A DNA stretch of 64,000 nt. It comes from Gibbsiella quercinecans. GTDB taxonomy: Bacteria; Pseudomonadota; Gammaproteobacteria; Enterobacterales; Enterobacteriaceae. Both the position numbers and the translations under genes were made by a program. Below the pieces are notes generated by a model that saw only the letters and a program-made list of their open reading frames with translations, searched no databases and was not told the origin of the DNA. The stretch spans positions 5,098,925 to 5,162,924 of the forward strand of contig NZ_CP014136.1 in the NCBI RefSeq assembly GCF_002291425.1, given 5' to 3'. Positions within the stretch are counted from its first letter, which is position 1, and every line of letters starts with the position of its first letter. This document shows, piece after piece, positions 1 through 64,000 of this stretch.

Positions 1-24
1 CAGCATTTGAGGCCGTTTGCGTTT

Positions 25-84
25 TTGGCGCACATCTTGCTTGCTGTATAGATGCACTTGTATAGACAAGAATATACAGATGCA
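25..84 (+). promoter_or_regulatory. Promoter and HutC-type operator array before the first ABC operon
   Basis: A near-perfect palindrome CTTGTATAGACAAG lies at 57-70. Half-sites TGTATA (45-50) and TATACA (73-78) flank it at 14-bp steps. A possible promoter is TTGGCG (25-30), a 16-bp spacer and TATAGA (47-52), so a bound repressor would cover the -10 region. HutC operators are known as TGTA-N2-TACA palindromes; that this is one is inferred from the match and from the hut genes downstream. Confidence 0.65.
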
Positions 85-136
85 TTTTCCCGCCCGTCCG
101 GGTGGGTTTATCGGCACAGCACAACAGGAGCGCAGT

Positions 137-1117
137 ATGAGCAAGACTTTTTCCGTAAGAACGGCAGTCAGGAAATTTTCAGCGCTGGGAGCGGCTATTG
201 GGTTTTCCGGGTTGTTGGTGACTGCGGCGCAGGCTGCCAATACGCCAGTGGCCATCGGCATCTCCGGCTGGACTGGGTTTGCCCCGTTGACGTTGGCGGA
301 TAAGGCCGGGATCTTCAAGAAAAACGGCGTGGATGTGGATCTGAAAATGATCCCGCAAAAAGATCGCCACCTGGCGATTGCATCCGGCGCCGTGCAGTGT
401 GCGGCGACCACGGTGGAAACCTACGTCGCCTGGAACGCCAACGGCGTGCCGCTGACCCAAATCGTGCAGTTGGATAAATCCTATGGCGCCGATGGCCTGG
501 CGGTGCGTAACGGCATCAACAGCGTGGCGGAGCTGAAAGGCAAAACTATCGGCGTGGATGCCCCGGGCACCTCGTCTTATTTTGCACTGGCCTGGATCCT
601 GGATAAAAACAACATGACGCTCAAAGACGTCAAGCTGGCCACGTTGTCGCCACAGGCGGCGGCCCAGGCGTTCAACGCCGGGCAGAACGACGCGGCGATG
701 ACCTATGAACCGTACCTGTCGACGGTGCGCCAGAACCCGGCGCAGGGCAAGATCCTGGTCACCACACTCGATTACCCGATGGTGATGGATACCCTCGGTT
801 GTACGCCGGACTTCCTGAAAAAGAACCCGCAGGCGGCGAAAGCGATCGTCAAAAGCTACTTCGACGCGCTGGATATGATCAAGGCCGAGCCGGATAAATC
901 GTATGAAATCATGGGCGCTGCGGTGAAATCGAGCGGCAAGCAGTTCGCCGAATCCGCCAGCTATCTGCGTTGGCAGGATCGCGAGCAGAACCGCAAGTTC
1001 TTTGCCGGCGAGTTGGCTGATTTCAGTAAAGAAGCGGCGGCGCTGCTGTTGGAAATGCGGGTGATCCGCAAGGTGCCGGATATCAACACGCTGTATGACG
1101 CCAGCTACGTGCAATGA
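137..1117 (+). CDS. ABC transporter substrate-binding protein, NitT/TauT family
   Basis: Periplasmic solute-binding subunit of an importer, 326 aa. I chose the ATG at 137 because AGGAG lies 6 bases upstream and it opens a proper signal peptide: basic n-region, hydrophobic core around residues 16-30, and an AQA cleavage site near residue 33. The mature part begins with the ISGWTGFAPL type of start seen in SsuA/TauA-like proteins that bind small organic ligands. The permease gene follows directly, then the ATPase, HutH and HutU. This context and the HutC-type operator upstream suggest an imidazole ligand such as histidine, urocanate or a derivative. The ligand is inference; the family is secure. 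Confidence 0.9.
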   Translation: MSKTFSVRTAVRKFSALGAAIGFSGLLVTAAQAANTPVAIGISGWTGFAPLTLADKAGIFKKNGVDVDLKMIPQKDRHLAIASGAVQCAATTVETYVAWNANGVPLTQIVQLDKSYGADGLAVRNGINSVAELKGKTIGVDAPGTSSYFALAWILDKNNMTLKDVKLATLSPQAAAQAFNAGQNDAAMTYEPYLSTVRQNPAQGKILVTTLDYPMVMDTLGCTPDFLKKNPQAAKAIVKSYFDALDMIKAEPDKSYEIMGAAVKSSGKQFAESASYLRWQDREQNRKFFAGELADFSKEAAALLLEMRVIRKVPDINTLYDASYVQ

Positions 1118-1134
1118 TTATGGGGAAGACTGAT

Positions 1135-1995
1135 ATGAATTCAACCGTCAGCCAGCAGGCCGTAGAACGTGAACCACAGGCGTTGCCGCCGGCCAAGCCG
1201 CACTGGCATAACCCGATGATGGTGCCGCTGCGGCCCGTCGCGACGCGGTTGCGCTGGTTCCTTGGCCTGGCGTTCTTCGTACTGTTCGTTGCGGTATGGG
1301 GGCTGACGACCTTCGCCGGCGTGGTGTCGCCCACCTTCCTGGCCGATCCGCTCACCATGGTGCACGAAGGCATCCTGCTGTTCACCGAATATAATTTTTC
1401 GTTGGATATCGGCATGACGGTGTTCCGCGTGCTAAGCGGTTTCCTGCTGGCGGCGGTGATCGCCGTGCCGTTGGGCATCCTGATGGGATCGTACAAGCTG
1501 ATCGAAGCCTTTCTGGAGCCGTTTGTTTCTTTCTGCCGCTATCTGCCGGCTTCGGCGTTTATCCCACTGCTGATCCTGTGGGCCGGCATCGGCGAAATGC
1601 AGAAAATCCTGGTGATTTTCATCGGCTCGTTTTTCCAGATTGTGCTGATGGTGGCCGTGGTGGTGGGTTCCGCCCGCCGCGATCTGGTCGAAGCCGCCTA
1701 TACGCTGGGCGCGTCTAACCGCAGCGTGGTGCGCCGGGTGCTGATCCCCGGCGCCGCGCCGGAGATTGCCGAACTGTTGCGCCTGGTGCTGGGCTGGGCC
1801 TGGACCTACGTTATTGTGGCGGAGCTTATCGGCTCTTCCAGCGGTATCGGCCATATGATTGTCGACAGCCAGGCGTTGCTCAATACCGGGCAGATTATCT
1901 TCGGCATTATCGTTATCGGCTGTATTGGCTTGCTGTCCGATCTGTTATTCAAGGCGGCTAACCAGCGCCTGTTTGTCTGGAGCTCACTGCGATGA
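1135..1995 (+). CDS. ABC transporter permease, NitT/TauT family
   Basis: Inner-membrane permease of the importer, 286 aa with about six membrane segments from residue 40 onward. The cytoplasmic EAA loop that docks the ATPase is visible as EAAYTLGASNRSVVRR followed by VLIPGAAPEI. ATG codons also occur at 1114 (overlapping the stop of the binding protein) and 1120. I prefer 1135 because GGGGAAG lies 7-8 bases upstream. Its last bases overlap the ATPase start (ATGA), as expected for translationally coupled subunits. The family is clear; the transported compound is not. Confidence 0.9.
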   Translation: MNSTVSQQAVEREPQALPPAKPHWHNPMMVPLRPVATRLRWFLGLAFFVLFVAVWGLTTFAGVVSPTFLADPLTMVHEGILLFTEYNFSLDIGMTVFRVLSGFLLAAVIAVPLGILMGSYKLIEAFLEPFVSFCRYLPASAFIPLLILWAGIGEMQKILVIFIGSFFQIVLMVAVVVGSARRDLVEAAYTLGASNRSVVRRVLIPGAAPEIAELLRLVLGWAWTYVIVAELIGSSSGIGHMIVDSQALLNTGQIIFGIIVIGCIGLLSDLLFKAANQRLFVWSSLR

Positions 1996-2771
1996 ACAGT
2001 AAACTCAATGTCAGGAACGTATCGCGCATCTTCGCCGGCCCGCACGGCGAGCAGACCCAGGCGCTATTGCCGATTAATTACCAGGTGCAGGAGAATGACT
2101 TCATCACCATTCTCGGCCCCTCTGGCTGCGGCAAATCCACCTTGCTGCGCATCATCGCCGGGCTGGACAGCCCAACCCAGGGCGAAGTGTGGCTGGACGG
2201 CCAGTTGGTCGAAGGGCCGGGCGCCGATCGCGGCATGGTGTTCCAAAGCTATACGCTGTTCCCCTGGCTGACCGTGGAGCAGAACATCCGCTTTGGCCTG
2301 CAGGAGCGCGGTGTGGGCCTGGCCCAGCAGAAAGAACGCAGCGACTACTTCATCAACAAAGTCGGGCTGCGCGGTTTTGAGCACCACTACCCGCGCCAAC
2401 TGTCCGGCGGCATGCAGCAGCGCACGGCAATTGCCCGCGCGCTGGCCAACGATCCGAAAATTCTGTTAATGGACGAGCCGTTCGGCGCGCTGGACAACCA
2501 GACGCGGGTGATGATGCAGGAACTGTTGCTCAATATTTGGGAAGCGTCCCGCAAGACAGTGCTGTTCGTCACCCATGATATCGACGAAGCGATCTTCATG
2601 GCTAACAAGGTGGCTATCTTCAGTGCGCGGCCGGGGCGGATCAAAACCGAAGTGCCGGTCAACTTCCCACACCCGCGTGATTACACCCTGAAAACGTCGC
2701 CGGAGTTTATGGCCATCAAGGCGCGGGTCACGGAAGAGATCCGCAGCGAAACGCTGCAAAGCATGCATTAA
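1992..2771 (+). CDS. ABC transporter ATP-binding protein, NitT/TauT family
   Basis: ATPase that powers the importer, 259 aa. It has Walker A GPSGCGKST at residues 42-50, a Q-loop in MVFQSYTLFPW, the signature LSGGMQQR, Walker B LLMDEPFGALD and the switch histidine in FVTHDIDEA. It resembles the SsuB/TauB group. The gene overlaps the permease by 4 bases and closes the transporter operon. The next 127 bases hold the hutH operator. Confidence 0.92.
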   Translation: MNSKLNVRNVSRIFAGPHGEQTQALLPINYQVQENDFITILGPSGCGKSTLLRIIAGLDSPTQGEVWLDGQLVEGPGADRGMVFQSYTLFPWLTVEQNIRFGLQERGVGLAQQKERSDYFINKVGLRGFEHHYPRQLSGGMQQRTAIARALANDPKILLMDEPFGALDNQTRVMMQELLLNIWEASRKTVLFVTHDIDEAIFMANKVAIFSARPGRIKTEVPVNFPHPRDYTLKTSPEFMAIKARVTEEIRSETLQSMH

Positions 2772-2876
2772 GGCCCAACAGGCCAACGGGGTGGCGCCCG
2801 GCAGTGCGTTAACGCGTACGCAGGCGCCGCCAGCCGCATCAACAAGCCCGATTCGTCGGGATAGTTTTTACGTGTA

Positions 2877-2892
2877 CTTGTATATACAGGAA
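2877..2892 (+). promoter_or_regulatory. HutC-type operator over the hutH ribosome binding site
   Basis: TGTATATACA at 2879-2888 is a perfect 10-bp palindrome inside CTTGTATATACAGG. It ends 10 bases before the hutH ATG and overlaps the Shine-Dalgarno sequence CAGGAA (2887-2892). I found no convincing -35 box at the right distance, so it may block readthrough from the transporter operon or an unusual promoter. Confidence 0.65.
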
Positions 2893-2898
2893 TAGACT

Positions 2899-4455
2899 AT
2901 GTTGCCAACCAAACAAGAAGTAAGCGTGGTTGAACTACACCCAGGGCAGGTTGAGCTGGATACGTTGCGCGCCATCTATCGCGGCGGCGTCAAACTGGCA
3001 TTGGCGGAAAGTGCCCGCGGCGCGGTCGAGCTGGCTGCGCAGGCGGTAACGCAGATCCTCGAGCAGGGCAAAGTGGTGTACGGCATTAACACCGGCTTTG
3101 GCAAACTGGCGCAAACGCGCATCCCGGCGCAGCGGTTATCAGAACTGCAGCGCAACCTGGTGCTCTCGCACAGCGTTGGCGTGGGCAACATGCTGCCGGA
3201 CAACGTGGCGCGCCTGATCATGGCGACCAAAATCATCAGCCTGGCACGCGGCCACTCCGGCATTCGCATCGCCGTTATTGATGCGCTGCTGGCACTGTTC
3301 AACGCCGGCGTGATGCCGTGCATCCCGGAAAAAGGCTCGGTGGGCGCCTCGGGGGATTTGGCGCCGCTGGCCCACCTGGCGCAGATGCTGATCGGCGTGG
3401 GTGACGTCACCGTTGACGGCCAGCGTTGCAGCGCCGTCGAAGGGCTTGCCAGGGTCGGGCTGGAACCGTTTGAGCTGGGGCCGAAAGAGGGGCTGGCGCT
3501 GCTCAACGGCACCCAGGTGTCTACCTCGTTGGCGCTGCGCGGGCTGTTTGAAGCTGAACAGGTGTTCGCCGCCGGGCTGGTGGCCGGCGCACTGTCGCTG
3601 GAAGCGATCAAAGGCTCGGTTAAACCGTTTGATCCGCGTATTCACCAGGCGCGCGGCCAGGCCGGGCAGATCGCCGTGGCGCAGGCGGTCAGCGCATTGC
3701 TGGCCGACAGCAGCATCGTATGTTCGCACGTGGATTGCGGCCGGGTGCAGGATCCGTACTCCATCCGCTGTGTGCCGCAGGTGATGGGGGCGTGCCTGGA
3801 CAATCTGCTGCACGCGGCCCGGGTGCTGCGCATTGAGGCGAACGCCGCGTCGGACAACCCGCTGGTGTTCACCGATAACGGCGATGTGATCTCCGGCGGT
3901 AACTTCCACGCCGAACCGGTGGCGTTCGCCGCCGACATTATCGCGCTGGCGGTAGCGGAAATCGGCGCCATTTCCGAGCGCCGGCTGGCGCTGCTGCTGG
4001 ATACCGGGCTGTCCGGCCTGCCGCCGTTCCTGGTGAAGGAAGGCGGCATCAACTCCGGCTTTATGATTGCACAGGTCACCGCTGCGGCGTTGGCCTCCGA
4101 GAACAAATCGTTGGCGCACCCGGGCAGCGTCGACAGCCTGCCGACCTCCGCCAACCAGGAAGACCACGTCTCCATGGCGACCTATGCCGCCCGTCGGTTG
4201 GGGGATATGTGCTTCAACACCGCCGTGGTGGTGGGCGTTGAAGCGATGGCCGCCGCGCAGGGGATCGATTTCCACCGGCCATTACGCAGCTCCGCGTTGC
4301 TGGAACAGCAACTGGCGGCGATCCGCGAACAGGTGCCTTTCCTCGAACAGGATCGCCTGATGGCGCCGGACGTGGAAGCTATGCGCCATTGGGCCACCGC
4401 TGGGCATTGGCCGCAGGCCGTTAGCGCGATTCTGCCAAGCTACGGCGCGCTGTAA
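2899..4455 (+). CDS. hutH: Histidine ammonia-lyase
   Basis: Converts L-histidine to trans-urocanate and ammonia in the cytoplasm, the first step of histidine breakdown. The protein is 518 aa, close to the usual 505-515. The ASG triad that cyclises to the MIO cofactor is at residues 150-152 in [12 protein letters not shown]. Other residues expected in a true HAL are present: the YGINTGFG loop, His91 in LVLSHS, the asparagine of [11 protein letters not shown] and R in QDPYSIR, and the glutamate in NQEDHVSM. These argue for histidine rather than tyrosine or phenylalanine as substrate. It sits between a transporter and urocanate hydratase, and its start is covered by a HutC-type palindrome. Unlike usual hut operons there is no hutI or hutG nearby, so this may be a second, specialised copy. 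Confidence 0.95.
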
Positions 4456-4519
4456 TTTTCTTGTACCGCCGGCCGGGCGCTGGCGGTGAAGTCATTGACT
4501 CACTCGTTAAGGATTTACC

Positions 4520-6208
4520 ATGAACGATACGATCAAAAATGCCGTGGCACGGGAAGTGCGTGCGCCGCAGGGCACCGAACTGCATTGCAAAAACTGGCTG
4601 ATCGAAGCCGCCTACCGCATGATCCAGAACAACCTGGATCCCGACGTCGCCGAGCGCCCGCAGGATTTGGTGGTGTACGGCGGCATCGGTAAAGCGGCGC
4701 GTAACTGGCCGTGCTTTGAAGCGATCCTGGCCAGCCTGCGGGCGCTTAACCCGGACGAAACGCTGCTGGTGCAATCCGGCAAGCCGGTCGGCGTGTTCAA
4801 AACCCACAGCGATGCGCCGCGCGTGCTGATTGCCAACTCCAACCTGGTGCCACACTGGGCCAACTGGGCGCATTTTCATGAGCTGGATAAGGCCGGGCTA
4901 ATGATGTATGGCCAGATGACCGCCGGCTCCTGGATCTATATCGGCGCGCAGGGCATCGTGCAGGGCACCTACGAAACCTTTGCTGAAGCGGGGCGCCAGC
5001 ATTACGGCGGCGATCTGCGCGGCAAGTGGATCCTGACCGCCGGTTTGGGCGGCATGGGCGGCGCGCAGCCACTGGCCGGGGTGCTGGCCGGCGCCAGCGT
5101 GCTGGCGATCGAATGCCAGGAATCACGTATCGATTTCCGTCTGCGTACCCGTTACCTCGATCATAAATGCGACGATCTGGACGAAGCGCTGGCGCTGATT
5201 GAACAGGCCTGCGCCAAGGGCGAAGCCATTTCGGTGGGGCTGCTGGGCAATGCGGCGGAAATTCTGCCGTTGCTGGCGCAGCGCGCGGCCAACGGCGGCC
5301 CACGCCCGCACATCGTGACCGATCAAACCTCCGCCCACGATCCGCTCAATGGCTATCTGCCGGCCGGCTGGAGCGTCGAGCACTGGCAAGCGGCTCGCAA
5401 CAGCGATCCGCAAAGCGTGGTGAGTGCGGCGCGCCAGTCGATGGCGGTGCACGTTAAGGCGATGCTGGCGTTCCATGAGATGGGCGTACCGACCGTGGAC
5501 TACGGCAACAATATTCGCCAGGTCGCATTGGAGGAAGGGGTGAGCAACGCGTTTGATTTCCCTGGATTTGTGCCGGCCTATATTCGCCCGCTGTTCTGCG
5601 AAGGGAAAGGCCCGTTCCGCTGGGTGGCGCTGTCTGGCGATCCCGAGGATATCTACAAAACCGACGCCAAGCTGAAAGAACTGTTTCCAGATAACGTTCA
5701 CCTGCATAACTGGCTGGATATGGCCCGGCAGCGTATTGCCTTCCAGGGGCTGCCTTCACGTATCTGCTGGCTGGGGCTGGGCGAACGCCATCTGGCGGGG
5801 CTGGCCTTCAACGAAATGGTGCGCACGGGCGAGCTGAAAGCGCCGATCGTCATCGGCCGCGATCACCTGGACTGTGGCTCGGTGGCATCCCCCAATCGTG
5901 AAACCGAAGCGATGCGCGACGGTTCCGATGCGGTGTCTGACTGGCCGTTGCTCAATGCCTTGTTGAGCACCGCGGGCGGGGCAACCTGGGTCAGCCTGCA
6001 CCACGGCGGCGGAGTCGGCATGGGCTTCTCCCAGCATGCCGGGATGGTGATTGTCTGCGACGGCAGCGAAGATGCGGATAAACGCTTGGCCCGCGTGCTG
6101 TGGAACGATCCGGCCACCGGCGTCATGCGCCATGCGGACGCCGGTTACGACAGCGCCGTTGCCTGTGCCGAACAACATCAGCTGAATTTGCCGCTGCTTA
6201 ACCTGTGA
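4520..6208 (+). CDS. hutU: Urocanate hydratase (urocanase)
   Basis: Adds water to urocanate to give 4-imidazolone-5-propionate, using tightly bound NAD+ as electrophile. It is 562 aa, the usual size. Family landmarks are [12 protein letters not shown] near the N terminus, the NAD-binding [35 protein letters not shown], the conserved cysteine (about residue 416) in CWLGLGER, and [15 protein letters not shown] near the end. The start follows AAGGATTT. It lies 64 bases after hutH and 7 bases before the aminotransferase ATG. The next enzyme, imidazolonepropionase, is not in the window. Confidence 0.95.
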
Positions 6209-6215
6209 GGTGAGA

Positions 6216-7373
6216 ATGGAGACGCTTTCAGCCACGGCGCAGGCGGTGCGCCGCCTGGCCCGCCAGCAGGCCAGCGCGCTCGGCGTTTATAACGCCGGGC
6301 TTTCCAGCGACGCCGTGCGTGAACGTTACGGTGTCACTGATATCGCGCGCTTGGCGAGCAATGAAAACCCGCTCGGCGCCAGCCCCCAGGTGCAACTGGC
6401 GTTACACGCGTCGAGCCGCGACAGCGGGGTGTATCCGGATCCCAACAGCCTGGCGCTGCGGGCGGAAATCGCCGGGCAAACCGGCGTGCCGTCTGCGCAG
6501 ATCGTGGTGGGCAACGGTTCGGAAAACATCCTTGAGATGCTGTGCCTGGCCTTTATCAATCCGGGCGATCGGGTGGTGACGTTGCTGCCGTCATTCGGCC
6601 TGCATGAGATATACCCGCGCATGATGGGCGCTGAAGTCACTATGGTGCCGGTCAGCGGGGAGTTGGAGTTCGATCTGGCCGCCTGGCGCCAGGCGCTGCA
6701 GCAACCGGCCAAAATGGTGGTGTTCAGCAACCCGTCGAACCCGGTGGGCTGCATGCTGGGGCGCGACGTGTTCCTGCAACTGCTCGACGCGGTGCCGCAG
6801 GATTGCCTGTTGGTGATCGACGAAGCCTATTATGAGTACTGCGCACACGAGGCGGACTACCCGGATAGCCTGTCACTGTTGCCGCAGCAGCCCCGGCCGT
6901 GGATCGTGCTGCGCACCTGCTCGAAGGCCTATGGGCTGGCGGGGTTGCGCGTGGGCTACGGCATGGCCTGCGATGCCGAGCTGATCGGGTTGCTGGACCG
7001 GGTGCGCACGCCGTTCAATATCAACCGTTCGGCGCAAAGCGCGGCGCTGGCGGCACTGCGCGATCGCGATCATGTGGCCTACAGCGTGGCCTGGGTCAGC
7101 ACCGCGCGCAGCGCCATGGCGGCCAAACTGCGCGACATGGGGCTAAAAGTGGCGCCCTCATACGCCAACTTCCTGTTTTTTGACTGCGGCCATCCCAGCA
7201 CAGAAATCGCAGAAGCGCTGCTGGCGCACGGCATTATCGTCAAACCCTGGCGTGAGCCCGGTTATCAGCAGTTCCTGCGGGTCTCGATCGGCAGCGCGGA
7301 AGATAACCGGCGCTTTCTGGCGGCGCTGGCGCAGGTGCTGGCCGCCGCCCAGAGCCAGATCAAAATGGCGTAA
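6216..7373 (+). CDS. HisC-like PLP-dependent aminotransferase
   Basis: Fold-type I aminotransferase of the histidinol-phosphate aminotransferase (HisC) group, 385 aa. Visible parts are ASNENPLG at the N terminus, the cofactor asparagine in SNPSNPVG, the aspartate in VIDEAYYEY, the PLP lysine in TCSKAYGLAGLR, and an arginine in FLRVSIG that should bind the substrate carboxylate or phosphate. I chose ATG 6216 over GTG 6210 because GAGG (6207-6210) is well spaced to it. The hut setting makes histidine, histidinol or another imidazole amine a likely substrate, for example histidine to imidazolepyruvate. A dedicated his-operon role is unlikely here. The substrate is not proven. Confidence 0.8.
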   Translation: METLSATAQAVRRLARQQASALGVYNAGLSSDAVRERYGVTDIARLASNENPLGASPQVQLALHASSRDSGVYPDPNSLALRAEIAGQTGVPSAQIVVGNGSENILEMLCLAFINPGDRVVTLLPSFGLHEIYPRMMGAEVTMVPVSGELEFDLAAWRQALQQPAKMVVFSNPSNPVGCMLGRDVFLQLLDAVPQDCLLVIDEAYYEYCAHEADYPDSLSLLPQQPRPWIVLRTCSKAYGLAGLRVGYGMACDAELIGLLDRVRTPFNINRSAQSAALAALRDRDHVAYSVAWVSTARSAMAAKLRDMGLKVAPSYANFLFFDCGHPSTEIAEALLAHGIIVKPWREPGYQQFLRVSIGSAEDNRRFLAALAQVLAAAQSQIKMA

Positions 7374-7562
7374 GGTTAACGCAGTATGACCAGCCGGTTG
7401 TGATAGGCTGGTGGTGCCGGTGAACGTCGCGCATGCGGCGGTCGCCGAGGCGGGAAGGTACAGTATGATTATCGTTCGCGCGTGGGCGCCGCCAGGCCGG
7501 CGCCGCGCGCAGCACGCAAGCCTTATTGGCTTGCGGCCACAGGTTGGCTGGAGGGAAGTCGC
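7374..7562. other. Spacer with hairpin before the dehydrogenase gene
   Basis: This 189-base gap contains an 8-bp inverted repeat, CGCAAGCC/GGCTTGCG, at 7515-7535 with a TTATT loop, about 27 bases before the next start codon. There is no T-run, so it is not a normal terminator. It may affect mRNA stability or translation of the dehydrogenase. I saw no clear promoter. Confidence 0.35.
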
Positions 7563-8648
7563 ATGTCTGTAACACAAATCGCTTTTCCGGCGCGCATCGT
7601 GCGCGGCGCCGGGGCGTTGGAAGAGATCGGAACACTGTGCGCGGATTACGGTTCGCGTGCCATGCTGATTGGCGGCGAACGGGCGCTGGCGGTGACGGAG
7701 GCGACCATCGGTAATTGCCTGCGGGCCGCGGCGGTGGAGTTGGTGGCCAGCGAACATTTCGGCGGCGAGTGCACCGAGCAAAACATTAACCGCCTGGCGG
7801 CGCAGGCCCGGGCTGAAAAGGCACAGGTGCTGATTATCGCCGGCGGCGGTAAAGCACAGGACACCGGCAAAGCGGTCGGTAATCTTTGCGCCTTGCCGGT
7901 GATTACCGTTCCCACCATTGCCGCCACCTGTGCGGCGGTAACGCCGCTGACCGTGCGCTATTACCCCGACGGGCATTTCCGCGACATGCTGCACCTGGCG
8001 AACTCGCCGGTGGCGGTGGTGATCGACAGCCAACTGCTGGCCCAGGCGCCGACGCGCTGGCTGGCTGCCGGGCTGGGGGATACTCTGGCTAAATGGTATG
8101 AATACCGCGCCATCAGCCGTAACGGCGCAGTGGGCGGGATGGCGCTGGCGGCGCAGGCCAATAGCCGTATTTGCTACCAATTGATTGAAACCTACGGCGC
8201 CGCGGCCAGCCAGGCGGCGGAGCGCGGGGAAGCCACGCCGGAGCTGGAGCAGGTGCTGGACGCCATCTTCCTGTTCGCCGGGCTGACATCGCTGATGGGC
8301 AGTGGTGCCCATGCCGCCGCGGCGCATGCGCTGTTTGAAGGCTTCACCGTTTGCGACAAAACCCGCGATTTCGGCCACGGCCTGTTGGTAGGGTATGGCA
8401 ACCTGTGCCTGCTGGCGATCGAACAACGCAGCGACGAAGAGCTGCTGGAGGCGCTGAAACTGGCGCAAGCCTGTAATATCCCGCTGCACATGGCGCAGAT
8501 CGCCGACGATCTGACCGCGGACGAGATCGACGCCATTGTGGCTGCGGCGGTGGATGCGCCGGATATGGCCAATATGCCGCAGCCGGTCACGTCGGTACAG
8601 GTGGCCCAGGCCATCCAGCGGGTGCACGCGCTGGCGCAGCGGCTGTAA
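7563..8648 (+). CDS. GldA/HcxA-like metal-dependent dehydrogenase
   Basis: Iron-type alcohol dehydrogenase of the glycerol-dehydrogenase subgroup, 361 aa. The dinucleotide-binding GGGKAQDTGK and the three expected metal ligands are present: Asp in AGLGDTLAKW and His in GSGAHAAAAH and DFGHGLLVG. Start 7563 has GGAGG well placed upstream. The closest E. coli analogue in type is HcxA (YbdH), a 2-oxoacid reductase encoded beside the aminotransferase YbdL. The same pairing of aminotransferase and dehydrogenase here suggests interconversion of a 2-oxoacid and a 2-hydroxyacid, such as imidazolepyruvate and imidazolelactate. Glycerol dehydrogenase remains an alternative. Confidence 0.75.
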   Translation: MSVTQIAFPARIVRGAGALEEIGTLCADYGSRAMLIGGERALAVTEATIGNCLRAAAVELVASEHFGGECTEQNINRLAAQARAEKAQVLIIAGGGKAQDTGKAVGNLCALPVITVPTIAATCAAVTPLTVRYYPDGHFRDMLHLANSPVAVVIDSQLLAQAPTRWLAAGLGDTLAKWYEYRAISRNGAVGGMALAAQANSRICYQLIETYGAAASQAAERGEATPELEQVLDAIFLFAGLTSLMGSGAHAAAAHALFEGFTVCDKTRDFGHGLLVGYGNLCLLAIEQRSDEELLEALKLAQACNIPLHMAQIADDLTADEIDAIVAAAVDAPDMANMPQPVTSVQVAQAIQRVHALAQRL

Positions 8649-8810
8649 CGTTAGCGGTTTAACCAGCCTAGAGCTGCGGGCCGATTTGTGGGATTATTTC
8701 GCCCTTGATACGCGAAATAACGCGTGTTGCCGGAAGGCGGCGATGTAGTTGATCGTCAGCAGGCCGGTAACGCGCCATAGCGCGCGTGTATCCCACTTGG
8801 AGAAGGGTGA

Positions 8811-9812
8811 ATGGCCTCGCTGAAAGACGTTGCAAAACTGGCTGGTGTGTCGTTGATGACGGTTTCCCGTGCGATCAACGAACCCGATAAACTGCGCCCC
8901 GAAACCTATCAACGTGTGAAGCAGGCCATTGATCGGCTCGAGTATGTGCCGGATCTCTCCGCCCGGCGCATCCGCGGCGATCGCAGCCGGATGCAAACTA
9001 TCGGCGTACTGGCATTGGATACCGCCACCACGCCGTTTTCCGTTGAAATCATCCTGTCGATTGAAAAAACCGCGCGCGAACACGGCTGGAACAGCTTTGT
9101 CGTCAACCTGTTTGCCGACGACAGTGCAGAAAAAACCATTGATTTGCTGCTGGCGCACCGGCCGGATGGGGTGATCTTTACCACCATGGGGCTGCGGCAG
9201 GTGACGGTGCCGCCGAAACTGCTGGATAAACGCCTGGTGCTGGCCAACTGTACCAGCCCTGGCAACGCTATCGCCAGCTACATTCCCGATGATGAACAAG
9301 GCCAGTATGACGCGATGAAAGCGCTGATCGCCAAAGGCTATCGCGCGCCGTTGTGTATCCATCTGCCGGAGGGCATCCCGGCCGCCGGGCTGCGCCGCCG
9401 CGGGCTGGAGCGCGCCTGGCGCGAGGCCAGCGGTGACGTTGTCCAGCTTAAGCAATACCATTTGGATCTTAGCGAAGGTGATGGCCACTATCTCGACAGC
9501 CTGGCGCTGTTGGCGCGCCATTTTTCGCCGGGCAAGCGTGATTGCGACGTGGTGGTGTGCGGCAACGATCGGGTGGCGTTTTTGGTCTACCAGACGCTGC
9601 TGGCACAAGGCTGGCAGATCCCGCAGCAGGTTGGGGTGTTGGGGTATGACAATATGGTCGGCATCGGCGAGCTGTTCCAACCGCCGCTGACTACGGTGCA
9701 GTTGCCGCATTATGAGTTGGGCCGCCAGGCGGCTTTGCATCTGATCAATCAGCTTGAGCACCGGCAAACCGTGAAGGTGGCTTGCCCGCTGTTATTGCGG
9801 GCATCGCTGTGA
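8811..9812 (+). CDS. cscR: LacI-family repressor of the sucrose genes
   Basis: DNA-binding regulator of 333 aa. The N-terminal helix-turn-helix reads SLKDVAKLAGVSLMTVSRA, followed by a hinge helix near residue 50 and a periplasmic-binding-protein-like sugar domain. Start ATG 8811 follows AGAAGG. It is convergent with the sucrose hydrolase gene. It probably represses the hydrolase and permease genes through the two GTTAACGTTAAC sites at 12.6 kb and is released by sucrose or fructose. Assignment as CscR/ScrR rests on neighbours, not on the sensor domain. Confidence 0.82.
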   Translation: MASLKDVAKLAGVSLMTVSRAINEPDKLRPETYQRVKQAIDRLEYVPDLSARRIRGDRSRMQTIGVLALDTATTPFSVEIILSIEKTAREHGWNSFVVNLFADDSAEKTIDLLLAHRPDGVIFTTMGLRQVTVPPKLLDKRLVLANCTSPGNAIASYIPDDEQGQYDAMKALIAKGYRAPLCIHLPEGIPAAGLRRRGLERAWREASGDVVQLKQYHLDLSEGDGHYLDSLALLARHFSPGKRDCDVVVCGNDRVAFLVYQTLLAQGWQIPQQVGVLGYDNMVGIGELFQPPLTTVQLPHYELGRQAALHLINQLEHRQTVKVACPLLLRASL

Positions 9813-9817
9813 TGGGG

Positions 9818-9839
9818 TTCCCGCCGATGAGGGCGGGAA
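9818..9839. terminator. Hairpin between convergent genes
   Basis: TTCCCGCC/GGCGGGAA forms an 8-bp stem in the 32-base gap between the regulator and the sucrose hydrolase gene. It could stop or stabilise both transcripts, but neither side has a strong T-run. Confidence 0.4.
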
Positions 9840-9844
9840 AGGGA

Positions 9845-11287
9845 TTATTCCCAGATGCTGCCGAGCGCCCAGGCGTGAAGTTCGCCGAAGGCCGCCGCGC
9901 CGCTTTCGGCAAACATACTGATGGTGCGCTCACCGTCGGCCGGATAGATGCGGCTGGTCAGGCAGGCGCGGCCCTGGTTGACGAATACCTCGACGGAAGA
10001 GCGATCGATAAACACCTGTAGCTGCATGTTTCCCGCCGGTGGCAGCGGTACGCTGCGGCAGCCGCACAGCCCCGGCTCATCGCTAAACCGCTCCAGAACC
10101 AGCCGCTGCGCCTGGTTATCGATATACAACCGAGCGGCGTTGCCGATGGTGACACCGTAACGCTCCGCATCGCTCGCCGCAGTATCCACCGTCAGCGCCA
10201 GCTCCTGAAGCGCGGCGCCCAGCACCAGGCGCTGGTTACGCAACTGCGCAGCGCCGAATGACTGGGTTTCGCCGCGCAGCGCACGCAACTCCCGCGCCGG
10301 GTTCATTAACACGCTGCCATCCGTATCCAGCGAAAGCTCGCGCGGCAGGGTAAGCGCGCCGGCCCAGCCGTGGGCTTTGCTTGGCATCGGCGATTCCCAC
10401 ATATCCATCCAGCCGAACAGCATGCGGCGCCCATCGGCCGCGGTGAAAGACTGCGGCGCATAGAAATCGTGCCCGGCGTCCATCTCGCGGAACGGCTGGT
10501 CGAGGGTGAATGCCTGCCCCGGTTGCCAGTCGCCCAGCAGGTAGCCGCTCTGGAAACGGTTACGGTTATGGTAGCCGTGGGGGGCCAGCCCCTGTGGCGA
10601 AAACATCAGCAGGTGGCGTTCGCCCAGCGGGAAGAAGTCCGGGCATTCCCACATATACCCTTCAGCGGCGGTTTGCGCGCGCGCCAGCACGCGCTCGAAT
10701 GTCCAGGCACGCAGATCGTGCGAGCGATAGAGACGCACCTGGCCCAGTTGGTTTTCCTTGGCGCCGACCACCATCCACCATTGGCCGTCCTGTTGCCAGA
10801 CTTTGGGATCGCGAAAGTGCTGAATACCGTCTGGCGGCAACAGCACCGGGCCATGCTTGACGAAGTGCACGCCGTCGCTGCTGGTGGCCAGGCACTGAAC
10901 TTCGCGCACCTGGTCGTCATCGCCTGCTTTGCCCAGCCAGACGTGGCCGGTGTAGATCAGCGTCAGCACGCCGCGATCGTCCACCGCGCAGCCGGAGAAA
11001 CAGCCGTCTTTATCGAATTCATCGCCCGGCGCCAGCGCGATCGGTTGATGTTGCCAGTGCACCAAATCGTGGCTGGTGGCATGGCCCCAGTGCATCGGCC
11101 CCCAGTTCGCATCAAAAGGGTGGTGCTGATAAAACGCGTGGTACACGCCGTTGATGCAGATCAGGCCGTTGGGATCGTTAATCCAGCCGGCCTGCGCCGC
11201 CAGGTGAAAACGCGGATAGTAATCATCCTGGCGTTGAGCATGCAGGGCTTCAACGGCATGATCGGCGGACAGTAAGGCATTTTTCAT
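9845..11287 (-). CDS. cscA: Sucrose hydrolase (invertase), glycoside hydrolase family 32
   Basis: Cleaves sucrose (or sucrose 6-phosphate) to glucose and fructose in the cytoplasm, 480 aa. It begins with the GH32 five-blade propeller: the nucleophile motif WINDPNGL, FRDPK carrying the transition-state stabiliser, and the general acid glutamate in MWECPDF. A beta-sandwich domain follows and ends in the FIDRSSVEVF motif. No signal peptide is present. The neighbour is a permease of the proton-symport type rather than a PTS component, so the substrate is most likely free sucrose (CscA type). It overlaps the permease gene by 4 bases and is cotranscribed with it. Confidence 0.9.
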   Translation of the reverse strand: MKNALLSADHAVEALHAQRQDDYYPRFHLAAQAGWINDPNGLICINGVYHAFYQHHPFDANWGPMHWGHATSHDLVHWQHQPIALAPGDEFDKDGCFSGCAVDDRGVLTLIYTGHVWLGKAGDDDQVREVQCLATSSDGVHFVKHGPVLLPPDGIQHFRDPKVWQQDGQWWMVVGAKENQLGQVRLYRSHDLRAWTFERVLARAQTAAEGYMWECPDFFPLGERHLLMFSPQGLAPHGYHNRNRFQSGYLLGDWQPGQAFTLDQPFREMDAGHDFYAPQSFTAADGRRMLFGWMDMWESPMPSKAHGWAGALTLPRELSLDTDGSVLMNPARELRALRGETQSFGAAQLRNQRLVLGAALQELALTVDTAASDAERYGVTIGNAARLYIDNQAQRLVLERFSDEPGLCGCRSVPLPPAGNMQLQVFIDRSSVEVFVNQGRACLTSRIYPADGERTISMFAESGAAAFGELHAWALGSIWE

Positions 11288-12543
11288 TGCATCGACTCGC
11301 TTGATTTTATCGTGGGTTGAAAGTGTGCATCCTTCCCGGCGTTATCGCCGCGCAGCAGGAAACAGGAAAGCAGGGTAGTAAAGGCGACCATACAGCCCAT
11401 CAGCAGATAGGTGGCGGCAAAGCCGATATGGTCATAGCCGTGGCCGGCCAGCGGCGACAGGAAGCTGGCCATCACCTGGGTGATGAACTGGAAGCCCACC
11501 AAATACAACGTGGAAGACAGCCGGCTGTCGAAGCGGGTGGCGATGTATTTGAACAGCGCGATCAGCAGGATCGGCAATTCAACGGCGTGCAACAGCTTCA
11601 TGGCGGAAATCATCAGTGCGCCGCTGGCCAGCCCCGAACCGAACATCCGCAGCGCCATGACGGCGCCAGCCAGCAGCAGGCCCTGTTTAGCGCCGATGCG
11701 GTTCACCAGGAAGGGCGCCAGAAACATCCCGCCGGCTTCCAGGAACACCTGCAGCGAATTGAGGAAGCCGTACATTTCGTTGCCCTGTTGGTGGGTTGGG
11801 AACTGTGAGGCGAAATAGACCGAGAACTGCTGATCGAACACGTTGTACACGCTGATGCCGAGTACAAACACCACCAACGCCCAAAATCCCGGCAGGCGCA
11901 GCAGCGCCAGCGCGTCGTTGAGCTGCAGATTTTCCGGCTTGCCGTATTCCAACCCGGCCATGGCATTGGGTTTTAGCTCACGCACCTGGCTGAGCAGCAG
12001 CAGAAACGCGACTGCCGAAGCCGAAGCCAGCCAAAAGTTAATGTTGGGGTTGATGTTGAAAATAAACCCGGCGAAGAAAGTGGCGCAGGCCCAGCCGAGC
12101 GAGCCCCACATGCGGGCGCGGCCAAATTCAAAGCCGACGATACGGCTGACGCGTTCGGTATAGGATTCCAGCGCGCCGATGCCGGCAAAAAAGGTGGCGC
12201 CGATAAACAGCCCGCCGATCAGCGCGCCCAGTAGCAGGTTCATGGCCAGCAGTGGCGCGTAAACGTAAATAAAAAATGGCCCGGTGAGCAGCAGCATCAC
12301 GCCCAGGTACTGCAGCAGATGTTTGCGCAGGCCAAGCTTGTCTTGAATAAAGCCGTACAGCGGCTGGGCACAAAGGGCAACCAGCGAAATGGCCGAGAAA
12401 ATCAAACCGGTTTCGGCGCCTTTCAGCCCGATTTTTTGGTTAAGCCAGATGGAAATCAGTGAAAAACTGGACGACCAGGTAAAAAAGAAAAAAAACAGCA
12501 GGCCGCTCAGGAGCACATAGTACTTTTTGGTTTCGCGGTTCAT
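11284..12543 (-). CDS. cscB: Sucrose:proton symporter, LacY/CscB type
   Basis: Inner-membrane sugar importer of the oligosaccharide:H+ symporter family, 419 aa and about 12 membrane segments (E. coli CscB is 415). The N terminus runs MNRETKKYYVLLSG and then FFFFTWSSSFSLISIWLN, closely like CscB and LacY. GFIQDKLGLRKHL is the loop 2-3 motif. The ATG at 12543 is preceded by AGGG at a rather long distance. Two operators and a CRP site lie upstream. A fructokinase gene (cscK), usual in csc clusters, is missing here. Confidence 0.88.
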   Translation of the reverse strand: MNRETKKYYVLLSGLLFFFFFTWSSSFSLISIWLNQKIGLKGAETGLIFSAISLVALCAQPLYGFIQDKLGLRKHLLQYLGVMLLLTGPFFIYVYAPLLAMNLLLGALIGGLFIGATFFAGIGALESYTERVSRIVGFEFGRARMWGSLGWACATFFAGFIFNINPNINFWLASASAVAFLLLLSQVRELKPNAMAGLEYGKPENLQLNDALALLRLPGFWALVVFVLGISVYNVFDQQFSVYFASQFPTHQQGNEMYGFLNSLQVFLEAGGMFLAPFLVNRIGAKQGLLLAGAVMALRMFGSGLASGALMISAMKLLHAVELPILLIALFKYIATRFDSRLSSTLYLVGFQFITQVMASFLSPLAGHGYDHIGFAATYLLMGCMVAFTTLLSCFLLRGDNAGKDAHFQPTIKSSESMQ

Positions 12544-12579
12544 GGTGATGTTGCCCTGATGAGTGAGATTGGCTCTATT

Positions 12580-12591
12580 GTTAACGTTAAC
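12580..12591. promoter_or_regulatory. LacI-family operator, proximal copy
   Basis: GTTAACGTTAAC is a perfect 12-bp palindrome with the central CG step typical of LacI-family operators. It lies 37 bases before the permease start. Confidence 0.75.
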
Positions 12592-12643
12592 TTTTGACGA
12601 GATAAAGATACCATCGCAGCTGATTGCGATGTTAATCACAAAA

Positions 12644-12655
12644 GTTAACGTTAAC
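12644..12655. promoter_or_regulatory. LacI-family operator, distal copy
   Basis: A second GTTAACGTTAAC, identical to the first, has its centre 64 bp away, close to six helical turns. This spacing would suit a looped tetramer or dimer pair. Confidence 0.75.
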
Positions 12656-12665
12656 ATTTTTGCGA

Positions 12666-12681
12666 TGTGATCGAAATCACG
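12666..12681. promoter_or_regulatory. CRP binding site of the sucrose promoter
   Basis: TGTGATCGAAATCACG matches the CRP consensus TGTGA-N6-TCACA at nine of ten key bases. It lies upstream of both operators, as expected for catabolite activation of sucrose uptake. Confidence 0.7.
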
Positions 12682-12738
12682 TGTTGATCATGGGCGTCGC
12701 TTATCCCTCGTGGCGAGAGATAAGCGCAGGGGCAGGGT

Positions 12739-13521
12739 TTAGATGCTGGCCAGGTAGCCGCCGTCGACGTAAAGGATCTGCCCGGTAATATAGGCGGCCG
12801 CCGGGCTGGCGAGGAAGATGGCGGCGCCGGTGAGATCCTGCAGCTCGCCAAAGCGCCCAATCGGGATCTTGCTTTGCATGGCGTTGCACCATTCGCTGTC
12901 CTGGTAGAACACTTCGGTCATGGCGGTTTGGAAATAGCCGGGGCCGATGCCGTTCACCCGGATGCCATGGGGCGCCCATTCGCTGGCCAGCGCGCGTGTC
13001 ATGCCCGCCAGCCCGGATTTCGATGCGCCATAAGCGGTGGCGCCCGGCACGCCAACGGCGGTGGTCAGCGAACACAGGTTGATGATGCTGCCGCTGCCCT
13101 GCGCCATCATTAAGCGTGCGGCGGCCTGCGCGCAGAAAAACGCCCCCTTCAGGTTGGTATTGAGGATGTTGTCCCACAGCGCTTCGTCAACCTCCAGCGA
13201 CGGGCGCACCTGTTCAATACCGGCGTTGTTGATCAAGATATCCAACGGTTTATCGGCCAGGCTGGCGAACGCCGCGCGGATCGACGCCGGATCCTGCACG
13301 TCCAGTTGCACCATCTGCGGATGTTCGCCCCAATTGTTCAACTGTTGCGCCACCGCTTGCAGTGCGGCACGCTGGCGGCCGGCGACGATCACCTGCGCGC
13401 CGGCCTGGGCGAGCCCTATGGCCAGCGCCTGACCGATGCCGCGCGTCGCCCCGGTTACCAGCGCCCGTTTGCCCTGCAGTGAAAACGGCGCCAGCCCAGG
13501 CGGTAAAGTTGCGTTTTGCAT
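12739..13521 (-). CDS. Short-chain dehydrogenase/reductase
   Basis: NAD(P)-dependent SDR, 260 aa. It has the cofactor motif TGATRGIG near residue 23, NNAG, and the catalytic tyrosine and lysine in YGASKSG with a serine upstream in NLCSLTT. The C-terminal YVDGGYLASI is usual for classical SDRs of the gluconate 5-dehydrogenase or ketoreductase type. ATG 13521 follows GGAGAAACT. It is the last gene of the seven-gene leftward operon, 9 bases after the zinc dehydrogenase. It probably oxidises or reduces a secondary alcohol of the imported compound; the substrate is unknown. Confidence 0.8.
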   Translation of the reverse strand: MQNATLPPGLAPFSLQGKRALVTGATRGIGQALAIGLAQAGAQVIVAGRQRAALQAVAQQLNNWGEHPQMVQLDVQDPASIRAAFASLADKPLDILINNAGIEQVRPSLEVDEALWDNILNTNLKGAFFCAQAAARLMMAQGSGSIINLCSLTTAVGVPGATAYGASKSGLAGMTRALASEWAPHGIRVNGIGPGYFQTAMTEVFYQDSEWCNAMQSKIPIGRFGELQDLTGAAIFLASPAAAYITGQILYVDGGYLASI

Positions 13522-13530
13522 AGTTTCTCC

Positions 13531-14520
13531 TTAAGGCACCACGATGGTTTTCAACGCGGCGGCATCGCCGGCCAGCAACGCTTGATAAGCCTGCGGCAGC
13601 GCGTCGAGGGCAATCGGCGGCGACAGCCACTGCGCCAGTTTATCGGCAAGCTGCGGCAGCAGCGCGATCGCCTGTTGCTGTTCGTCGGCAAATACGCTGC
13701 AGCCCACCAACGTGATTTCACGTTCTACCAGGCGGTTGGCGTCAATCGGCACCTGGCCGTGGAACAGGCCGACCATGGCGATGCGCCCGGCGGGGGCGAT
13801 ATGTTCAATCAGCTGATTGAGCACGCCGGCCGAGCCGGTGGCTTCCACGGCAAAAGCAATGGCCTGCGGCAGCGGGCGCCCTAATTCCAGCGCTTGCAGC
13901 GGCAGAACGCGCTGCAGCAACGCCAGGCGTTGCGGGTTGCGCTCGGCCAATAACAGCGGGCAGGCGCGCAGATGGTGCAGCAGCAGCGCGACCAGCCCGC
14001 CGATGGTGCCGCCGCCGGCGACCAATACCGGCGCGCCGTGCGGTGGGTTAAGTTGGTTTACCACCCGCAATGCGACCCCCAGCGGTTCGCTGAGGGCGGC
14101 GATCGGCGCTGGCAGCGTTGCCGGCACCTTCAACAAGCTGGATGCGGGCAACAGGGCCAGTTCGGCAAAGCCGCCGTCACACACTTCGCCGACGAAGCCA
14201 AGCCGCGGGCACAGGTTGCTGCGCCCGGCCTGGCAAGCGGGGCAAACGCGGCAGCAGGCGCGGGAATCCACCACCACGCGATCGCCCACCGCCAGCCCGC
14301 GCACCGCGGTGCCGATCGCCAGCACTTCACCACAAAACTCATGCCCCGGCGTTACCGGCAGTTGGGCGATCCACTGGCCGGTGCGGAAGTTGTGCAGATC
14401 GGAGCCGCAAATGCCGGCCGCCAGCACCCGCAGGCACACCCCGTCGGCGGGCGGGGCGGCGGGCGGGGGGATCTGTTCGATGCGCAGATCGCCAATGCCA
14501 TAAAAACGGGCGGCTTTCAT
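13531..14520 (-). CDS. Zinc-dependent alcohol dehydrogenase (MDR family)
   Basis: Medium-chain dehydrogenase, 329 aa, of the sorbitol/idonate/threonine dehydrogenase group. Catalytic zinc ligands are visible in GICGSDLH and TPGHEFCGE. The four structural zinc cysteines occur in CRVCPACQAGRSNLC and just before it. The nucleotide-binding VAGGGTIGGL starts the Rossmann fold. Its ATG overlaps the kinase stop (ATGA), so the two are coupled. The combination with an SDR, a kinase and a HisD paralogue points to stepwise oxidation of a hydroxylated compound. Confidence 0.82.
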   Translation of the reverse strand: MKAARFYGIGDLRIEQIPPPAAPPADGVCLRVLAAGICGSDLHNFRTGQWIAQLPVTPGHEFCGEVLAIGTAVRGLAVGDRVVVDSRACCRVCPACQAGRSNLCPRLGFVGEVCDGGFAELALLPASSLLKVPATLPAPIAALSEPLGVALRVVNQLNPPHGAPVLVAGGGTIGGLVALLLHHLRACPLLLAERNPQRLALLQRVLPLQALELGRPLPQAIAFAVEATGSAGVLNQLIEHIAPAGRIAMVGLFHGQVPIDANRLVEREITLVGCSVFADEQQQAIALLPQLADKLAQWLSPPIALDALPQAYQALLAGDAAALKTIVVP

Positions 14521-15842
14521 GCTTCACCGCCGTTCGCCGGATCGATAAGCTTGAACCAGCGGCTGGCGATATCCTCCCCGGCCAGTGGTTCGCTGCCCAG
14601 CATCACGGCGATGGCGAACCCCAGCGCCGAGCTGGTGACATTGTGGCCACCGCCGCCACCGTCGCGCAGATCCAACACCAGCGTTGGGCAGCAGAACAGC
14701 GCCAGCCGCATCAGCCGTTGCCAGTGGGCCGGCAGCCAACCGCGGGCGTTGAGCTCGGCCAATAATGGCCGCCAGTAGCCTTCACCTTTGCTTTGCAGGA
14801 AGGGCGCACGCAGCGGCGTCAACTGCCAGTTGTGTTCCACCAGCAGGCGGTCGCCTTGCAACTGCACGTTGATTTGGTAACGCTCATCACAGCGCTGGGG
14901 TTCATACAGCCAGAACGGATGGGCAAAGATGTTGTGAAACGTGGCCTTGATCTCCGCCAGCAGCGCCGGGATATGGCGCCCGGCGAAGGCGGGATCGAAA
15001 CTCACCAGTTGCGGCTCCGGGTGTTCGGTTTCATACCACACGTTGGCGTTGTGCGCGTCGCCGTGGGCGGTGACGACGCCGTGCTGCGCTAGCCTTGCCG
15101 GTGCCAGCAGCTCGCCGGCCTGCAACAGCAATTCCCCCAGCGTATGCGGGTAAAGTATGCCGTTTATCTGCCAGCGCAGGTTTTTCAACTGCGCCCACGG
15201 CAGCGTGAGCTGCGCCAGCGTGAACGTTTGGCCGACGTAGAACTGCGCCACCCGGCCACCGAAGCCGGGCGCGGCGCCAGGGCTGACCAGCCGGTGGTGG
15301 AACAACTGGTGGATCGGCTCTCGTGCTACTGCGCCAGGCTCGCCGGCCTGCAGCGTCGGCAGGGTCAGCGCCAGGATTTCCCGATCGGCGCGTTGCTGGG
15401 CGGCAATCACCGGCGCGGCGTCGTCCCAGCGTTGATGCAGTTCGATCTCGCGGCAAACGTCCGCCAGGCGCCGATCGTGGCGCAGGCGGTACAGCAGGAT
15501 CTGCCGCCCCGGTTCACCGCAGGCGTACAGCGGCACGTCGACGCGAAAGCCGCTGTCGCGCAGCAGCTCGGCGTTGTAATACTCCTCGATGGTGTGATCT
15601 TCGCCTTCCTCATGGTGATACTTGAAGAACAGCCCGCGTCCATCGGCCAACGTCAGCGTGCCGTTCAGCGAGTTCAGGCTGTACTGATCGCGGTTGATGG
15701 CCAACTGGGTTACCGTCGCGCCGGTAATCTCCCCGACCAACTGGCGCAGTTTGGCGGCGGCCTGCTGCCATTCACCGGCGTGCGTCAGGGCGCGCGCCTG
15801 GGCCGCCAGCGGTTCACGCTGGGGAATGGGATTATCGGTCAT
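14517..15842 (-). CDS. APH/choline-kinase-fold small-molecule kinase, unknown substrate
   Basis: Putative phosphotransferase, 441 aa. The catalytic loop reads VVTAHGDAHNANVW, the HxDxxxxN (Brenner) motif of the APH/choline/fructosamine kinase superfamily. The metal-binding aspartate follows in VSFDPAFAG. The N-lobe has a TLADGRGLFFKYHHEE segment whose lysine may bind ATP. The C-terminal region after residue 300 is longer than in simple aminoglycoside kinases. ATG 15842 follows GGGAGG. Position between a HisD paralogue and two dehydrogenases, in an importer operon, argues for a catabolic metabolite kinase rather than antibiotic resistance. I do not recognise a named family. Confidence 0.65.
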   Translation of the reverse strand: MTDNPIPQREPLAAQARALTHAGEWQQAAAKLRQLVGEITGATVTQLAINRDQYSLNSLNGTLTLADGRGLFFKYHHEEGEDHTIEEYYNAELLRDSGFRVDVPLYACGEPGRQILLYRLRHDRRLADVCREIELHQRWDDAAPVIAAQQRADREILALTLPTLQAGEPGAVAREPIHQLFHHRLVSPGAAPGFGGRVAQFYVGQTFTLAQLTLPWAQLKNLRWQINGILYPHTLGELLLQAGELLAPARLAQHGVVTAHGDAHNANVWYETEHPEPQLVSFDPAFAGRHIPALLAEIKATFHNIFAHPFWLYEPQRCDERYQINVQLQGDRLLVEHNWQLTPLRAPFLQSKGEGYWRPLLAELNARGWLPAHWQRLMRLALFCCPTLVLDLRDGGGGGHNVTSSALGFAIAVMLGSEPLAGEDIASRWFKLIDPANGGEA

Positions 15843-15864
15843 CACAACCTCCCGGGGTTTGGGG

Positions 15865-17187
15865 TTAACGGCCGAGCAGGGTTTTGCGTAACGGAGATAC
15901 CGCCAGCGCATGGCCGGTAAAACCTTCGTACACGGCAAAATCGTGCGCCTTATCCGCCAGGGCGTCATAACCGCTGCGGGTGACGTAACCGACGGAAATG
16001 CGTTTCATATAGTCGAACACCGAAAGCGGCCCGGCCACTTTGGCCGCGGCGTTGGTGGGCAGCACCGCGTTCGGCCCCAGCACAAAGTTGCCCAGCGTTA
16101 CCGGCGTATAGTTGCCGAGCAAAATCTCGCCGGCGTTACGGATTGTCGCCATCACCGCCAGCGGTTCTTCCGCCAGAATTTCCAGGTGCTCCGGCGCGTA
16201 CTGGTTGACGAACTCCACGGCGGTGGCGAAGTCACGGGTCAACACCACGCCGCCATGTTCGCCGCCCAGCACCGCCTGGGAAAAGCCGGCGCGTTTTTCA
16301 TCCAATTGCGCCCAGTAGCCCGGCAGGGCGGCGATGGCCTGTTCCGCTACCTGGCGGCTGGAGGTGACCAGCCAGGCGGAGGAATCCGGGCCGTGTTCCG
16401 ATTCGATGATCAGATCCAGCGCGGCCAGGGCGCCGTTGGCGGTTTCATCCGCCAGTATAATGCTTTCGCTCGGGCCAGCCGGCACGCCGGGATCGATATG
16501 TTGCGCCAGCAGGCGTTTGGCGGCAACCAGCCACGGGCTGCCGGGGCCGACGATTTTCAGGCACTTGGGCACCGTTTCCGTACCGTAGGCCACGGCCGCC
16601 ACGCCCTGGGCGCCGCCGCACTTATAAATATCCTTGATACCGACCAGGCGGGCCGCCACCAGTGTGGCGTCGTCCACCTTGCCGTCCGGGCCGGGCGGGG
16701 TGATCACCACCGGACGCGGCACGCCGGCCACCACCGCAGGAATGGTGGTCATCAGCAGCACGCTGGGGAAAGAACCTTTACCGCGCGGCACATAGCAGGC
16801 TACGGAGTCGATCGGCACCATCCGGTCGCCGGCAAAGGCGCCGGGCTGCATCTCCTTCAACCACATTTCTTCGGGCTTTTGCGCCTGGTGGAAGGCGCGG
16901 ATATTTTCCGCCGCAAAGGAAATGGATTCGATCACCTTGGGATCCAGCCGGGCAAACGCGGCTTCAAATTCGCTCTCTTCGGCGCGGATCGCCATTTGTT
17001 CAACCTGCACGCCGTCGAATTCACGGGCAAAACGCCGCAGCGCCGCATCACCTTCGCTGCGCACGGCGGCGATAATCGGTTGAACCCGTTCGATGAAGAA
17101 CGACAGGTCCGCTTCAGTGCGTTTAAACAACGCGTCCGGCAACTGTTGGCAATCGCTAAGATCGTGAAAGGTCACTGTCTGTGTCAT
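15865..17187 (-). CDS. Histidinol-dehydrogenase-like enzyme with altered active site
   Basis: HisD-superfamily NAD-dependent dehydrogenase, 440 aa, full length. The catalytic pair Glu-His is kept in QYAPEHL, and one zinc-ligand histidine is kept in SEHGPDS and another in FTGHAL. Compared with E. coli HisD, Gln259 is Glu (IIESEHG), Asp360 is Asn (LGNFVLG) and His367 is Ala (GPNAVLP). The zinc and substrate pocket is therefore changed. Known HisD paralogues such as HpsN oxidise other alcohols (sulfopropanediol) to acids. The HutC-linked context suggests an imidazole alcohol instead. I consider both open. ATG 17187 has AGGAG upstream; the gene starts 4 bases after the ATPase. Confidence 0.8.
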   Translation of the reverse strand: MTQTVTFHDLSDCQQLPDALFKRTEADLSFFIERVQPIIAAVRSEGDAALRRFAREFDGVQVEQMAIRAEESEFEAAFARLDPKVIESISFAAENIRAFHQAQKPEEMWLKEMQPGAFAGDRMVPIDSVACYVPRGKGSFPSVLLMTTIPAVVAGVPRPVVITPPGPDGKVDDATLVAARLVGIKDIYKCGGAQGVAAVAYGTETVPKCLKIVGPGSPWLVAAKRLLAQHIDPGVPAGPSESIILADETANGALAALDLIIESEHGPDSSAWLVTSSRQVAEQAIAALPGYWAQLDEKRAGFSQAVLGGEHGGVVLTRDFATAVEFVNQYAPEHLEILAEEPLAVMATIRNAGEILLGNYTPVTLGNFVLGPNAVLPTNAAAKVAGPLSVFDYMKRISVGYVTRSGYDALADKAHDFAVYEGFTGHALAVSPLRKTLLGR

Positions 17188-17191
17188 GCGT

Positions 17192-17968
17192 TTACTCCTG
17201 GGCAAATTCGTGTTGGGAAGCCTGTTCCCGGATGGATTTTAGAACCTGGCGTTGCAGCTCGATGTAGCGCATGTCGGCGCTGATCTCTTCACTGCGCGGG
17301 CGAGGCAAGTCAACCTGGAAGGTGGTGTTGATGTTGCCGGGCCCCATCACCACGATGCGATCCGACAGATACACGGCCTCTTCAATATCGTGGGTGACGA
17401 ACATCACCGTCAGGCGGTGGGTTTCCCAGATGCGCGTCAGCAACAGCTGCATCTGGTGGCGCGTCATGGCGTCCAGCGCGCCGAAAGGCTCATCCATCAG
17501 CAGGATTTTCGGCCGGTATGACAGCGCCCGGGCGATCGCCACCCGTTGTTTCATCCCGCCGGAAAGCTCGTTGGGGTAGGCGTCGGCAAACGGCGTCAGG
17601 TTCACCAGTGCCAGATGGTTATCGGCGATCTCCCGGCATTCGGCCCGGGCATAGCCGGCGGCCTTGAGCGCGAATTCGATGTTTTGCCGCGCCGTCAGCC
17701 ACGGCAGCAACGTATAGGACTGGAACACCACGCCGCGATCGATGCCCGGCCCGCGGATATCCTCGCCGTCGACGCGCACGCAGCCGTCGTCAAAATCCTC
17801 CAGCCCGGCGGCGATGGAAAGCAGGGTGCTTTTGCCGCAGCCGGAGCTGCCGACCACGGAAACGAACTCGTTGTTGCCCAACGTCAGATCTATGTTATGC
17901 AATACCTGGCGCGTGCCCTTGCCGACCCGGAAGCTTTTGTTCAGGCCGCTGATGGTTAAGGTAGCCAT
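17192..17968 (-). CDS. Second NitT/TauT ABC transporter, ATP-binding protein
   Basis: ATPase subunit, 258 aa. It shows VGSSGCGKST (Walker A), VVFQSYTLLPW (Q-loop), LSGGMKQR, LLMDEPFGALD and FVTHDIEEA. ATG 17968 overlaps the permease stop in TAATG. The reading frame is open further upstream, but that part lies in the permease gene and is not coding. It pairs with the permease and binding protein upstream in the same leftward operon. Confidence 0.92.
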   Translation of the reverse strand: MATLTISGLNKSFRVGKGTRQVLHNIDLTLGNNEFVSVVGSSGCGKSTLLSIAAGLEDFDDGCVRVDGEDIRGPGIDRGVVFQSYTLLPWLTARQNIEFALKAAGYARAECREIADNHLALVNLTPFADAYPNELSGGMKQRVAIARALSYRPKILLMDEPFGALDAMTRHQMQLLLTRIWETHRLTVMFVTHDIEEAVYLSDRIVVMGPGNINTTFQVDLPRPRSEEISADMRYIELQRQVLKSIREQASQHEFAQE

Positions 17969-18840
17969 TATTTGCGCCTCGCGTTGTAACGGAACAGAAC
18001 GCGCTCTGCGGCGCGCATCACCTGATCGGTAACCAGGCCAAGCAGGCCGAGCAGCAGGATGTAGCCGATGATGGTGTCGGTCTGGAAGAAACGCTGCGAC
18101 ACCACGATGCGGTAGCCCAGCCCGGAGGTGGAGGCAACCAGTTCGGCCAGCACCAGCCAGGTCCATGCCCAGCCCAGGCTGATGCGCAGTGCATCCCAGA
18201 TTTCCGGCAGTGCGCCGGGCAGCACGATTTTGAACAGAATGTTGCGATCCGGCATGCCGAGCGTGCGCCCCAGGCCGACAAAATCACCCGGAACGCGTTT
18301 TACCGCATCAATCACCATCAATACCTGTTGGAAGAAGGTGCCGATCCAGATAATCAGGAATTTCTGGAAGTCGTCGGTGCCGGTCCACAGGATGGTCAAC
18401 GGCACAAAGGCGACGACCGGCATGTAGCGGATGAAGTCCACCAGCGGCTCGGTGATCGCCTTGAAAAAACCATAGCAGCCGGCCAGTACGCCGATCACGA
18501 TCGACATCAGCGATGAGATCAGAAAGGCGATGGAAATACGATACAGACTGCTGCGGATATCGCTCCACAGTGTGCCGTCTTGCGCCAGGCTGATCATGCG
18601 CTGCCAAACGTTGCCCAGCGTCGGCATAAAGATCGCCGGCACCGCGCCGCTACGGGTGGCCAGCCACCAACTGAGCAGCAGCAGGGCGAATACCGCCACC
18701 GCAATGCTGACGAACAGTTTGCGCGAGGGCGTTTTGCCGATCACAAACAGGCCGGCGGATCGGCGTTTTTTATGATTGGGTAGATGGGGTGGGCGCGCTT
18801 GGGCGCGCGTCTCCGGCGCATCCAATTTCACTGAACTCAT
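17968..18840 (-). CDS. Second NitT/TauT ABC transporter, permease
   Basis: Inner-membrane permease, 290 aa. A basic, proline-rich N-terminal tail of about 40 residues precedes about six membrane segments. The EAA-loop equivalent is GLGRTLGMPDRNILFKI followed by VLPGALPEIWDAL, with the usual conserved glycine. AGAGGAAA lies before ATG 18840. It is separated from the binding-protein gene by 114 bases holding two hairpins. Confidence 0.9.
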   Translation of the reverse strand: MSSVKLDAPETRAQARPPHLPNHKKRRSAGLFVIGKTPSRKLFVSIAVAVFALLLLSWWLATRSGAVPAIFMPTLGNVWQRMISLAQDGTLWSDIRSSLYRISIAFLISSLMSIVIGVLAGCYGFFKAITEPLVDFIRYMPVVAFVPLTILWTGTDDFQKFLIIWIGTFFQQVLMVIDAVKRVPGDFVGLGRTLGMPDRNILFKIVLPGALPEIWDALRISLGWAWTWLVLAELVASTSGLGYRIVVSQRFFQTDTIIGYILLLGLLGLVTDQVMRAAERVLFRYNARRK

Positions 18841-18865
18841 CGGTGTTTCCTCTGGTGTTATCTCG

Positions 18866-18900
18866 CACCCTGTCGGCCCCGGTATGCTGCCGGCAGGGTG
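18866..18900 (-). repeat. Imperfect inverted repeat in the transporter operon
   Basis: CACCCTG-T-CGGC pairs with GCCGG-CAGGGTG across a short loop. Together with the adjacent terminator-like hairpin it makes the gap between binding protein and permease highly structured. Such stems often protect upstream mRNA from 3' decay. Confidence 0.4.
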
Positions 18901-18919
18901 GGTGTTGCACGGGCACGCG

Positions 18920-18944
18920 AAAACCCCTCGCCAGAAACGAGGGG
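18920..18944 (-). terminator. Internal terminator-like hairpin after the binding-protein gene
   Basis: Read leftward, CCCCTCG and CGAGGGG form a perfect 7-bp stem with a 7-base loop, followed by TTTTCG. It lies just after the binding-protein stop. Partial termination here would make more binding protein than permease, the usual ratio for ABC importers. Confidence 0.55.
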
Positions 18945-18954
18945 CAAAACGGCC

Positions 18955-19956
18955 TTACAGGCCGTTAACAAACTTCGGTTCGATAATTTGTTCTGGCGTG
19001 ACCGGCTTGCTTACCAGTTTGGCTTCCGTGGCCGCTTTCAGCACGTGGGCAAAGGTCACTTTGGCGAAATGTTCGCTCAATACCTGTTTATTTTCCGCCA
19101 GCGTGTAGTACTTCACGCCGTCGAAGGCGGTTTCCAGGTCTGCCGGGCTGGCGCCCACCTGTTTGGCGATGATTGCCCGGCCTTCGGCGGTGTTTTGCTG
19201 ATAGTGCTGCAGGGCGGCATCCCAGCTTTTTATCATCGCGGCTACCTGGCCCGGTTTGTTTTTGATGGCTTCATCGCGCACCACCAGTACATCGCTGATC
19301 AGGCCCGGATCGGATTCACCGCTGTAGAGCAGTTTTACGTTGGGATCCTGTTTTTTCGCCATGCTCAGGTAGGGCTCGTAGGTGACGGCGGCGGTGACGC
19401 GCTTGGCGATCAAGGCGCTGCCGGCGGAATCGGCCGGCATAGGCACCGGCACGATATCGCTCCACTGCATGTTGGCCGAGGCGAGGGCGCTGTGCAGCAG
19501 AATGTCGCTGGTGGTGCCCTCTTCATAGGCAACCTGTTTGCCCTTCAGATCGGTCAGAGCGTTGATGCCCGCGCCGACAATCAGCGCATCGGCGGTTTGG
19601 CTCTGGTCGAGCAGCAGCACGATTTTCACCGGCAAACCGGCGGAAACCATCCCCATCGCGGTATGCGTGGCGATATTGGCCGCATCGATCTGGCCGCTGG
19701 CCAGCGCGGCGTTAATGTCTTTGTCTTCGGCAAAGTTGATGATCTCAACCTTCTCCAGCCCTTGCTGTTTAAATAAATCAAGTTGGTTGGCTACGTGCCA
19801 TTGGCCATAGCCCAGCCAGGGCTCGATGCCCATTTTAAAAGTACCGGGCTCCGGTTTGGGCAGCGGGGCGTCGGCGGCGAGTGCCTGGGCCGACAGCATC
19901 CCGATACAGCAGGCGGCGGCGAGCATTTTTTTCAACGTTGTTATTGGTTGCTTCAT
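18955..19956 (-). CDS. Second NitT/TauT ABC transporter, substrate-binding protein
   Basis: Periplasmic binding protein, 333 aa. MKQPITTLKK opens a signal peptide with a hydrophobic core and the cleavage region AQALAADA. The mature start, FKMGIEPWLGYGQWHVA, is typical of SsuA/TauA/ThiY-like proteins. I chose ATG 19956 because GAGGG lies 5-9 bases upstream; ATG 19968 is possible. First gene of the operon, with a HutC-type operator 58 bases before it. Its ligand may be related to that of the first transporter, but the two binding proteins differ clearly in sequence. Confidence 0.9.
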   Translation of the reverse strand: MKQPITTLKKMLAAACCIGMLSAQALAADAPLPKPEPGTFKMGIEPWLGYGQWHVANQLDLFKQQGLEKVEIINFAEDKDINAALASGQIDAANIATHTAMGMVSAGLPVKIVLLLDQSQTADALIVGAGINALTDLKGKQVAYEEGTTSDILLHSALASANMQWSDIVPVPMPADSAGSALIAKRVTAAVTYEPYLSMAKKQDPNVKLLYSGESDPGLISDVLVVRDEAIKNKPGQVAAMIKSWDAALQHYQQNTAEGRAIIAKQVGASPADLETAFDGVKYYTLAENKQVLSEHFAKVTFAHVLKAATEAKLVSKPVTPEQIIEPKFVNGL

Positions 19957-20013
19957 TGGAACCCTCATCTTTCGCACTGGTGAGTTGATGTCCTCATCGG
20001 TAATGTCCGTCCA

Positions 20014-20041
20014 TGTATATACAAGCCAAAGCAAGTTAAAG
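20014..20041 (-). promoter_or_regulatory. HutC-type operator and possible promoter of the second transporter operon
   Basis: TGTATATACA at 20014-20023 is the same 10-bp palindrome as before hutH, and on the leftward strand it reads CTTGTATATACA. A possible -35 TTGGCC lies 17 bases upstream of the TGTATA part, so the palindrome would overlap the -10, as in the first promoter. Confidence 0.65.
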
Positions 20042-20071
20042 GCCAATCGCGGCGGATCGGCGAGGATATTT

Positions 20072-20085
20072 ATCAGCTAGCTGAT
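20072..20085. promoter_or_regulatory. 14-bp palindrome upstream of the second transporter operon
   Basis: ATCAGCTAGCTGAT is a perfect palindrome in an AT-rich stretch between the LysR gene and the operon. It could be an extra operator for an activator or repressor. The rest of the 330-base gap shows nothing clear. Confidence 0.35.
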
Positions 20086-20286
20086 TTATAAAAACTTTGA
20101 TTTAGTTATGGGTTGCGCGAACGGCGGTTTTGCCCTGGTTTGGCGGCGATTGCACCACCACTGCGCCCAACTTTGGCGCGGGTGGGCAATGATGGGGCGC
20201 CGTGTGGACACCCGAATGTTTAGCGTTGGTTGAGTGAACGCAGATGACCGTTGCGGCGCAGGGGCATCCCGTTGAAGGCGTGAAGA

Positions 20287-21210
20287 TCAATTCGTCCGAT
20301 AGCGGCCATTCCCGGATCTGCCGGCAATGGAACGGCAGGTCTGATAAAGACCGTCAATCAGGCCGCCGTTGCGGCTGCGCAGATGGATCATGCCGAAGGC
20401 CGGACTCCAGTAGTCCGATTCCAGCGGAATACGCACGATCGCTTCAGACAACGGCCCATTTTCGGTAGGCAGCGGACAAAGGTTGAACACCGAATAACCG
20501 AGGCCGGCAGCCACCATATTGTATGCCATCTCGCGCGAACTCACCGTATAGGCGACCTGAGGTCTGATCCCATGATGATCGAAAAGTCCCGCGTAATAGC
20601 GCCGGGCGCCATCGAAATCGAGCAGAATGTATGGCTCTTCTTCCAACTCTGATAAATGGATTGTGTTTTTCCCGGCGAGCGGATGGGTCGGGTGCAGGCC
20701 GACGTGAAGGGGAGGTTTGAACAACTCGACGAACGCCAGCGAGGGGTGGAGATCGTCATTGAAGGTAAAAGCCGCCGCGAGTTTGTCGGAACGAACCGCT
20801 TCTGAAAGTTCTTTCGAACCGTGCTCAACGAGCTGGATATGTCCGTTCAAAACAGAACGGGAGAACTGAGCGAGCAGCGCCGGCATGATAAGCGGCCCGG
20901 CGCTGGCAAGCACCCCCAGAGAAATATCGCGCTCCCAATCCAGGGGGATATGCGCCGCCGCCTGTTCAAACCCCCGATAGGCGCTGAGAAACTCTTCGGC
21001 GAGCGCGGCGAATCGTTCCCCGTCGCGGGTCAGTTTCATTCCTTTGGCCGGTTCGCTGAGGAACAGGCTGATATGCAGCTTGGCTTCGATAAGGCGAATG
21101 GCTTCACGGATCGAGGACACGGAAACCGACATGCTTTCGGACGCTTTAGCGAGCGAACCGGTCTGTTTTACCGCGACAACATAATGCAGGTGTTTGATCG
21201 AATAGGACAC
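20287..21210 (-). CDS. LysR-family transcriptional regulator
   Basis: LysR-type regulator, 307 aa. The N-terminal winged helix-turn-helix covers about residues 5-62 (HLHYVVAVKQTGSLAKAS), followed by an effector-binding domain. The start is GTG 21210 with AGGTGA six bases upstream. It is divergent from the MHS transporter and amidohydrolase genes, and the shared gap holds a T-N11-A box, so it most likely controls those genes. It also lies upstream of the second ABC operon in the same direction, so a role there cannot be excluded. Confidence 0.88.
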   Translation of the reverse strand: MSYSIKHLHYVVAVKQTGSLAKASESMSVSVSSIREAIRLIEAKLHISLFLSEPAKGMKLTRDGERFAALAEEFLSAYRGFEQAAAHIPLDWERDISLGVLASAGPLIMPALLAQFSRSVLNGHIQLVEHGSKELSEAVRSDKLAAAFTFNDDLHPSLAFVELFKPPLHVGLHPTHPLAGKNTIHLSELEEEPYILLDFDGARRYYAGLFDHHGIRPQVAYTVSSREMAYNMVAAGLGYSVFNLCPLPTENGPLSEAIVRIPLESDYWSPAFGMIHLRSRNGGLIDGLYQTCRSIAGRSGNGRYRTN

Positions 21211-21251
21211 GTATTCACCTGAATAGTTATGATGACAGTTTGGTTAAAACA

Positions 21252-21264
21252 TACATTTTATGTA
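21252..21264. promoter_or_regulatory. LysR-type T-N11-A box
   Basis: TACATTTTATGTA is a 13-bp palindrome fitting the T-N11-A pattern of LysR binding sites. It lies between the divergent regulator (starts 21210) and transporter (starts 21358). Confidence 0.55.
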
Positions 21265-21357
21265 CGTATTGTTCAATATTAATGCATTTTTTCAAATTAA
21301 CTATTTTCGCTAGTCTGACCTGAAAGACAAAAATCACATGTAACCCGGGGGACTGGT

Positions 21358-22671
21358 ATGGAAAGAACGACGGCGGCGGTTTCCGCCCGTGAGCAGCATG
21401 AAACAGAGGCTAACGCGCCGGGGAGGACGGCGAGTATTGGGGCGGTCACACTTGGAAACGCGCTTGAGTTTTATGACTTTACCATTTACAGCATTTTTGC
21501 CGCCGTTATTGCCAGGCAGTTTTTTCCGGCGGAAACGCCGTTGGGCAGCCTGCTGCTTTCGGTGGCGGTGTTCGGCGTCGGGTTTCTGACGCGCCCACTG
21601 GGGGGGATCCTGATCGGCGCCTATGCCGATCGAAAAGGACGGAAAGCGGCAATGACCCTGACCATCTCCCTGATGGCCTTGAGTTCGGCTTTGCTCGCCG
21701 TTATTCCGCCTTATGCGTCGATTGGTATCGCGGCGCCTTGTCTGGTGGTGCTGGCGCGTCTTATTCAGGGATTTTCCGCCGGCGGCGAAATGGGGCCGGC
21801 CACCACCTACTTGCTGGAGCGCGCGCCCGCCAACAAACGCGGCCTGTATACCAGTTGGCAGTCGGCCAGCCAGGGGTTGGCTTTCCTGCTCGCCGGGCTG
21901 ATGGGTTTTCTTATGACACAGATTTTACCGCAAGAGAGTCTGGAGTCATGGGGATGGCGCGTGCCCTTCCTGTTGGGCATTCTGATTGCCCCTGTCGGCA
22001 TCTATATCCGTAATCGGCTGCCTGAGACGCTGAATAACGAGCAGGCGCACCGCTCGACAAAAGCCGTGCTCGCCGATTTGTTCGCCGGTCATGGCCGTAC
22101 CGTGGTGCTTGCCGGTCTCGCTATCGCCGGCGGCGCTGTCACCATGTATATTTCGAGCTATATGACCACCTACGCGCTGACGACCCTCAAGCTGCCGATG
22201 GGCGTTGCCATGCTGGCGACATTCGTCACCGGCGCCACCATGGCGGTAATGAGTCTGGTCGGCGGCTGGCTCTCCGACCGCTTCGGCCGCAAAGTGGTGA
22301 TGATTATTCCGCGCGCGCTGCTGGTGCTGGCGGCGTATCCCGCCTTCCTGCTGATCACGCATCATCAGACGGGAACCATGCTGCTGCTGATGGTCGCGCT
22401 GCTGGTGACGCTGCATTCAATCAATGCCGGCGTAATGCTGGGCATGATCCCCGAGTCTTTCCCGAGCCATGTGCGCAGCCTTGGCCTCTCGTTTTCCTAC
22501 GCCGTGGCCGTCACCCTTTTCGGCGGAACGGCGCAGTTTGTGGTCACCTGGCTGATCGGCATCACGGGTAATCCGATGACGCCGGCCTGGTATCTGGTCA
22601 TCGCCAATGCGGTCGCCGTCGTTGCCATGCTGATGATGCGTGAGACGCGGCATGTCCGGCTTAACGATTAA
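21358..22671 (+). CDS. MHS-family (major facilitator) organic-acid transporter
   Basis: Metabolite:H+ symporter, 437 aa and about 12 membrane segments. The start ALEFYDFTIYSIFA resembles ProP/KgtP/ShiA-type transporters. LIGAYADRKGRKAAM is the loop 2-3 MFS motif, and IQGFSAGGEMGPATTYLLE is the diagnostic MHS signature. The 5-10 GG bases before ATG 21358 serve as ribosome binding site. The adjacent amidohydrolase suggests it imports an N-acylated amino acid or aromatic conjugate. Confidence 0.88.
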   Translation: MERTTAAVSAREQHETEANAPGRTASIGAVTLGNALEFYDFTIYSIFAAVIARQFFPAETPLGSLLLSVAVFGVGFLTRPLGGILIGAYADRKGRKAAMTLTISLMALSSALLAVIPPYASIGIAAPCLVVLARLIQGFSAGGEMGPATTYLLERAPANKRGLYTSWQSASQGLAFLLAGLMGFLMTQILPQESLESWGWRVPFLLGILIAPVGIYIRNRLPETLNNEQAHRSTKAVLADLFAGHGRTVVLAGLAIAGGAVTMYISSYMTTYALTTLKLPMGVAMLATFVTGATMAVMSLVGGWLSDRFGRKVVMIIPRALLVLAAYPAFLLITHHQTGTMLLLMVALLVTLHSINAGVMLGMIPESFPSHVRSLGLSFSYAVAVTLFGGTAQFVVTWLIGITGNPMTPAWYLVIANAVAVVAMLMMRETRHVRLND

Positions 22672-22694
22672 ATAGAGTAGGGGAATGGAAATAA

Positions 22695-23885
22695 ATGAAG
22701 AACACGATATTTGATGAAATCAGCGAATACCTGCCTGAATTGATCGCCCTGCGGCAGGATATTCACCAGCATCCCGAGGCGGCGTTCGAAGAAGAAAGAA
22801 CATCCGGGATTATCGCCAGAACGCTTGAAAGCTGGGGCATCGAGGTGACGCGCGGGCTTGCCTGCACCGGACTGGTCGGCACCATCGTCGGCAACCGGCC
22901 GGGGAAACGCCGTATCGGGCTCCGGGCGGATATGGATGCGCTTAACCTGCAGGAAACGACCGGCTTACCGTATTCCTCTGCATACGAAGGGAAAATGCAC
23001 GCCTGCGGTCATGACGGCCACACGGCGATGTTGCTGGGCGCGGCGCGCTATCTTGCCGAACATCCCGACTTCGCCGGAAGGGTTCATCTCATCTTTCAAC
23101 CGGCGGAAGAGGAAGGCGGCGGCGGGCGTGTGATGATCGAAGAAGGGCTGTTTGAGCGCTTTCCCTGCGATGCCGTCTACGGATTGCACAACGAGCCGGG
23201 ATTGCCGGTCGGCCGGTTCGGCATCCGGCCCGGCCCGATGCTGGCCAGCGTGGATACCTGGACCGTCAAATTCAAGGGCACCGGTGGGCACGGCGCGGTT
23301 CCTCATCGCGCCACCGATCCCAGCATGCCGCTGGCGCATTTCCTGCTGGGGCTGCAAACCATTATTGGCCGTAACGTGCCAGCGCGTGAGACGGCGGTTC
23401 TCAGCGCCGGTTATATTTCGGCGGGGCATGAGCGTTCCGCGAATGTCATTCCCAGCGAGATCGTCGTGCGCGGAACCGCCCGCTCCTATGAGGCATCGGT
23501 CAGGGATACGCTGGAACAGCGGCTGACCGACCTGGCGCTAAACCTGGCGGCCGCGCACCAATGTACGGCGGAGGTCTGCTATGAACGGGGATATCCCGCA
23601 CTGGTCAACGCCGCGCCGCAAACGGAACTCGCCGCCGCTGCTGCCGTATGCACGGTGGGTGAGGAGGGCGTCGATGCGGCTTATCCGCCGATTACCGCCG
23701 GCGAGGACTTCGCCTATATGCTGAAGGCCCGGCCAGGCGCGTTTATGCTGATTGGCAACGGCGTTAAGCCCGACGGCAGCTATCATCATGTTCATACGCC
23801 GCTGTTTGATTTCAATGACGAGATCCTGCCGCTCGGCATCGGGTATTGGATCAATATCGTGAAGCTGGAACTGGGCGCGGAATAA
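22695..23885 (+). CDS. M20 amidohydrolase (hippurate hydrolase/aminoacylase type)
   Basis: Zinc-dependent cytoplasmic amidohydrolase, 396 aa. Metal ligands appear in HACGHDGHTAMLLG, the catalytic glutamates in FQPAEEEGGGG, a histidine in YGLHNEPGLPVG and a further histidine in YHHVHTPLFDF. The dimerisation domain lies in the middle (around 185-295). The family cleaves N-acyl groups from amino acids or hippurate-like conjugates. It starts 23 bases after the transporter and is probably cotranscribed. The exact substrate is unknown. Confidence 0.88.
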   Translation: MKNTIFDEISEYLPELIALRQDIHQHPEAAFEEERTSGIIARTLESWGIEVTRGLACTGLVGTIVGNRPGKRRIGLRADMDALNLQETTGLPYSSAYEGKMHACGHDGHTAMLLGAARYLAEHPDFAGRVHLIFQPAEEEGGGGRVMIEEGLFERFPCDAVYGLHNEPGLPVGRFGIRPGPMLASVDTWTVKFKGTGGHGAVPHRATDPSMPLAHFLLGLQTIIGRNVPARETAVLSAGYISAGHERSANVIPSEIVVRGTARSYEASVRDTLEQRLTDLALNLAAAHQCTAEVCYERGYPALVNAAPQTELAAAAAVCTVGEEGVDAAYPPITAGEDFAYMLKARPGAFMLIGNGVKPDGSYHHVHTPLFDFNDEILPLGIGYWINIVKLELGAE

Positions 23886-24097
23886 GCGGTTTAGCAACCT
23901 CAACCATCCCCTTCTCTGGCTGTCTTTTATACCCAAATCCCTGGTTTCATCACCCGGGATTTTTGAACTTCGCTGGGGCGTGGCGGTGGCAGAGGGCGCA
24001 GAAAGCAGAAATAGGCACGATATCTGTCGTTGCCAAAGTAAACGGTAAGGGATGAGAGAAAAATGCTGTTAATTACGCGAAAATCCGACGATTCTTA
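23886..24097. other. Non-coding stretch after the amidohydrolase gene
   Basis: I see no gene, clear promoter or terminator in this stretch. The amidohydrolase transcript may end at the hairpin near 24.18 kb. Confidence 0.5.
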
Positions 24098-24126
24098 TTA
24101 ACGGCGCGGCCTGTGAGTGCGATAAT
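24098..24126 (+). promoter_or_regulatory. Possible promoter of a small RNA
   Basis: TTAACG (24098-24103), a 17-base spacer and GATAAT (24121-24126) resemble a sigma-70 promoter that would start transcription near 24133. Confidence 0.35.
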
Positions 24127-24132
24127 GCGTAC

Positions 24133-24201
24133 AGAAAGCCGGGCTTGCATACCTCGGGTTTCTAACGGATCGCCAGCCTTCGGGTTGGCGATTCATTTTT
24201 T
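24133..24201 (+). ncRNA. Candidate small RNA ending in an intrinsic terminator
   Basis: About 70 bases lie between a possible promoter and a strong terminator. The first part can fold as AGAAAGCCGGG with CTCGGGTTTCT (imperfect, 24131-24162). The terminator has a 10-bp stem ATCGCCAGCC/GGTTGGCGAT with a TTCG loop, then TCATTTTTT. No protein frame fits. The terminator cannot serve the leftward gene beside it, which lacks a T-run on its side. It could instead be the distant end of the amidohydrolase mRNA. Confidence 0.35.
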
Positions 24202-24402
24202 ATCCTTCAGCATATTAATTGCCGCGCCGATCAAGATGCGCGATTCAATATCCCGGTTGTTGTCCCGCTGTTGCTCCAGGTGTTTTGCCAAGGTTTCTAC
24301 CGATAAAACTTCACCCCGATGGCGCAGTTCCATCACGCTTTCACCAATCAAGCGGGCGACTTCATCCCATACGGGTTTGATCTCCTGCTCCGAGAAATTC
24401 AT
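24193..24402 (-). CDS. Small helical protein, possibly YmgB/AriR family
   Basis: A 69-aa acidic, alpha-helical protein with no membrane segment. The pattern of a helix ending in VMELRHRGE followed by a helix ending in AAINMLKDKK resembles the YmgB/AriR (biofilm and acid-resistance regulator) and FumD-like small proteins. GAGGTAACCC lies before ATG 24402. Its 3' end overlaps the T-run of the terminator on the other strand. Family assignment is tentative. Confidence 0.6.
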   Translation of the reverse strand: MNFSEQEIKPVWDEVARLIGESVMELRHRGEVLSVETLAKHLEQQRDNNRDIESRILIGAAINMLKDKK

Positions 24403-24574
24403 GGGTTACCTCGGTTGGGTGATTTTTGCTCAATGTAGCAATTGTACACCCATGTCGCTACTCCAGGTGGCTAATCGGGCCGAAAACAGGAAGTATAAAA
24501 ATTAATTCGTCAGTATTTCTTCTGGTTATTCACCTGATAATGAAGGTACCGAATAATCAAGGGAGGGAAGCGCG

Positions 24575-24787
24575 ATGAACATGGTGGATCAACTGGCTGA
24601 ATATTACCGCCTGAGCCAACACGCTGAAGTACAGAACTGGTTGTGCCGCCGGTGGTTGCCGCAGGGGGAGGCGCGTATTGCCTACCTGCGCGAGCTGCTT
24701 GAGCCGCAGCTCGCACTCAACCTTAGCCGAAAGCGATCGCCGCCCAGCGCAACAGCAGTAACCCCAGGCAAATCAACACCAGAATGA
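24575..24787 (+). CDS. Small hypothetical protein
   Basis: A possible 70-aa protein with a strong Shine-Dalgarno (GGGAGGG, about 10 bases before ATG 24575). The first 50 residues are rich in Q, L and W and look helical; the last 20 are low in complexity. The 3' end overlaps a small membrane-protein gene on the other strand, so the true gene may be shorter or absent. I do not recognise it. Confidence 0.4.
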   Translation: MNMVDQLAEYYRLSQHAEVQNWLCRRWLPQGEARIAYLRELLEPQLALNLSRKRSPPSATAVTPGKSTPE

Positions 24788-24830
24788 TAAACATTTTCCA
24801 GTGTTTTAGCCGCATACGTTTGGTGACCAC
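24723..24830 (-). CDS. 35-aa single-span membrane protein
   Basis: GTG at 24830 with GGAGG spaced five bases upstream opens a frame ending in TAA at 24723. The product has a basic start (VTKRMRLKHWK) and one hydrophobic segment (MFIILVLICLGLLLL) and ends AAIAFG. The design matches the many small enterobacterial membrane proteins that are missed in annotation. It follows another small membrane-protein gene in the same direction. Function unknown. Confidence 0.55.
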   Translation of the reverse strand: MVTKRMRLKHWKMFIILVLICLGLLLLRWAAIAFG

Positions 24831-24848
24831 CTGAACCTCCTTATTCGC

Positions 24849-24959
24849 TTAGGCGCTAATATACCAGATACATGCAATGATAATGATGATAACCGCCACC
24901 GCGATCACTTTTAATAAATCACTGAAGGTATCATCGGGATCTTTATCGGAATTCTTCAT
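24849..24959 (-). CDS. 36-aa single-span membrane protein
   Basis: ATG 24959 is preceded by AGGTGG at good spacing. The product begins with a charged, acidic stretch (MKNSDKDPDDTFSDLL) followed by one membrane segment (VIAVAVIIIIIACIW). The frame is open further upstream, but no better start is visible. Probably expressed with the 35-aa gene downstream. Function unknown. Confidence 0.6.
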   Translation of the reverse strand: MKNSDKDPDDTFSDLLKVIAVAVIIIIIACIWYISA

Positions 24960-25151
24960 ATTTCCACCTGGTGCGGCGCTGCGGCTTACGTGTGTAGCCA
25001 ACCAGTATGCCTGCGTAATACTCCCGGGCAATAGCCGACGGGTAAAATAGGGTAAATCCGTATTGGCGGTGGGGGGGATTGCCAATTCTGCTTCCTCACG
25101 TTGAGAGGGCGTATTATTCTGTTGCCTCTATAATGCAATCACGCAGGGTAA

Positions 25152-25547
25152 ATGATGTCAACAGCGGTACCGAAGAAGTATGAAAATGCCGAGCGTTGGG
25201 CTTTTGGCGATACCGAGCAACTGGCGGATGAGTTAGTCGCGCTGGTGCTCGATGGGCAGAAAACGGCCACCTGTTCAGCACTGGATGAAGACGGTATCCC
25301 GGTGGTGGGCGACGCTTTCGTCGTTGTCAACGGCAAAGGGGAGCCGGTGTGTGCGGTGGAACTGACCGCGGTCGATCTGAAAAGCTACGATCAGGTGGAC
25401 GAAGCCCATGCCTATGCGGAAGGCGAAGGCGACCGTTCGCTGGCGCACTGGCGCCGGGAGCATAAACGCTTCTTCGAAGAGTACGAGATGTTTTCACCGG
25501 ACATGTCACTGATCCTGATGCACTTCAAGGTGGTGGAGCGGTTCTGA
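25152..25547 (+). CDS. ASCH-domain protein
   Basis: A 131-aa cytoplasmic protein with an ASCH (PUA-like) fold, the type thought to bind RNA or nucleosides. Family features are the ERWAFGD start, DGQKTATCSA with the GxKxxT motif, and EGEGDRSLAHWRREH. ATG 25155 is an alternative start. It stands alone, with no operon partner. Some relatives are amidohydrolases of modified nucleosides; nothing here shows which. Confidence 0.8.
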   Translation: MMSTAVPKKYENAERWAFGDTEQLADELVALVLDGQKTATCSALDEDGIPVVGDAFVVVNGKGEPVCAVELTAVDLKSYDQVDEAHAYAEGEGDRSLAHWRREHKRFFEEYEMFSPDMSLILMHFKVVERF

Positions 25548-25569
25548 TCGCTGGCCGTGCCGGGGCAAT

Positions 25570-25605
25570 AAAAAAACGCGCAGTGCCGTTGCGGATCACA
25601 GCGCG
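25570..25605 (-). terminator. Terminator of yebV
   Basis: Read leftward, CGCGCTGTG pairs with CACTGCGCG (one mismatch) and is followed by seven T. Confidence 0.6.
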
Positions 25606-25624
25606 CTCCTTGTCTTTCCAGCCA

Positions 25625-25873
25625 TTATTTCAGTTTCATCACCCAGGCATCGGCCTGGCTATCGTAGTGGTGCTTATACAGCAAAGATTGTTTCCCATTG
25701 AGCACGGCAGGGATACTGGTGTGCTCATCCCAGCCATCCAACTGCATGCATAAATCAGGATCTGATTTACAGGGAATGCTCAACGTGCTGTCTCCCTCCG
25801 CCTGCCCATTGGCGGGGGAAAGATGCGCATCGTCAATCTCGAAGGTGCCGATTTTTACTACGGTTTTGCCCAT
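25625..25873 (-). CDS. yebV: YebV family protein
   Basis: Conserved enterobacterial protein of unknown function, 82 aa. It matches E. coli YebV along its length, notably in FEIDDAHL, IPCKSDPDLCMQLDGWD and SQADAWVMKL. As in E. coli it lies just downstream of rsmF in the same direction. GGAGTTCC lies before the ATG. No domain with known role. Confidence 0.9.
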   Translation of the reverse strand: MGKTVVKIGTFEIDDAHLSPANGQAEGDSTLSIPCKSDPDLCMQLDGWDEHTSIPAVLNGKQSLLYKHHYDSQADAWVMKLK

Positions 25874-25969
25874 AGGAACTCCTTACTCTGTGGGGAGGGA
25901 GGTACGACCAGTCCTTTATGAGCATAGTCAACAGAGCAAAAAATGCCACCGAGGGCGCCGAAGCCTGCG

Positions 25970-27406
25970 CTATGGGTGAAAATCCAGCGCGCCGTCGCGC
26001 ACCAGTTCACGCGGCAGATTGTTTTTGATCCGGTTGCCGATACGTTTAGCGATCCCCAGCGGCTGATGCTGATAAGTGACGATGCACTCATCGCTTGCCG
26101 GTAAGTCGGTGGGATACAGATCGCGCCCGTGATACCACTCCTGTGCCAGCTCGGCGTTCAGCTCAAAGGCCTGCTGGCCGCGCCCATCGCCCAGCGCAAT
26201 CACGGCTTCGTGCTGCCAGCGGTAACCTTTCGGGAAGCGTTCGGCCAGCTTCAGGCCAATGCGGGAAAAACGCACCTTGCCGAAAAGCGGCTCCAGCTCG
26301 GCGGGGAACAGCCAAATTTCCTTATCCCGTTCCCACAGGCGGCTATTTTCATCCCATGCCAGCCCGGCCGCCGCGGCGCTCTGGCACAGCTGGGCGGCGG
26401 CTTTGGCGGCGAAGGGGGTGAAGGGGAATTTACCGACCTTGTAGCTGGGTTTAGGCAGCGCCGGGGCGGAGCCGTTTTTGCGCAGGCGCGCAACGAAGAA
26501 GCCTTCGCTGTCGTAAATCTGCGGGAAGACGTGCAGGAACCCTTCCGCCGTCAGCGCTTTTTCAGCGCCGGGGAACAGATCTCCCAGCGGTTCGACGCTT
26601 ACCGCTTCGGGGTAGGCGGTAAGCAGGCCGTTCACCACCTGCTGGTTTTCCTGTTCGTTCAAGGTGCAGGTGGAGTAAATCAGCACGCCGCCGGGCTTCA
26701 ACGCGTGAAATGCGCTATCGATCAGCTCGCGCTGGGTGGCGGCGATGCTGGCCACGCTTTCCGGCGACCAGTTGCTCATGGCGGCCGGATCTTTGCGCAC
26801 CACGCCTTCACCGGAGCAGGGGGCGTCCAGCAGGATGGCATCGAAGCTTTCCGGCAAGGCGGCGCCAAACACTCGCCCGTCAAAATGGGTCAAGGCGACG
26901 TTTTTTACCCCACAGCGGCTGATATTGGCGTGCAGCACTTTCACCCGGCTGGCGGAGTATTCGTTGGCGACGATGCCGCCGGCATTGTGCATCAGCGCGG
27001 CGATTTGCGTGGTTTTTGAGCCGGGCGCGGCAGCCATGTCGAGAACCCGGCTCGGCGCCGCTTCTGCGGCGAACAGCGCGCTGGGCGGCAGCATTGAGCT
27101 GGCTTCCTGGATATAGAACAGGCCGCTCAGGTGCTCGGCCGCGTTGCCCAGCCGCAGATCTTCATCCGCGCGGCTGATCCAAAACCCTTCGGCGCACCAT
27201 GGGATTGGCTCCAGTTGCCAGCCGTAGCCCTGCACCAGCGCCAGGAAGTCCGCCACGCTGATTTTAAGCGTATTCACCCGCAGGCTGCGGCGCAACGGGC
27301 GTTGGCAGGCGGCGATGAACGCCTCCATCGACAGTTCGGCCGGCATAATGGCGCGTGTTGATGCAAGAAATTCGGGCGGTAGCAATACGGAGGCGGGTTT
27401 GGCCAC
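25970..27406 (-). CDS. rsmF: 16S rRNA (cytosine-1407-C5)-methyltransferase RsmF
   Basis: Methylates C1407 of 16S rRNA with S-adenosylmethionine. I chose GTG 27406, giving 478 aa (E. coli 479) and an N terminus beginning [14 protein letters not shown], which aligns with the known protein. The open frame extends about 100 residues further upstream, but that part is translated repeat DNA. Domain order: N-terminal domain, Rossmann methyltransferase with [12 protein letters not shown], catalytic cysteines in [10 protein letters not shown] and [11 protein letters not shown], then a C-terminal PUA-like region. Confidence 0.93.
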
Positions 27407-27483
27407 GGGGGAACTCTCTGGGCTGTAAATAAAAATGAAAGGCGGGATTTTAGCATGAAAATGCCGGACAGGGGATGTGATTG

Positions 27484-27516
27484 CCCTCACCCCAACCCTC
27501 TCCCAGCGGGAGAGGG
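27484..27516. repeat. Palindromic repeat, inverted copy
   Basis: A CCCTCACCCCAACCCTCTCCC arm of 20 bases or so is followed by GGGAGAGGG. It is nearly the reverse complement of the repeat ending at 27750, so the two copies face each other across about 200 bases. Confidence 0.75.
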
Positions 27517-27591
27517 AGCCGATCGCGCGCGCTGTGAAACATGTAGCTCTATTCAACAAGGCGCAGCGGTTAAAACGAACACCAGACGATC

Positions 27592-27757
27592 CCCTCTCCC
27601 TGTGGGAGAAGGCCAGGGTGAGGGTACAGGAGTTGAAGCGAGCACTGGTCAGTTCCCTCTCCCTGTGGGAGAGGGCCAGGGTGAGTATACAGGAGTTAAA
27701 GCGCACACCGGCCGGTTCCCTCTCCCTGTGGGAGAGGGTTAGGGTGAGGGGGCCGTG
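27592..27757. repeat. Three tandem copies of a palindromic 63-bp repeat
   Basis: CCCTCTCCCTGTGGGAGA begins at 27592, 27655 and 27718, an exact 63-base period. Each copy continues with GGCCAGGGTGAGG or a close variant, and the first two are joined by a similar spacer containing ACAGGAGTT. Each unit can fold into a hairpin with arms CCCTCTCCC/GGGAGAGGG. The array lies between rsmF and letB. It looks like an intergenic repeat family rather than coding DNA. Confidence 0.8.
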
Positions 27758-27760
27758 AGG

Positions 27761-30391
27761 TTAATTCTGTGGGATCGCCGTGCCCCAGGAACGCCAATCC
27801 TTCGGCTCTTCGGCATTGAGCAGGAAGTGTTTCCCCGGCCCAGCCTTTGGCGCCAGTGGAATGCTTGGTGGTGTGGCAAAAGCAATCCCGCCGCGGATAA
27901 ACTGCTGGAAGGTACCGCTTTTTATTATCCCACCGGTAAGGCCGAACTGCAGATTGTAGCCGGAAGCCTGCCAGAACACGCTGTTGTTGCGCACCAGGTT
28001 CTGATATTTCTTACTGATCCGCAGCGCCACATGCACGCGATCCGACATCGCTCCCAGGTAGAATCCGGTGACCGTCCCCACTTCAATCCCGCGGAACAGC
28101 ACCGGCGTGCCGATTTGCAGCGAGCCGGTGTCGCTGGCATCCAGCACCACGTTCAGGCCGTCCAGGTAACGTGAATCGGTGATGCTGGCCTCTTGCAGCT
28201 CAAACTCACGCCGCGTGCCGCCCTGGCCCGGTTCGATATTGATATAGGGCTGCAACAACGTATCCAGGTTATTGACCCCAGCCGCGGAAATTTCGGGGGA
28301 GACGACCGAGAAACGGGTGCCGGCGCGGGCAAAGGTGGCGACGTATTCCGGATACAGCACCGCCTTGGCCAGCACTTCGCTGCGCTGTGGAGAAAGCTGC
28401 AATGATTCCACCTGGCCGATATCAATGCCGAGATAGCGGATCGGCATTCCCGAAGACAGCTTGCTGGCATTGTAGGTCTTCAGCGTGATTTGGCTGCCGA
28501 CGGCGCGTGCTGCGGTTTCATTGCCGTACAGCACGCGTTTGGCGCCTTTGTCCAGCGTTACTCCTTGCAGGTTATCGAAGCTGATGGCGCCCTTGAGCGC
28601 CCGGTTCAGTGGCGAAGCCTGCACCGTCAGGCCGCTGCCGTTCAACTGCACCCTGGCGCCGCCTTCGGCCCAGAAAATGCTTTGCTCGGTAAGCAGCTTG
28701 CGGTATTCCGGGCTAATGTAGACATCCACCTCGAACTCATTGGCCTTGGGGCGCACATTGACGATCTCGCCAACCTGAAACTTGCGGTACAGCACGATCG
28801 AACCGGCCTGTACGTCCGGCAGGCTGGTCGCCGTCAGCGTCAGGGTAGGCAGCGGCGCATCGCCGGTGATGCCGGCTGCGGCCTTATCGGCATTGGCATA
28901 CAGCGGGTACTGGCGGGCGGGTTCGCCTTTGCCGCCGGGAATGATGAGCACCCCGCCGTCAAGCCACTCCTGGGCGCTGGCGCCTTGCACGTTCACCCCG
29001 TCCAGGCCGAGTTTAATATCAACACGGCTGTTGACGACAAACTTGCTGTCTTTATGCAGCAGATCGCGATATTGGGCGTCGATCGCCGCCTGGAAGACCA
29101 CACCGCTGCCGGTCAGGGTGCGGCCGACGATCTGGCCCACTTTGATACCATGGATCAGCAGCGGCTGGCCGGCGTCGATACCGTAGCTTTGCGGCGCAGA
29201 CAGCGTAACGGTAAGTACGCCCGGCTGCTGCAATAGCGTTTCATTGTTATCCAGTACGTTGAAGTGCTGCTGTAGCTCGCCTTCTCCAGGGAGCAGCTCC
29301 AGCGTATTGCCGGTCAGTAGTTGGCTTAGCCGGGCATCGTTGAGGCTGATTTTCGGGCTGCGCATCACAATACGGGTACCGCTGCGCATCAGATCGACCA
29401 CGGAAGGATCGATCGTCAATTCACCGCTGACCTTGTTGTCCTGTTGCAACGTCAGTTTAGTCAGCGTACCTACCTGTAACCCCTGGTACATCAGAGGCGT
29501 GTGGTTTTCATTCAGGCCGTTGCCGCTCGGCAGATCGAGCGTGATGCTCACCCCGCGCTGGCTGTGGGCCAGATCCGGGTACAGCGTGAAGTTTTGATCG
29601 GCCTTGGCTGGGGTGCCCGGCGCCGGCGAATCGAAAGCCACCGCGCCATTAACCAAGGCCGCCAGGCTTTCCATTTGTACCGACGCCCCCGCGAGGCTGA
29701 CATCGCCCTTAAAGCCGGAGACGTTCCAGAAACGGCTTTCGGATTTCACCAGGTGGGTAAAGCGGCGGTCAATCAGCACGTCGATGGTCACGCCCTTATT
29801 GCCTTCGGCGACGGTGTAGTCGTAAACGCTGCCGACCGGGAGCTTGCGGTAATAGACCAGCGAGCCGGAGGTGAGAGAGCCAAGATCGTCGGCATGCAGG
29901 TGGATCATTAACTCGCCGGTATTCGGGCGGTATTTGGGCTGGGTATCAAGCGCGCTGAAGTGGTCTTGCGGTTTGCCGCTGCCGGGCAGCATGCCGATAT
30001 AGTTACCGCCGACCAGGGCATCCAGGCCGGAAACCCCGGCCAATGACGCTTTCGGTGTGACCAACCAGAACTGTGTGCCCTCACGCAGCGAGTCCGCCAG
30101 TTCGTTTTTAACGCTGGCTTCAACCAAGATGGTGCGCAGATCTTTACTCAGGCTGATGGATTGCACGGTGCCGACATCCACCCCTTGATAGCGCACCGGC
30201 GTGCGGCCGGCAACGATGCCCGCCGCCGACTGGAATTCAATGGTGACGGTGGTGCCGCGCTCCAGGTAGTTGCTGTAAAGCAGCCAGCCTGCGATCAATA
30301 AAGCAATAAACGGCAGTAGCCAGAATGGCGAGATGCGGTGTTTCTTGGTGACCCGTGCTTCAATCGGTGTATTCGGCATTTCCTGTGGCAT
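27761..30391 (-). CDS. letB: Lipophilic envelope-spanning tunnel protein LetB
   Basis: MCE-family protein (formerly YebT), 876 aa, that forms a lipid-conducting tunnel across the periplasm. One N-terminal membrane anchor ([20 protein letters not shown]) is followed by seven MCE domains, each recognisable by repeats such as [32 protein letters not shown] and [12 protein letters not shown]. coli LetB has the same length and domain count. ATG 30391 has a weak GGGA nearby; ATG 30379 directly after CAGGAA is also possible. The 5' end overlaps letA, so both are cotranscribed. Confidence 0.95.
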
Positions 30392-31610
30392 GCGCATCCC
30401 AAATCAGTCGGCTATCCAGCCATTTAACGGCAAGGAGGGTTAAGATAACTGCAGAACCGAAGTAAAAGGCTGCAGGCCCCATAGTAAAAGACAATAGCTG
30501 GTCGCGGTTAACCAGCGACATCATCAACGCGATGACGAATAAATCGAGCATTGACCAACGCCCAATCCAGGTCACCAGGCGCAGCAAGCGGATCCGGGTT
30601 TTCAGGTTGTGCGCGGCTTTAAGGTGGATGCTGAGCAGCAGGGTAATCAGCACGATCACTTTGGTGAACGGTACCAGTATGCTGGCGATAAAGACAATCC
30701 CGGCAATAGGCACGTTGCCGGAGGTCGCCAGCGACACCACGCCTGAAAAAATCGTGTCCTCAAGGCGCTCGCCATTGGCATAAATAACCGAAATGGGCAA
30801 CAGGTTGGCCGGCAGCAGCAGGATCATAGCCGCAATCAGCGCCGCCCAGGTTTTCTGCAGGCTGTAGGGTTGGCGCCGGCACAGTGGGGTATGGCAACGC
30901 GGGCAGCGCCCCTGCGCATCAGCGGTGCCGGTAAAATGGCACGCCAGGCAAACCTGCAGGGTTTCCGGCGAGCCTTCCCGGCGTTTCTCTTGCGGGTAGT
31001 AACGCGCCCAAAGCTGCTCCAGATTCATGTGGATCAACGTCAGGATGCTGAGCAGCGTGAGCGACAGGTAGGCCACCAGTCCATTGCCGAATTGAATGTC
31101 GGCATATTCCTTCACCTTGATAGCGGCGACGGCCATACCGATCAGGTAGACATCCAGCATGATCCATTCTTTCAGCCGGGCCAGCATCAGCAGCACGGGG
31201 CGCAGGTTCATGCCAAAGGTATGGCCAATGCGCAGGTAGAGCAGGGAAAGCACCAGCGTTAGCGGGGCACCAAAGGTGCAAAAAGCCACCATGCTGGCGG
31301 TGAGCGGGTTGCCCTGGCTGCTCATCTGCCAGATGCCTTGCAGCAGGCTGGCGTTGATACTGGTGCCCAGCAGGTGAATGTTGATCAGCGGTTCGGTAAA
31401 GGCGAACGGCATCAGCAGCAGCATCGCCACCGCGATGGCGGTCAGGCGCTTCATCGACCAGTCGCGGCCACGCAGGGTTTTGGCGTTACAGCGCGGGCAA
31501 AATGCCGCCTGGTTCGCCGCCAGCGGTGGCACGCAGAACAGCAGATCGCATTCGCTACAACGTTGATAGCGCGGCTTAAGCGGCTGGCTGGTGATTGCGT
31601 GTATTTCCAT
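30360..31610 (-). CDS. letA: Integral membrane protein LetA (PqiA family)
   Basis: Inner-membrane partner of LetB (formerly YebS), 416 aa. It contains two PqiA-type units, each starting with a zinc-ribbon-like cysteine set: [10 protein letters not shown] with FCPRCN, and CLACHF with GRCPRCH. Each is followed by about four membrane segments. E. coli LetA is about 11 residues longer at the N terminus. ATG 31610 or 31613 is chosen for want of a better start. It probably loads lipids into the LetB tunnel. Confidence 0.93.
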
Positions 31611-31885
31611 CATGGAAAATGGCTCTACGGGTTGGTGATGATAAACCGCCGATAACGGTGCATATTGATTACGGCGCGGGCCTAGCGTTGCTTGTTCAGC
31701 GTAGCCGGAAGTTGCGCCGCCTGCCGCGATTAATGGTAAAAAAGTGTCACCTCTGCCGCAGCCAAACATACCCTGAAGCAGAGGGTTTTGTGAAGCAACG
31801 GATGATTGGCCTTGTGACGATACGCATTTAATGCTTATTTATACGGGTTATGCTTCGGTTATCTACAGAGTGTTATGGTTAATAA

Positions 31886-32383
31886 ATGAACAAAGAACAA
31901 AACTATGCAGAATTAGCGCGCGATTTGGCGGCGTTGCTGGATGGAGAACGCAATTTTATTGCCGCCCTGGCGAACGCCAACGCGTTGATTAATGAACGCC
32001 TGGATGACGTCAACTGGGTGGGTTTTTATCTGATGGATGGCGCCCAACTGGTGCTGGGGCCATTTCAGGGCAAGATCGCCTGTGTGCGTATTCCGGTGGG
32101 TAAAGGTGTGTGTGGAACGGCCGTGGCGGAAAACCGGGTACAGCGCGTTGATGATGTGCATGCTTTCCCCGGGCATATCGCCTGCGACGCGGCCAGCAAC
32201 GCAGAAATTGTCCTGCCGCTGGTGGTTGGCGGGCAAATTATCGGCGTGCTGGACATCGATAGCACAGTTTATCAACGCTTCGACGAACAGGATGAGTTAG
32301 GGCTGAAGGCAGTGGTGGCGGGGCTTTGCGCGCAGTTGGAGCAGTGTGATAGTGAGAAATATGTCACTACAACGGTAAGTTGA
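31886..32383 (+). CDS. msrC: Free methionine-(R)-sulfoxide reductase
   Basis: Cytoplasmic GAF-domain enzyme (YebR/MsrC), 165 aa, that reduces free methionine-R-sulfoxide with thioredoxin. The three conserved cysteines are present: GKIACVRI, GKGVCGTA and HIACDAAS, the last being catalytic. WVGFYLMDG and LDIDSTVYQRF are family landmarks. It is divergent from letA and followed by proQ. Confidence 0.93.
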   Translation: MNKEQNYAELARDLAALLDGERNFIAALANANALINERLDDVNWVGFYLMDGAQLVLGPFQGKIACVRIPVGKGVCGTAVAENRVQRVDDVHAFPGHIACDAASNAEIVLPLVVGGQIIGVLDIDSTVYQRFDEQDELGLKAVVAGLCAQLEQCDSEKYVTTTVS

Positions 32384-32478
32384 TCGACAGTTAACGTGGC
32401 AATTACCGATGGCGTCATTATAATGACGCCTGTTCATGCCTGCGCTGGTTGGCAAACCCGTTGTAATCAGGAAATTTC

Positions 32479-33189
32479 ATGGAAAATCAACCTAAGTTGA
32501 ACTCTAGTAAAGAAGTCATTGCTTTTCTTGCCGAGCGTTTTCCGCTCTGCTTTAGTGCCGAAGGCGAAGCTCGTCCGCTGAAAATCGGTATTTTTCAGGA
32601 TCTGGTAGAGCGTGTGCAGGGCGAAGAAAATCTGAGCAAGACACAATTGCGCTCTGCTTTGCGCCTGTATACCTCAAGCTGGCGCTACCTGTACGGTGTC
32701 AAAGTAGGCGCACAGCGCGTTGATCTTGACGGTAACCCTTGTGGTGAGCTGGAACAGCAGCACGTCGATCATGCCCGCCAACAGCTTGAAGAAGCTAAAG
32801 CGCGTGTTCAGGCACAGCGTGCCGAGCAAAATGCCAAGAAGCGCGAGGCCGCTGGCGCCGCTGCTACTGATGCACCACGCCGCCCACGCGCTGCCGGCAA
32901 ACCGCCGGTTGCACGCCGTGAAGCCGGTGCTGCGCCGGAAGGCCGCAAGCCGCGCCCACAAGCCCGCCCGCAACAAACACGCCAACCTCGTGCGGTAAAA
33001 GAGGAACGTCAGCCTCGCCCAGTGCCAGTTACGGATATATCGAAACTGCAAATTGGTCAGGAAATCAAAGTCAGAGCTGGCAAGAACGCTATGGATGCCA
33101 CCGTGCTTGAAGTCGCTAAAGACGGCGTACGTGTGCAGCTATCTTCCGGTCTGGCGATGATTGTGCGCGCAGAACACTTGCAGTTCTGA
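32479..33189 (+). CDS. proQ: RNA chaperone ProQ
   Basis: Global RNA-binding protein that protects and pairs small RNAs and mRNA 3' ends, 236 aa. The N-terminal FinO domain covers residues 1-120 ([33 protein letters not shown]). A charged linker rich in A, R, K and P follows, then a C-terminal Tudor-like domain from about residue 185 ([12 protein letters not shown]). CAGGAAA precedes the ATG. prc starts 19 bases later and is cotranscribed, as in E. coli. Confidence 0.95.
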
Positions 33190-33208
33190 TACGGAGGCCA
33201 ACTAAGGC

Positions 33209-35248
33209 ATGAACAAATTTGTCAGATTGACCGCAGTGGCTGGCCTGCTGTGGGCTGGCGTCAGTTTTGGTGCGGATACCGCCAACATCCGCATTGATCA
33301 ACTGCCGCAGCTTCACCAGGAACCCCAGCATGCGACAGTGAGTGAGCGCGTGACTTCGCGCTTCACCCGCTCTCATTACCGCCAATTTTCCCTTGATGCA
33401 GAGTTTTCAGGCAAGATCTTCGATCGCTACCTGAATATGCTGGATTATAACCACAACGTGCTGCTGGCATCCGACGTGGCACAGTTCGCTGACAAGCGTA
33501 ACCAGATCGGCGAAGAGCTGAAAAGCGGCAAGCTGGACACCGCCTACGCGCTGTACAATCTGGCGCAGAAACGCCGTTTCGAGCGCTACAGCTATGCGTT
33601 AACGCTGCTGGATAAACCGGTGGCATTCACCGGCAACGACACGATCGATATCGATCGCAGTAAAGCCCCGTGGCCAAAAGACAAGGCCGAGCTGGATCGC
33701 CTGTGGGATGCGAAGGTCAAGTATGACCGTCTCAACCTGAAGCTGGCGGGCAAGAACGACAAAGAAATTCGCGAAACGCTGACCAAACGCTATCAGGCTG
33801 CCATCAAGCGCCTGACGCAGAGCAACAGCGAAGACGTTTTCCAATTGATCATGAATGCGTTCGCGCATGAAATCGATCCGCATACCAACTATCTGTCGCC
33901 GCGCAACACCGAGCAGTTCAATACCGAGATGAGCCTGTCGCTGGAAGGCATCGGCGCCGTGCTGCAGATGGATGACGACTACACCCTGATCAACTCCATG
34001 GTGCCGGGCGGCCCGGCGGCCAAGAGCAAGGCAATCACCGTGGGCGATCGCATTGTCGGCGTTGGCCAGACTGGCAAGCCGATTGTGGATGTTATCGGCT
34101 GGCGGCTGGACGACGTGGTTTCCCTGATCAAGGGGCCGAAGGGCAGCAAGGTGCGCCTGGAGATCCTACCGGCCGGTAAGGGCACCAAAACGCGCGTGGT
34201 GACTTTGACCCGTGAGCGTATCCGCCTGGAAGATCGCGCGGTGAAAATGACCATCAAAACCGTGGGCAAAGACAAAGTTGCGGTGATGGATATCCCGGGC
34301 TTCTACGTTGGCCTGACCGACGATGTGAAAGTACAACTGCAGAAGATGGCCAAGCAAAACGTGAAAAGCCTGGTGATCGATCTGCGTTCCAACGGCGGTG
34401 GGGCGCTGACCGAAGCGGTTTCGCTTTCTGGCCTGTTTATCCCAAGCGGCCCGGTGGTGCAGGTGCGTGACAACAACGGCAAAATCCGTGAAGACGCTGA
34501 TACCGATGATGTCATCTACTATAAAGGCCCGCTGGTGGTGCTGGTCGATCGCTTCAGCGCTTCGGCTTCCGAAATTTTCGCCGCCGCCATGCAGGACTAT
34601 GGCCGCGCGTTGATCGTTGGTGAGCCGACCTTTGGTAAAGGCACCGTGCAGCAGTACCGTTCGCTCAACCGCATCTACGATCAGATGCTGCGCCCGGAAT
34701 GGCCGGCGTTGGGCTCGGTGCAGTACACCATTCAGAAGTTTTATCGCATTAACGGCGGCAGCACCCAGCGCAAAGGGGTGACGCCGGATATCCTGATGCC
34801 GACCGGTATCGATCCGGCCGAAACGGGCGAAAGCTTTGAAGATAACGCCATGCCGTGGGATAGCATTAATGCGGCAAGCTTCACCCGGTTTGGTGATTTG
34901 AAACCGTTTGAGCCGGAACTGCTGAAAGACCATGAGCAGCGTATCGCCAAGGATCCGGAGTTCCAGTACATCGCCCAGGATATTGCGCGTTACAAAGCGT
35001 TGAAAGATAAACGCAACATCGTTTCTCTGAACTATGCGCAGCGTGAAAAAGAGAACCACGATGACGACGCAACCCGGCTGCAACGGATTAACGATCGCCT
35101 GGCGCACGCTGGCAAGAAACCGTTGAAGTCGCTTGAGGATCTGCCGAAAGATTACCAGGAGCCCGATCCTTACCTGGATGAAACCGTGCATATCGCGCTT
35201 GATCTGTGGCAACTGGAAAAACAGCCGCAGCCACAGCCGGCGAAATAA
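33209..35248 (+). CDS. prc: Tail-specific protease Prc
   Basis: Periplasmic carboxy-terminal processing protease, 679 aa (E. coli 682). It has a signal peptide (residues 1-20, cleaved after FGA), a PDZ domain around 240-325, and a catalytic serine and lysine in SASASEIFAAA and GEPTFGKGTVQ. Substrates in E. coli include MepS (with NlpI) and FtsI. The gene ends in a clear terminator. Confidence 0.95.
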   Translation: MNKFVRLTAVAGLLWAGVSFGADTANIRIDQLPQLHQEPQHATVSERVTSRFTRSHYRQFSLDAEFSGKIFDRYLNMLDYNHNVLLASDVAQFADKRNQIGEELKSGKLDTAYALYNLAQKRRFERYSYALTLLDKPVAFTGNDTIDIDRSKAPWPKDKAELDRLWDAKVKYDRLNLKLAGKNDKEIRETLTKRYQAAIKRLTQSNSEDVFQLIMNAFAHEIDPHTNYLSPRNTEQFNTEMSLSLEGIGAVLQMDDDYTLINSMVPGGPAAKSKAITVGDRIVGVGQTGKPIVDVIGWRLDDVVSLIKGPKGSKVRLEILPAGKGTKTRVVTLTRERIRLEDRAVKMTIKTVGKDKVAVMDIPGFYVGLTDDVKVQLQKMAKQNVKSLVIDLRSNGGGALTEAVSLSGLFIPSGPVVQVRDNNGKIREDADTDDVIYYKGPLVVLVDRFSASASEIFAAAMQDYGRALIVGEPTFGKGTVQQYRSLNRIYDQMLRPEWPALGSVQYTIQKFYRINGGSTQRKGVTPDILMPTGIDPAETGESFEDNAMPWDSINAASFTRFGDLKPFEPELLKDHEQRIAKDPEFQYIAQDIARYKALKDKRNIVSLNYAQREKENHDDDATRLQRINDRLAHAGKKPLKSLEDLPKDYQEPDPYLDETVHIALDLWQLEKQPQPQPAK

Positions 35249-35258
35249 CCTAAAATAT

Positions 35259-35281
35259 AACGCTCCTTCGGGGGCGTTTTT
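35259..35281 (+). terminator. Terminator of proQ-prc
   Basis: ACGCTCC and GGGGCGT form a stem with a TTCG loop, followed by TTTTT. Confidence 0.8.
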
Positions 35282-35313
35282 ATCAGGTGAAAATCAATCA
35301 GTTTCCTCTAGAA

Positions 35314-35339
35314 ACAAGCCGCCCCGAAGGGCGGCTTGT
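35314..35339 (-). terminator. Perfect 11-bp hairpin after the small peptide gene
   Basis: ACAAGCCGCCC and GGGCGGCTTGT pair fully around a four-base loop, 2 bases after the stop of the leftward peptide gene. Only TTTC follows, so it may also act as a stabilising 3' structure. Confidence 0.6.
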
Positions 35340-35341
35340 GG

Positions 35342-35461
35342 CTACTTGCTTTGAATGTTCACGCTGATATTGATCTGGTTGCTGGTGACTGACCAGCCTC
35401 CTTTCACAGTACCAACGACCCCACCAAAAACAATGAGCAGAACACAAAAGTGTCTTTTCAT
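35342..35461 (-). CDS. 39-aa signal-peptide-like small protein
   Basis: ATG 35461 to TAG 35342. The product begins MKRHFCVLLIVFGGVVGTV, a basic start plus a hydrophobic segment, then a polar tail GGWSVTSNQINISVNIQSK with no charge but the last lysine. It could be a secreted peptide or a membrane peptide. The weak Shine-Dalgarno GGAAC lies in a hairpin just upstream, and a perfect hairpin follows the stop. I do not recognise it. Confidence 0.5.
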   Translation of the reverse strand: MKRHFCVLLIVFGGVVGTVKGGWSVTSNQINISVNIQSK

Positions 35462-35463
35462 TG

Positions 35464-35539
35464 TGCGGTTCCGTTTAAACCGCAACCATTGAAGCTCCAC
35501 CGACAGAACCGCAACGATGCAAGCATGTCTTGTGCTTGC
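35464..35539 (-). promoter_or_regulatory. Two hairpins in the leader of the small peptide gene
   Basis: TGCGGTT/AACCGCA (35464-35484) covers the ribosome binding site region of the 39-aa gene. GCAAGCA/TGCTTGC (35519-35539) lies further upstream on the same transcript. The arrangement suggests translation is normally shut. Confidence 0.4.
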
Positions 35540-35810
35540 GTTTACGGTATTCAGGTTCCCTATCCGAAGGTCGGTGACCGATTGCTAGTCGGTGAGAGGG
35601 GCCGGGCAGAATCATACCATTACCCTGCTATTTGTTTGAAATTATTTGATTTTATTGGTTGGCTTGGATTCATATGAATTTGTTGGGATGTTTCGTGTCG
35701 TTAGAGATGATAGGGGGGATAGGTTGAAAAAAATAAGTAGGGCGGTTATAGTCATCTTCGTCTTGTGCTTGCGTCATTTCTCCTTGAGACCGCTAATCTC
35801 GGGGGAAACA
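35540..35810. other. AT-rich stretch without a clear gene
   Basis: Nothing firm is visible here. A TTG-initiated frame at 35724 with a G-rich sequence before it runs into the terminator and is doubtful. Confidence 0.4.
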
Positions 35811-35838
35811 AAAAAACCACTCTTCTGGGTGGTTTTTT
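35811..35838. terminator. Strong bidirectional terminator upstream of htpX
   Basis: AAAAAACCAC and GTGGTTTTTT form a stem with T-runs on both strands. No recognised gene ends just before it, which implies an unannotated transcript on one side. Confidence 0.75.
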
Positions 35839-35947
35839 TGTTTCTTTCCCTGCGCTGCCAGTGTCACTCCGATCTAATTCGCTAAATCTTACGTTTTAAT
35901 GCAACAACCGTTTACAATTAGCAATCCCTGTCGAAAACGCTGATTTT

Positions 35948-35962
35948 GTAAAGTTTCGTATT
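35948..35962 (+). promoter_or_regulatory. Possible CpxR box before htpX
   Basis: GTAAAGTTTCGTATT resembles the CpxR consensus GTAAA-N5-GTAAA with two mismatches. E. coli htpX is a known Cpx target. Confidence 0.35.
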
Positions 35963-36068
35963 TTTAGTAGGTTAATCACAGGTGGCACTTGAAATTGTGA
36001 CCGATGCCCATACGATCAAGGGTATCTTTGGCAGCATTTGTTAACATTTACGAGGAAGCAAACATTTT

Positions 36069-36947
36069 ATGATGCGTATAGCTCTGTTCCTGCTCACCAA
36101 CCTGGCGGTGATGTTGGTTTTCGGACTGGTGCTCAGTCTGACAGGAATCCAATCCAGTAGCGTTCAGGGCCTGATGATCATGGCCGGCCTGTTTGGCTTT
36201 GGCGGTGCGTTTGTTTCACTGCTGATGTCCAAATGGATGGCGCTGCGCTCCGTGGGCGGAGAAGTGATTGAACAGCCGCGTAATGAAACGGAACGTTGGC
36301 TGGTTGACGTGGTCGGCCGCCAGGCGCAGCAGGCGGGTATCGCCATGCCGCAGGTCGCTATCTATCACGCACCGGATATCAACGCCTTTGCGACCGGCGC
36401 ACGCCGCGACGCATCGCTGGTTGCCGTTAGCTCTGGGCTGCTGCAAAACATGAGCCGCGATGAGGCCGAGGCGGTGATTGCGCATGAAATCAGCCACATT
36501 GCCAATGGCGACATGGTGACCATGACGCTAATCCAGGGTGTGGTGAACACCTTCGTGATCTTTATTTCGCGCCTGATTGCGCAGGTGGCCGCCGGCTTCC
36601 TGGGCAACCGTGACGGCGAGGGGGAAGGCAACGGCAACCCGATGATTTATTTCGGCGTATCGATGGTGCTTGAATTGGTGTTCGGTATTCTGGCGAGCAT
36701 CATTACCATGTGGTTCTCGCGCTACCGCGAATTCCATGCCGACGCCGGCTCTGCCAAACTGGTGGGCCGCGAGAAAATGATCGCCGCGCTGCAACGCCTG
36801 AAAACCAGCTATGAACCGCAGGAAGCGGGCAGCATGATGGCATTTTGCATCAATGGTAAATCCAAGTCGTTCAGCGAGCTGTTCATGTCGCACCCGCCGC
36901 TGGATAAACGTATTGAAGCGCTGCGTTCCGGCCAATATCTGAAGTAA
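36069..36947 (+). CDS. htpX: Membrane zinc metalloprotease HtpX
   Basis: Inner-membrane stress protease, 292 aa, that degrades misfolded membrane proteins together with FtsH. Two membrane segments occupy the first 60 residues. The zinc motif [10 protein letters not shown] is followed by a further glutamate in [14 protein letters not shown], and there are two more hydrophobic stretches. Nearly identical in layout to E. coli HtpX (293 aa). It begins [23 protein letters not shown] lies unusually far (about 12 bases) upstream. Confidence 0.95.
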
Positions 36948-36968
36948 CGTTAGTCGGTTTAGCTTGCA

Positions 36969-37002
36969 GAAAAACCGCTCGCTTAGGCGAGCGGTTTTTT
37001 TT
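36969..37002. terminator. Bidirectional terminator between htpX and yebQ
   Basis: CCGCTCGC and GCGAGCGG pair around TTAG, with A-rich and T-rich flanks serving both convergent genes. Confidence 0.85.
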
Positions 37003-37020
37003 TGGCCGGCGTACGCCGCG

Positions 37021-38415
37021 TCAGCGATGATCACCCTGGGTTCCCGCCTGTGCGGCGCGTGGCTGGGTGATCCGCAGGCTACTGACCACGGCGGCCACGG
37101 CGGCAAAGATACCGGCCAGCACCAGCGATGCATGCGTGCCTGAATGGGGGAACAGATTGAACATCAGCGCCACCAGCGCGGCGCCGGAAGTCTGGCCCAG
37201 CAAACGCGCAGTGCCAAGCATGCCGCTGGCGCCGCCGCTGCGGTTAGACGGTGCGGAGGAAATGATCGTGTGGTTATTGGGCGACTGAAACAGGCCAAAG
37301 CCCGCGCCGCACAGCACCATACGCCAAATGATATCGACGTTGGTCGGTTGCGCCGGCAGCAGCGCCAGCAAGAATAGCCCCAGGGCAAAGACACAAAGGC
37401 CAATGCCGCCTAACAACCCCGCATGAATATGTTCTATCAGGCGCCCGGCAATGGGCGCGACCACGATAATCGCCAGCGGCCATGGCGTCAGCAGCAGGCC
37501 GGTTTCAACCTCGGTGCGCCCCAGGGCGATTTGCAGGAAGAAGGGCAGCGAAACCATCGCCAGCATCTGGGCGGCAAACGAACAGATGGAGGTGCCCATC
37601 GACAGCGAGAAAATCGGGATGCGCAGCAGATCCACCGGCAGCAATGGATACGCCTGGCTGAGCTGGCGGCGCACGAAGAAATAGCCGATAACCAGTAGCA
37701 GCGCCAATTCACCGGCGATCAGCCGCAGGCTCATGCCCTGGGCATAGCCGCTGATGGCGCTGATCAGCAGCCCGAAGGTCAATGCATTCATCAGTGCGCT
37801 GATCAGATCAAAACGTTTATTGTTGCTTTTCTGGCTATTGGCCGGCAGGAATCGCAGGCCCAGCAGCAGCGCCAGGATGCCGATGGGCAGATTAACGGCG
37901 AACAGCCACTGCCAGGAGGCCACCGAAAGGATTGCTGAGGCGATAGTCGGGCCTGCCGCGGAGGAGAACGCGACAATCAGCGAGTTGATGGCGATACCGC
38001 GCCCCAGGATCTTTTGCGGGTAGATGATACGGATCAGCGCGGTGTTGACGCTCATGATGGCGGCGGCGCCAAACCCCTGAAGCACGCGGGCGATGGTTAG
38101 GGTGAGCAATGAGTCCGCCAGCGCGCAAAACAGTGAGGTGATGCTAAAGACCAACAGCCCGGTTTGATAAACGCGGCGGTAGCCAATCATATCGCCCAGC
38201 GAGGCCAACGAAAGCAGTGAAATGACGATCGCCAATTGATAGGCATTCACTACCCAAATCGAGGCTGCCGGGCTGGCGTTCAGATCGCGGGCGATCGTCG
38301 GCAATGCAACGTTGGCGATGGCGCCGTCCAATACGGAAACGGTAATGCCGAGTGCGATGCACAGGATCGCGCCATAGCGCTGGGGAAGGGGAAGCCCATC
38401 GGTACAAGAACCCAT
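37021..38415 (-). CDS. yebQ: MFS efflux transporter YebQ (DHA2 type)
   Basis: Inner-membrane drug:proton antiporter-like protein of 464 aa with about 14 membrane segments. It matches E. coli YebQ in DGLPLPQRYGAIL, VLDGAIANVALPTIA, IWVVNAYQLAIVISLLS and FGLFQSPNNHTII. ATG 38415 has AGGA six bases upstream; the longer open frame beyond it is not coding. It is divergent from kdgR as in E. coli. No substrate is established. Confidence 0.9.
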   Translation of the reverse strand: MGSCTDGLPLPQRYGAILCIALGITVSVLDGAIANVALPTIARDLNASPAASIWVVNAYQLAIVISLLSLASLGDMIGYRRVYQTGLLVFSITSLFCALADSLLTLTIARVLQGFGAAAIMSVNTALIRIIYPQKILGRGIAINSLIVAFSSAAGPTIASAILSVASWQWLFAVNLPIGILALLLGLRFLPANSQKSNNKRFDLISALMNALTFGLLISAISGYAQGMSLRLIAGELALLLVIGYFFVRRQLSQAYPLLPVDLLRIPIFSLSMGTSICSFAAQMLAMVSLPFFLQIALGRTEVETGLLLTPWPLAIIVVAPIAGRLIEHIHAGLLGGIGLCVFALGLFLLALLPAQPTNVDIIWRMVLCGAGFGLFQSPNNHTIISSAPSNRSGGASGMLGTARLLGQTSGAALVALMFNLFPHSGTHASLVLAGIFAAVAAVVSSLRITQPRAAQAGTQGDHR

Positions 38416-38639
38416 ATCAGTCCTGAGGTGGTTAATCCGGGGGAAAGTTAACATGCTAATCATAATCGCCGATGAAATCACTCTTCTGTGGCGCGCTAAT
38501 TGTAAATAGCGATGATAAGCGCCGTTATATTGGCCGCATAGGTGATGGTTGCTGGCAGCCTGATTGCTGGCGGCGGGCGTTGCTCCTATACTGCACCCTG
38601 GTTTAACTTGATAAAACAGAACGTTCGTAAGGAAAAACG

Positions 38640-39431
38640 ATGGCCAATGCACAGCCAGACAAACAACCCGACGCGGTGTCATCGGTGCTGAAGGTGTTCG
38701 GTATCCTGCAGGCGCTCGGCGACGCGCGCGAACTCGGTATTACCGAGCTTGCCCAACGGGTGATGATGTCCAAGAGCACGGTCTACCGTTTTTTGCAAAC
38801 CATGAAGGCGCTGGGGTATGTGGCGCAGGAAGAAGACACGGAAAAGTACTCGCTGACGCTCAAACTGTTCGAGCTGGGGGCCTTATCGCTGCAGAATGTT
38901 GATTTGATCCGCATTGCGGATGTTCAGATGCGTGACCTGTCGAAATATACCCGCGAAACCATTCACGTCGGAGCATTGGATGACGACAGCATCGTGTATA
39001 TCCATAAAATTGATGCGTTGTATAACCTGCAGATGTATTCACGTATTGGCCGCCGTAACCCGCTGTACAGCACGGCGATAGGCAAAGTGCTTTTGGCCTG
39101 GCGTAGCCGAGATGAGGCGAGCGCCATCCTTGCTGACGTGGTCTTTACGCGTAGCACGCCAAACACTCTGGGCAGCGTTGCCGAGCTGCTGCCGGCGCTG
39201 GAACAGGTGCGGCAACAGGGGTTTGCCGAAGATAACGAAGAGCAAGAAATCGGCCTGCGCTGTATTGCGGTGCCGATTTTTGATCGCTTCGGCGTAGTGA
39301 TTGCTGGCCTGAGCATTTCATTCCCGACCATTCGGTTTTCTGAACAGGTTAAAGCGGATTACATTGCGCGGTTGCAGGCGGCGGGGCGGAAAATTTCTGA
39401 ACAAATGGGCTACGGGGATTATCCGTTTTAG
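38640..39431 (+). CDS. kdgR: IclR-family repressor KdgR
   Basis: Repressor of pectin and 2-keto-3-deoxygluconate catabolism genes, 263 aa. The N-terminal winged helix reads GITELAQRVMMSKSTVYRF. The C-terminal effector domain binds KDG and contains IGRRNPLYSTAIGKVLLAW and GLRCIAVPIFDRFG. AAGGAAAAA precedes the ATG. It aligns with E. coli KdgR from end to end. Confidence 0.95.
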   Translation: MANAQPDKQPDAVSSVLKVFGILQALGDARELGITELAQRVMMSKSTVYRFLQTMKALGYVAQEEDTEKYSLTLKLFELGALSLQNVDLIRIADVQMRDLSKYTRETIHVGALDDDSIVYIHKIDALYNLQMYSRIGRRNPLYSTAIGKVLLAWRSRDEASAILADVVFTRSTPNTLGSVAELLPALEQVRQQGFAEDNEEQEIGLRCIAVPIFDRFGVVIAGLSISFPTIRFSEQVKADYIARLQAAGRKISEQMGYGDYPF

Positions 39432-39456
39432 GCATGGCGCCAATGAGCGCGGAATC

Positions 39457-39482
39457 TCGCCTCTCCCCATCGGGAGAGGCGA
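39457..39482. terminator. Perfect 11-bp hairpin between kdgR and tcyP
   Basis: TCGCCTCTCCC and GGGAGAGGCGA pair around CATC in the gap between convergent genes. It lacks a T-run. Its core CCTCTCCC/GGGAGAGG is shared with the repeats near 27.6 kb. Confidence 0.55.
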
Positions 39483-39495
39483 TTAAGCGGCAGGT

Positions 39496-40887
39496 TTAGC
39501 GATGGGCCAGCTCGACATCGTCTTCGCTGTTCATCACGGTTTTGTCCGTTTGCTTCATCAACTGGCTGGTCACGGTGCCGGCCGTCATCGAGCCGCTGAC
39601 ATTCAGCGCGGTGCGGCCCATATCGATCAGCGGTTCCACGGAAATCAGCAGGGCGACCAGGGTGACCGGCAGGCCGAGCGCCGGCAGGACGATGAGCGCG
39701 GCGAAGGTTGCACCGCCGCCCACACCGGCAACGCCAGCGGAGCTGATGGTTACAATCCCTACCAGCGTGGCGATCCAAACCGGATCCAGCGGGTTGATGC
39801 CGACGGTCGGCGCGACCATAACCGCCAACATGGCCGGATACAGGCCCGCACAGCCGTTTTGGCCGATGGTGGCGCCAAAGGTGGCCGAGAAGCTGGCGAT
39901 GGATTCCGGCACGCCTAGGCGGCGAGTTTGCGCTTCCACATTCAGCGGGATGCTGGCGGCGCTGGAACGGCTGGTGAAGGCAAAGGTCAGTACCGGCCAC
40001 ACTTTGCGGAAGAACCTGGCCGGGTTCACGCCGGTGAGTGACAGCAGCAGGGCGTGCACGACGAACATAATGCCAAGGCCCAGATAGGAAGCGACCACAA
40101 AGCTGCCGAGCTTGATGATGTCCTGAATGTTAGAACCGGCCACCACTTTGGTCATCAACGCCAGCACGCCGTAGGGGGTGAGTTTCATCACCATGCGTAC
40201 CAGCTTCATCACCCAGGATTGCAGGGTGTCGATAGCGGTCAGCACTCGCTGGCCTTTAGCTGCGTCATCTTTCAGCAGTTGCAACGCCGCCACGCCCAGA
40301 AACGCGGCAAAGATCACTACGCTGATGATGGAGGTTGGGTTGGCGCCGGTCAGATCAGCAAACGGGTTTTTCGGTACGAAAGACAGCACCAACTGCGGCA
40401 CGCTCAGATCGGCCACTTTGCCCACATAGTTGCTTTCAATCGCCGACAGGCGAGCGCTTTCCTGCGCCCCTTGCACCAGCCCTTCAGCGGTCAGGCCGAA
40501 CAGGTTGGTGACCAGCACGCCGACCAGCGCGGCAATCAGCGTAGTAAATAGCAGGGTGCCAATGGTTAGCACGCTGATTTTCCCAAGCGAAGAGGCATTA
40601 TGCAGCTTGGCGACCGCGCTCAGAATCGAGGCGAATACCAGCGGCATGACAATCATCTGCAGCAGTTGTACATAGCCGTTACCGACAATGTTAAACCAAC
40701 TGATAGAGGCCTTCAGTACCGGACTGTCCGCACCGTATACCCATTGCAGGCCCAGGCCAAACAGTACGCCGATAACCAGACCCACCAAGACCTTTTTCGC
40801 CAGGCTCCATTGCTTATGGCGGGTTTGCGCCAACAGCAGCAGCAGGGCGGCAAAAATCAGTACGTTGACAACGAGTGGTAGATTCAT
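39496..40887 (-). CDS. tcyP: L-cystine:cation symporter TcyP
   Basis: Inner-membrane cystine importer (YdjN) of the DAACS family, 463 aa, the same length as in E. coli. Family landmarks are [18 protein letters not shown], the serine-rich reentrant loop [15 protein letters not shown], and [20 protein letters not shown] with the ion-binding motif. [17 protein letters not shown] forms the second hairpin. It stands alone. Confidence 0.93.
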
Positions 40888-41040
40888 CCCGATTCTCCAT
40901 AATATTTACTTATTTCAATATAGCTACGCACCAAACTGTAGCAAGCCGCGTATCCTAACAGTTAGGTGTTGGCGCAGCTTATACTGGAATGGAATTAAAT
41001 ATAATATTTTGCTATTTCCAGGGCGGGGGCGCGTGCAGCG

Positions 41041-41589
41041 TTAAAACCTGAAGTTTTTTATCTGTTCGACATACGATTGAACCGGGAAGGTATAGCCGCC
41101 CTGCCAATAAAGCGCAAAAGCCACCAGGCACAGGCACAGCGCACGCTCCAGTTGATTCCCTTTTTGCGAATTCAACAGCGGCAGGCAAAAACGCCAGCGG
41201 CAGGGCCACAGCAATGGCACGCCTGCGGGCGTGAGCATATCGGCCAGCAGGTGGCTGAAATAGCCGATAATCATGGCATGCAGGGCGTCGGCTGGGATAA
41301 ACCAACCGCGGGGGATATTCATGTGGAAAAGCGCGATGCCGCCGAGGATAGCCAACAGGCTGTGGGTAAAACCGCGGTGGCCGAAGGCGCGGGCAATCGG
41401 CGCCGAAACCCAGCGCAACCGCTGCCCCAGCACCGAGTTGGGGTGATCGATATCCGGCAGCAGCGACGTCAGCAAGGCGCCAGGAATGATGTGCCACCAG
41501 TCGCCGCTGGCGATATCAGGCGTCACTTCTGCCTTCTTCGCCAGGATCGCGCAAGCGACAGAGAAAATAAGGTGCCCTTCCGCGGTCAT
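41041..41589 (-). CDS. ydjM: Inner-membrane metal-dependent hydrolase family protein YdjM
   Basis: A 182-aa membrane protein with the YdjM/YbcI signature: TAEGHLIFS at the start, LLPDIDHPNSVLGQRL, GHRGFTHSLLA and a histidine-aspartate pair in YFSHLLADMLTPAG. These histidines and aspartates could bind metal. Three to four membrane segments are likely. Its role is unknown, but in E. coli ydjM belongs to the SOS response, and a LexA box precedes the gene here too. Confidence 0.9.
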   Translation of the reverse strand: MTAEGHLIFSVACAILAKKAEVTPDIASGDWWHIIPGALLTSLLPDIDHPNSVLGQRLRWVSAPIARAFGHRGFTHSLLAILGGIALFHMNIPRGWFIPADALHAMIIGYFSHLLADMLTPAGVPLLWPCRWRFCLPLLNSQKGNQLERALCLCLVAFALYWQGGYTFPVQSYVEQIKNFRF

Positions 41590-41613
41590 GCAATGGTTAT
41601 TCCGGATGTTGAG

Positions 41614-41655
41614 CTGGTAATTTATCCAGTATAATGTATATTCACCGGCAGTAAA
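41614..41655 (-). promoter_or_regulatory. LexA box and promoter of ydjM
   Basis: CTGGTAATTTATCCAG (41614-41629) fits CTG-N10-CAG. It overlaps a leftward promoter: -35 TTTACT (41650-41655), 16-base spacer, -10 TATACT (41628-41633). The box would block RNA polymerase until DNA damage. Confidence 0.7.
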
Positions 41656-41807
41656 ACCCGTGACGCTGTAACTAATCGTGTATTTTTAGCTGATTTTATA
41701 ACGGCTTGGTGCGTTTTTGGCTGAAATAGCTTAGCGAATGAGCAATGCATGGTGGGCAGCACCACGTTGGCGCATTGGCCGTATGGTGCCTGCTCGGGGG
41801 ATGGAGG

Positions 41808-42473
41808 TTAAGACAGGTGCTCTGCGGTGAGCTCGGTGAGGGCGTTCAGTTTGCTGTCGGCCAACGCCCAGCGGGCATCATGGCGGTTTTCCGCTGCGGG
41901 AACCACGATGGAGCGCATACGCGCCGCCTTAGTGGCAATCATGCCGTTGAAGGAGTCCTCCAGCGTCACGCAGCGCAGGGGATCGGTGCCCAGGCGCTCT
42001 GCGGCCAGCAGATAGACCTGCGGATGCGGCTTGCTGTACGGCAGGTATTCGGCAGAAACCAACTGATCGAAGTAGTTTTCCAAATCGAACATTTTCAGCA
42101 CCTGCTGCTGCATATGCAGCGGGGATGCAGAAGCCAACCCGATATTCAGATCCAGGCTGCGGCACAGTTCCAGTGCCTGGCGCACGCCGGGCAACAGAGG
42201 GCGCTTTTCGTTAACCAGCTCAATCACGCGCTCGATGATCCGTTTGGTCACTTCTTCTTGTGACGCACCTTGCCATGGCATCGCCTGGTACCACAGTTTT
42301 ACCACCAGATCGATACGTAAACCCAGGGTATCTGGCAGTTTGTGGCGCTCGGACAGATCCAGCCCCAGTGCGGAGAAGGTATCCAGTTCGGCCTGCAGCC
42401 ACAGCGGTTCAGAATCAATCAATAGACCGTCCATGTCGAAAATAGCGGTATCAATACGGTGCGAATAAGCCAT
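41808..42473 (-). CDS. hxpB: Hexitol phosphatase HxpB
   Basis: HAD-superfamily sugar phosphatase (YniC), 221 aa, that dephosphorylates 2-deoxyglucose-6-P and hexitol phosphates. HAD motif I is FDMDGLLIDSEP, motif II is GLASASPLHM, motif III has the lysine in YSKPHPQVYL, and motif IV is LEDSFNG. The start ATG 42473 has AGGAG nine bases upstream. It lies divergent from yniB; hxpB, yniB and yniA are also close to each other in E. coli. Confidence 0.92.
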   Translation of the reverse strand: MAYSHRIDTAIFDMDGLLIDSEPLWLQAELDTFSALGLDLSERHKLPDTLGLRIDLVVKLWYQAMPWQGASQEEVTKRIIERVIELVNEKRPLLPGVRQALELCRSLDLNIGLASASPLHMQQQVLKMFDLENYFDQLVSAEYLPYSKPHPQVYLLAAERLGTDPLRCVTLEDSFNGMIATKAARMRSIVVPAAENRHDARWALADSKLNALTELTAEHLS

Positions 42474-42654
42474 TAAGGTCAACTCCTGTGGGCTTGGTGA
42501 GTGGGGCTGCTACTCTACCACCACGGCCCGCCAGACTAAACTTTTTGCCCACCGCCGCGCCATGATCCTGCTATAAATCAAGAAAACGGTGGGCGCGGTT
42601 TGCCAACTGCGGGTAAACTTAGCCTCTCGACTGCGTCGCTAACAAGGGGAAGGA

Positions 42655-43212
42655 ATGACGTATCAACAGGCAGGGCGTATCGCCATTGTGAAACGCATTT
42701 TGGGGTGGGTGGTTTTTATCCCGGCACTGCTCTCAACGCTGATTTCACTGCTGAGCTTTGTTTATCAGCACAGCGAAAAAACCAAGGGCATCAATGCGGT
42801 TATGCTGGATTTTGTTCACGTCATGGTGGATATGGTGCGCTTTAATACGCCGTTTCTGAATATTTTCTGGTACAACTCGCCGGTACCGGACGTTGATAAA
42901 AGCGTATTCAGCGGCGCCAACCTGATGTTTCTTGTCATCTACTTTTTGATCTTCGTCGGGCTGGCGCTTCAGGCTTCCGGTGCGCGCATGTCGCGCCAGG
43001 TGAAGTTTATCCGTGAGGGGCTGGAAGACCAAATGATCCTGGAGCAGGCGAAGGGCAGCGAAGGGCATACGCGTGAACAACTTGAAGCGCGTATTACGCT
43101 GCCGCACCACACCATTTTCCTGCAATACTTCCCGTTGTATATCCTGCCGGTGGTGCTGGCGCTGGTGGCTTATTTTGTACTGAAACTGTTGGGCCAACTG
43201 GCCGCCGGCTAA
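42655..43212 (+). CDS. yniB: YniB family membrane protein
   Basis: Uncharacterised inner-membrane protein, 185 aa, with about three to four membrane segments (near residues 15-35, 95-112 and 158-180). It begins MTYQQAGRIAIVKRILGW as in E. coli YniB. AAGGGGAAGG precedes the ATG. The central loop between segments is rich in charged residues. No function is known. Confidence 0.85.
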   Translation: MTYQQAGRIAIVKRILGWVVFIPALLSTLISLLSFVYQHSEKTKGINAVMLDFVHVMVDMVRFNTPFLNIFWYNSPVPDVDKSVFSGANLMFLVIYFLIFVGLALQASGARMSRQVKFIREGLEDQMILEQAKGSEGHTREQLEARITLPHHTIFLQYFPLYILPVVLALVAYFVLKLLGQLAAG

Positions 43213-43232
43213 GCGCCGGGCGCGGCGGCGCG

Positions 43233-44099
43233 TTATGCGTCGTTGTGCAGCAAGGCTTCCACCGCCCGCTGTGCCGCCACCAGATGCTGGCCGCCAAACA
43301 GGTTGCTGCGGTTGAGCTGATAATACAGCTGGTACACGGGCTGGCGTTCAATAAACGCCGCCGGCAGCGGCCATACGCTCTGATAACCGTCATAAATCTG
43401 GGCGGGCAGCTCCGGGTATAACGGCAGCATCGCCAGATCGCATTCGCGATCGCCCCAGTAGCAAGCGGGATCAAACAGCAGCGGGCCTTGCGCCGCCAGG
43501 GCGCAGTTGGCAGGCCAAAGATCGCCATGCAGCAGCGAGGGCTGGGGCTGATGGTTTTGCAGGCGCTGGTAGATGATGTCGACAATCTGGTCGATATCGC
43601 CGAAGGTCATGCCCTTTTCCGCGGCGAGCTGTAACTGCCAACCGATCCGTTGTTCCGCATAGAACTGCGCCCAGCGGCGCTGCCAGGCGTTGGGTTGCGG
43701 TGTGGTGGAAAGATCGTTATCGAAATCCAGGCCGAACTGCGGCTGCTCGCTCCACTGATGCAGGTGGGCCAACTGTTGGCCCAGGCAGTAGGCGCCGTGG
43801 GCATTCAGCGGTTTTAGCGCATGGTATTCCAGCAGAAGAAAACTGTAGTCGCGCCCGCTGCCTACGCCATAAACCTGCGGCACATTCACGGTATTGCTGC
43901 GCGCCAGCAGGGCGAGCTGATCGGCCTCGGCGGTGAAAACCGGCAACAGCTCACGAGTGTCGCACTTCACAAACACCTCATGTTCACCATAGCCGACGCG
44001 CCACGCCGGGTGGATTTCCCCACCGGGGAGTTCGGTTCGTTCACGGATCTCTGCACTGCCAAGGTGTTCGCCTAACAGACGGCTAATAGCTTGCCACAT
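43233..44099 (-). CDS. yniA: Fructosamine kinase family protein YniA
   Basis: APH-fold kinase of the fructosamine-3-kinase family, 288 aa, acting on sugar-modified amines or ketosamines in the cytoplasm. LPGGEIHPAWRV is the glycine-rich N-lobe start. The catalytic loop is LLHGDLWPANC, followed by the metal aspartate in LLFDPACYWGDRECDLAM. It converges with yniB, 20 bases away. Confidence 0.92.
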   Translation of the reverse strand: MWQAISRLLGEHLGSAEIRERTELPGGEIHPAWRVGYGEHEVFVKCDTRELLPVFTAEADQLALLARSNTVNVPQVYGVGSGRDYSFLLLEYHALKPLNAHGAYCLGQQLAHLHQWSEQPQFGLDFDNDLSTTPQPNAWQRRWAQFYAEQRIGWQLQLAAEKGMTFGDIDQIVDIIYQRLQNHQPQPSLLHGDLWPANCALAAQGPLLFDPACYWGDRECDLAMLPLYPELPAQIYDGYQSVWPLPAAFIERQPVYQLYYQLNRSNLFGGQHLVAAQRAVEALLHNDA

Positions 44100-44296
44100 G
44101 GTCTTCCCCTCCGTGTTGCCTGCTGTTTCATTAGCTTAACGTCTTTAACTGCGGTGAGAATACGAAGCGGCGCACAGACTGAGATCATCGGCCGCCTTAT
44201 TTGGCCCCGCGCCGTATTAGCACTGAATATATACGTGATTGGTTAAATTAAGTACAGGCCTGGCTCGCAATATTGGCTGTTAATCGTGGGGGAATG

Positions 44297-44320
44297 AAAA
44301 CCGGCGGCGCGTGGCCGCCG
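44297..44320 (-). terminator. Terminator of the sit operon
   Basis: Read leftward, CGGCGGC and GCCGCCG pair around a five-base loop and are followed by GTTTT. Confidence 0.65.
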
Positions 44321-44333
44321 TTATGCGGAAGCG

Positions 44334-45176
44334 TTAGCTGGCTGGGTGACGTTGTAACTTACTTAAACGCTCATAGAGCAGGGTAATGACAAACAACACC
44401 GCCTGCACGATAACAATGCACGGGCCGGTCGCGCCATCGATGTGGAAGCTGATTAACGTGCCAAGCACACAGGAGAAGACGGAAACCACCGTGGCGACGA
44501 TCAGCATGCGATCAAAGCTGCGGCAGAGCAGGAAGGCGATAATGCCGGGCGCAATCAGCATAGCAATCACCAAAATAACCCCCACCGCCTGCAGCGAAGC
44601 GACAATGGTCAGAGCCAGCAGGCAAAGCAGGCCATAGTGCAGCAGCTTCACTGGCAGCCCGATAACGCGTGCATGGTTGGGATCGAAGCAATACAGCATG
44701 AAGTCCTTGCGCTTTAACAGCACCACCGCCAGCGTAATCCCGGCAATCAGCAGGGTCTGCTGCAACTCACCGTCGGTAATGCCCAGCATGTTGCCAAACA
44801 GGATATGCGCCAGATGCTGATCCGTATCGATACGGGCAAATAGCACCAGGCCCAGTGCGAACATGCCGGAAAACACAATGCCCATCACCGTGTCCTCTTT
44901 CACCCGGCTGTTTTCCTTCATGTAGCCGGTGGCCACTGCGCAGAAAATGCCGGAAAGAAAGGCGCCGATCGCCAGCGGAATACCCAGCACAAACGCCAGC
45001 ACGATGCCGGGCAACACCGCATGCGAAATAGCATCGCCCATCAGTGACCAGCCCTTCAGCACCAGATAGCAAGACAGCACGGCGCACACCACGCCTGTGA
45101 CGATGGCGGCTATGATCGCCCGCAGCATAAAGGGATAGGCGAAAGGCTCGCTGAGCAGTTGATAGAGCGTCTCCAT
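44334..45176 (-). CDS. sitD: Iron/manganese ABC transporter permease SitD
   Basis: Second membrane subunit of the Sit/Yfe metal importer, 280 aa with eight to nine membrane segments. It is of the ABC-3 type: LVLKGWSLMGDAISHAVLPG near the N terminus and the coupling-helix region YCFDPNHARVIGLP. Its start overlaps the sitC stop by one base. Last gene of the operon, followed by a terminator. Confidence 0.92.
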   Translation of the reverse strand: METLYQLLSEPFAYPFMLRAIIAAIVTGVVCAVLSCYLVLKGWSLMGDAISHAVLPGIVLAFVLGIPLAIGAFLSGIFCAVATGYMKENSRVKEDTVMGIVFSGMFALGLVLFARIDTDQHLAHILFGNMLGITDGELQQTLLIAGITLAVVLLKRKDFMLYCFDPNHARVIGLPVKLLHYGLLCLLALTIVASLQAVGVILVIAMLIAPGIIAFLLCRSFDRMLIVATVVSVFSCVLGTLISFHIDGATGPCIVIVQAVLFVITLLYERLSKLQRHPAS

Positions 45177-46039
45177 CAGTTGTCCTCCGCATGTTCAGCG
45201 CGCGCCACGCGGCGTCGGTTGGCCAGCAGGCCATGTTTGGGCGCCAGCACGAACGCCAGCAGGAACACCAGCGTTTGCAGGGTAACGATCACGCCGCCGG
45301 TGGCGCCATCCAGGAAGAAGCTGATATAGGCGCCAATGCCGCTGGTGAGCATGCCAATCAGAATCGCGATGGCGACCAGGCGGCTGAAGCGATCGGTCAG
45401 CAGATAGGCGGTGGCTCCCGGCGTAATCACCATGGCGATCACCAGTATCGCCCCGACGGTTTGCAATGCGGCGACGGTGCAGGCGCTGAGCAGGGTGAAA
45501 AACAGGATTTTCAGGCGCAGCGGAGAAAGACCGATCGAGACGGCATGATTTTCATCAAAGAACACGGCCAGCAGATCTTTCCACAGCAGGCACAGGATCA
45601 CCAGGGAAACCCCGATGATGATCTCGACCTGCAGCACATCTTCATCAGCAATGCCGAGAATATTACCAAAGATGATTGACTGCACATTTACCGAGGTGGG
45701 GTTAAGGGAGATGATCAACAGCCCCACGGCGAAGAAAGTGGAAAAAATAAAGCCGATGATCGCATCTTCCCGTAAACGGGTCACATGGCGCACCAGCGTC
45801 ATCGCCAGCGCCGCCAACATGCCGGTAAAAAAAGCACCGGCGGCATAGGGCAGCCCAAGGGCATAAGCGCCCGCCACGCCGGGCACTACCGAGTGGGACA
45901 AGGCATCGCCCATCAGCGACCAGCCTTTCAGCATCAGGTAGGCGGAAAGAAAGGCGCAGGCTGCGCCGACTATTGCACTGACCCAGATGGCCTTCACCAT
46001 GTAATTATAATGAAAGGGTTGCAGCAGCAGTTCCATCAT
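45176..46039 (-). CDS. sitC: Iron/manganese ABC transporter permease SitC
   Basis: First membrane subunit of the importer, 287 aa, homologous to SitD. It contains MLKGWSLMGDALSHSVVPG and FFDENHAVSIGLSP at the matching places. The start overlaps the sitB stop by one base. SitC and SitD together form the metal channel. Confidence 0.92.
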   Translation of the reverse strand: MMELLLQPFHYNYMVKAIWVSAIVGAACAFLSAYLMLKGWSLMGDALSHSVVPGVAGAYALGLPYAAGAFFTGMLAALAMTLVRHVTRLREDAIIGFIFSTFFAVGLLIISLNPTSVNVQSIIFGNILGIADEDVLQVEIIIGVSLVILCLLWKDLLAVFFDENHAVSIGLSPLRLKILFFTLLSACTVAALQTVGAILVIAMVITPGATAYLLTDRFSRLVAIAILIGMLTSGIGAYISFFLDGATGGVIVTLQTLVFLLAFVLAPKHGLLANRRRVARAEHAEDN

Positions 46040-46932
46040 CAGGGCTGTTTCTCCGTTGACTGGCGCTGGGTTGGCGGATCGCTCTTGGTGTGGCCATAAA
46101 ACACCGCCGGGCGTTCATCATCGGTCAGCACCGTGACGCTGCGGGCATCATTATCGTCATGCAGTGCGGAACCGGAGAGGTTGATGTGGCGTAAAACGCC
46201 GCCAAAGGCCTGCTCCAGATTGCTTTGGGTGAAGGTGGTTTCCGTCGGGCCGGCGGCCAGCACGGTGCGGTTAATCAGGATCACCCGATCGCAAAACTCC
46301 GGCACGCTGCCCAGGTTATGGGTGGACACCAGAATCAGGTGGCCTTCATCCCGCAGCGCGCGCAGCAGATCAATGATGGCATTTTCGGTTTTGACATCCA
46401 CGCCGGTGAACGGCTCGTCCAATAACAGCACCGAACCTTGCTGGGCCATGGCGCGTGCCAGGAATACGCGTTTCTTTTGGCCGCCGGAAAGCTCGCCGAT
46501 CTGGCGTTGGCGAAGTTCGCTTAGGCCCACGCGCGCCAACGCGTTATCAACGCGCAGCCGATCTTCCCTGGCGGCAATACGCAGAAAATTCATTTTGCCG
46601 TAGCGGCCCATCATCACCACGTCTTCCACCAGCACCGGGAAGTTCCAGTCAACGTCTTCGGTTTGCGGCACATAGGCGATGGTGTTTTTCTTCAGCGCCT
46701 GTGCCACCGGGCGATTATTGAGCCGCACACTGCCGCGGGTGGGGCGCACCAGCCCCATGATGCTTTTGAACAATGTGGATTTACCGCTGCCGTTTACCCC
46801 CACCAGGGCGCAGATGGTGCCGCCGGCCAGCGTAAAGCTGGCATCAAAAATTGCGGTGTGGCCATTGTTATAGGTGACGGTAACGTTATCAACGTGCAGT
46901 TCCGGGCGAATGAAGGCCCCCTCTGTCTTCAT
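46039..46932 (-). CDS. sitB: Iron/manganese ABC transporter ATPase SitB
   Basis: ATPase of the importer, 297 aa. Walker A is GVNGSGKST, the signature is LSGGQKKR, Walker B is [11 protein letters not shown] and the switch histidine lies in LVSTHNLG. The last 40 residues extend beyond the ATPase core. It overlaps sitA by four bases. Confidence 0.94.
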
Positions 46933-47840
46933 TGGTTGAATCCTTTGGCAATGGTCTGTACGGTCACGTTCAGCAGATCTATATATGTCGGTACCGGGCC
47001 ATCGGCAGCGGACAGTGAATCGACATACAGCACGCCGCCATAGTTGGCGCCGGTCTCTTTTGCCACCTGCCGGGCGGGCTTGTCGGAAATGGTGCTCTCG
47101 CTGAATACCACAGGGATATTATTGGCGCGCACGGCGTCAATCACCCGGCGCACCTGCTGCGGCGATCCCTGTTCATCGGCGTTGATCGGCCACAGGTAAA
47201 CTTCTTGCAACTGGTAGTCTTTCGCCAGGTAGCTAAATGCGCCTTCACTGGTCACCAACCAGCGTTGGCCTGCAGGGATGCGCGCCAGGCGTTCACGCAG
47301 TGGGGCATCCAGGGCGGCGATTTTGGCGGCGTAGGCCTTGGCATTACGATTGTAGGTTTCTGCGTTGGCTGGATCATATTGCACCAACGCTTTGCGGATG
47401 TTTTCGATATAAATTTGGGCATTGCTCGGCGACATCCAGGCGTGTGGGTTGGGGTTGCCGTTATACGGCCCTTCGCGGATTGGCAATGGGGTGATGCCAT
47501 CGGTTACCACAACGGCAGGCACCTGTTTGATGTTATCGAAGAAACGCTGGAACCAGCGTTCCAGATTCATGCCGTTCCACAGGATCAGATCGGCATGCTG
47601 CGCTTTAACGATATCGCGCGGGGTGGGCTGATAATCGTGGATTTCCGCCCCTGGCTTGGTGATGGATTCCACGATCGCGGCATCACCCGCCACGTTTTGC
47701 GCAATATCCTGAATGATGGTGAAGGTGGTGACGACGCGCAGTTTCTTTTCGGCGAACGCGCCGTGGCTGGCGAAAAGGGCACAACACAGCAGGGAGAGCA
47801 GCACCAGAGGGCGCAAGAGGGATGGGGATTTCAAAAACAT
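46929..47840 (-). CDS. sitA: Iron/manganese-binding periplasmic protein SitA
   Basis: Cluster A-I metal-binding protein (SitA/YfeA), 303 aa. The signal peptide ends near residue 30 (GAFAEKK). The four expected metal ligands are present: His in EIHDYQPTP, His in NPHAWMSP, Glu in [10 protein letters not shown] and Asp in [10 protein letters not shown]. It binds Mn(II) or Fe(II) and delivers them to SitCD. A Fur box lies just upstream. Confidence 0.94.
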
Positions 47841-47862
47841 GATGACTCCTTTCGTCTCAAAT

Positions 47863-47881
47863 GAAAATGATTATCAATATC
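47863..47881. promoter_or_regulatory. Fur box of sitABCD
   Basis: GAAAATGATTATCAATATC matches the 19-base Fur consensus at 16 positions, 23 bases before the sitA start. It explains repression in iron-rich cells. I saw no clear MntR box. Confidence 0.8.
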
Positions 47882-48141
47882 AATTGAGCGGAAGTCAAGA
47901 GCCTATAGAGCGTGTTTGAATATGACTTTTGGCTTAATAACAAACAACCACTGGGGAATTTATATCATGTTGTGTGTCAGGGTGTAACTATTTAAGTCTC
48001 CGCGGGTTCTGCAGCGCCTGCTAATAATGAAATACCACCGCAAAACAGGCGCCTGCTGATTGACTCGTAAATCCTCCCTTGGTATATGAATAGCGTAAGA
48101 TTAGTCTAATAAATTAATACTGGCATTCATATTAGCCGGAT
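47882..48141. other. Gap between sitA and emtA
   Basis: Apart from the promoter regions of the two divergent genes, no gene or strong structure is visible. Confidence 0.5.
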
Positions 48142-48849
48142 ATGCTGCGCAACTTATTGAAAGGGGTGACGAATTCTGTGAATTTAAAAATAGGCTGCCT
48201 GGTGGCAATCATGGTTTTAGCGGGGTGCGCGCAAGGCCCGCGGACGGCGGATAATAATTCAGGCAGCGGCAAGCCGCGTAATGGCTGGTTACAGCCACCA
48301 CAGAGCGGGGCAAATAACCATACCGGCACGCCCGTTGCTTATAATGACTACATCCGCCAGGCGGCAAACAGCTATGGCGTTGATGAAACGCTGATCAAGG
48401 CGATTATTCAGGTTGAATCCGGGTTTAACCCAAACGTGGTCAGCACATCCAATGCGGTGGGGCTGATGCAACTGAAGGCATCAACCGCCGGCCGCGATGC
48501 TTACCGTATGAAAGGCAAAAACGGCCAACCAAGTTCGCGCGAGCTGAAGGATCCCGCGGTTAATATTGATCTGGGAACCGCCTATATCAATATTCTTCAA
48601 AGCCAACAGCTTGCCGGTATCAACGACCCCCAGACGTTGCGCTATGCCACCATCGTTTCCTATGTCAACGGCGCGGGCGCGATGCTGCGTACCTTTGCCC
48701 AGGATAAACGGGTGGCGGTTAACCGCATCAACCAGATGAGCCCGGAAGCGTTTTATCAGCATATTCAGCGCAACCATCCCGCGCCGCAGGCGCCGCGCTA
48801 TTTGTGGAAAGTGAACACTGCTTATCAGGCAATGGCGATACAGCAGTAA
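48142..48849 (+). CDS. emtA: Membrane-bound lytic transglycosylase EmtA (MltE)
   Basis: Outer-membrane lipoprotein that cleaves peptidoglycan endolytically, 235 aa from ATG 48142. The lipobox LAGC is at residues 26-29. The SLT domain shows the catalytic glutamate in IIQVESGFNPN, then NAVGLMQLKASTAGRDAY and VSYVNGAGAMLRTF. The ATG lacks a good Shine-Dalgarno; GTG codons at 48169 and 48178, after GAAAGGGG, would give a more usual signal peptide. E. coli EmtA is 203 aa. Confidence 0.9.
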   Translation: MLRNLLKGVTNSVNLKIGCLVAIMVLAGCAQGPRTADNNSGSGKPRNGWLQPPQSGANNHTGTPVAYNDYIRQAANSYGVDETLIKAIIQVESGFNPNVVSTSNAVGLMQLKASTAGRDAYRMKGKNGQPSSRELKDPAVNIDLGTAYINILQSQQLAGINDPQTLRYATIVSYVNGAGAMLRTFAQDKRVAVNRINQMSPEAFYQHIQRNHPAPQAPRYLWKVNTAYQAMAIQQ

Positions 48850-48869
48850 AACGCCAAACCTTTCATGCT

Positions 48870-48900
48870 AAAACCGGCCGTTCAGGCCGGTTTTGTTTTT
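48870..48900 (+). terminator. Terminator of emtA
   Basis: AAAACCGGCC and GGCCGGTTTT pair around GTTCA, followed by GTTTTTT. Confidence 0.85.
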
Positions 48901-49014
48901 TCTCGCCCCTGGTGGGGCTGTTCAAAAAGCCGGCTAATCCCACACTGTTAGTGAAAAAATCGCACTAAAAGCTAAATTTACCTTAATAGAGAAAACTTTA
49001 CGTTCATTCAATAC

Positions 49015-49026
49015 GTTACCGGTAAC
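49015..49026. promoter_or_regulatory. GntR-type operator before gluconate 2-dehydrogenase
   Basis: GTTACCGGTAAC is a perfect palindrome matching the core of the E. coli GntR operator (ATGTTACC-GTAACAT type). A related TTGTTAACGTTCAC follows at 49031-49044. It lies 128 bases before the dehydrogenase operon. Confidence 0.6.
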
Positions 49027-49153
49027 TTCATTGTTAACGTTCACATCCCTGCATCCAATAAATAGATAAAAAAGTTACAAAGTGTGTTTAAAAGCCGCAT
49101 AAGAAACAAGGTTGAGGTTAAATAGTTGTGATTATCTTTGGATGGAATGTGAT

Positions 49154-49879
49154 ATGTCGGACAATATAACTCATAATTCACGGCGCGATTTTTTATTAAA
49201 ATCGATGACCTTAATCCCCGCAGCAGTGATCGGCAGTGGCAGCGTAGGGGCGCTGGTGGCCCCTGCGGCGGCGCAAGCAGCCAACGCCACGCAAACCAAA
49301 AATGACTATCAGCCTACGTTCTTTACCCCGGAAGAATGGGCCTTTATTCAGGCCGCCGTGGCCCGCCTGATCCCGGCAGACGATCGCGGCGCCGGCGCGT
49401 TGGAAGCCGGCGTGCCGGAGTTTATCGATCGCCAGATGAATACTCCCTATGCCACCGGTGCTATCTGGTATATGCAAGGCCCGTTTCACCCGGAGGCGCC
49501 GAAAGAGCTGGGCTATCAACTGCCGCTGGTGCCGCGCCAAATCTACAATCTGGGCATCGCCGATGCGCAAACCTATAGCAAAAAAACCGCCGGCAAAGCC
49601 TTTAACGAACTGGACGGTGCACAGCAGGATGCGCTGCTAAGCCAATTCGAATCCGGCGCGGCGCAGTTTGAGCAAGTGCCGTCCGCGCTGTTTTTCTCTT
49701 ACCTGCTGCAAAACACCCGTGAAGGCTTCTTCAGCGATCCTATCCATGGCGGCAATAAAGGCATGGTGGGCTGGACGCTGATTAACTTTCCGGGCGCACG
49801 CGCCGACTTTATGGACTGGGTTGAGCGAGGGGAACGTTATCCCTTCCCACCGGTATCAATTCGTGGGGAGAGAGGGTAA
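49154..49879 (+). CDS. Gluconate 2-dehydrogenase, gamma (small) subunit
   Basis: Subunit 3 of the membrane-bound periplasmic FAD-gluconate dehydrogenase, 241 aa. The N terminus has a twin-arginine signal (SRRDFLLKS) that should export the folded complex with its FAD subunit. [18 protein letters not shown] is the family signature. ATG 49154 is chosen because it directly precedes the Tat signal. Two bases separate it from the large subunit gene. Confidence 0.9.
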
Positions 49880-49881
49880 CG

Positions 49882-51666
49882 ATGGCCAATTTAATGAAGA
49901 AAAAGGACGTGGTGATCGTTGGCTTCGGCTGGGTTGGCGCCATCATGGCGAAAGAACTGACCGAAGCCGGCCTGGACGTGGTGGCGCTGGAGCGCGGCCC
50001 AATGCGCGATACCTACCCGGACGGCTCCTACCCGCAGGTGATCGATGAGTTAACCTATAACATTCGCCGCAAGCTGTTCCAGGATCTGTCGAAGAGCACG
50101 GTGACCATTCGCCACAACACCAGCCAAACCGCCATGCCGTATCGCCAACTGGCGGCCTTTTTGCCGGGCACCGGCGTGGGCGGGGCGGGTTTGCACTGGT
50201 CTGGCGTGCATTTTCGCGTTGATCCGATTGAGCTGCGGATGCGCAGCCACTATGAAGAACGTTACGGCAAGCATTTTATCCCGCCGGACATGACCATTCA
50301 GGACTTCGGCGTCAGCTACGACGAACTGGAACCGTTTTACGACAAAGCGGAAAAGGTGTTCGGCACCTCCGGCACTGCGTGGACGGTGAAGGGCAAACTG
50401 GTTGGCCAAGGCAAGGGCGGCAACGCGTTTGCGCCGGATCGCTCTGACGACTTTCCGCTGCCGGCGCAAAAAAACACCTTCTCGGCGCAACTGTTTGAAA
50501 AAGCGGCGCTGGAAGTGGGCTACCACCCGTATAACCTGCCTTCGGCGAACACGTCTGATTCCTATACCAACCCTTACGGCGCGCAGATGGGGCCGTGCAA
50601 CTTCTGCGGCTACTGCAGCGGCTACGCCTGTTACATGTATTCCAAGGCTTCGCCGAACGTCAATATCCTGCCAGCGCTACGCAGGGAAAAACGTTTCGAA
50701 CTGCGCCCCAATTCCTATGTTCTGAAGGTCAACCTGACCGACGATAAAACCCGCGCCACCGGCGTTAACTACATTGATGCCCAGGGGCGTGAGGTTGAAC
50801 AACCGGCGGATTTGGTGATCCTGGGCGCATTCCAGTTCCATAACGTGCACCTGATGCTGCTGTCTGGCATCGGCAAACCGTATGATCCGCTGACGGGCGA
50901 AGGTGTGGTCGGGCGCAATTTCGCTTACCAGAACATGACCACCATCAAAGCGTTCTTTGATAAAGACACCTTCACCAACCCGTTCATCGGCGCCGGCGGT
51001 AACGGCGTCGGGGTGGACGATTTCAACGCGGATAACTTCGATCACGCGCAGGCCGGTTTTGTGGGCGGCTCGCCGATGTGGGTCAACCAGGCGGGCACCA
51101 AGCCGATTTCCGGCTTGCCGACCCCGCCGGGCACCCCGGCGTGGGGCAGCAAATGGAAGGCGGCAGTGGCGGATGCCTATACCCATCATCTGTCGATGGA
51201 TGCGCACGGCGCGCACCAGTCTTATCGTCAGAACTACCTGGATCTGGATCCCAACTATAAAAATATCTACGGCCAACCGCTGCTGCGCATGACGTTCGAC
51301 TGGCAAGAGAACGACATCCGCATGGCCCAGTTCATGTATGAAAAAATGGCGCCGATTGCCAAAGCGATGAAGCCGAAACTGATCACCGGCAGCCCGAAGA
51401 ACGCCAACAGCCATTTCGATACCACCAGCTACCAGACCACCCATATGAACGGCGGGGCGGTGATGGGGGAAGATCCGAAAACCAGCGCGGTGAACCGTTA
51501 TCTGCAAAGTTGGGATGTGCACAACGTCTTTTCCATCGGTGCATCCGCGTTTCCGCAGGGGCTGGGCTATAACCCAACCGGCACCGTAGCGGCACTGGCA
51601 TATTGGTCTGCGCGTGCGATCCGCGAGCAGTATCTGAAGAACCCAGGCCCACTGGTACAGGCATAA
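49882..51666 (+). CDS. Gluconate 2-dehydrogenase, FAD-binding GMC large subunit
   Basis: GMC-family flavoprotein, 594 aa, that oxidises D-gluconate to 2-ketogluconate in the periplasm. The ADP-binding motif VIVGFGWVGAIMAKEL is at the N terminus. A GTGVGGAGLHWSGVH segment contacts FAD, and CNFCGYCSGYAC is the cysteine cluster seen in this group and thought to hold an iron-sulfur centre. The C terminus has the catalytic HMNGGAVMGEDP and NPTGTVAALAYW. It has no signal peptide of its own and is exported with the gamma subunit. Confidence 0.93.
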   Translation: MANLMKKKDVVIVGFGWVGAIMAKELTEAGLDVVALERGPMRDTYPDGSYPQVIDELTYNIRRKLFQDLSKSTVTIRHNTSQTAMPYRQLAAFLPGTGVGGAGLHWSGVHFRVDPIELRMRSHYEERYGKHFIPPDMTIQDFGVSYDELEPFYDKAEKVFGTSGTAWTVKGKLVGQGKGGNAFAPDRSDDFPLPAQKNTFSAQLFEKAALEVGYHPYNLPSANTSDSYTNPYGAQMGPCNFCGYCSGYACYMYSKASPNVNILPALRREKRFELRPNSYVLKVNLTDDKTRATGVNYIDAQGREVEQPADLVILGAFQFHNVHLMLLSGIGKPYDPLTGEGVVGRNFAYQNMTTIKAFFDKDTFTNPFIGAGGNGVGVDDFNADNFDHAQAGFVGGSPMWVNQAGTKPISGLPTPPGTPAWGSKWKAAVADAYTHHLSMDAHGAHQSYRQNYLDLDPNYKNIYGQPLLRMTFDWQENDIRMAQFMYEKMAPIAKAMKPKLITGSPKNANSHFDTTSYQTTHMNGGAVMGEDPKTSAVNRYLQSWDVHNVFSIGASAFPQGLGYNPTGTVAALAYWSARAIREQYLKNPGPLVQA

Positions 51667-51675
51667 GGACGGCTG

Positions 51676-53016
51676 ATGATGAAAGTTTTTGCACCCGCAC
51701 TGCTGGCCAGTGCGTTAAGTTTTTCGGTCTGGGCGCAGGACGCCACGGTCAGCAGTGAACTGATCCAGCGCGGCGAATATCTGGCGCGTGCCGGCGACTG
51801 CGTGGCCTGCCATACCAATGGCAGCAGCGGTAAGACGTTTGCCGGCGGCCTGGCGATGGCGACCCCGATCGGCACGATCTATTCCACCAACATCACGCCG
51901 GATAAAAAAACCGGTATCGGTGATTATAGCTTTGACGACTTTGACAAGGCGGTGCGTAAAGGCGTTGCCAAAAACGGTAGCACGCTATACCCGGCGATGC
52001 CGTATCCGTCTTTTGCCCTGGTGAAAGAAGACGATATGCGCGCGATGTATGCCTATTTCATGCATGGCGTGGCGCCGGTGGAGCAGACGAACCAGGAATC
52101 CGATATTCCATGGCCGCTGTCTATGCGCTGGCCGTTGAGTATCTGGCGCGGTATTTTTGCGCCTGCACCGGCGGATTTTGTCGCTGATGCCAATGCTGAT
52201 CCGGTGATCGAACGCGGCCGTTATTTGGTGGAAGGGCTGGGGCACTGTGGCGCCTGCCATACGCCGCGCAGCATCACCATGCAAGAGAAAGCGCTGAGCA
52301 ATCAAGACGGGGATGAGTACCTTGCCGGCAGCAATGCGCCTATCGACGGTTGGGTGGCTTCCAGTCTGCGTGGCGAGCAGCGTGATGGCCTCGGCAGTTG
52401 GAGTGAAGACGAGCTGCGCGAGTTCCTGAAAACCGGGCGCAACGATAAGTCGATCGTGTTTGGCGGCATGAGCGATGTGGTTGAGCACAGCCTGCAATAC
52501 TTGAGCGATGACGACATCACCGCCATCGCCCGTTATCTGAAAACACTGGCGCCGAAGGGCGGAGAGTCACAGGCGGTGCCGGTTGAGGATAGCGCGGCCA
52601 GGGAACTGTGGCGCGGCAATGACAGCAAGCCCGGCGCCGCGGTGTACGTGGATAACTGCGCCGCCTGCCACCGTACCGATGGCATGGGGTACTCGCGCGC
52701 CTTCCCGGCGCTGAAAGGGAATGCGGTGGTGCAGACGGACGATGCGACGTCGTTGATTCATATTGTGCTGACCGGCAATACCACGCCGGCGGTGCAGGGC
52801 GCCGTCTCCAATATCACCATGCCGCCGTTTGGATGGCGTTTGAACGATAATCAGGTCGCAGATGTGGTGAACTTTATCCGCAGCAGTTGGGGCAATAAGG
52901 CCAAACCGATTACCGCTTCAGAGGTTGCCAAAGTGCGTAACGATCGTTCAATGATCGCTGACGCCAAAGCCATGGGCAGCGCCCAGGTGCAGGATCATCC
53001 CGAAGCGGCCAGGTAA
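51676..53016 (+). CDS. Gluconate 2-dehydrogenase, triheme cytochrome c subunit
   Basis: Membrane-anchored electron-transfer subunit, 446 aa from the ATG at 51676 (51679 equally likely). A signal peptide ends near residue 20 (WAQDA). Three heme c sites are visible: CVACH near residue 36, CGACH near 193 and CAACH near 330. They pass electrons from FAD to ubiquinone. AAGGAC lies before the start. Confidence 0.93.
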   Translation: MMKVFAPALLASALSFSVWAQDATVSSELIQRGEYLARAGDCVACHTNGSSGKTFAGGLAMATPIGTIYSTNITPDKKTGIGDYSFDDFDKAVRKGVAKNGSTLYPAMPYPSFALVKEDDMRAMYAYFMHGVAPVEQTNQESDIPWPLSMRWPLSIWRGIFAPAPADFVADANADPVIERGRYLVEGLGHCGACHTPRSITMQEKALSNQDGDEYLAGSNAPIDGWVASSLRGEQRDGLGSWSEDELREFLKTGRNDKSIVFGGMSDVVEHSLQYLSDDDITAIARYLKTLAPKGGESQAVPVEDSAARELWRGNDSKPGAAVYVDNCAACHRTDGMGYSRAFPALKGNAVVQTDDATSLIHIVLTGNTTPAVQGAVSNITMPPFGWRLNDNQVADVVNFIRSSWGNKAKPITASEVAKVRNDRSMIADAKAMGSAQVQDHPEAAR

Positions 53017-53060
53017 CGGCGCTTATCGCTGGATAAACGTCTCATCCAGCCGCCAGTATG

Positions 53061-53095
53061 ATGCCAGTCAGTTCATCCTGACTGGCATTTTTTTA
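53061..53095 (+). terminator. Terminator of the gluconate dehydrogenase operon
   Basis: ATGCCAGTCAG and CTGACTGGCAT form a perfect 11-bp stem followed by seven T. Confidence 0.9.
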
Positions 53096-53176
53096 TCGCT
53101 GCCATAGCGCCAGCCGGGCAAAGGCGAGCCAGTCCTTCGTCTTACGTGAAATTTGCAATTTTTTACTCAACCATAA

Positions 53177-53205
53177 TTGATAATGATTATCGTTTACAAT
53201 ATAAT
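53177..53205 (+). promoter_or_regulatory. Fur-controlled promoter of an unknown two-gene operon
   Basis: TTGATA (53177-53182), a 17-base spacer and TATAAT (53200-53205) form a very good sigma-70 promoter. The spacer and -35 coincide with a Fur box, GATAATGATTATCGTTTAC (53179-53197), matching 15 of 19 consensus bases. Confidence 0.75.
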
Positions 53206-53283
53206 AATCTTATTGGTTGCGCGGGTATGTCTGCTGGCCCGCCGCAATGGCGTTGAGCACGTTGCTGTATTGCTGGAGGTAGG

Positions 53284-53481
53284 ATGGTCGATCACTCGAA
53301 AAGGCACAGAAAAAAATTGCTGAAGGCGCTTGGCAGCCTATCGCTAAACCCGCTTGTGCAGGATGTGCCGCATCAGCAGGGCAGCGTTGAATACGCGACT
53401 TTCAGCGCCGGCAGTGCGCGTGTATTGGTGCATATCATTGGTTTCGCCAACCCGGTAACCCGTAATGGAGGGGCATCATGA
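53284..53481 (+). CDS. Small basic protein of unknown function, Fur-controlled
   Basis: A 65-aa protein with a strong Shine-Dalgarno (GGAGG) before ATG 53284. The start is very basic (HSKRHRKKLLKAL), the middle is mixed, and there is a short hydrophobic part (VLVHIIGFA). There is no signal peptide and no metal motif beyond a few histidines. It is not like HemP/HmuP, the usual small iron-regulated protein. Its stop overlaps the next start (ATGA). Unknown. Confidence 0.65.
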   Translation: MVDHSKRHRKKLLKALGSLSLNPLVQDVPHQQGSVEYATFSAGSARVLVHIIGFANPVTRNGGAS

Positions 53482-53672
53482 ATAACCCCGCAGTAACATC
53501 GCTGATTATCTTGGCTTATATTCTGCTGATCGTGCCGGTGCTTTCCTTGCTGGATTCACAACTGACGGTGACCCGCATCGGTACGGATCGGTTGCTGAGA
53601 AAAACGGTGCAAACCGTTGTTATCATCGTGCTTACGCTGTTTTTCTTCTGGCTGATGGCGTTGTTTAAATAG
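53478..53672 (+). CDS. Small two-span membrane protein, Fur-controlled
   Basis: A 64-aa inner-membrane protein with two predicted segments: about residues 5-24 (SLIILAYILLIVPVLSLL) and 43-62 (VQTVVIIVLTLFFFWLMAL), joined by a short polar loop. GGAGGGG lies upstream inside the first gene. It is translationally coupled to the basic protein, so both probably act together. I recognise no family. Confidence 0.7.
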   Translation: MNNPAVTSLIILAYILLIVPVLSLLDSQLTVTRIGTDRLLRKTVQTVVIIVLTLFFFWLMALFK

Positions 53673-53975
53673 CCGTTTTGCCGTGCCCGCCAGCCTGGTG
53701 ATGCCCCATCGCCTGGTTTTTATTTGTGCTTGCCTTCCTTCCCACCGTTATTGCCGTTTCCAGCCGGGTATTCCTATCTGTTTTTTTGATTATTAAGTGC
53801 CCGGTTAACCGCCGGAACATAGACCCCGCAACCATTTTTATTTATGCTTTGCCGTCCTTTCATCATGCGCAAGAATCAATTAATTCTCTAACGCACTGTT
53901 TTCAATAAATTTTACGGATAAGGATATTCCATTGAGCGCAATCGTTGTCGCTATAGATTAAGGTAAGCTGTCCTA
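53673..53975. other. Gap between the small operon and the permease
   Basis: Near 53696-53722 a GGTGATG/CATCGCC stem followed by TTTTTATTT probably ends the small operon. The rest, up to the permease start, is AT-rich and shows no further gene. Confidence 0.45.
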
Positions 53976-55259
53976 ATGAGTACAATTTCCTCCGATTCCG
54001 ACACGCTGGCGGCGTCCAAGCCCGGCAAGTGGAATAAAACCGACACCGTATGGATGTTCGGCCTGTATGCCACGGCAGTGGGGGCGGGCACGCTGTTTCT
54101 GCCGGTCAACGCTGGGTTGAATGGCCCGCTGGTGTTGGTGGTAATGGCGCTGTTCGCGTTCCCGTTGACGTATCTGCCACACCGCGCGCTATGCCGCTTT
54201 GTGCTTTCCGGCTCCAGCCGCGATGGCAACATCCATGACGTGGTGGTCGAGCATTTCGGCGTGCTGGCCGGCAAACTGATCATGGTGCTGTATTTTCTGG
54301 CCTTTTTCCCGATCGTTTTGGTTTACAGCATTTCGATCACCAACGCGCTGGATAACTTCCTGATCCACCAGTTCCATATCACGCCGTTGCCGCGCGTCTG
54401 GCTCAGCCTGGCGGTGATTATCGTGCTGAACCTGGTGTTGCTACGGGGCAAAGATACCATTGTCGCGGCGATGGGCATGCTGGTGTTCCCGCTGTTGATA
54501 TTCCTGATGGGCCTGGCCTTGTACCTGGTGCCGACCTGGCAGACGGCGAATTTCGTTGATGGCCTGGTGAACACCCGTTTTGATAGCCCTGGCCTGTGGC
54601 ACTCTCTGTGGCTGGCGGTGCCGGTGATGGTGTTTTCATTCAGCCATGCGCCGATCATCTCTTCGTTTGCGTCAACGCAGAAAAGCCTGTACGGCGCACG
54701 CGCCGAACGCCGCTGCGCCCGCATCATGCGCTACAGCTACGTGTTGATCTGCGTTACCGTGCTGTTTTTCGTTTTTAGCTGCGTGCTCAGTTTATCCCAC
54801 CAGGAAATGGCGCAGGCGAAAGAACAGAACATCACGGTGCTGACCACCCTGGCGAACAAGTTCTCCAACCCGCTGATTGCCTATCTGGCGCCGCTGATGG
54901 CGATGCTGGCGATGGCGAAATCGTATCTCGGCACGTCGCTGGGGGTCACAGAAGGGGCCACCAGCCTGATTGACGGCCTGACGCGTGCGCTGGGCAAGCC
55001 CTTGAGTTCGCGCGTCACCCATCGGCTTTCCGGCGTGCTGCTGTTCGTGCTGACCTGGGGGGCGACCGTATGGAACCCCAGCGCGCTGCATATTATTGAA
55101 ACCATCAGCGGCCCGTTGATTGCGGTAATTTTGTTTATTTTGCCGATGTATGCCGTGCGCGCAGTGCCTGCCATGCACCGTTACCGGGCGTTGAGCAATA
55201 TCTTCGTGTTGGTGATGGGCGTTATTGCGCTGTCCGCGCTGATTTATGGTTTGATCTGA
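53976..55259 (+). CDS. Amino-acid permease, SdaC/TdcC family
   Basis: Inner-membrane amino-acid:proton symporter of the HAAAP family, 427 aa with about 11 membrane segments (E. coli SdaC 429). WNKTDTVWMFGLYATAVGAG and FLPVNAGL at the N terminus, and VMVFSFSHAPIISSFA in the middle, are characteristic. Serine or threonine is the most likely substrate. It has no operon partner and is convergent with marC. AAGGTAAG lies some distance before the ATG. Confidence 0.85.
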   Translation: MSTISSDSDTLAASKPGKWNKTDTVWMFGLYATAVGAGTLFLPVNAGLNGPLVLVVMALFAFPLTYLPHRALCRFVLSGSSRDGNIHDVVVEHFGVLAGKLIMVLYFLAFFPIVLVYSISITNALDNFLIHQFHITPLPRVWLSLAVIIVLNLVLLRGKDTIVAAMGMLVFPLLIFLMGLALYLVPTWQTANFVDGLVNTRFDSPGLWHSLWLAVPVMVFSFSHAPIISSFASTQKSLYGARAERRCARIMRYSYVLICVTVLFFVFSCVLSLSHQEMAQAKEQNITVLTTLANKFSNPLIAYLAPLMAMLAMAKSYLGTSLGVTEGATSLIDGLTRALGKPLSSRVTHRLSGVLLFVLTWGATVWNPSALHIIETISGPLIAVILFILPMYAVRAVPAMHRYRALSNIFVLVMGVIALSALIYGLI

Positions 55260-55265
55260 TCCCGG

Positions 55266-55294
55266 CGGCGTGCGGGCCACCGCGCGCCGTTTAT
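55266..55294 (+). terminator. Terminator after the amino-acid permease
   Basis: GGCGTGCGG and CCGCGCGCC pair (one G-T) around GCCA, followed by GTTTATT. Confidence 0.6.
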
Positions 55295-55350
55295 TGATTT
55301 CGCCGTGTAAACCGCTGGCTGACGCGAGTGGCCCGCTTGGTTCCGTCAGG

Positions 55351-56031
55351 CTATTGGGGATAGGTGGCAATAATCTCCAAAATGCCGTTGATAACAAACT
55401 GCACCCCCATACACACCAGCAAGAAGCCCATCAGGCGTGAAATCGCCTCAATACCGCTTTGGCCGACCAGCTTCATGATGGCGCCGGAGCTGCTCAGGCA
55501 TGCCCACAGAATCAACGATACCGACAGGAACGTGACCACCGGCGCGACCATCAGCACCCAATGCGCAAACCCCAGGGTGTTTTCTTTGATGCTGGAAGCC
55601 GTGCTGATGATCATCGCGATGGTCCCCGGCCCGGCCGTGCTCGGCATTGCCAGCGGCACAAAGGCGATATTAGCCGAGGTTTTTTTACGCAGTTCGGTAT
55701 TTTTGCTTTCCACCTCCGGCGCTTCATCGGCTTTTTGCTGTGGGAACAGCATGCGGAAACCGATAAACGCCACGATAAGCCCACCGGCGATACGCAGGCC
55801 GGGGATGGAAATGCCAAAGGTTTTCATCACTAATTGCCCGGCATAAAACGCCACTATCATGATGAAAAAGACATAGATTGACGCCATGCGTGACTGCAGT
55901 TGGCGTTCTTCTCGGGTCATATTGCCGGATAACCCCAGCAGCAGCGCCACCGTGGTCAGTGGGTTGGCCAAGGGTAACAACAAGACCAGGCCAAGGCTGA
56001 CGGCCTGGAACAATTGTAAAATGCTCGACAT
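55351..56031 (-). CDS. marC: MarC family inner-membrane protein
   Basis: Six-span membrane protein, 226 aa (E. coli MarC 221), of unknown function. Once linked to multiple antibiotic resistance, it is not now thought to be needed for it. It matches MarC in [54 protein letters not shown] and [18 protein letters not shown] 56031 with GGGAGC upstream is the likely start. The marRAB genes are not next to it here. Confidence 0.92.
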
Positions 56032-56312
56032 CAAAACAGCTCCCTCATGCTAAATCGCACAATACTTAAAGAATGCAGGTTAGCCGTTGTTAAACGGCAG
56101 GCAAAATACTATTTGCCGCCTGCGTTGTTTTTGCCGCTGCCGGCGCTGGCTGGGGCCGTGGTAGCGGGCGGTGAAAATATATTAGCAATGATCATATGAT
56201 TAAATTTGTTTGTTTATTTTTGCTATTTCCCCCCTGATTTTTTCAACCAATCCTATACTAATAAAGAATTATGGCGGTTCTGCATAATCGAAAACTTAAA
56301 AGGAGTTTTACT

Positions 56313-57350
56313 ATGGAAGTGGCAAATGAATTTGCAACAGTAAAAAAAATATCATGGGGGAGCGTGATTGGCGGCGTGATCACCGTACTGGCGGTGTCGC
56401 TGTTGCTGTCAACGTTGGGCACCAGCCTGGGTTTTTCTATGGTTGAGCCAACGTCTGACGATCCGGTTAACGGCGCAGGCACCGCGGTGGTGGTATGGTC
56501 TGCGGTTTCAATTATCATCAGCCTGGCAGCCGGTGCTTTTATCGCTGGCCGTTTGGCGGCGAATGACGGGTTGATCCACGGTTTCCTGGTGTGGGCGACG
56601 GCGCTGATTGTGGCTGCGGTGCTGGGCGGGTTGCTGGTGGGGTCTGCCGTGAAGGCGACCGGCAATGCACTCGGCGCGATTGCATCCACCTCCGGCAGTC
56701 TGCTTTCCGGCGCCGGTTCGGCCATCGGCAAAGGGGCTGCCGGGCTGGCGGATGCCGGCAGCAAAGCCTTTGATCAGTTGGGCATCGACACCACGCTGCA
56801 ACCGCAGCAGGTGCAGGGCGATGTGGTGGCCGCGCTGAAAAAAAGCGGTATCCCTTCGCTGCAGCCGGAATTCATGCAGCAGCAACTGAATGCGGCCAAA
56901 AACGATGTGGCCGATGCGGTGAAGGCGCTGGCGCTTCAGCCGGACAACAGTGACGCGATTATTCAGGATTTGCTGGCCAAGCTGAAAATGCACGGTACCG
57001 CGATTTCACAGGATGTGGATGAGGACGCGGTGAAAAAAGCGCTGGTGGAGAATACCGATATGACCCCGCAGCAGGTGGATCAGACGGTTAAAAACCTGGT
57101 TGAAGCGAAAAACAAAACGGCAGAGATAGTCAATCAGCGTTTAAACGACGCCGATGCGAAAATCAACCAGGCCAAACAGGAATACACCGAACTGAAACAG
57201 AAGGCGCGCGAACAGGCGGCCATTGCTGCTGATGCGTTGGCCCATGCTGCACTGTGGTCGTTCTTTGCCCTGTTGATTGGCGCAGTAATCAGTGCGCTGG
57301 CAGGGCTGTGGGGGGTTAAGACTAACGCCCGCCGCGTAGTAGTAAAATAA
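56313..57350 (+). CDS. Membrane protein with long coiled-coil periplasmic or cytoplasmic part
   Basis: A 345-aa protein with a strong AGGAG before ATG 56313. Four hydrophobic segments are visible: near residues 15-38, 60-80, 88-108 and 312-335. The first three hold glycine- and alanine-rich helices, then a Gly/Ala/Ser-rich stretch (SGSLLSGAGSAIGKGAAGLA). Residues 180-310 are highly charged and heptad-like (LNDADAKINQAKQEYTELK), probably a coiled coil. Related proteins are often labelled only as membrane protein or PhnA-like. No function can be given. Confidence 0.75.
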   Translation: MEVANEFATVKKISWGSVIGGVITVLAVSLLLSTLGTSLGFSMVEPTSDDPVNGAGTAVVVWSAVSIIISLAAGAFIAGRLAANDGLIHGFLVWATALIVAAVLGGLLVGSAVKATGNALGAIASTSGSLLSGAGSAIGKGAAGLADAGSKAFDQLGIDTTLQPQQVQGDVVAALKKSGIPSLQPEFMQQQLNAAKNDVADAVKALALQPDNSDAIIQDLLAKLKMHGTAISQDVDEDAVKKALVENTDMTPQQVDQTVKNLVEAKNKTAEIVNQRLNDADAKINQAKQEYTELKQKAREQAAIAADALAHAALWSFFALLIGAVISALAGLWGVKTNARRVVVK

Positions 57351-57441
57351 CAGCATACCCCGGTCCGTTTGCGCGTCTCGATGAAGGGATGAGAGGCCGG
57401 TTCTTCACAAGGTGAAGTGGCAGCCAGGAAAGACTGGCCAG

Positions 57442-57467
57442 CCCCGGCAACGATGCCGGGGTTTTTC
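57442..57467 (+). terminator. Terminator between the membrane protein gene and thrS
   Basis: CCCCGGC and GCCGGGG pair around AACGAT and are followed by TTTTTC. Confidence 0.85.
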
Positions 57468-57699
57468 TTGTTTCGCTCGGCAGCGGCAAGGCCGTTTATT
57501 TATCCAGAAGAAATTTAGTGATACTATCCATTTAGCCAAATACGGCTGTGAAGGTATGCTTGCCACGCTGTGTACCAAGTTAGAAACCAATCTGGCAATT
57601 GTGGGCGAGATCTGCACTCTAACTGACTAAATCCAAACCCAATTTTCGTACTGCATGTGATCTGTCGTGTGGGTCACCACTGTAGATAAGGAATTTTTA

Positions 57700-59628
57700 A
57701 TGCCTGTTATTACCCTTCCTGATGGAAGTCAACGTCACTACGATCATGCTGTTTCCCCTCTGGATGTTGCCCTTGATATCGGCCCTGGCCTGGCGAAAGC
57801 CTGTATTGCCGGGCGGGTGAACGGTGAGCTGGTTGACGCCGGCGATCTGATTGAATCCGATGCGCAACTGGCGATCATCACCGCCAAAGATCCTGAAGGC
57901 CTGGAAATTCTGCGCCACTCCTGTGCGCACCTGTTGGGCCACGCCATCAAACAACTGTGGCCGGATACCAAAATGGCCATTGGCCCGGTAATCGACAACG
58001 GCTTTTACTATGACGTTGATATCGACCATACCCTGACGCAGGAAGACCTGGATCTGCTGGAAAAGCGGATGCATGAGTTGGCCAATAAAGACTACGACGT
58101 CATCAAGAAAAAGGTCACTTGGCAAGAAGCGCGTGACGCCTTTGTGGCGCGCGGCGAAAGCTACAAAGTGGCGATCCTGGATGAAAATATCAGCCATGAC
58201 GACCACCCGGGCCTGTATCACCACGAAGAATACATTGATATGTGCCGTGGGCCGCACGTGCCGAACATGCGTTTCTGCCACCATTTCAAACTGCAGAAAA
58301 CCTCCGGCGCATACTGGCGTGGCGACAGCAAAAACAAAATGCTGCAGCGTATCTATGGCACGGCCTGGGCAGATAAAAAGCAGCTTAATGCTTACCTGCA
58401 GCGCCTGGAAGAGGCTGCCAAGCGCGATCACCGCAAAATCGGCAAGCAGCTTGACCTGTACCACATGCAGGAAGAAGCGCCGGGCATGGTGTTCTGGCAC
58501 AACGACGGCTGGACAATTTTCCGCGAGCTGGAAGCCTTTGTGCGCATGAAGCTCAAGGAATACCAGTATCAGGAAGTGAAAGGGCCATTTATGATGGACC
58601 GTGTGCTGTGGGAAAAAACCGGCCACTGGGACAACTATAAAGACGCCATGTTCACCACCTCGTCGGAAAACCGCGAGTATTGCATCAAACCGATGAACTG
58701 CCCGGGCCATGTACAGATCTTCAACCAGGGCCTGAAGTCCTACCGCGATCTGCCGCTGCGCATGGGCGAGTTCGGCAGCTGCCACCGCAACGAACCTTCG
58801 GGTTCCCTGCATGGGCTGATGCGTGTACGCGGTTTTACCCAGGATGATGCACATATTTTCTGTACGGAAGACCAGGTGCGCGCTGAAGTCAACGATTGCA
58901 TCAAGATGGTCTATGACATGTACAGCGTCTTTGGCTTTGAAAAGATTGCGGTGAAGTTGTCCACCCGTCCGGAGAAGCGCATCGGTACTGACGAAATGTG
59001 GACCCGCGCGGAAGACGATCTGGCCGCAGCGCTGACTGAAAACGGCATTCCGTTTGAATATCAGCCGGGTGAGGGCGCCTTTTATGGGCCAAAAATTGAA
59101 TTTACTCTGCATGATTGTTTGGATCGCGCCTGGCAATGTGGTACCGTGCAGCTCGATTTCTTCTTACCGGGCCGTTTAGGCGCGTCGTACGTTGGCGAAA
59201 ACAACGATCGCGTGGTGCCGGTAATGATTCACCGTGCTATTTTGGGCTCCATGGAGCGTTTCATCGGTATCCTTACCGAAGAATACGCCGGGTTCTACCC
59301 AACCTGGATTGCCCCGGTACAGGTGGTGGTGATGAATATCACCGACAGCCAATCAGAATACGTCGAGCAATTGACCAAAAAACTGCAAGATGCAGGCATT
59401 CGGGTCAAAGCAGACTTGAGAAATGAGAAGATTGGCTTTAAAATTCGCGAACATACTTTACGTCGGGTGCCATATATGTTGGTCTGCGGTGATAAAGAAG
59501 TCGAAGCAGGCAAAGTTGCCGTTCGTACTCGCCGTGGGAAAGACTTGGGTAGCCAAGACGTAAACGCATTTGTAGACAAGCTGCTGACAGAAATCCGCAG
59601 CCGTAGTCTTCATCAACTGGAGGAATAA
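57700..59628 (+). CDS. thrS: Threonyl-tRNA synthetase
   Basis: Charges tRNA-Thr, 642 aa as in E. coli. Domains in order: TGS (residues 1-62), editing domain with [10 protein letters not shown] and the matching CRGPHVP, class II catalytic core with motif 2 ([21 protein letters not shown]) split around residues 363-383, and a C-terminal anticodon-binding domain. ATG 57700 is used. In E. coli ThrRS represses its own translation by binding the leader; a leader of similar kind may lie at 57640-57690. infC begins 3 bases after the stop. Confidence 0.97.
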
Positions 59629-60183
<555 letters not shown>

Positions 60184-60281
60184 GGCTTCCAAGTAATCAG
60201 GCCCGCGCAACGCTTGCGCTGTGTGGGCTTTATTCGCCTCACTGATTCGTTGTTTAACAATGCGAAGTGGATTTAATTAAA

Positions 60282-60479
60282 ATGCCAAAGATTAAAACTG
60301 TACGTGGTGCAGCCAAGCGCTTCAAAAAAACCGGCAGCGGTGGTTTTAAGCGTAAACATGCTAACCTGCGTCATATTCTGACCAAAAAAGCAACCAAGCG
60401 TAAACGTCACCTGCGTCCGAAAGGCATGGTAGCGCACAGCGATCTGGTATTGGTTATTGCGTGCCTGCCGTACGCATAA
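60282..60479 (+). CDS. rpmI: 50S ribosomal protein L35
   Basis: Ribosomal protein of 65 aa, strongly basic, beginning [16 protein letters not shown] and ending LVIACLPYA. The start has a weak Shine-Dalgarno. In E. coli L20 represses rpmI-rplT by binding the mRNA between infC and rpmI; here that stretch (60184-60281) also folds as AGGCCCGCGC paired with GTGTGGGCTT. Confidence 0.97.
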
Positions 60480-60504
60480 GCCATTTTTTTTGAATCAAGA
60501 ATAA

Positions 60505-60879
<375 letters not shown>

Positions 60880-60888
60880 GTCAGTGGA

Positions 60889-60912
60889 AGAGGGAGCTTG
60901 CTCCCTCTTTTA
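60889..60912 (+). terminator. Terminator after rplT
   Basis: AGAGGGAG and CTCCCTCT pair around CTTG, followed by TTTTAT. It separates the ribosomal genes from pheMST. Confidence 0.85.
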
Positions 60913-60993
60913 TCCTGTATTTTTAACCTATAAACTTCTGTTAGCTGGCGCTTTACCACATAACGTCACGTAACCCAGAAAGGTAATGCAAGC

Positions 60994-61038
60994 ATGAACG
61001 CTGCCATTTTCCGCTTCTTTTTTTACTTTAGCGCCTGA
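60994..61038 (+). CDS. pheM: pheST leader peptide PheM
   Basis: A 14-aa peptide, MNAAIFRFFFYFSA, with five phenylalanines. It differs from the E. coli peptide only at the last residue. Ribosome stalling at its Phe codons when charged tRNA-Phe is low favours the antiterminator and allows pheST expression. AAGGTAA precedes the ATG. Confidence 0.95.
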   Translation: MNAAIFRFFFYFSA

Positions 61039-61084
61039 ATCCAGGGGGCTTGCGCGTAAGAAAAGAAACGGAAAGTAGCGCCTA

Positions 61085-61110
61085 AGCCTCCCTAAGCGGA
61101 GGCTTTTTTG
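61085..61110 (+). terminator. Attenuator of pheST
   Basis: AGCCTCC and GGAGGCT pair around CTAAGC, followed by six T. It ends the leader transcript 70 bases before pheS when charged tRNA-Phe is plentiful. Confidence 0.9.
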
Positions 61111-61157
61111 TTTCTGGCTATCAAATAAATTACTCAATCACTACTTAGCGGCCATAG

Positions 61158-62162
<1,005 letters not shown>

Positions 62163-62177
62163 GGCGGGAATATCACA

Positions 62178-64000
62178 TGAAATTCAGTGAACTTTGGTTG
62201 CGCGAGTGGGTAAACCCGGCCATCAGCAGCGAAGCATTAGCAGAACAAATTACCATGGCCGGCCTGGAAGTGGATGACGTGGAGCCGGTTGCCGGCGCAT
62301 TCAACGGCGTTGTCGTTGGCCAGGTGATGGAGTGCGCGCAGCACCCGAACGCCGATAAGCTGCGGGTGACGAAAGTCAACGTCGGTGGCGATCGCCTGCT
62401 GGATATCGTTTGCGGCGCGCCAAATTGCCGCCAGGGCCTGAAGGTGGCAGTGGCTACGGTCGGCGCAGTACTGCCGGGCGATTTCAAAATCAAACCCGCC
62501 AAGCTGCGCGGCGAGCCGTCTGAAGGGATGCTGTGCTCATTCTCTGAGCTGGGCATTTCCGACGATCATGACGGTATCATCGAATTGCCAGCAGACGCGC
62601 CGGTCGGCAGCAATATTCGTGAATACCTCAAGCTTGACGATGTGGCCATCGATATCAGCGTCACGCCAAACCGCGCCGACTGCCTGGGCATTATCGGCGT
62701 CGCACGTGACGTTGGCGTGCTGAACCAGGTTGCGCTGACCGCGCCAGACATGAGCCCGGTGGCCGCCACCGTCAACGACACGCTGCCTATTCAGGTTGAA
62801 GCGCCGCAGGCGTGCCCGCGTTACCTGGGCCGTGTGGTGAAAGGCATCAACGTCAATGCGCCAACGCCGCTGTGGATGCGCGAGAAACTGCGCCGTTGCG
62901 GTATTCGCTCTATTGACGCGGTGGTGGATGTCACCAACTACGTGTTGCTGGAATTGGGCCAGCCGATGCACGCCTTTGATTTGAACCGTATTGACGGCGG
63001 GATCGTGGTGCGTATGGCGCAGGAAGGCGAAACGCTAACCTTGCTGGATGGCAATGAAGCCAAACTGAATGCCGATACCCTGGTGATCGCCGATCGGCAA
63101 AAAGCGCTGGCCATGGCCGGCATTTTCGGCGGCGAACACTCCGGTGTGAACGCTGAAACGCAAGACGTGCTGCTGGAATGCGCTTTTTTCAATCCATTGG
63201 CTATCACCGGCCGCGCACGCCGCCACGGGCTGCATACCGATGCTTCCCACCGTTATGAACGCGGGGTGGATCCGGCGTTGCAGCACCAGGCTATGGAACG
63301 CGCCACGCGCCTGCTGATCGACATCTGCGGCGGCCAGCCAGGGCCGGTGATTGACGTCACCGCCGAGAGCGAACTGCCAAAACGCGCCACCATCACTCTG
63401 CGCCGTGAGAAGTTGGATCGCCTGATTGGCCATGTGGTGCCTAGCGAGCAGGTGAGCGATATTCTGCGCCGCCTGGGCTGCCAGGTGACAGAGCAGGGGA
63501 ATGACTGGCTGGCGGTTGCGCCAAGCTGGCGCTTCGATATGGAAATCGAAGAAGATTTGGTGGAAGAGGTTGCGCGCGTTTACGGCTATGACAACATTCC
63601 AAACGTGCCAGTACGTGCCGATCTGGTGATGACCCACCATCGTGAAGCGGATCTGGCGATGAAACGCGTCAAAACGCTGCTGGTGGATCGCGGCTTCCAG
63701 GAAGCGATTACCTACAGCTTTGTCGATCCGAAAGTGCAGGCGTTGTTGCACCCGGCTGAAGAAGCGCTGATTCTGCCAAGTCCTATTTCGGTTGATATGT
63801 CGGCGATGCGTTTGTCGTTACTGAGCGGCCTGTTGTCTGCCGTGGTATACAACCAGAACCGCCAGCAAGGCCGTGTGCGCCTGTTCGAAAGCGGCCTGCG
63901 CTTTGTGCCTGATACTACGGCAGATCTGGGTATCCGTCAGGACGTCATGCTGGCTGGCGTGATCGCCGGTTCCACCCACGAAGAACATTGGGATCTGGCG
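62178..64000 (+). CDS. pheT: Phenylalanyl-tRNA synthetase, beta subunit (cut by window end)
   Basis: The first 607 codons of about 795. It starts [17 protein letters not shown]. The tRNA-binding (EMAP-like) domain covers residues 40-150, with [16 protein letters not shown]. The B3/B4 editing domain follows near 210-400 ([30 protein letters not shown]), then the B5 domain. The frame is open to the end of the window, so the gene is incomplete only because of the cut. Confidence 0.96.

Follow-up and report, generated by a model that had tools for sequence, protein, structure and literature searches.

The DNA analysed here (the window, 64,000 nucleotides of the Gibbsiella quercinecans genome) carries a gene for a HisD-family dehydrogenase, referred to below as HISDL. 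The gene lies in an operon transcribed leftwards in the computed order solute-binding protein, permease, ATPase, HISDL, KIN, MDR and SDR, with intergenic gaps from the ATPase on of 4, 22, -4 and 9 nt. The features of this arm are the following.

20287..21210, minus strand: LysR-type regulator adjoining the operon (profile searches)
20012..20025, minus strand: HutC-operator-like palindrome CTTGTATATACATG, 56-69 nt before the likely first start codon of the operon
18955..19956, minus strand: NMT1/SsuA-type solute-binding protein, likely start 19956 (profile searches)
17968..18840, minus strand: permease of the ABC importer (profile searches)
17192..17968, minus strand: ATPase of the ABC importer, taurine/nitrate/sulfonate-transporter type (profile searches)
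15865..17187, minus strand: HISDL, HisD-family dehydrogenase with Glu262, Asn367 and Ala374 (profile searches, alignment, structure model)
14517..15842, minus strand: KIN, 441 aa, small-molecule kinase fold (structure model)
13531..14520, minus strand: MDR, zinc-type medium-chain alcohol dehydrogenase (profile searches)
12739..13521, minus strand: SDR, short-chain dehydrogenase, gluconate/deoxygluconate dehydrogenase-like (profile searches)

A sigma-70 scan of positions 12400-20600 found no promoter-like site, and terminator-like sites were not in excess. Next to the cluster are genes for an MFS transporter and an M20 peptidase (21358-23885). An M20 protein of the acetylornithine-deacetylase type lies near HISDL in 11 loci, mostly of acetic acid bacteria (e.g. 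L041:12346-13716), and a deacylation step common to these clusters is possible.

The reading frame of HISDL is unbroken from the ATG at 17187 to the stop at 15865 (440 aa), and the protein scores 458.7 bits against the Histidinol_dh profile (cut-off 27) and 440.1 bits against TIGR00069 (cut-off 243.8). In the alignment with E. coli HisD (PDB 1k75 chain), which served as reference and gives the residue numbering, Gln259 is replaced by Glu (Glu262 of HISDL), Asp360 by Asn (Asn367) and His367 by Ala (Ala374), exactly the three changes that an earlier note on this DNA had claimed. His262 (His265), Glu414 (Glu421) and His419 (His426) are unchanged, and so is the catalytic pair Glu326/His327 (Glu333/His334 in the motif YAPEHL), which that note had also read as intact. 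Two of the four HisD zinc ligands (Gln259, His262, Asp360 and His419) are replaced, by Glu and Asn, and on the alignment the zinc-site changes are a reciprocal exchange of a Gln/Asp pair for a Glu/Asn pair.

This exchange is fixed among the nearest relatives, which are the best 80 of 140 found and hence close kin: all 80 have Glu259 and Asn360, and in all 80 the catalytic Glu-His pair and Glu414 are invariant. A decayed copy is ruled out, the frame being intact and the catalytic residues being kept in every one of these best 80 of 140. Position 367 is less uniform, with Ala in 74/80 and His in 6/80 of the same best 80 of 140, and one further copy of the HISDL type (L107/L120) has Asn there. 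When HisD, HpsN and other paralogues were added in an alignment of 62 rows, Glu/Asn was found in 43/43 rows of the HISDL clade and Gln/Asp in 19/19 of the others, and in the tree the HISDL type forms one side of a branch with 100/100 support. The tree program warns that long branches meet, and therefore only the unity of the HISDL clade is used here and not its placement.

In the metal geometry described in PMC11382572, the ligand at position 259 is axial and that at position 360 equatorial, and the Asp of HpsN that corresponds to Asp360 could not be changed to Ala without loss of activity. Because of that loss, Asn at position 360 might impair the zinc site of HISDL. The third change, which the earlier note had counted as an altered substrate contact, is real, but it says little alone, since in the histidinol dehydrogenase of M. 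truncatula the residue matching His367 touches a substrate oxygen through its backbone carbonyl, while the counterpart of Glu414 forms a hydrogen bond with the substrate imidazole (PMC5585171).

Like HisD (TIGR00069; PDB 1kae, 5vld), HISDL has the catalytic Glu-His pair, two zinc-ligand histidines, Glu414 and the fold. Its AlphaFold model has a mean pLDDT of 94.6, and the nearest structure is the histidine-bound plant enzyme 5vld_C (Z 50.6, rmsd 1.9, 424 aligned residues, 34% identity), tied with other HisD entries. HISDL differs from HisD by the Glu/Asn exchange, by a GKGSF sequence in place of the GSAPL-type loop of HisD, by its location outside the his operon and by forming a clade of its own. 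The Gibbsiella genome (5.55 Mb, one contig) contains three family members, namely a normal HisD, an HpsN-related copy (L002) and HISDL. Looking for a normal HisD in a his operon, as the earlier note had advised, proved informative: it sits between hisG and hisC (hisGDC, L001), and because it is present HISDL is not the biosynthetic HisD of this genome. Of the relatives with a species name, those of Serratia inhibens and S. plymuthica are nearest, being 88% identical at the protein level. The third copy, L002 (G000:C1:4823898-4825112), lies beside a LacI-type regulator. Its loop reads GKYPL, unlike both the GSAPL of HisD and the GRY[AS]H of HpsN, and the copy forms a small clade of its own with L097, L105 and L106.

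The resemblance to HpsN requires separate consideration. HpsN (PDB 8v35, 9cp7, 8wwe) is likewise a HisD-fold protein, is catabolic and is encoded in an operon with an SDR, an MDR and a transporter; it shares that operon with HpsO (SDR) and HpsP (MDR) (PMC11131964). The HISDL model aligns with HpsN 9cp7_A over 422 residues (Z 47.6, rmsd 2.5). It could be supposed that HISDL, like HpsN, acts on a small non-imidazole diol, a sulfonate or another, and that the hut neighbourhood described below reflects shared nitrogen and carbon regulation only; the SsuA/NMT1-type importer and the trio of SDR, MDR and HisD-fold enzyme, matching HpsO, HpsP and HpsN, fit this supposition. However, HISDL is only about 30% identical to HpsN, has GKGSF where HpsN has the motif GRY[AS]H with its sulfonate-binding His, and has Asn-Phe where HpsN has the Asp-Lys pair (352-353). 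Characterised HpsN falls in a separate clade (100/100), the neighbours of HISDL are hut and not sulfonate genes, and among the scanned operon proteins profile searches gave no match to a sulfolactate or sulfite-releasing enzyme. The HpsN parallel drawn in the earlier note therefore holds for the operon with its SDR and Zn-MDR and fails for the sulfonate motif. Oxidation of DHPS in the manner of HpsN is kept only as a rival, and a quite unlikely one, given the missing HpsN residues and the HutC-like operators.

On the other side of the window cluster lies the hut arm, whose hut genes are those of textbook histidine breakdown.

17..2771, plus strand: second NMT1-type ABC importer, comprising solute-binding protein, permease and ATPase (profile searches)
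57..70, plus strand: HutC-operator-like palindrome before the hut-side importer (motif scan)
2877..2890, plus strand: HutC-operator-like palindrome before hutH (motif scan)
2899..4455, plus strand: hutH, histidine ammonia-lyase (TIGR01225 684.2 bits, cut-off 539.15)
4520..6208, plus strand: hutU, urocanate hydratase (TIGR01228 954.4 bits, cut-off 375)
6210..7373, plus strand: hisC paralogue, histidinol-phosphate-transaminase-like (TIGR01141 301.2 bits, cut-off 276.55)
7482..8648, plus strand: GldA-like iron-type alcohol dehydrogenase (profile searches)

The hisC paralogue reaches 530.4 against PRK05166, slightly below the cut-off of 540. The subunits of the hut-side importer are 27%, 36% and 46% identical to those on the HISDL side. 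The genes hutG, hutI, hutC, hutF and hutD lie directly to the left of the window (L084), so that the HISDL operon adjoins hutHU, hutGI, hutC and hutFD, the hut regulon under HutC, and itself carries a HutC-operator-like site. In Rahnella (L006) and Hafnia (L009) the hut and HISDL arms are adjacent. In the window they are separated by a sucrose set (LacI-type regulator, GH32 and LacY-type permease, 8811-12657), which is also found between the arms in Serratia inhibens and S. plymuthica and not in the Rahnella locus. The name hutTu is given to a urocanate transporter in a review (PMC8871633).

The HutC consensus is TGTA-N2-TACA (PMC12977541), and for hutIG of P. aeruginosa little similarity to this consensus is reported (PMC12772324). 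Palindromes of the CTTGTATATACA type are found at 57-70, 2877-2890 and 20012-20025. The window has 9 matches with at most two mismatches (both strands of a palindrome counted) against 1.46 expected, and at least 9 occurred in 0/100 shuffles; L084 has 4 against 0.71 expected, which was reached in 2/200 shuffles. The four L084 matches make up two sites, one where hutI begins (its 5' end) and the other, if internal ATGs are the starts, in the gap between hutC and hutF. The site before the HISDL operon is conserved: among the 35 eligible operons, i.e. those of relatives in which a solute-binding gene precedes HISDL, 29 have it with at most two mismatches, 21 of them with the exact core, and 6 are without it. 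The scan covered 450 nt of upstream sequence and extended about 40 nt beyond the point where the aligned solute-binding protein starts. In the controls, 40 rounds of dinucleotide shuffles gave a mean of 0.075 and a maximum of 1, and a site was present in 43/1050 stretches drawn at random from these loci. The site occurs in Enterobacterales, Pseudomonas, Salinicola, Vibrio and Acidocella, among others; as many carriers are close kin, the 29 site-bearing operons are not 29 independent events. We infer from these matches that HutC binds the operator of the HISDL operon. A perfect palindrome also precedes the Pot-type importer of the differently built Granulosicoccus clusters L063 and L071, and L066 has one with a single mismatch; in the acetic-acid-bacterial clusters no site was found at up to two mismatches, except two unlikely two-mismatch matches (L068, L069). 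A chance neighbourhood with hut is ruled out by the operator control with shuffles and random stretches.

The association with hut can also be followed at the level of genomes. A hut gene was present in the stored flanks of 29/80 loci (best 80 of 140) and none was seen in 51/80, some of these flanks being short. Considering the 58 HISDL genomes (48 from the 80 loci and 10 of 18 other positive genomes), hutU was found in 51 and no hutU match in 7. It lies at most 25 kb from HISDL in 14/58, or in 13/56 after merging apparent duplicates (G057/G585 and G140/G589 each look like one genome), where simple arithmetic for a 50-kb span in a 5-Mb genome gives about 1% by chance. In a sample of the family, hutU occurs in 78/198 genomes and a close HISDL (E 1e-140) in 5/198, all five with hutU, and the spread of HISDL is therefore patchy. 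The HISDL gene gave no blastn match in E. coli genomes.

The partner genes were counted by tblastn with hand-set identity cut-offs in the flanks of the best 80 of 140 relatives. Near these 80 an SDR was found in 67, KIN in 61 and an MDR in 39; the importers were an NMT1-type solute-binding protein in 40, an NCS1 permease in 16 and a Pot-type solute-binding protein in 11; an FMN alpha-hydroxyacid dehydrogenase was present in 27, the hisC paralogue in 19 and the GldA-like enzyme in 7. The importer type varies by lineage, and SDR and KIN are mostly constant. An alternative clustering gave FMN 34, KIN 57, SDR 54 and MDR 35, and the tblastn figures are preferred because choosing ORFs by length put antisense frames in place of HISDL in several GC-rich loci. 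The FMN alpha-hydroxyacid dehydrogenase (Pfam FMN_dh) is absent from the Gibbsiella island; the sole match in the genome is 38% identical and lies elsewhere.

For KIN, searches of Pfam and NCBIfam at E 0.001 were negative, as was a sequence search of the PDB at E 10. The KIN model (pLDDT 89.7) has the fold of the APH/methylthioribose kinase/PsiK superfamily, aligning with PsiK 8zic over 323 residues (Z 22.1, rmsd 4.1) and with MTR kinase 2pup_A over 316 (Z 18.4, rmsd 4.9), but at only about 10% identity. The motifs sought in KIN were those that we take to mark such kinases, a catalytic-loop HGDxxxxN followed by a metal-binding Asp. H260, G261, H264, N267, D283 and P284 are invariant in 29 aligned rows, and D262 is kept in at least 90%.

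In some genomes the HISDL type is the only kind of family member found. In a survey of chosen, non-random genomes (14 and 49), in which a normal HisD was defined by more than 500 bits against PF00815 and absence rests on assemblies that are possibly incomplete, no such match was found in G205, G231, G602, G612, G620, G621 and G622 of the first set, nor in G241, G269, G289, G610, G614, G619, G623, G624, G627, G628 and G629 of the second. G237 has a single TIGR00069 match, of the HISDL type, and in G584 the second match is truncated (317 bits). Scoring 15 genomes for hisF placed G205, G231, G237, G602, G612, G620 and G622 above the cut-off and G621 below it. As G602, G612 and G621 also carry copies of the HpsN or the 'second' type, five genomes (G205, G231, G237, G620 and G622) have hisF while every HisD-family member found in them belongs to the HISDL clade. 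In these either the step is absent, another enzyme performs it, the assembly has a gap, or the HISDL variant oxidises histidinol. These five genomes leave room for histidinol as a substrate despite the altered metal site, and they suggest, at the level of gene content, that members of the HISDL clade can oxidise L-histidinol to L-histidine. The same genomes are what would favour HISDL as a reserve HisD for making histidine, but the Gibbsiella genome has its normal HisD in hisGDC and a biosynthetic spare is hardly expected in a hut-type regulon, which makes that explanation very unlikely.

In G205 a second HISDL (G205:C10:270629-271936, L120) lies outside the cluster and has Asn at position 367, and the cluster-type copy, L119, is accompanied by importer, SDR and KIN; L120 could be the biosynthetic HisD of this genome. 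G231, G237, G241, G269 and G289, which belong to one genus, have one copy each, and the four that were read have Glu259, Asn360 and Ala367.

Two aspects of the earlier expectation that this protein is unlikely to be the biosynthetic HisD have to be distinguished. First, it stands that HISDL is a HisD paralogue whose metal site is altered, in a genome with a normal HisD elsewhere. Second, the implication that the changes speak against histidinol or other imidazole alcohols as substrates finds no support, considering the hut island, the HutC-like operator, the invariant Glu414, the five genomes and the absence of the HpsN sulfonate motif. HISDL probably serves a side branch under HutC control through which an imidazole alcohol, either histidinol or its hydroxy analogue, enters histidine breakdown. 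As to the full scheme, we infer with reasonable though far from complete confidence that HISDL is a zinc- and NAD-dependent four-electron dehydrogenase which converts the CH2OH group of an imidazole alcohol to a carboxylate in this side branch of histidine utilisation.

According to this scheme the NMT1-type importer would take up an imidazole compound, on whose hydroxyls SDR, MDR and perhaps the GldA-like enzyme would act. In HISDL the zinc would be held by the exchanged Glu/Asn pair together with His265 and His426 of the partner subunit, and two hydride steps would be carried out by Glu333/His334, as described for HDH and HpsN. The product would be histidine if the substrate is histidinol, or imidazole-lactate if it is the 2-hydroxy analogue, imidazolyl-propanediol; in the latter case the FMN alpha-hydroxyacid dehydrogenase and the hisC paralogue would lead through imidazole-pyruvate to histidine. 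The histidine would then be degraded by HutH and HutU, and urocanate would release HutC, so that the HISDL operon would be switched on together with the hut genes. Between the two substrates our expectation is split about evenly: imidazolyl-propanediol is favoured because of the FMN dehydrogenase and the diol-type dehydrogenases, and histidinol because of the genomes with no other HisD and the hisC paralogue.

The operators, the hut island, the invariant catalytic pair and Glu414, and the HDH-like predicted fold speak for the imidazole branch, as do the occurrence of hutU in HISDL genomes, the FMN dehydrogenase and hisC paralogue near a number of relatives, and the five genomes with hisF and no other family type. 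Against it stand an importer type best known for sulfonates, taurine and nitrate, the lack of the FMN dehydrogenase in the Gibbsiella island, the 51/80 loci (best 80 of 140) in which no hut gene was seen, the 6/35 operons without a site, the 7/58 HISDL genomes without a hutU match, the impairment that Asn360 might cause, and KIN, which has no step in the proposed scheme.

KIN would find a place if the end of histidine biosynthesis were reused for catabolism. The kinase would phosphorylate imidazole-glycerol or a related polyol, an IGPD, in the Gibbsiella genome the normal HisB, would dehydrate it, the hisC paralogue would aminate imidazole-acetol phosphate, a phosphatase would yield histidinol, and HISDL would deliver histidine to HutH. 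A kinase-fold protein is indeed encoded near 61/80 relatives (best 80 of 140), the hut arm contains a hisC paralogue, and a protein with a double IGPD domain lies near HISDL in two Desulfobacteraceae loci, L074 and L075, and about 4-9 kb from it in G237 and G269. Yet the window island has no IGPD gene, no KIN was seen at L074 or L075, the SDR, MDR and FMN dehydrogenase are left unexplained, and imidazole-glycerol has, to our knowledge, no common natural source. This route is therefore unlikely, and the side branch set out above remains our preferred reading.

A wider reading is put forward tentatively, and we regard it as doubtful: HISDL, as a HisD type with an exchanged zinc pair, would form with a new kinase family and the hisC paralogue an undescribed, patchily spread hut branch under HutC that turns environmental imidazole polyols or histidinol into histidine as a source of carbon and nitrogen, and in some lineages HISDL and the double-IGPD protein would have replaced the biosynthetic HisD and HisB. 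Pertinent to the last part, no normal IGPD match was found in G231, G237, G241, G269 and G289, four of which have, as the sole IGPD type found, a double-IGPD protein related to that of the two Desulfobacteraceae loci. Its distance from HISDL is about 9 kb in G237, where the two are not in one operon, and about 5 kb in G269, while in G241 and G289 it lies on other contigs than HISDL. The protein of L075 (15928-17178) has 416 aa and two IGPD-like halves, which by eye seem to have retained different portions of the active-site motifs.

Catabolic reuse of the HisD fold is already known from HpsN; the new element is that the hut regulon includes a HisD-family clade whose metal site is exchanged. 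In open-licence PMC texts, represented mostly by titles and the beginnings of abstracts, nothing was found on this cluster or on a hut branch that combines a HisD-family dehydrogenase with KIN. If the proposal is true, imidazole alcohols enter histidine breakdown through a regulated feeder branch, the reciprocal exchange of two zinc ligands around a kept catalytic pair is a natural experiment in metal-site evolution, and KIN, whose kinase-fold family matches nothing in Pfam or NCBIfam, is placed in a pathway where its substrate can be looked for.

The HISDL protein has matches at E 1e-5 in 382/72,556 plasmid records, 54 of them with at least 60% identity; most of the remaining matches, below 60%, may be other family members. 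Two public plasmid records call the gene hisD and tag it as histidine biosynthesis, and with such labels the cluster is easily mis-annotated. On the Klebsiella quasipneumoniae plasmid pKAM645_5 (L149) the cluster includes an alpha-hydroxy acid oxidase and a GhrA-like reductase and is flanked by insertion sequences of the IS630 and IS903 types; an arsenic-resistance set follows at a greater distance.
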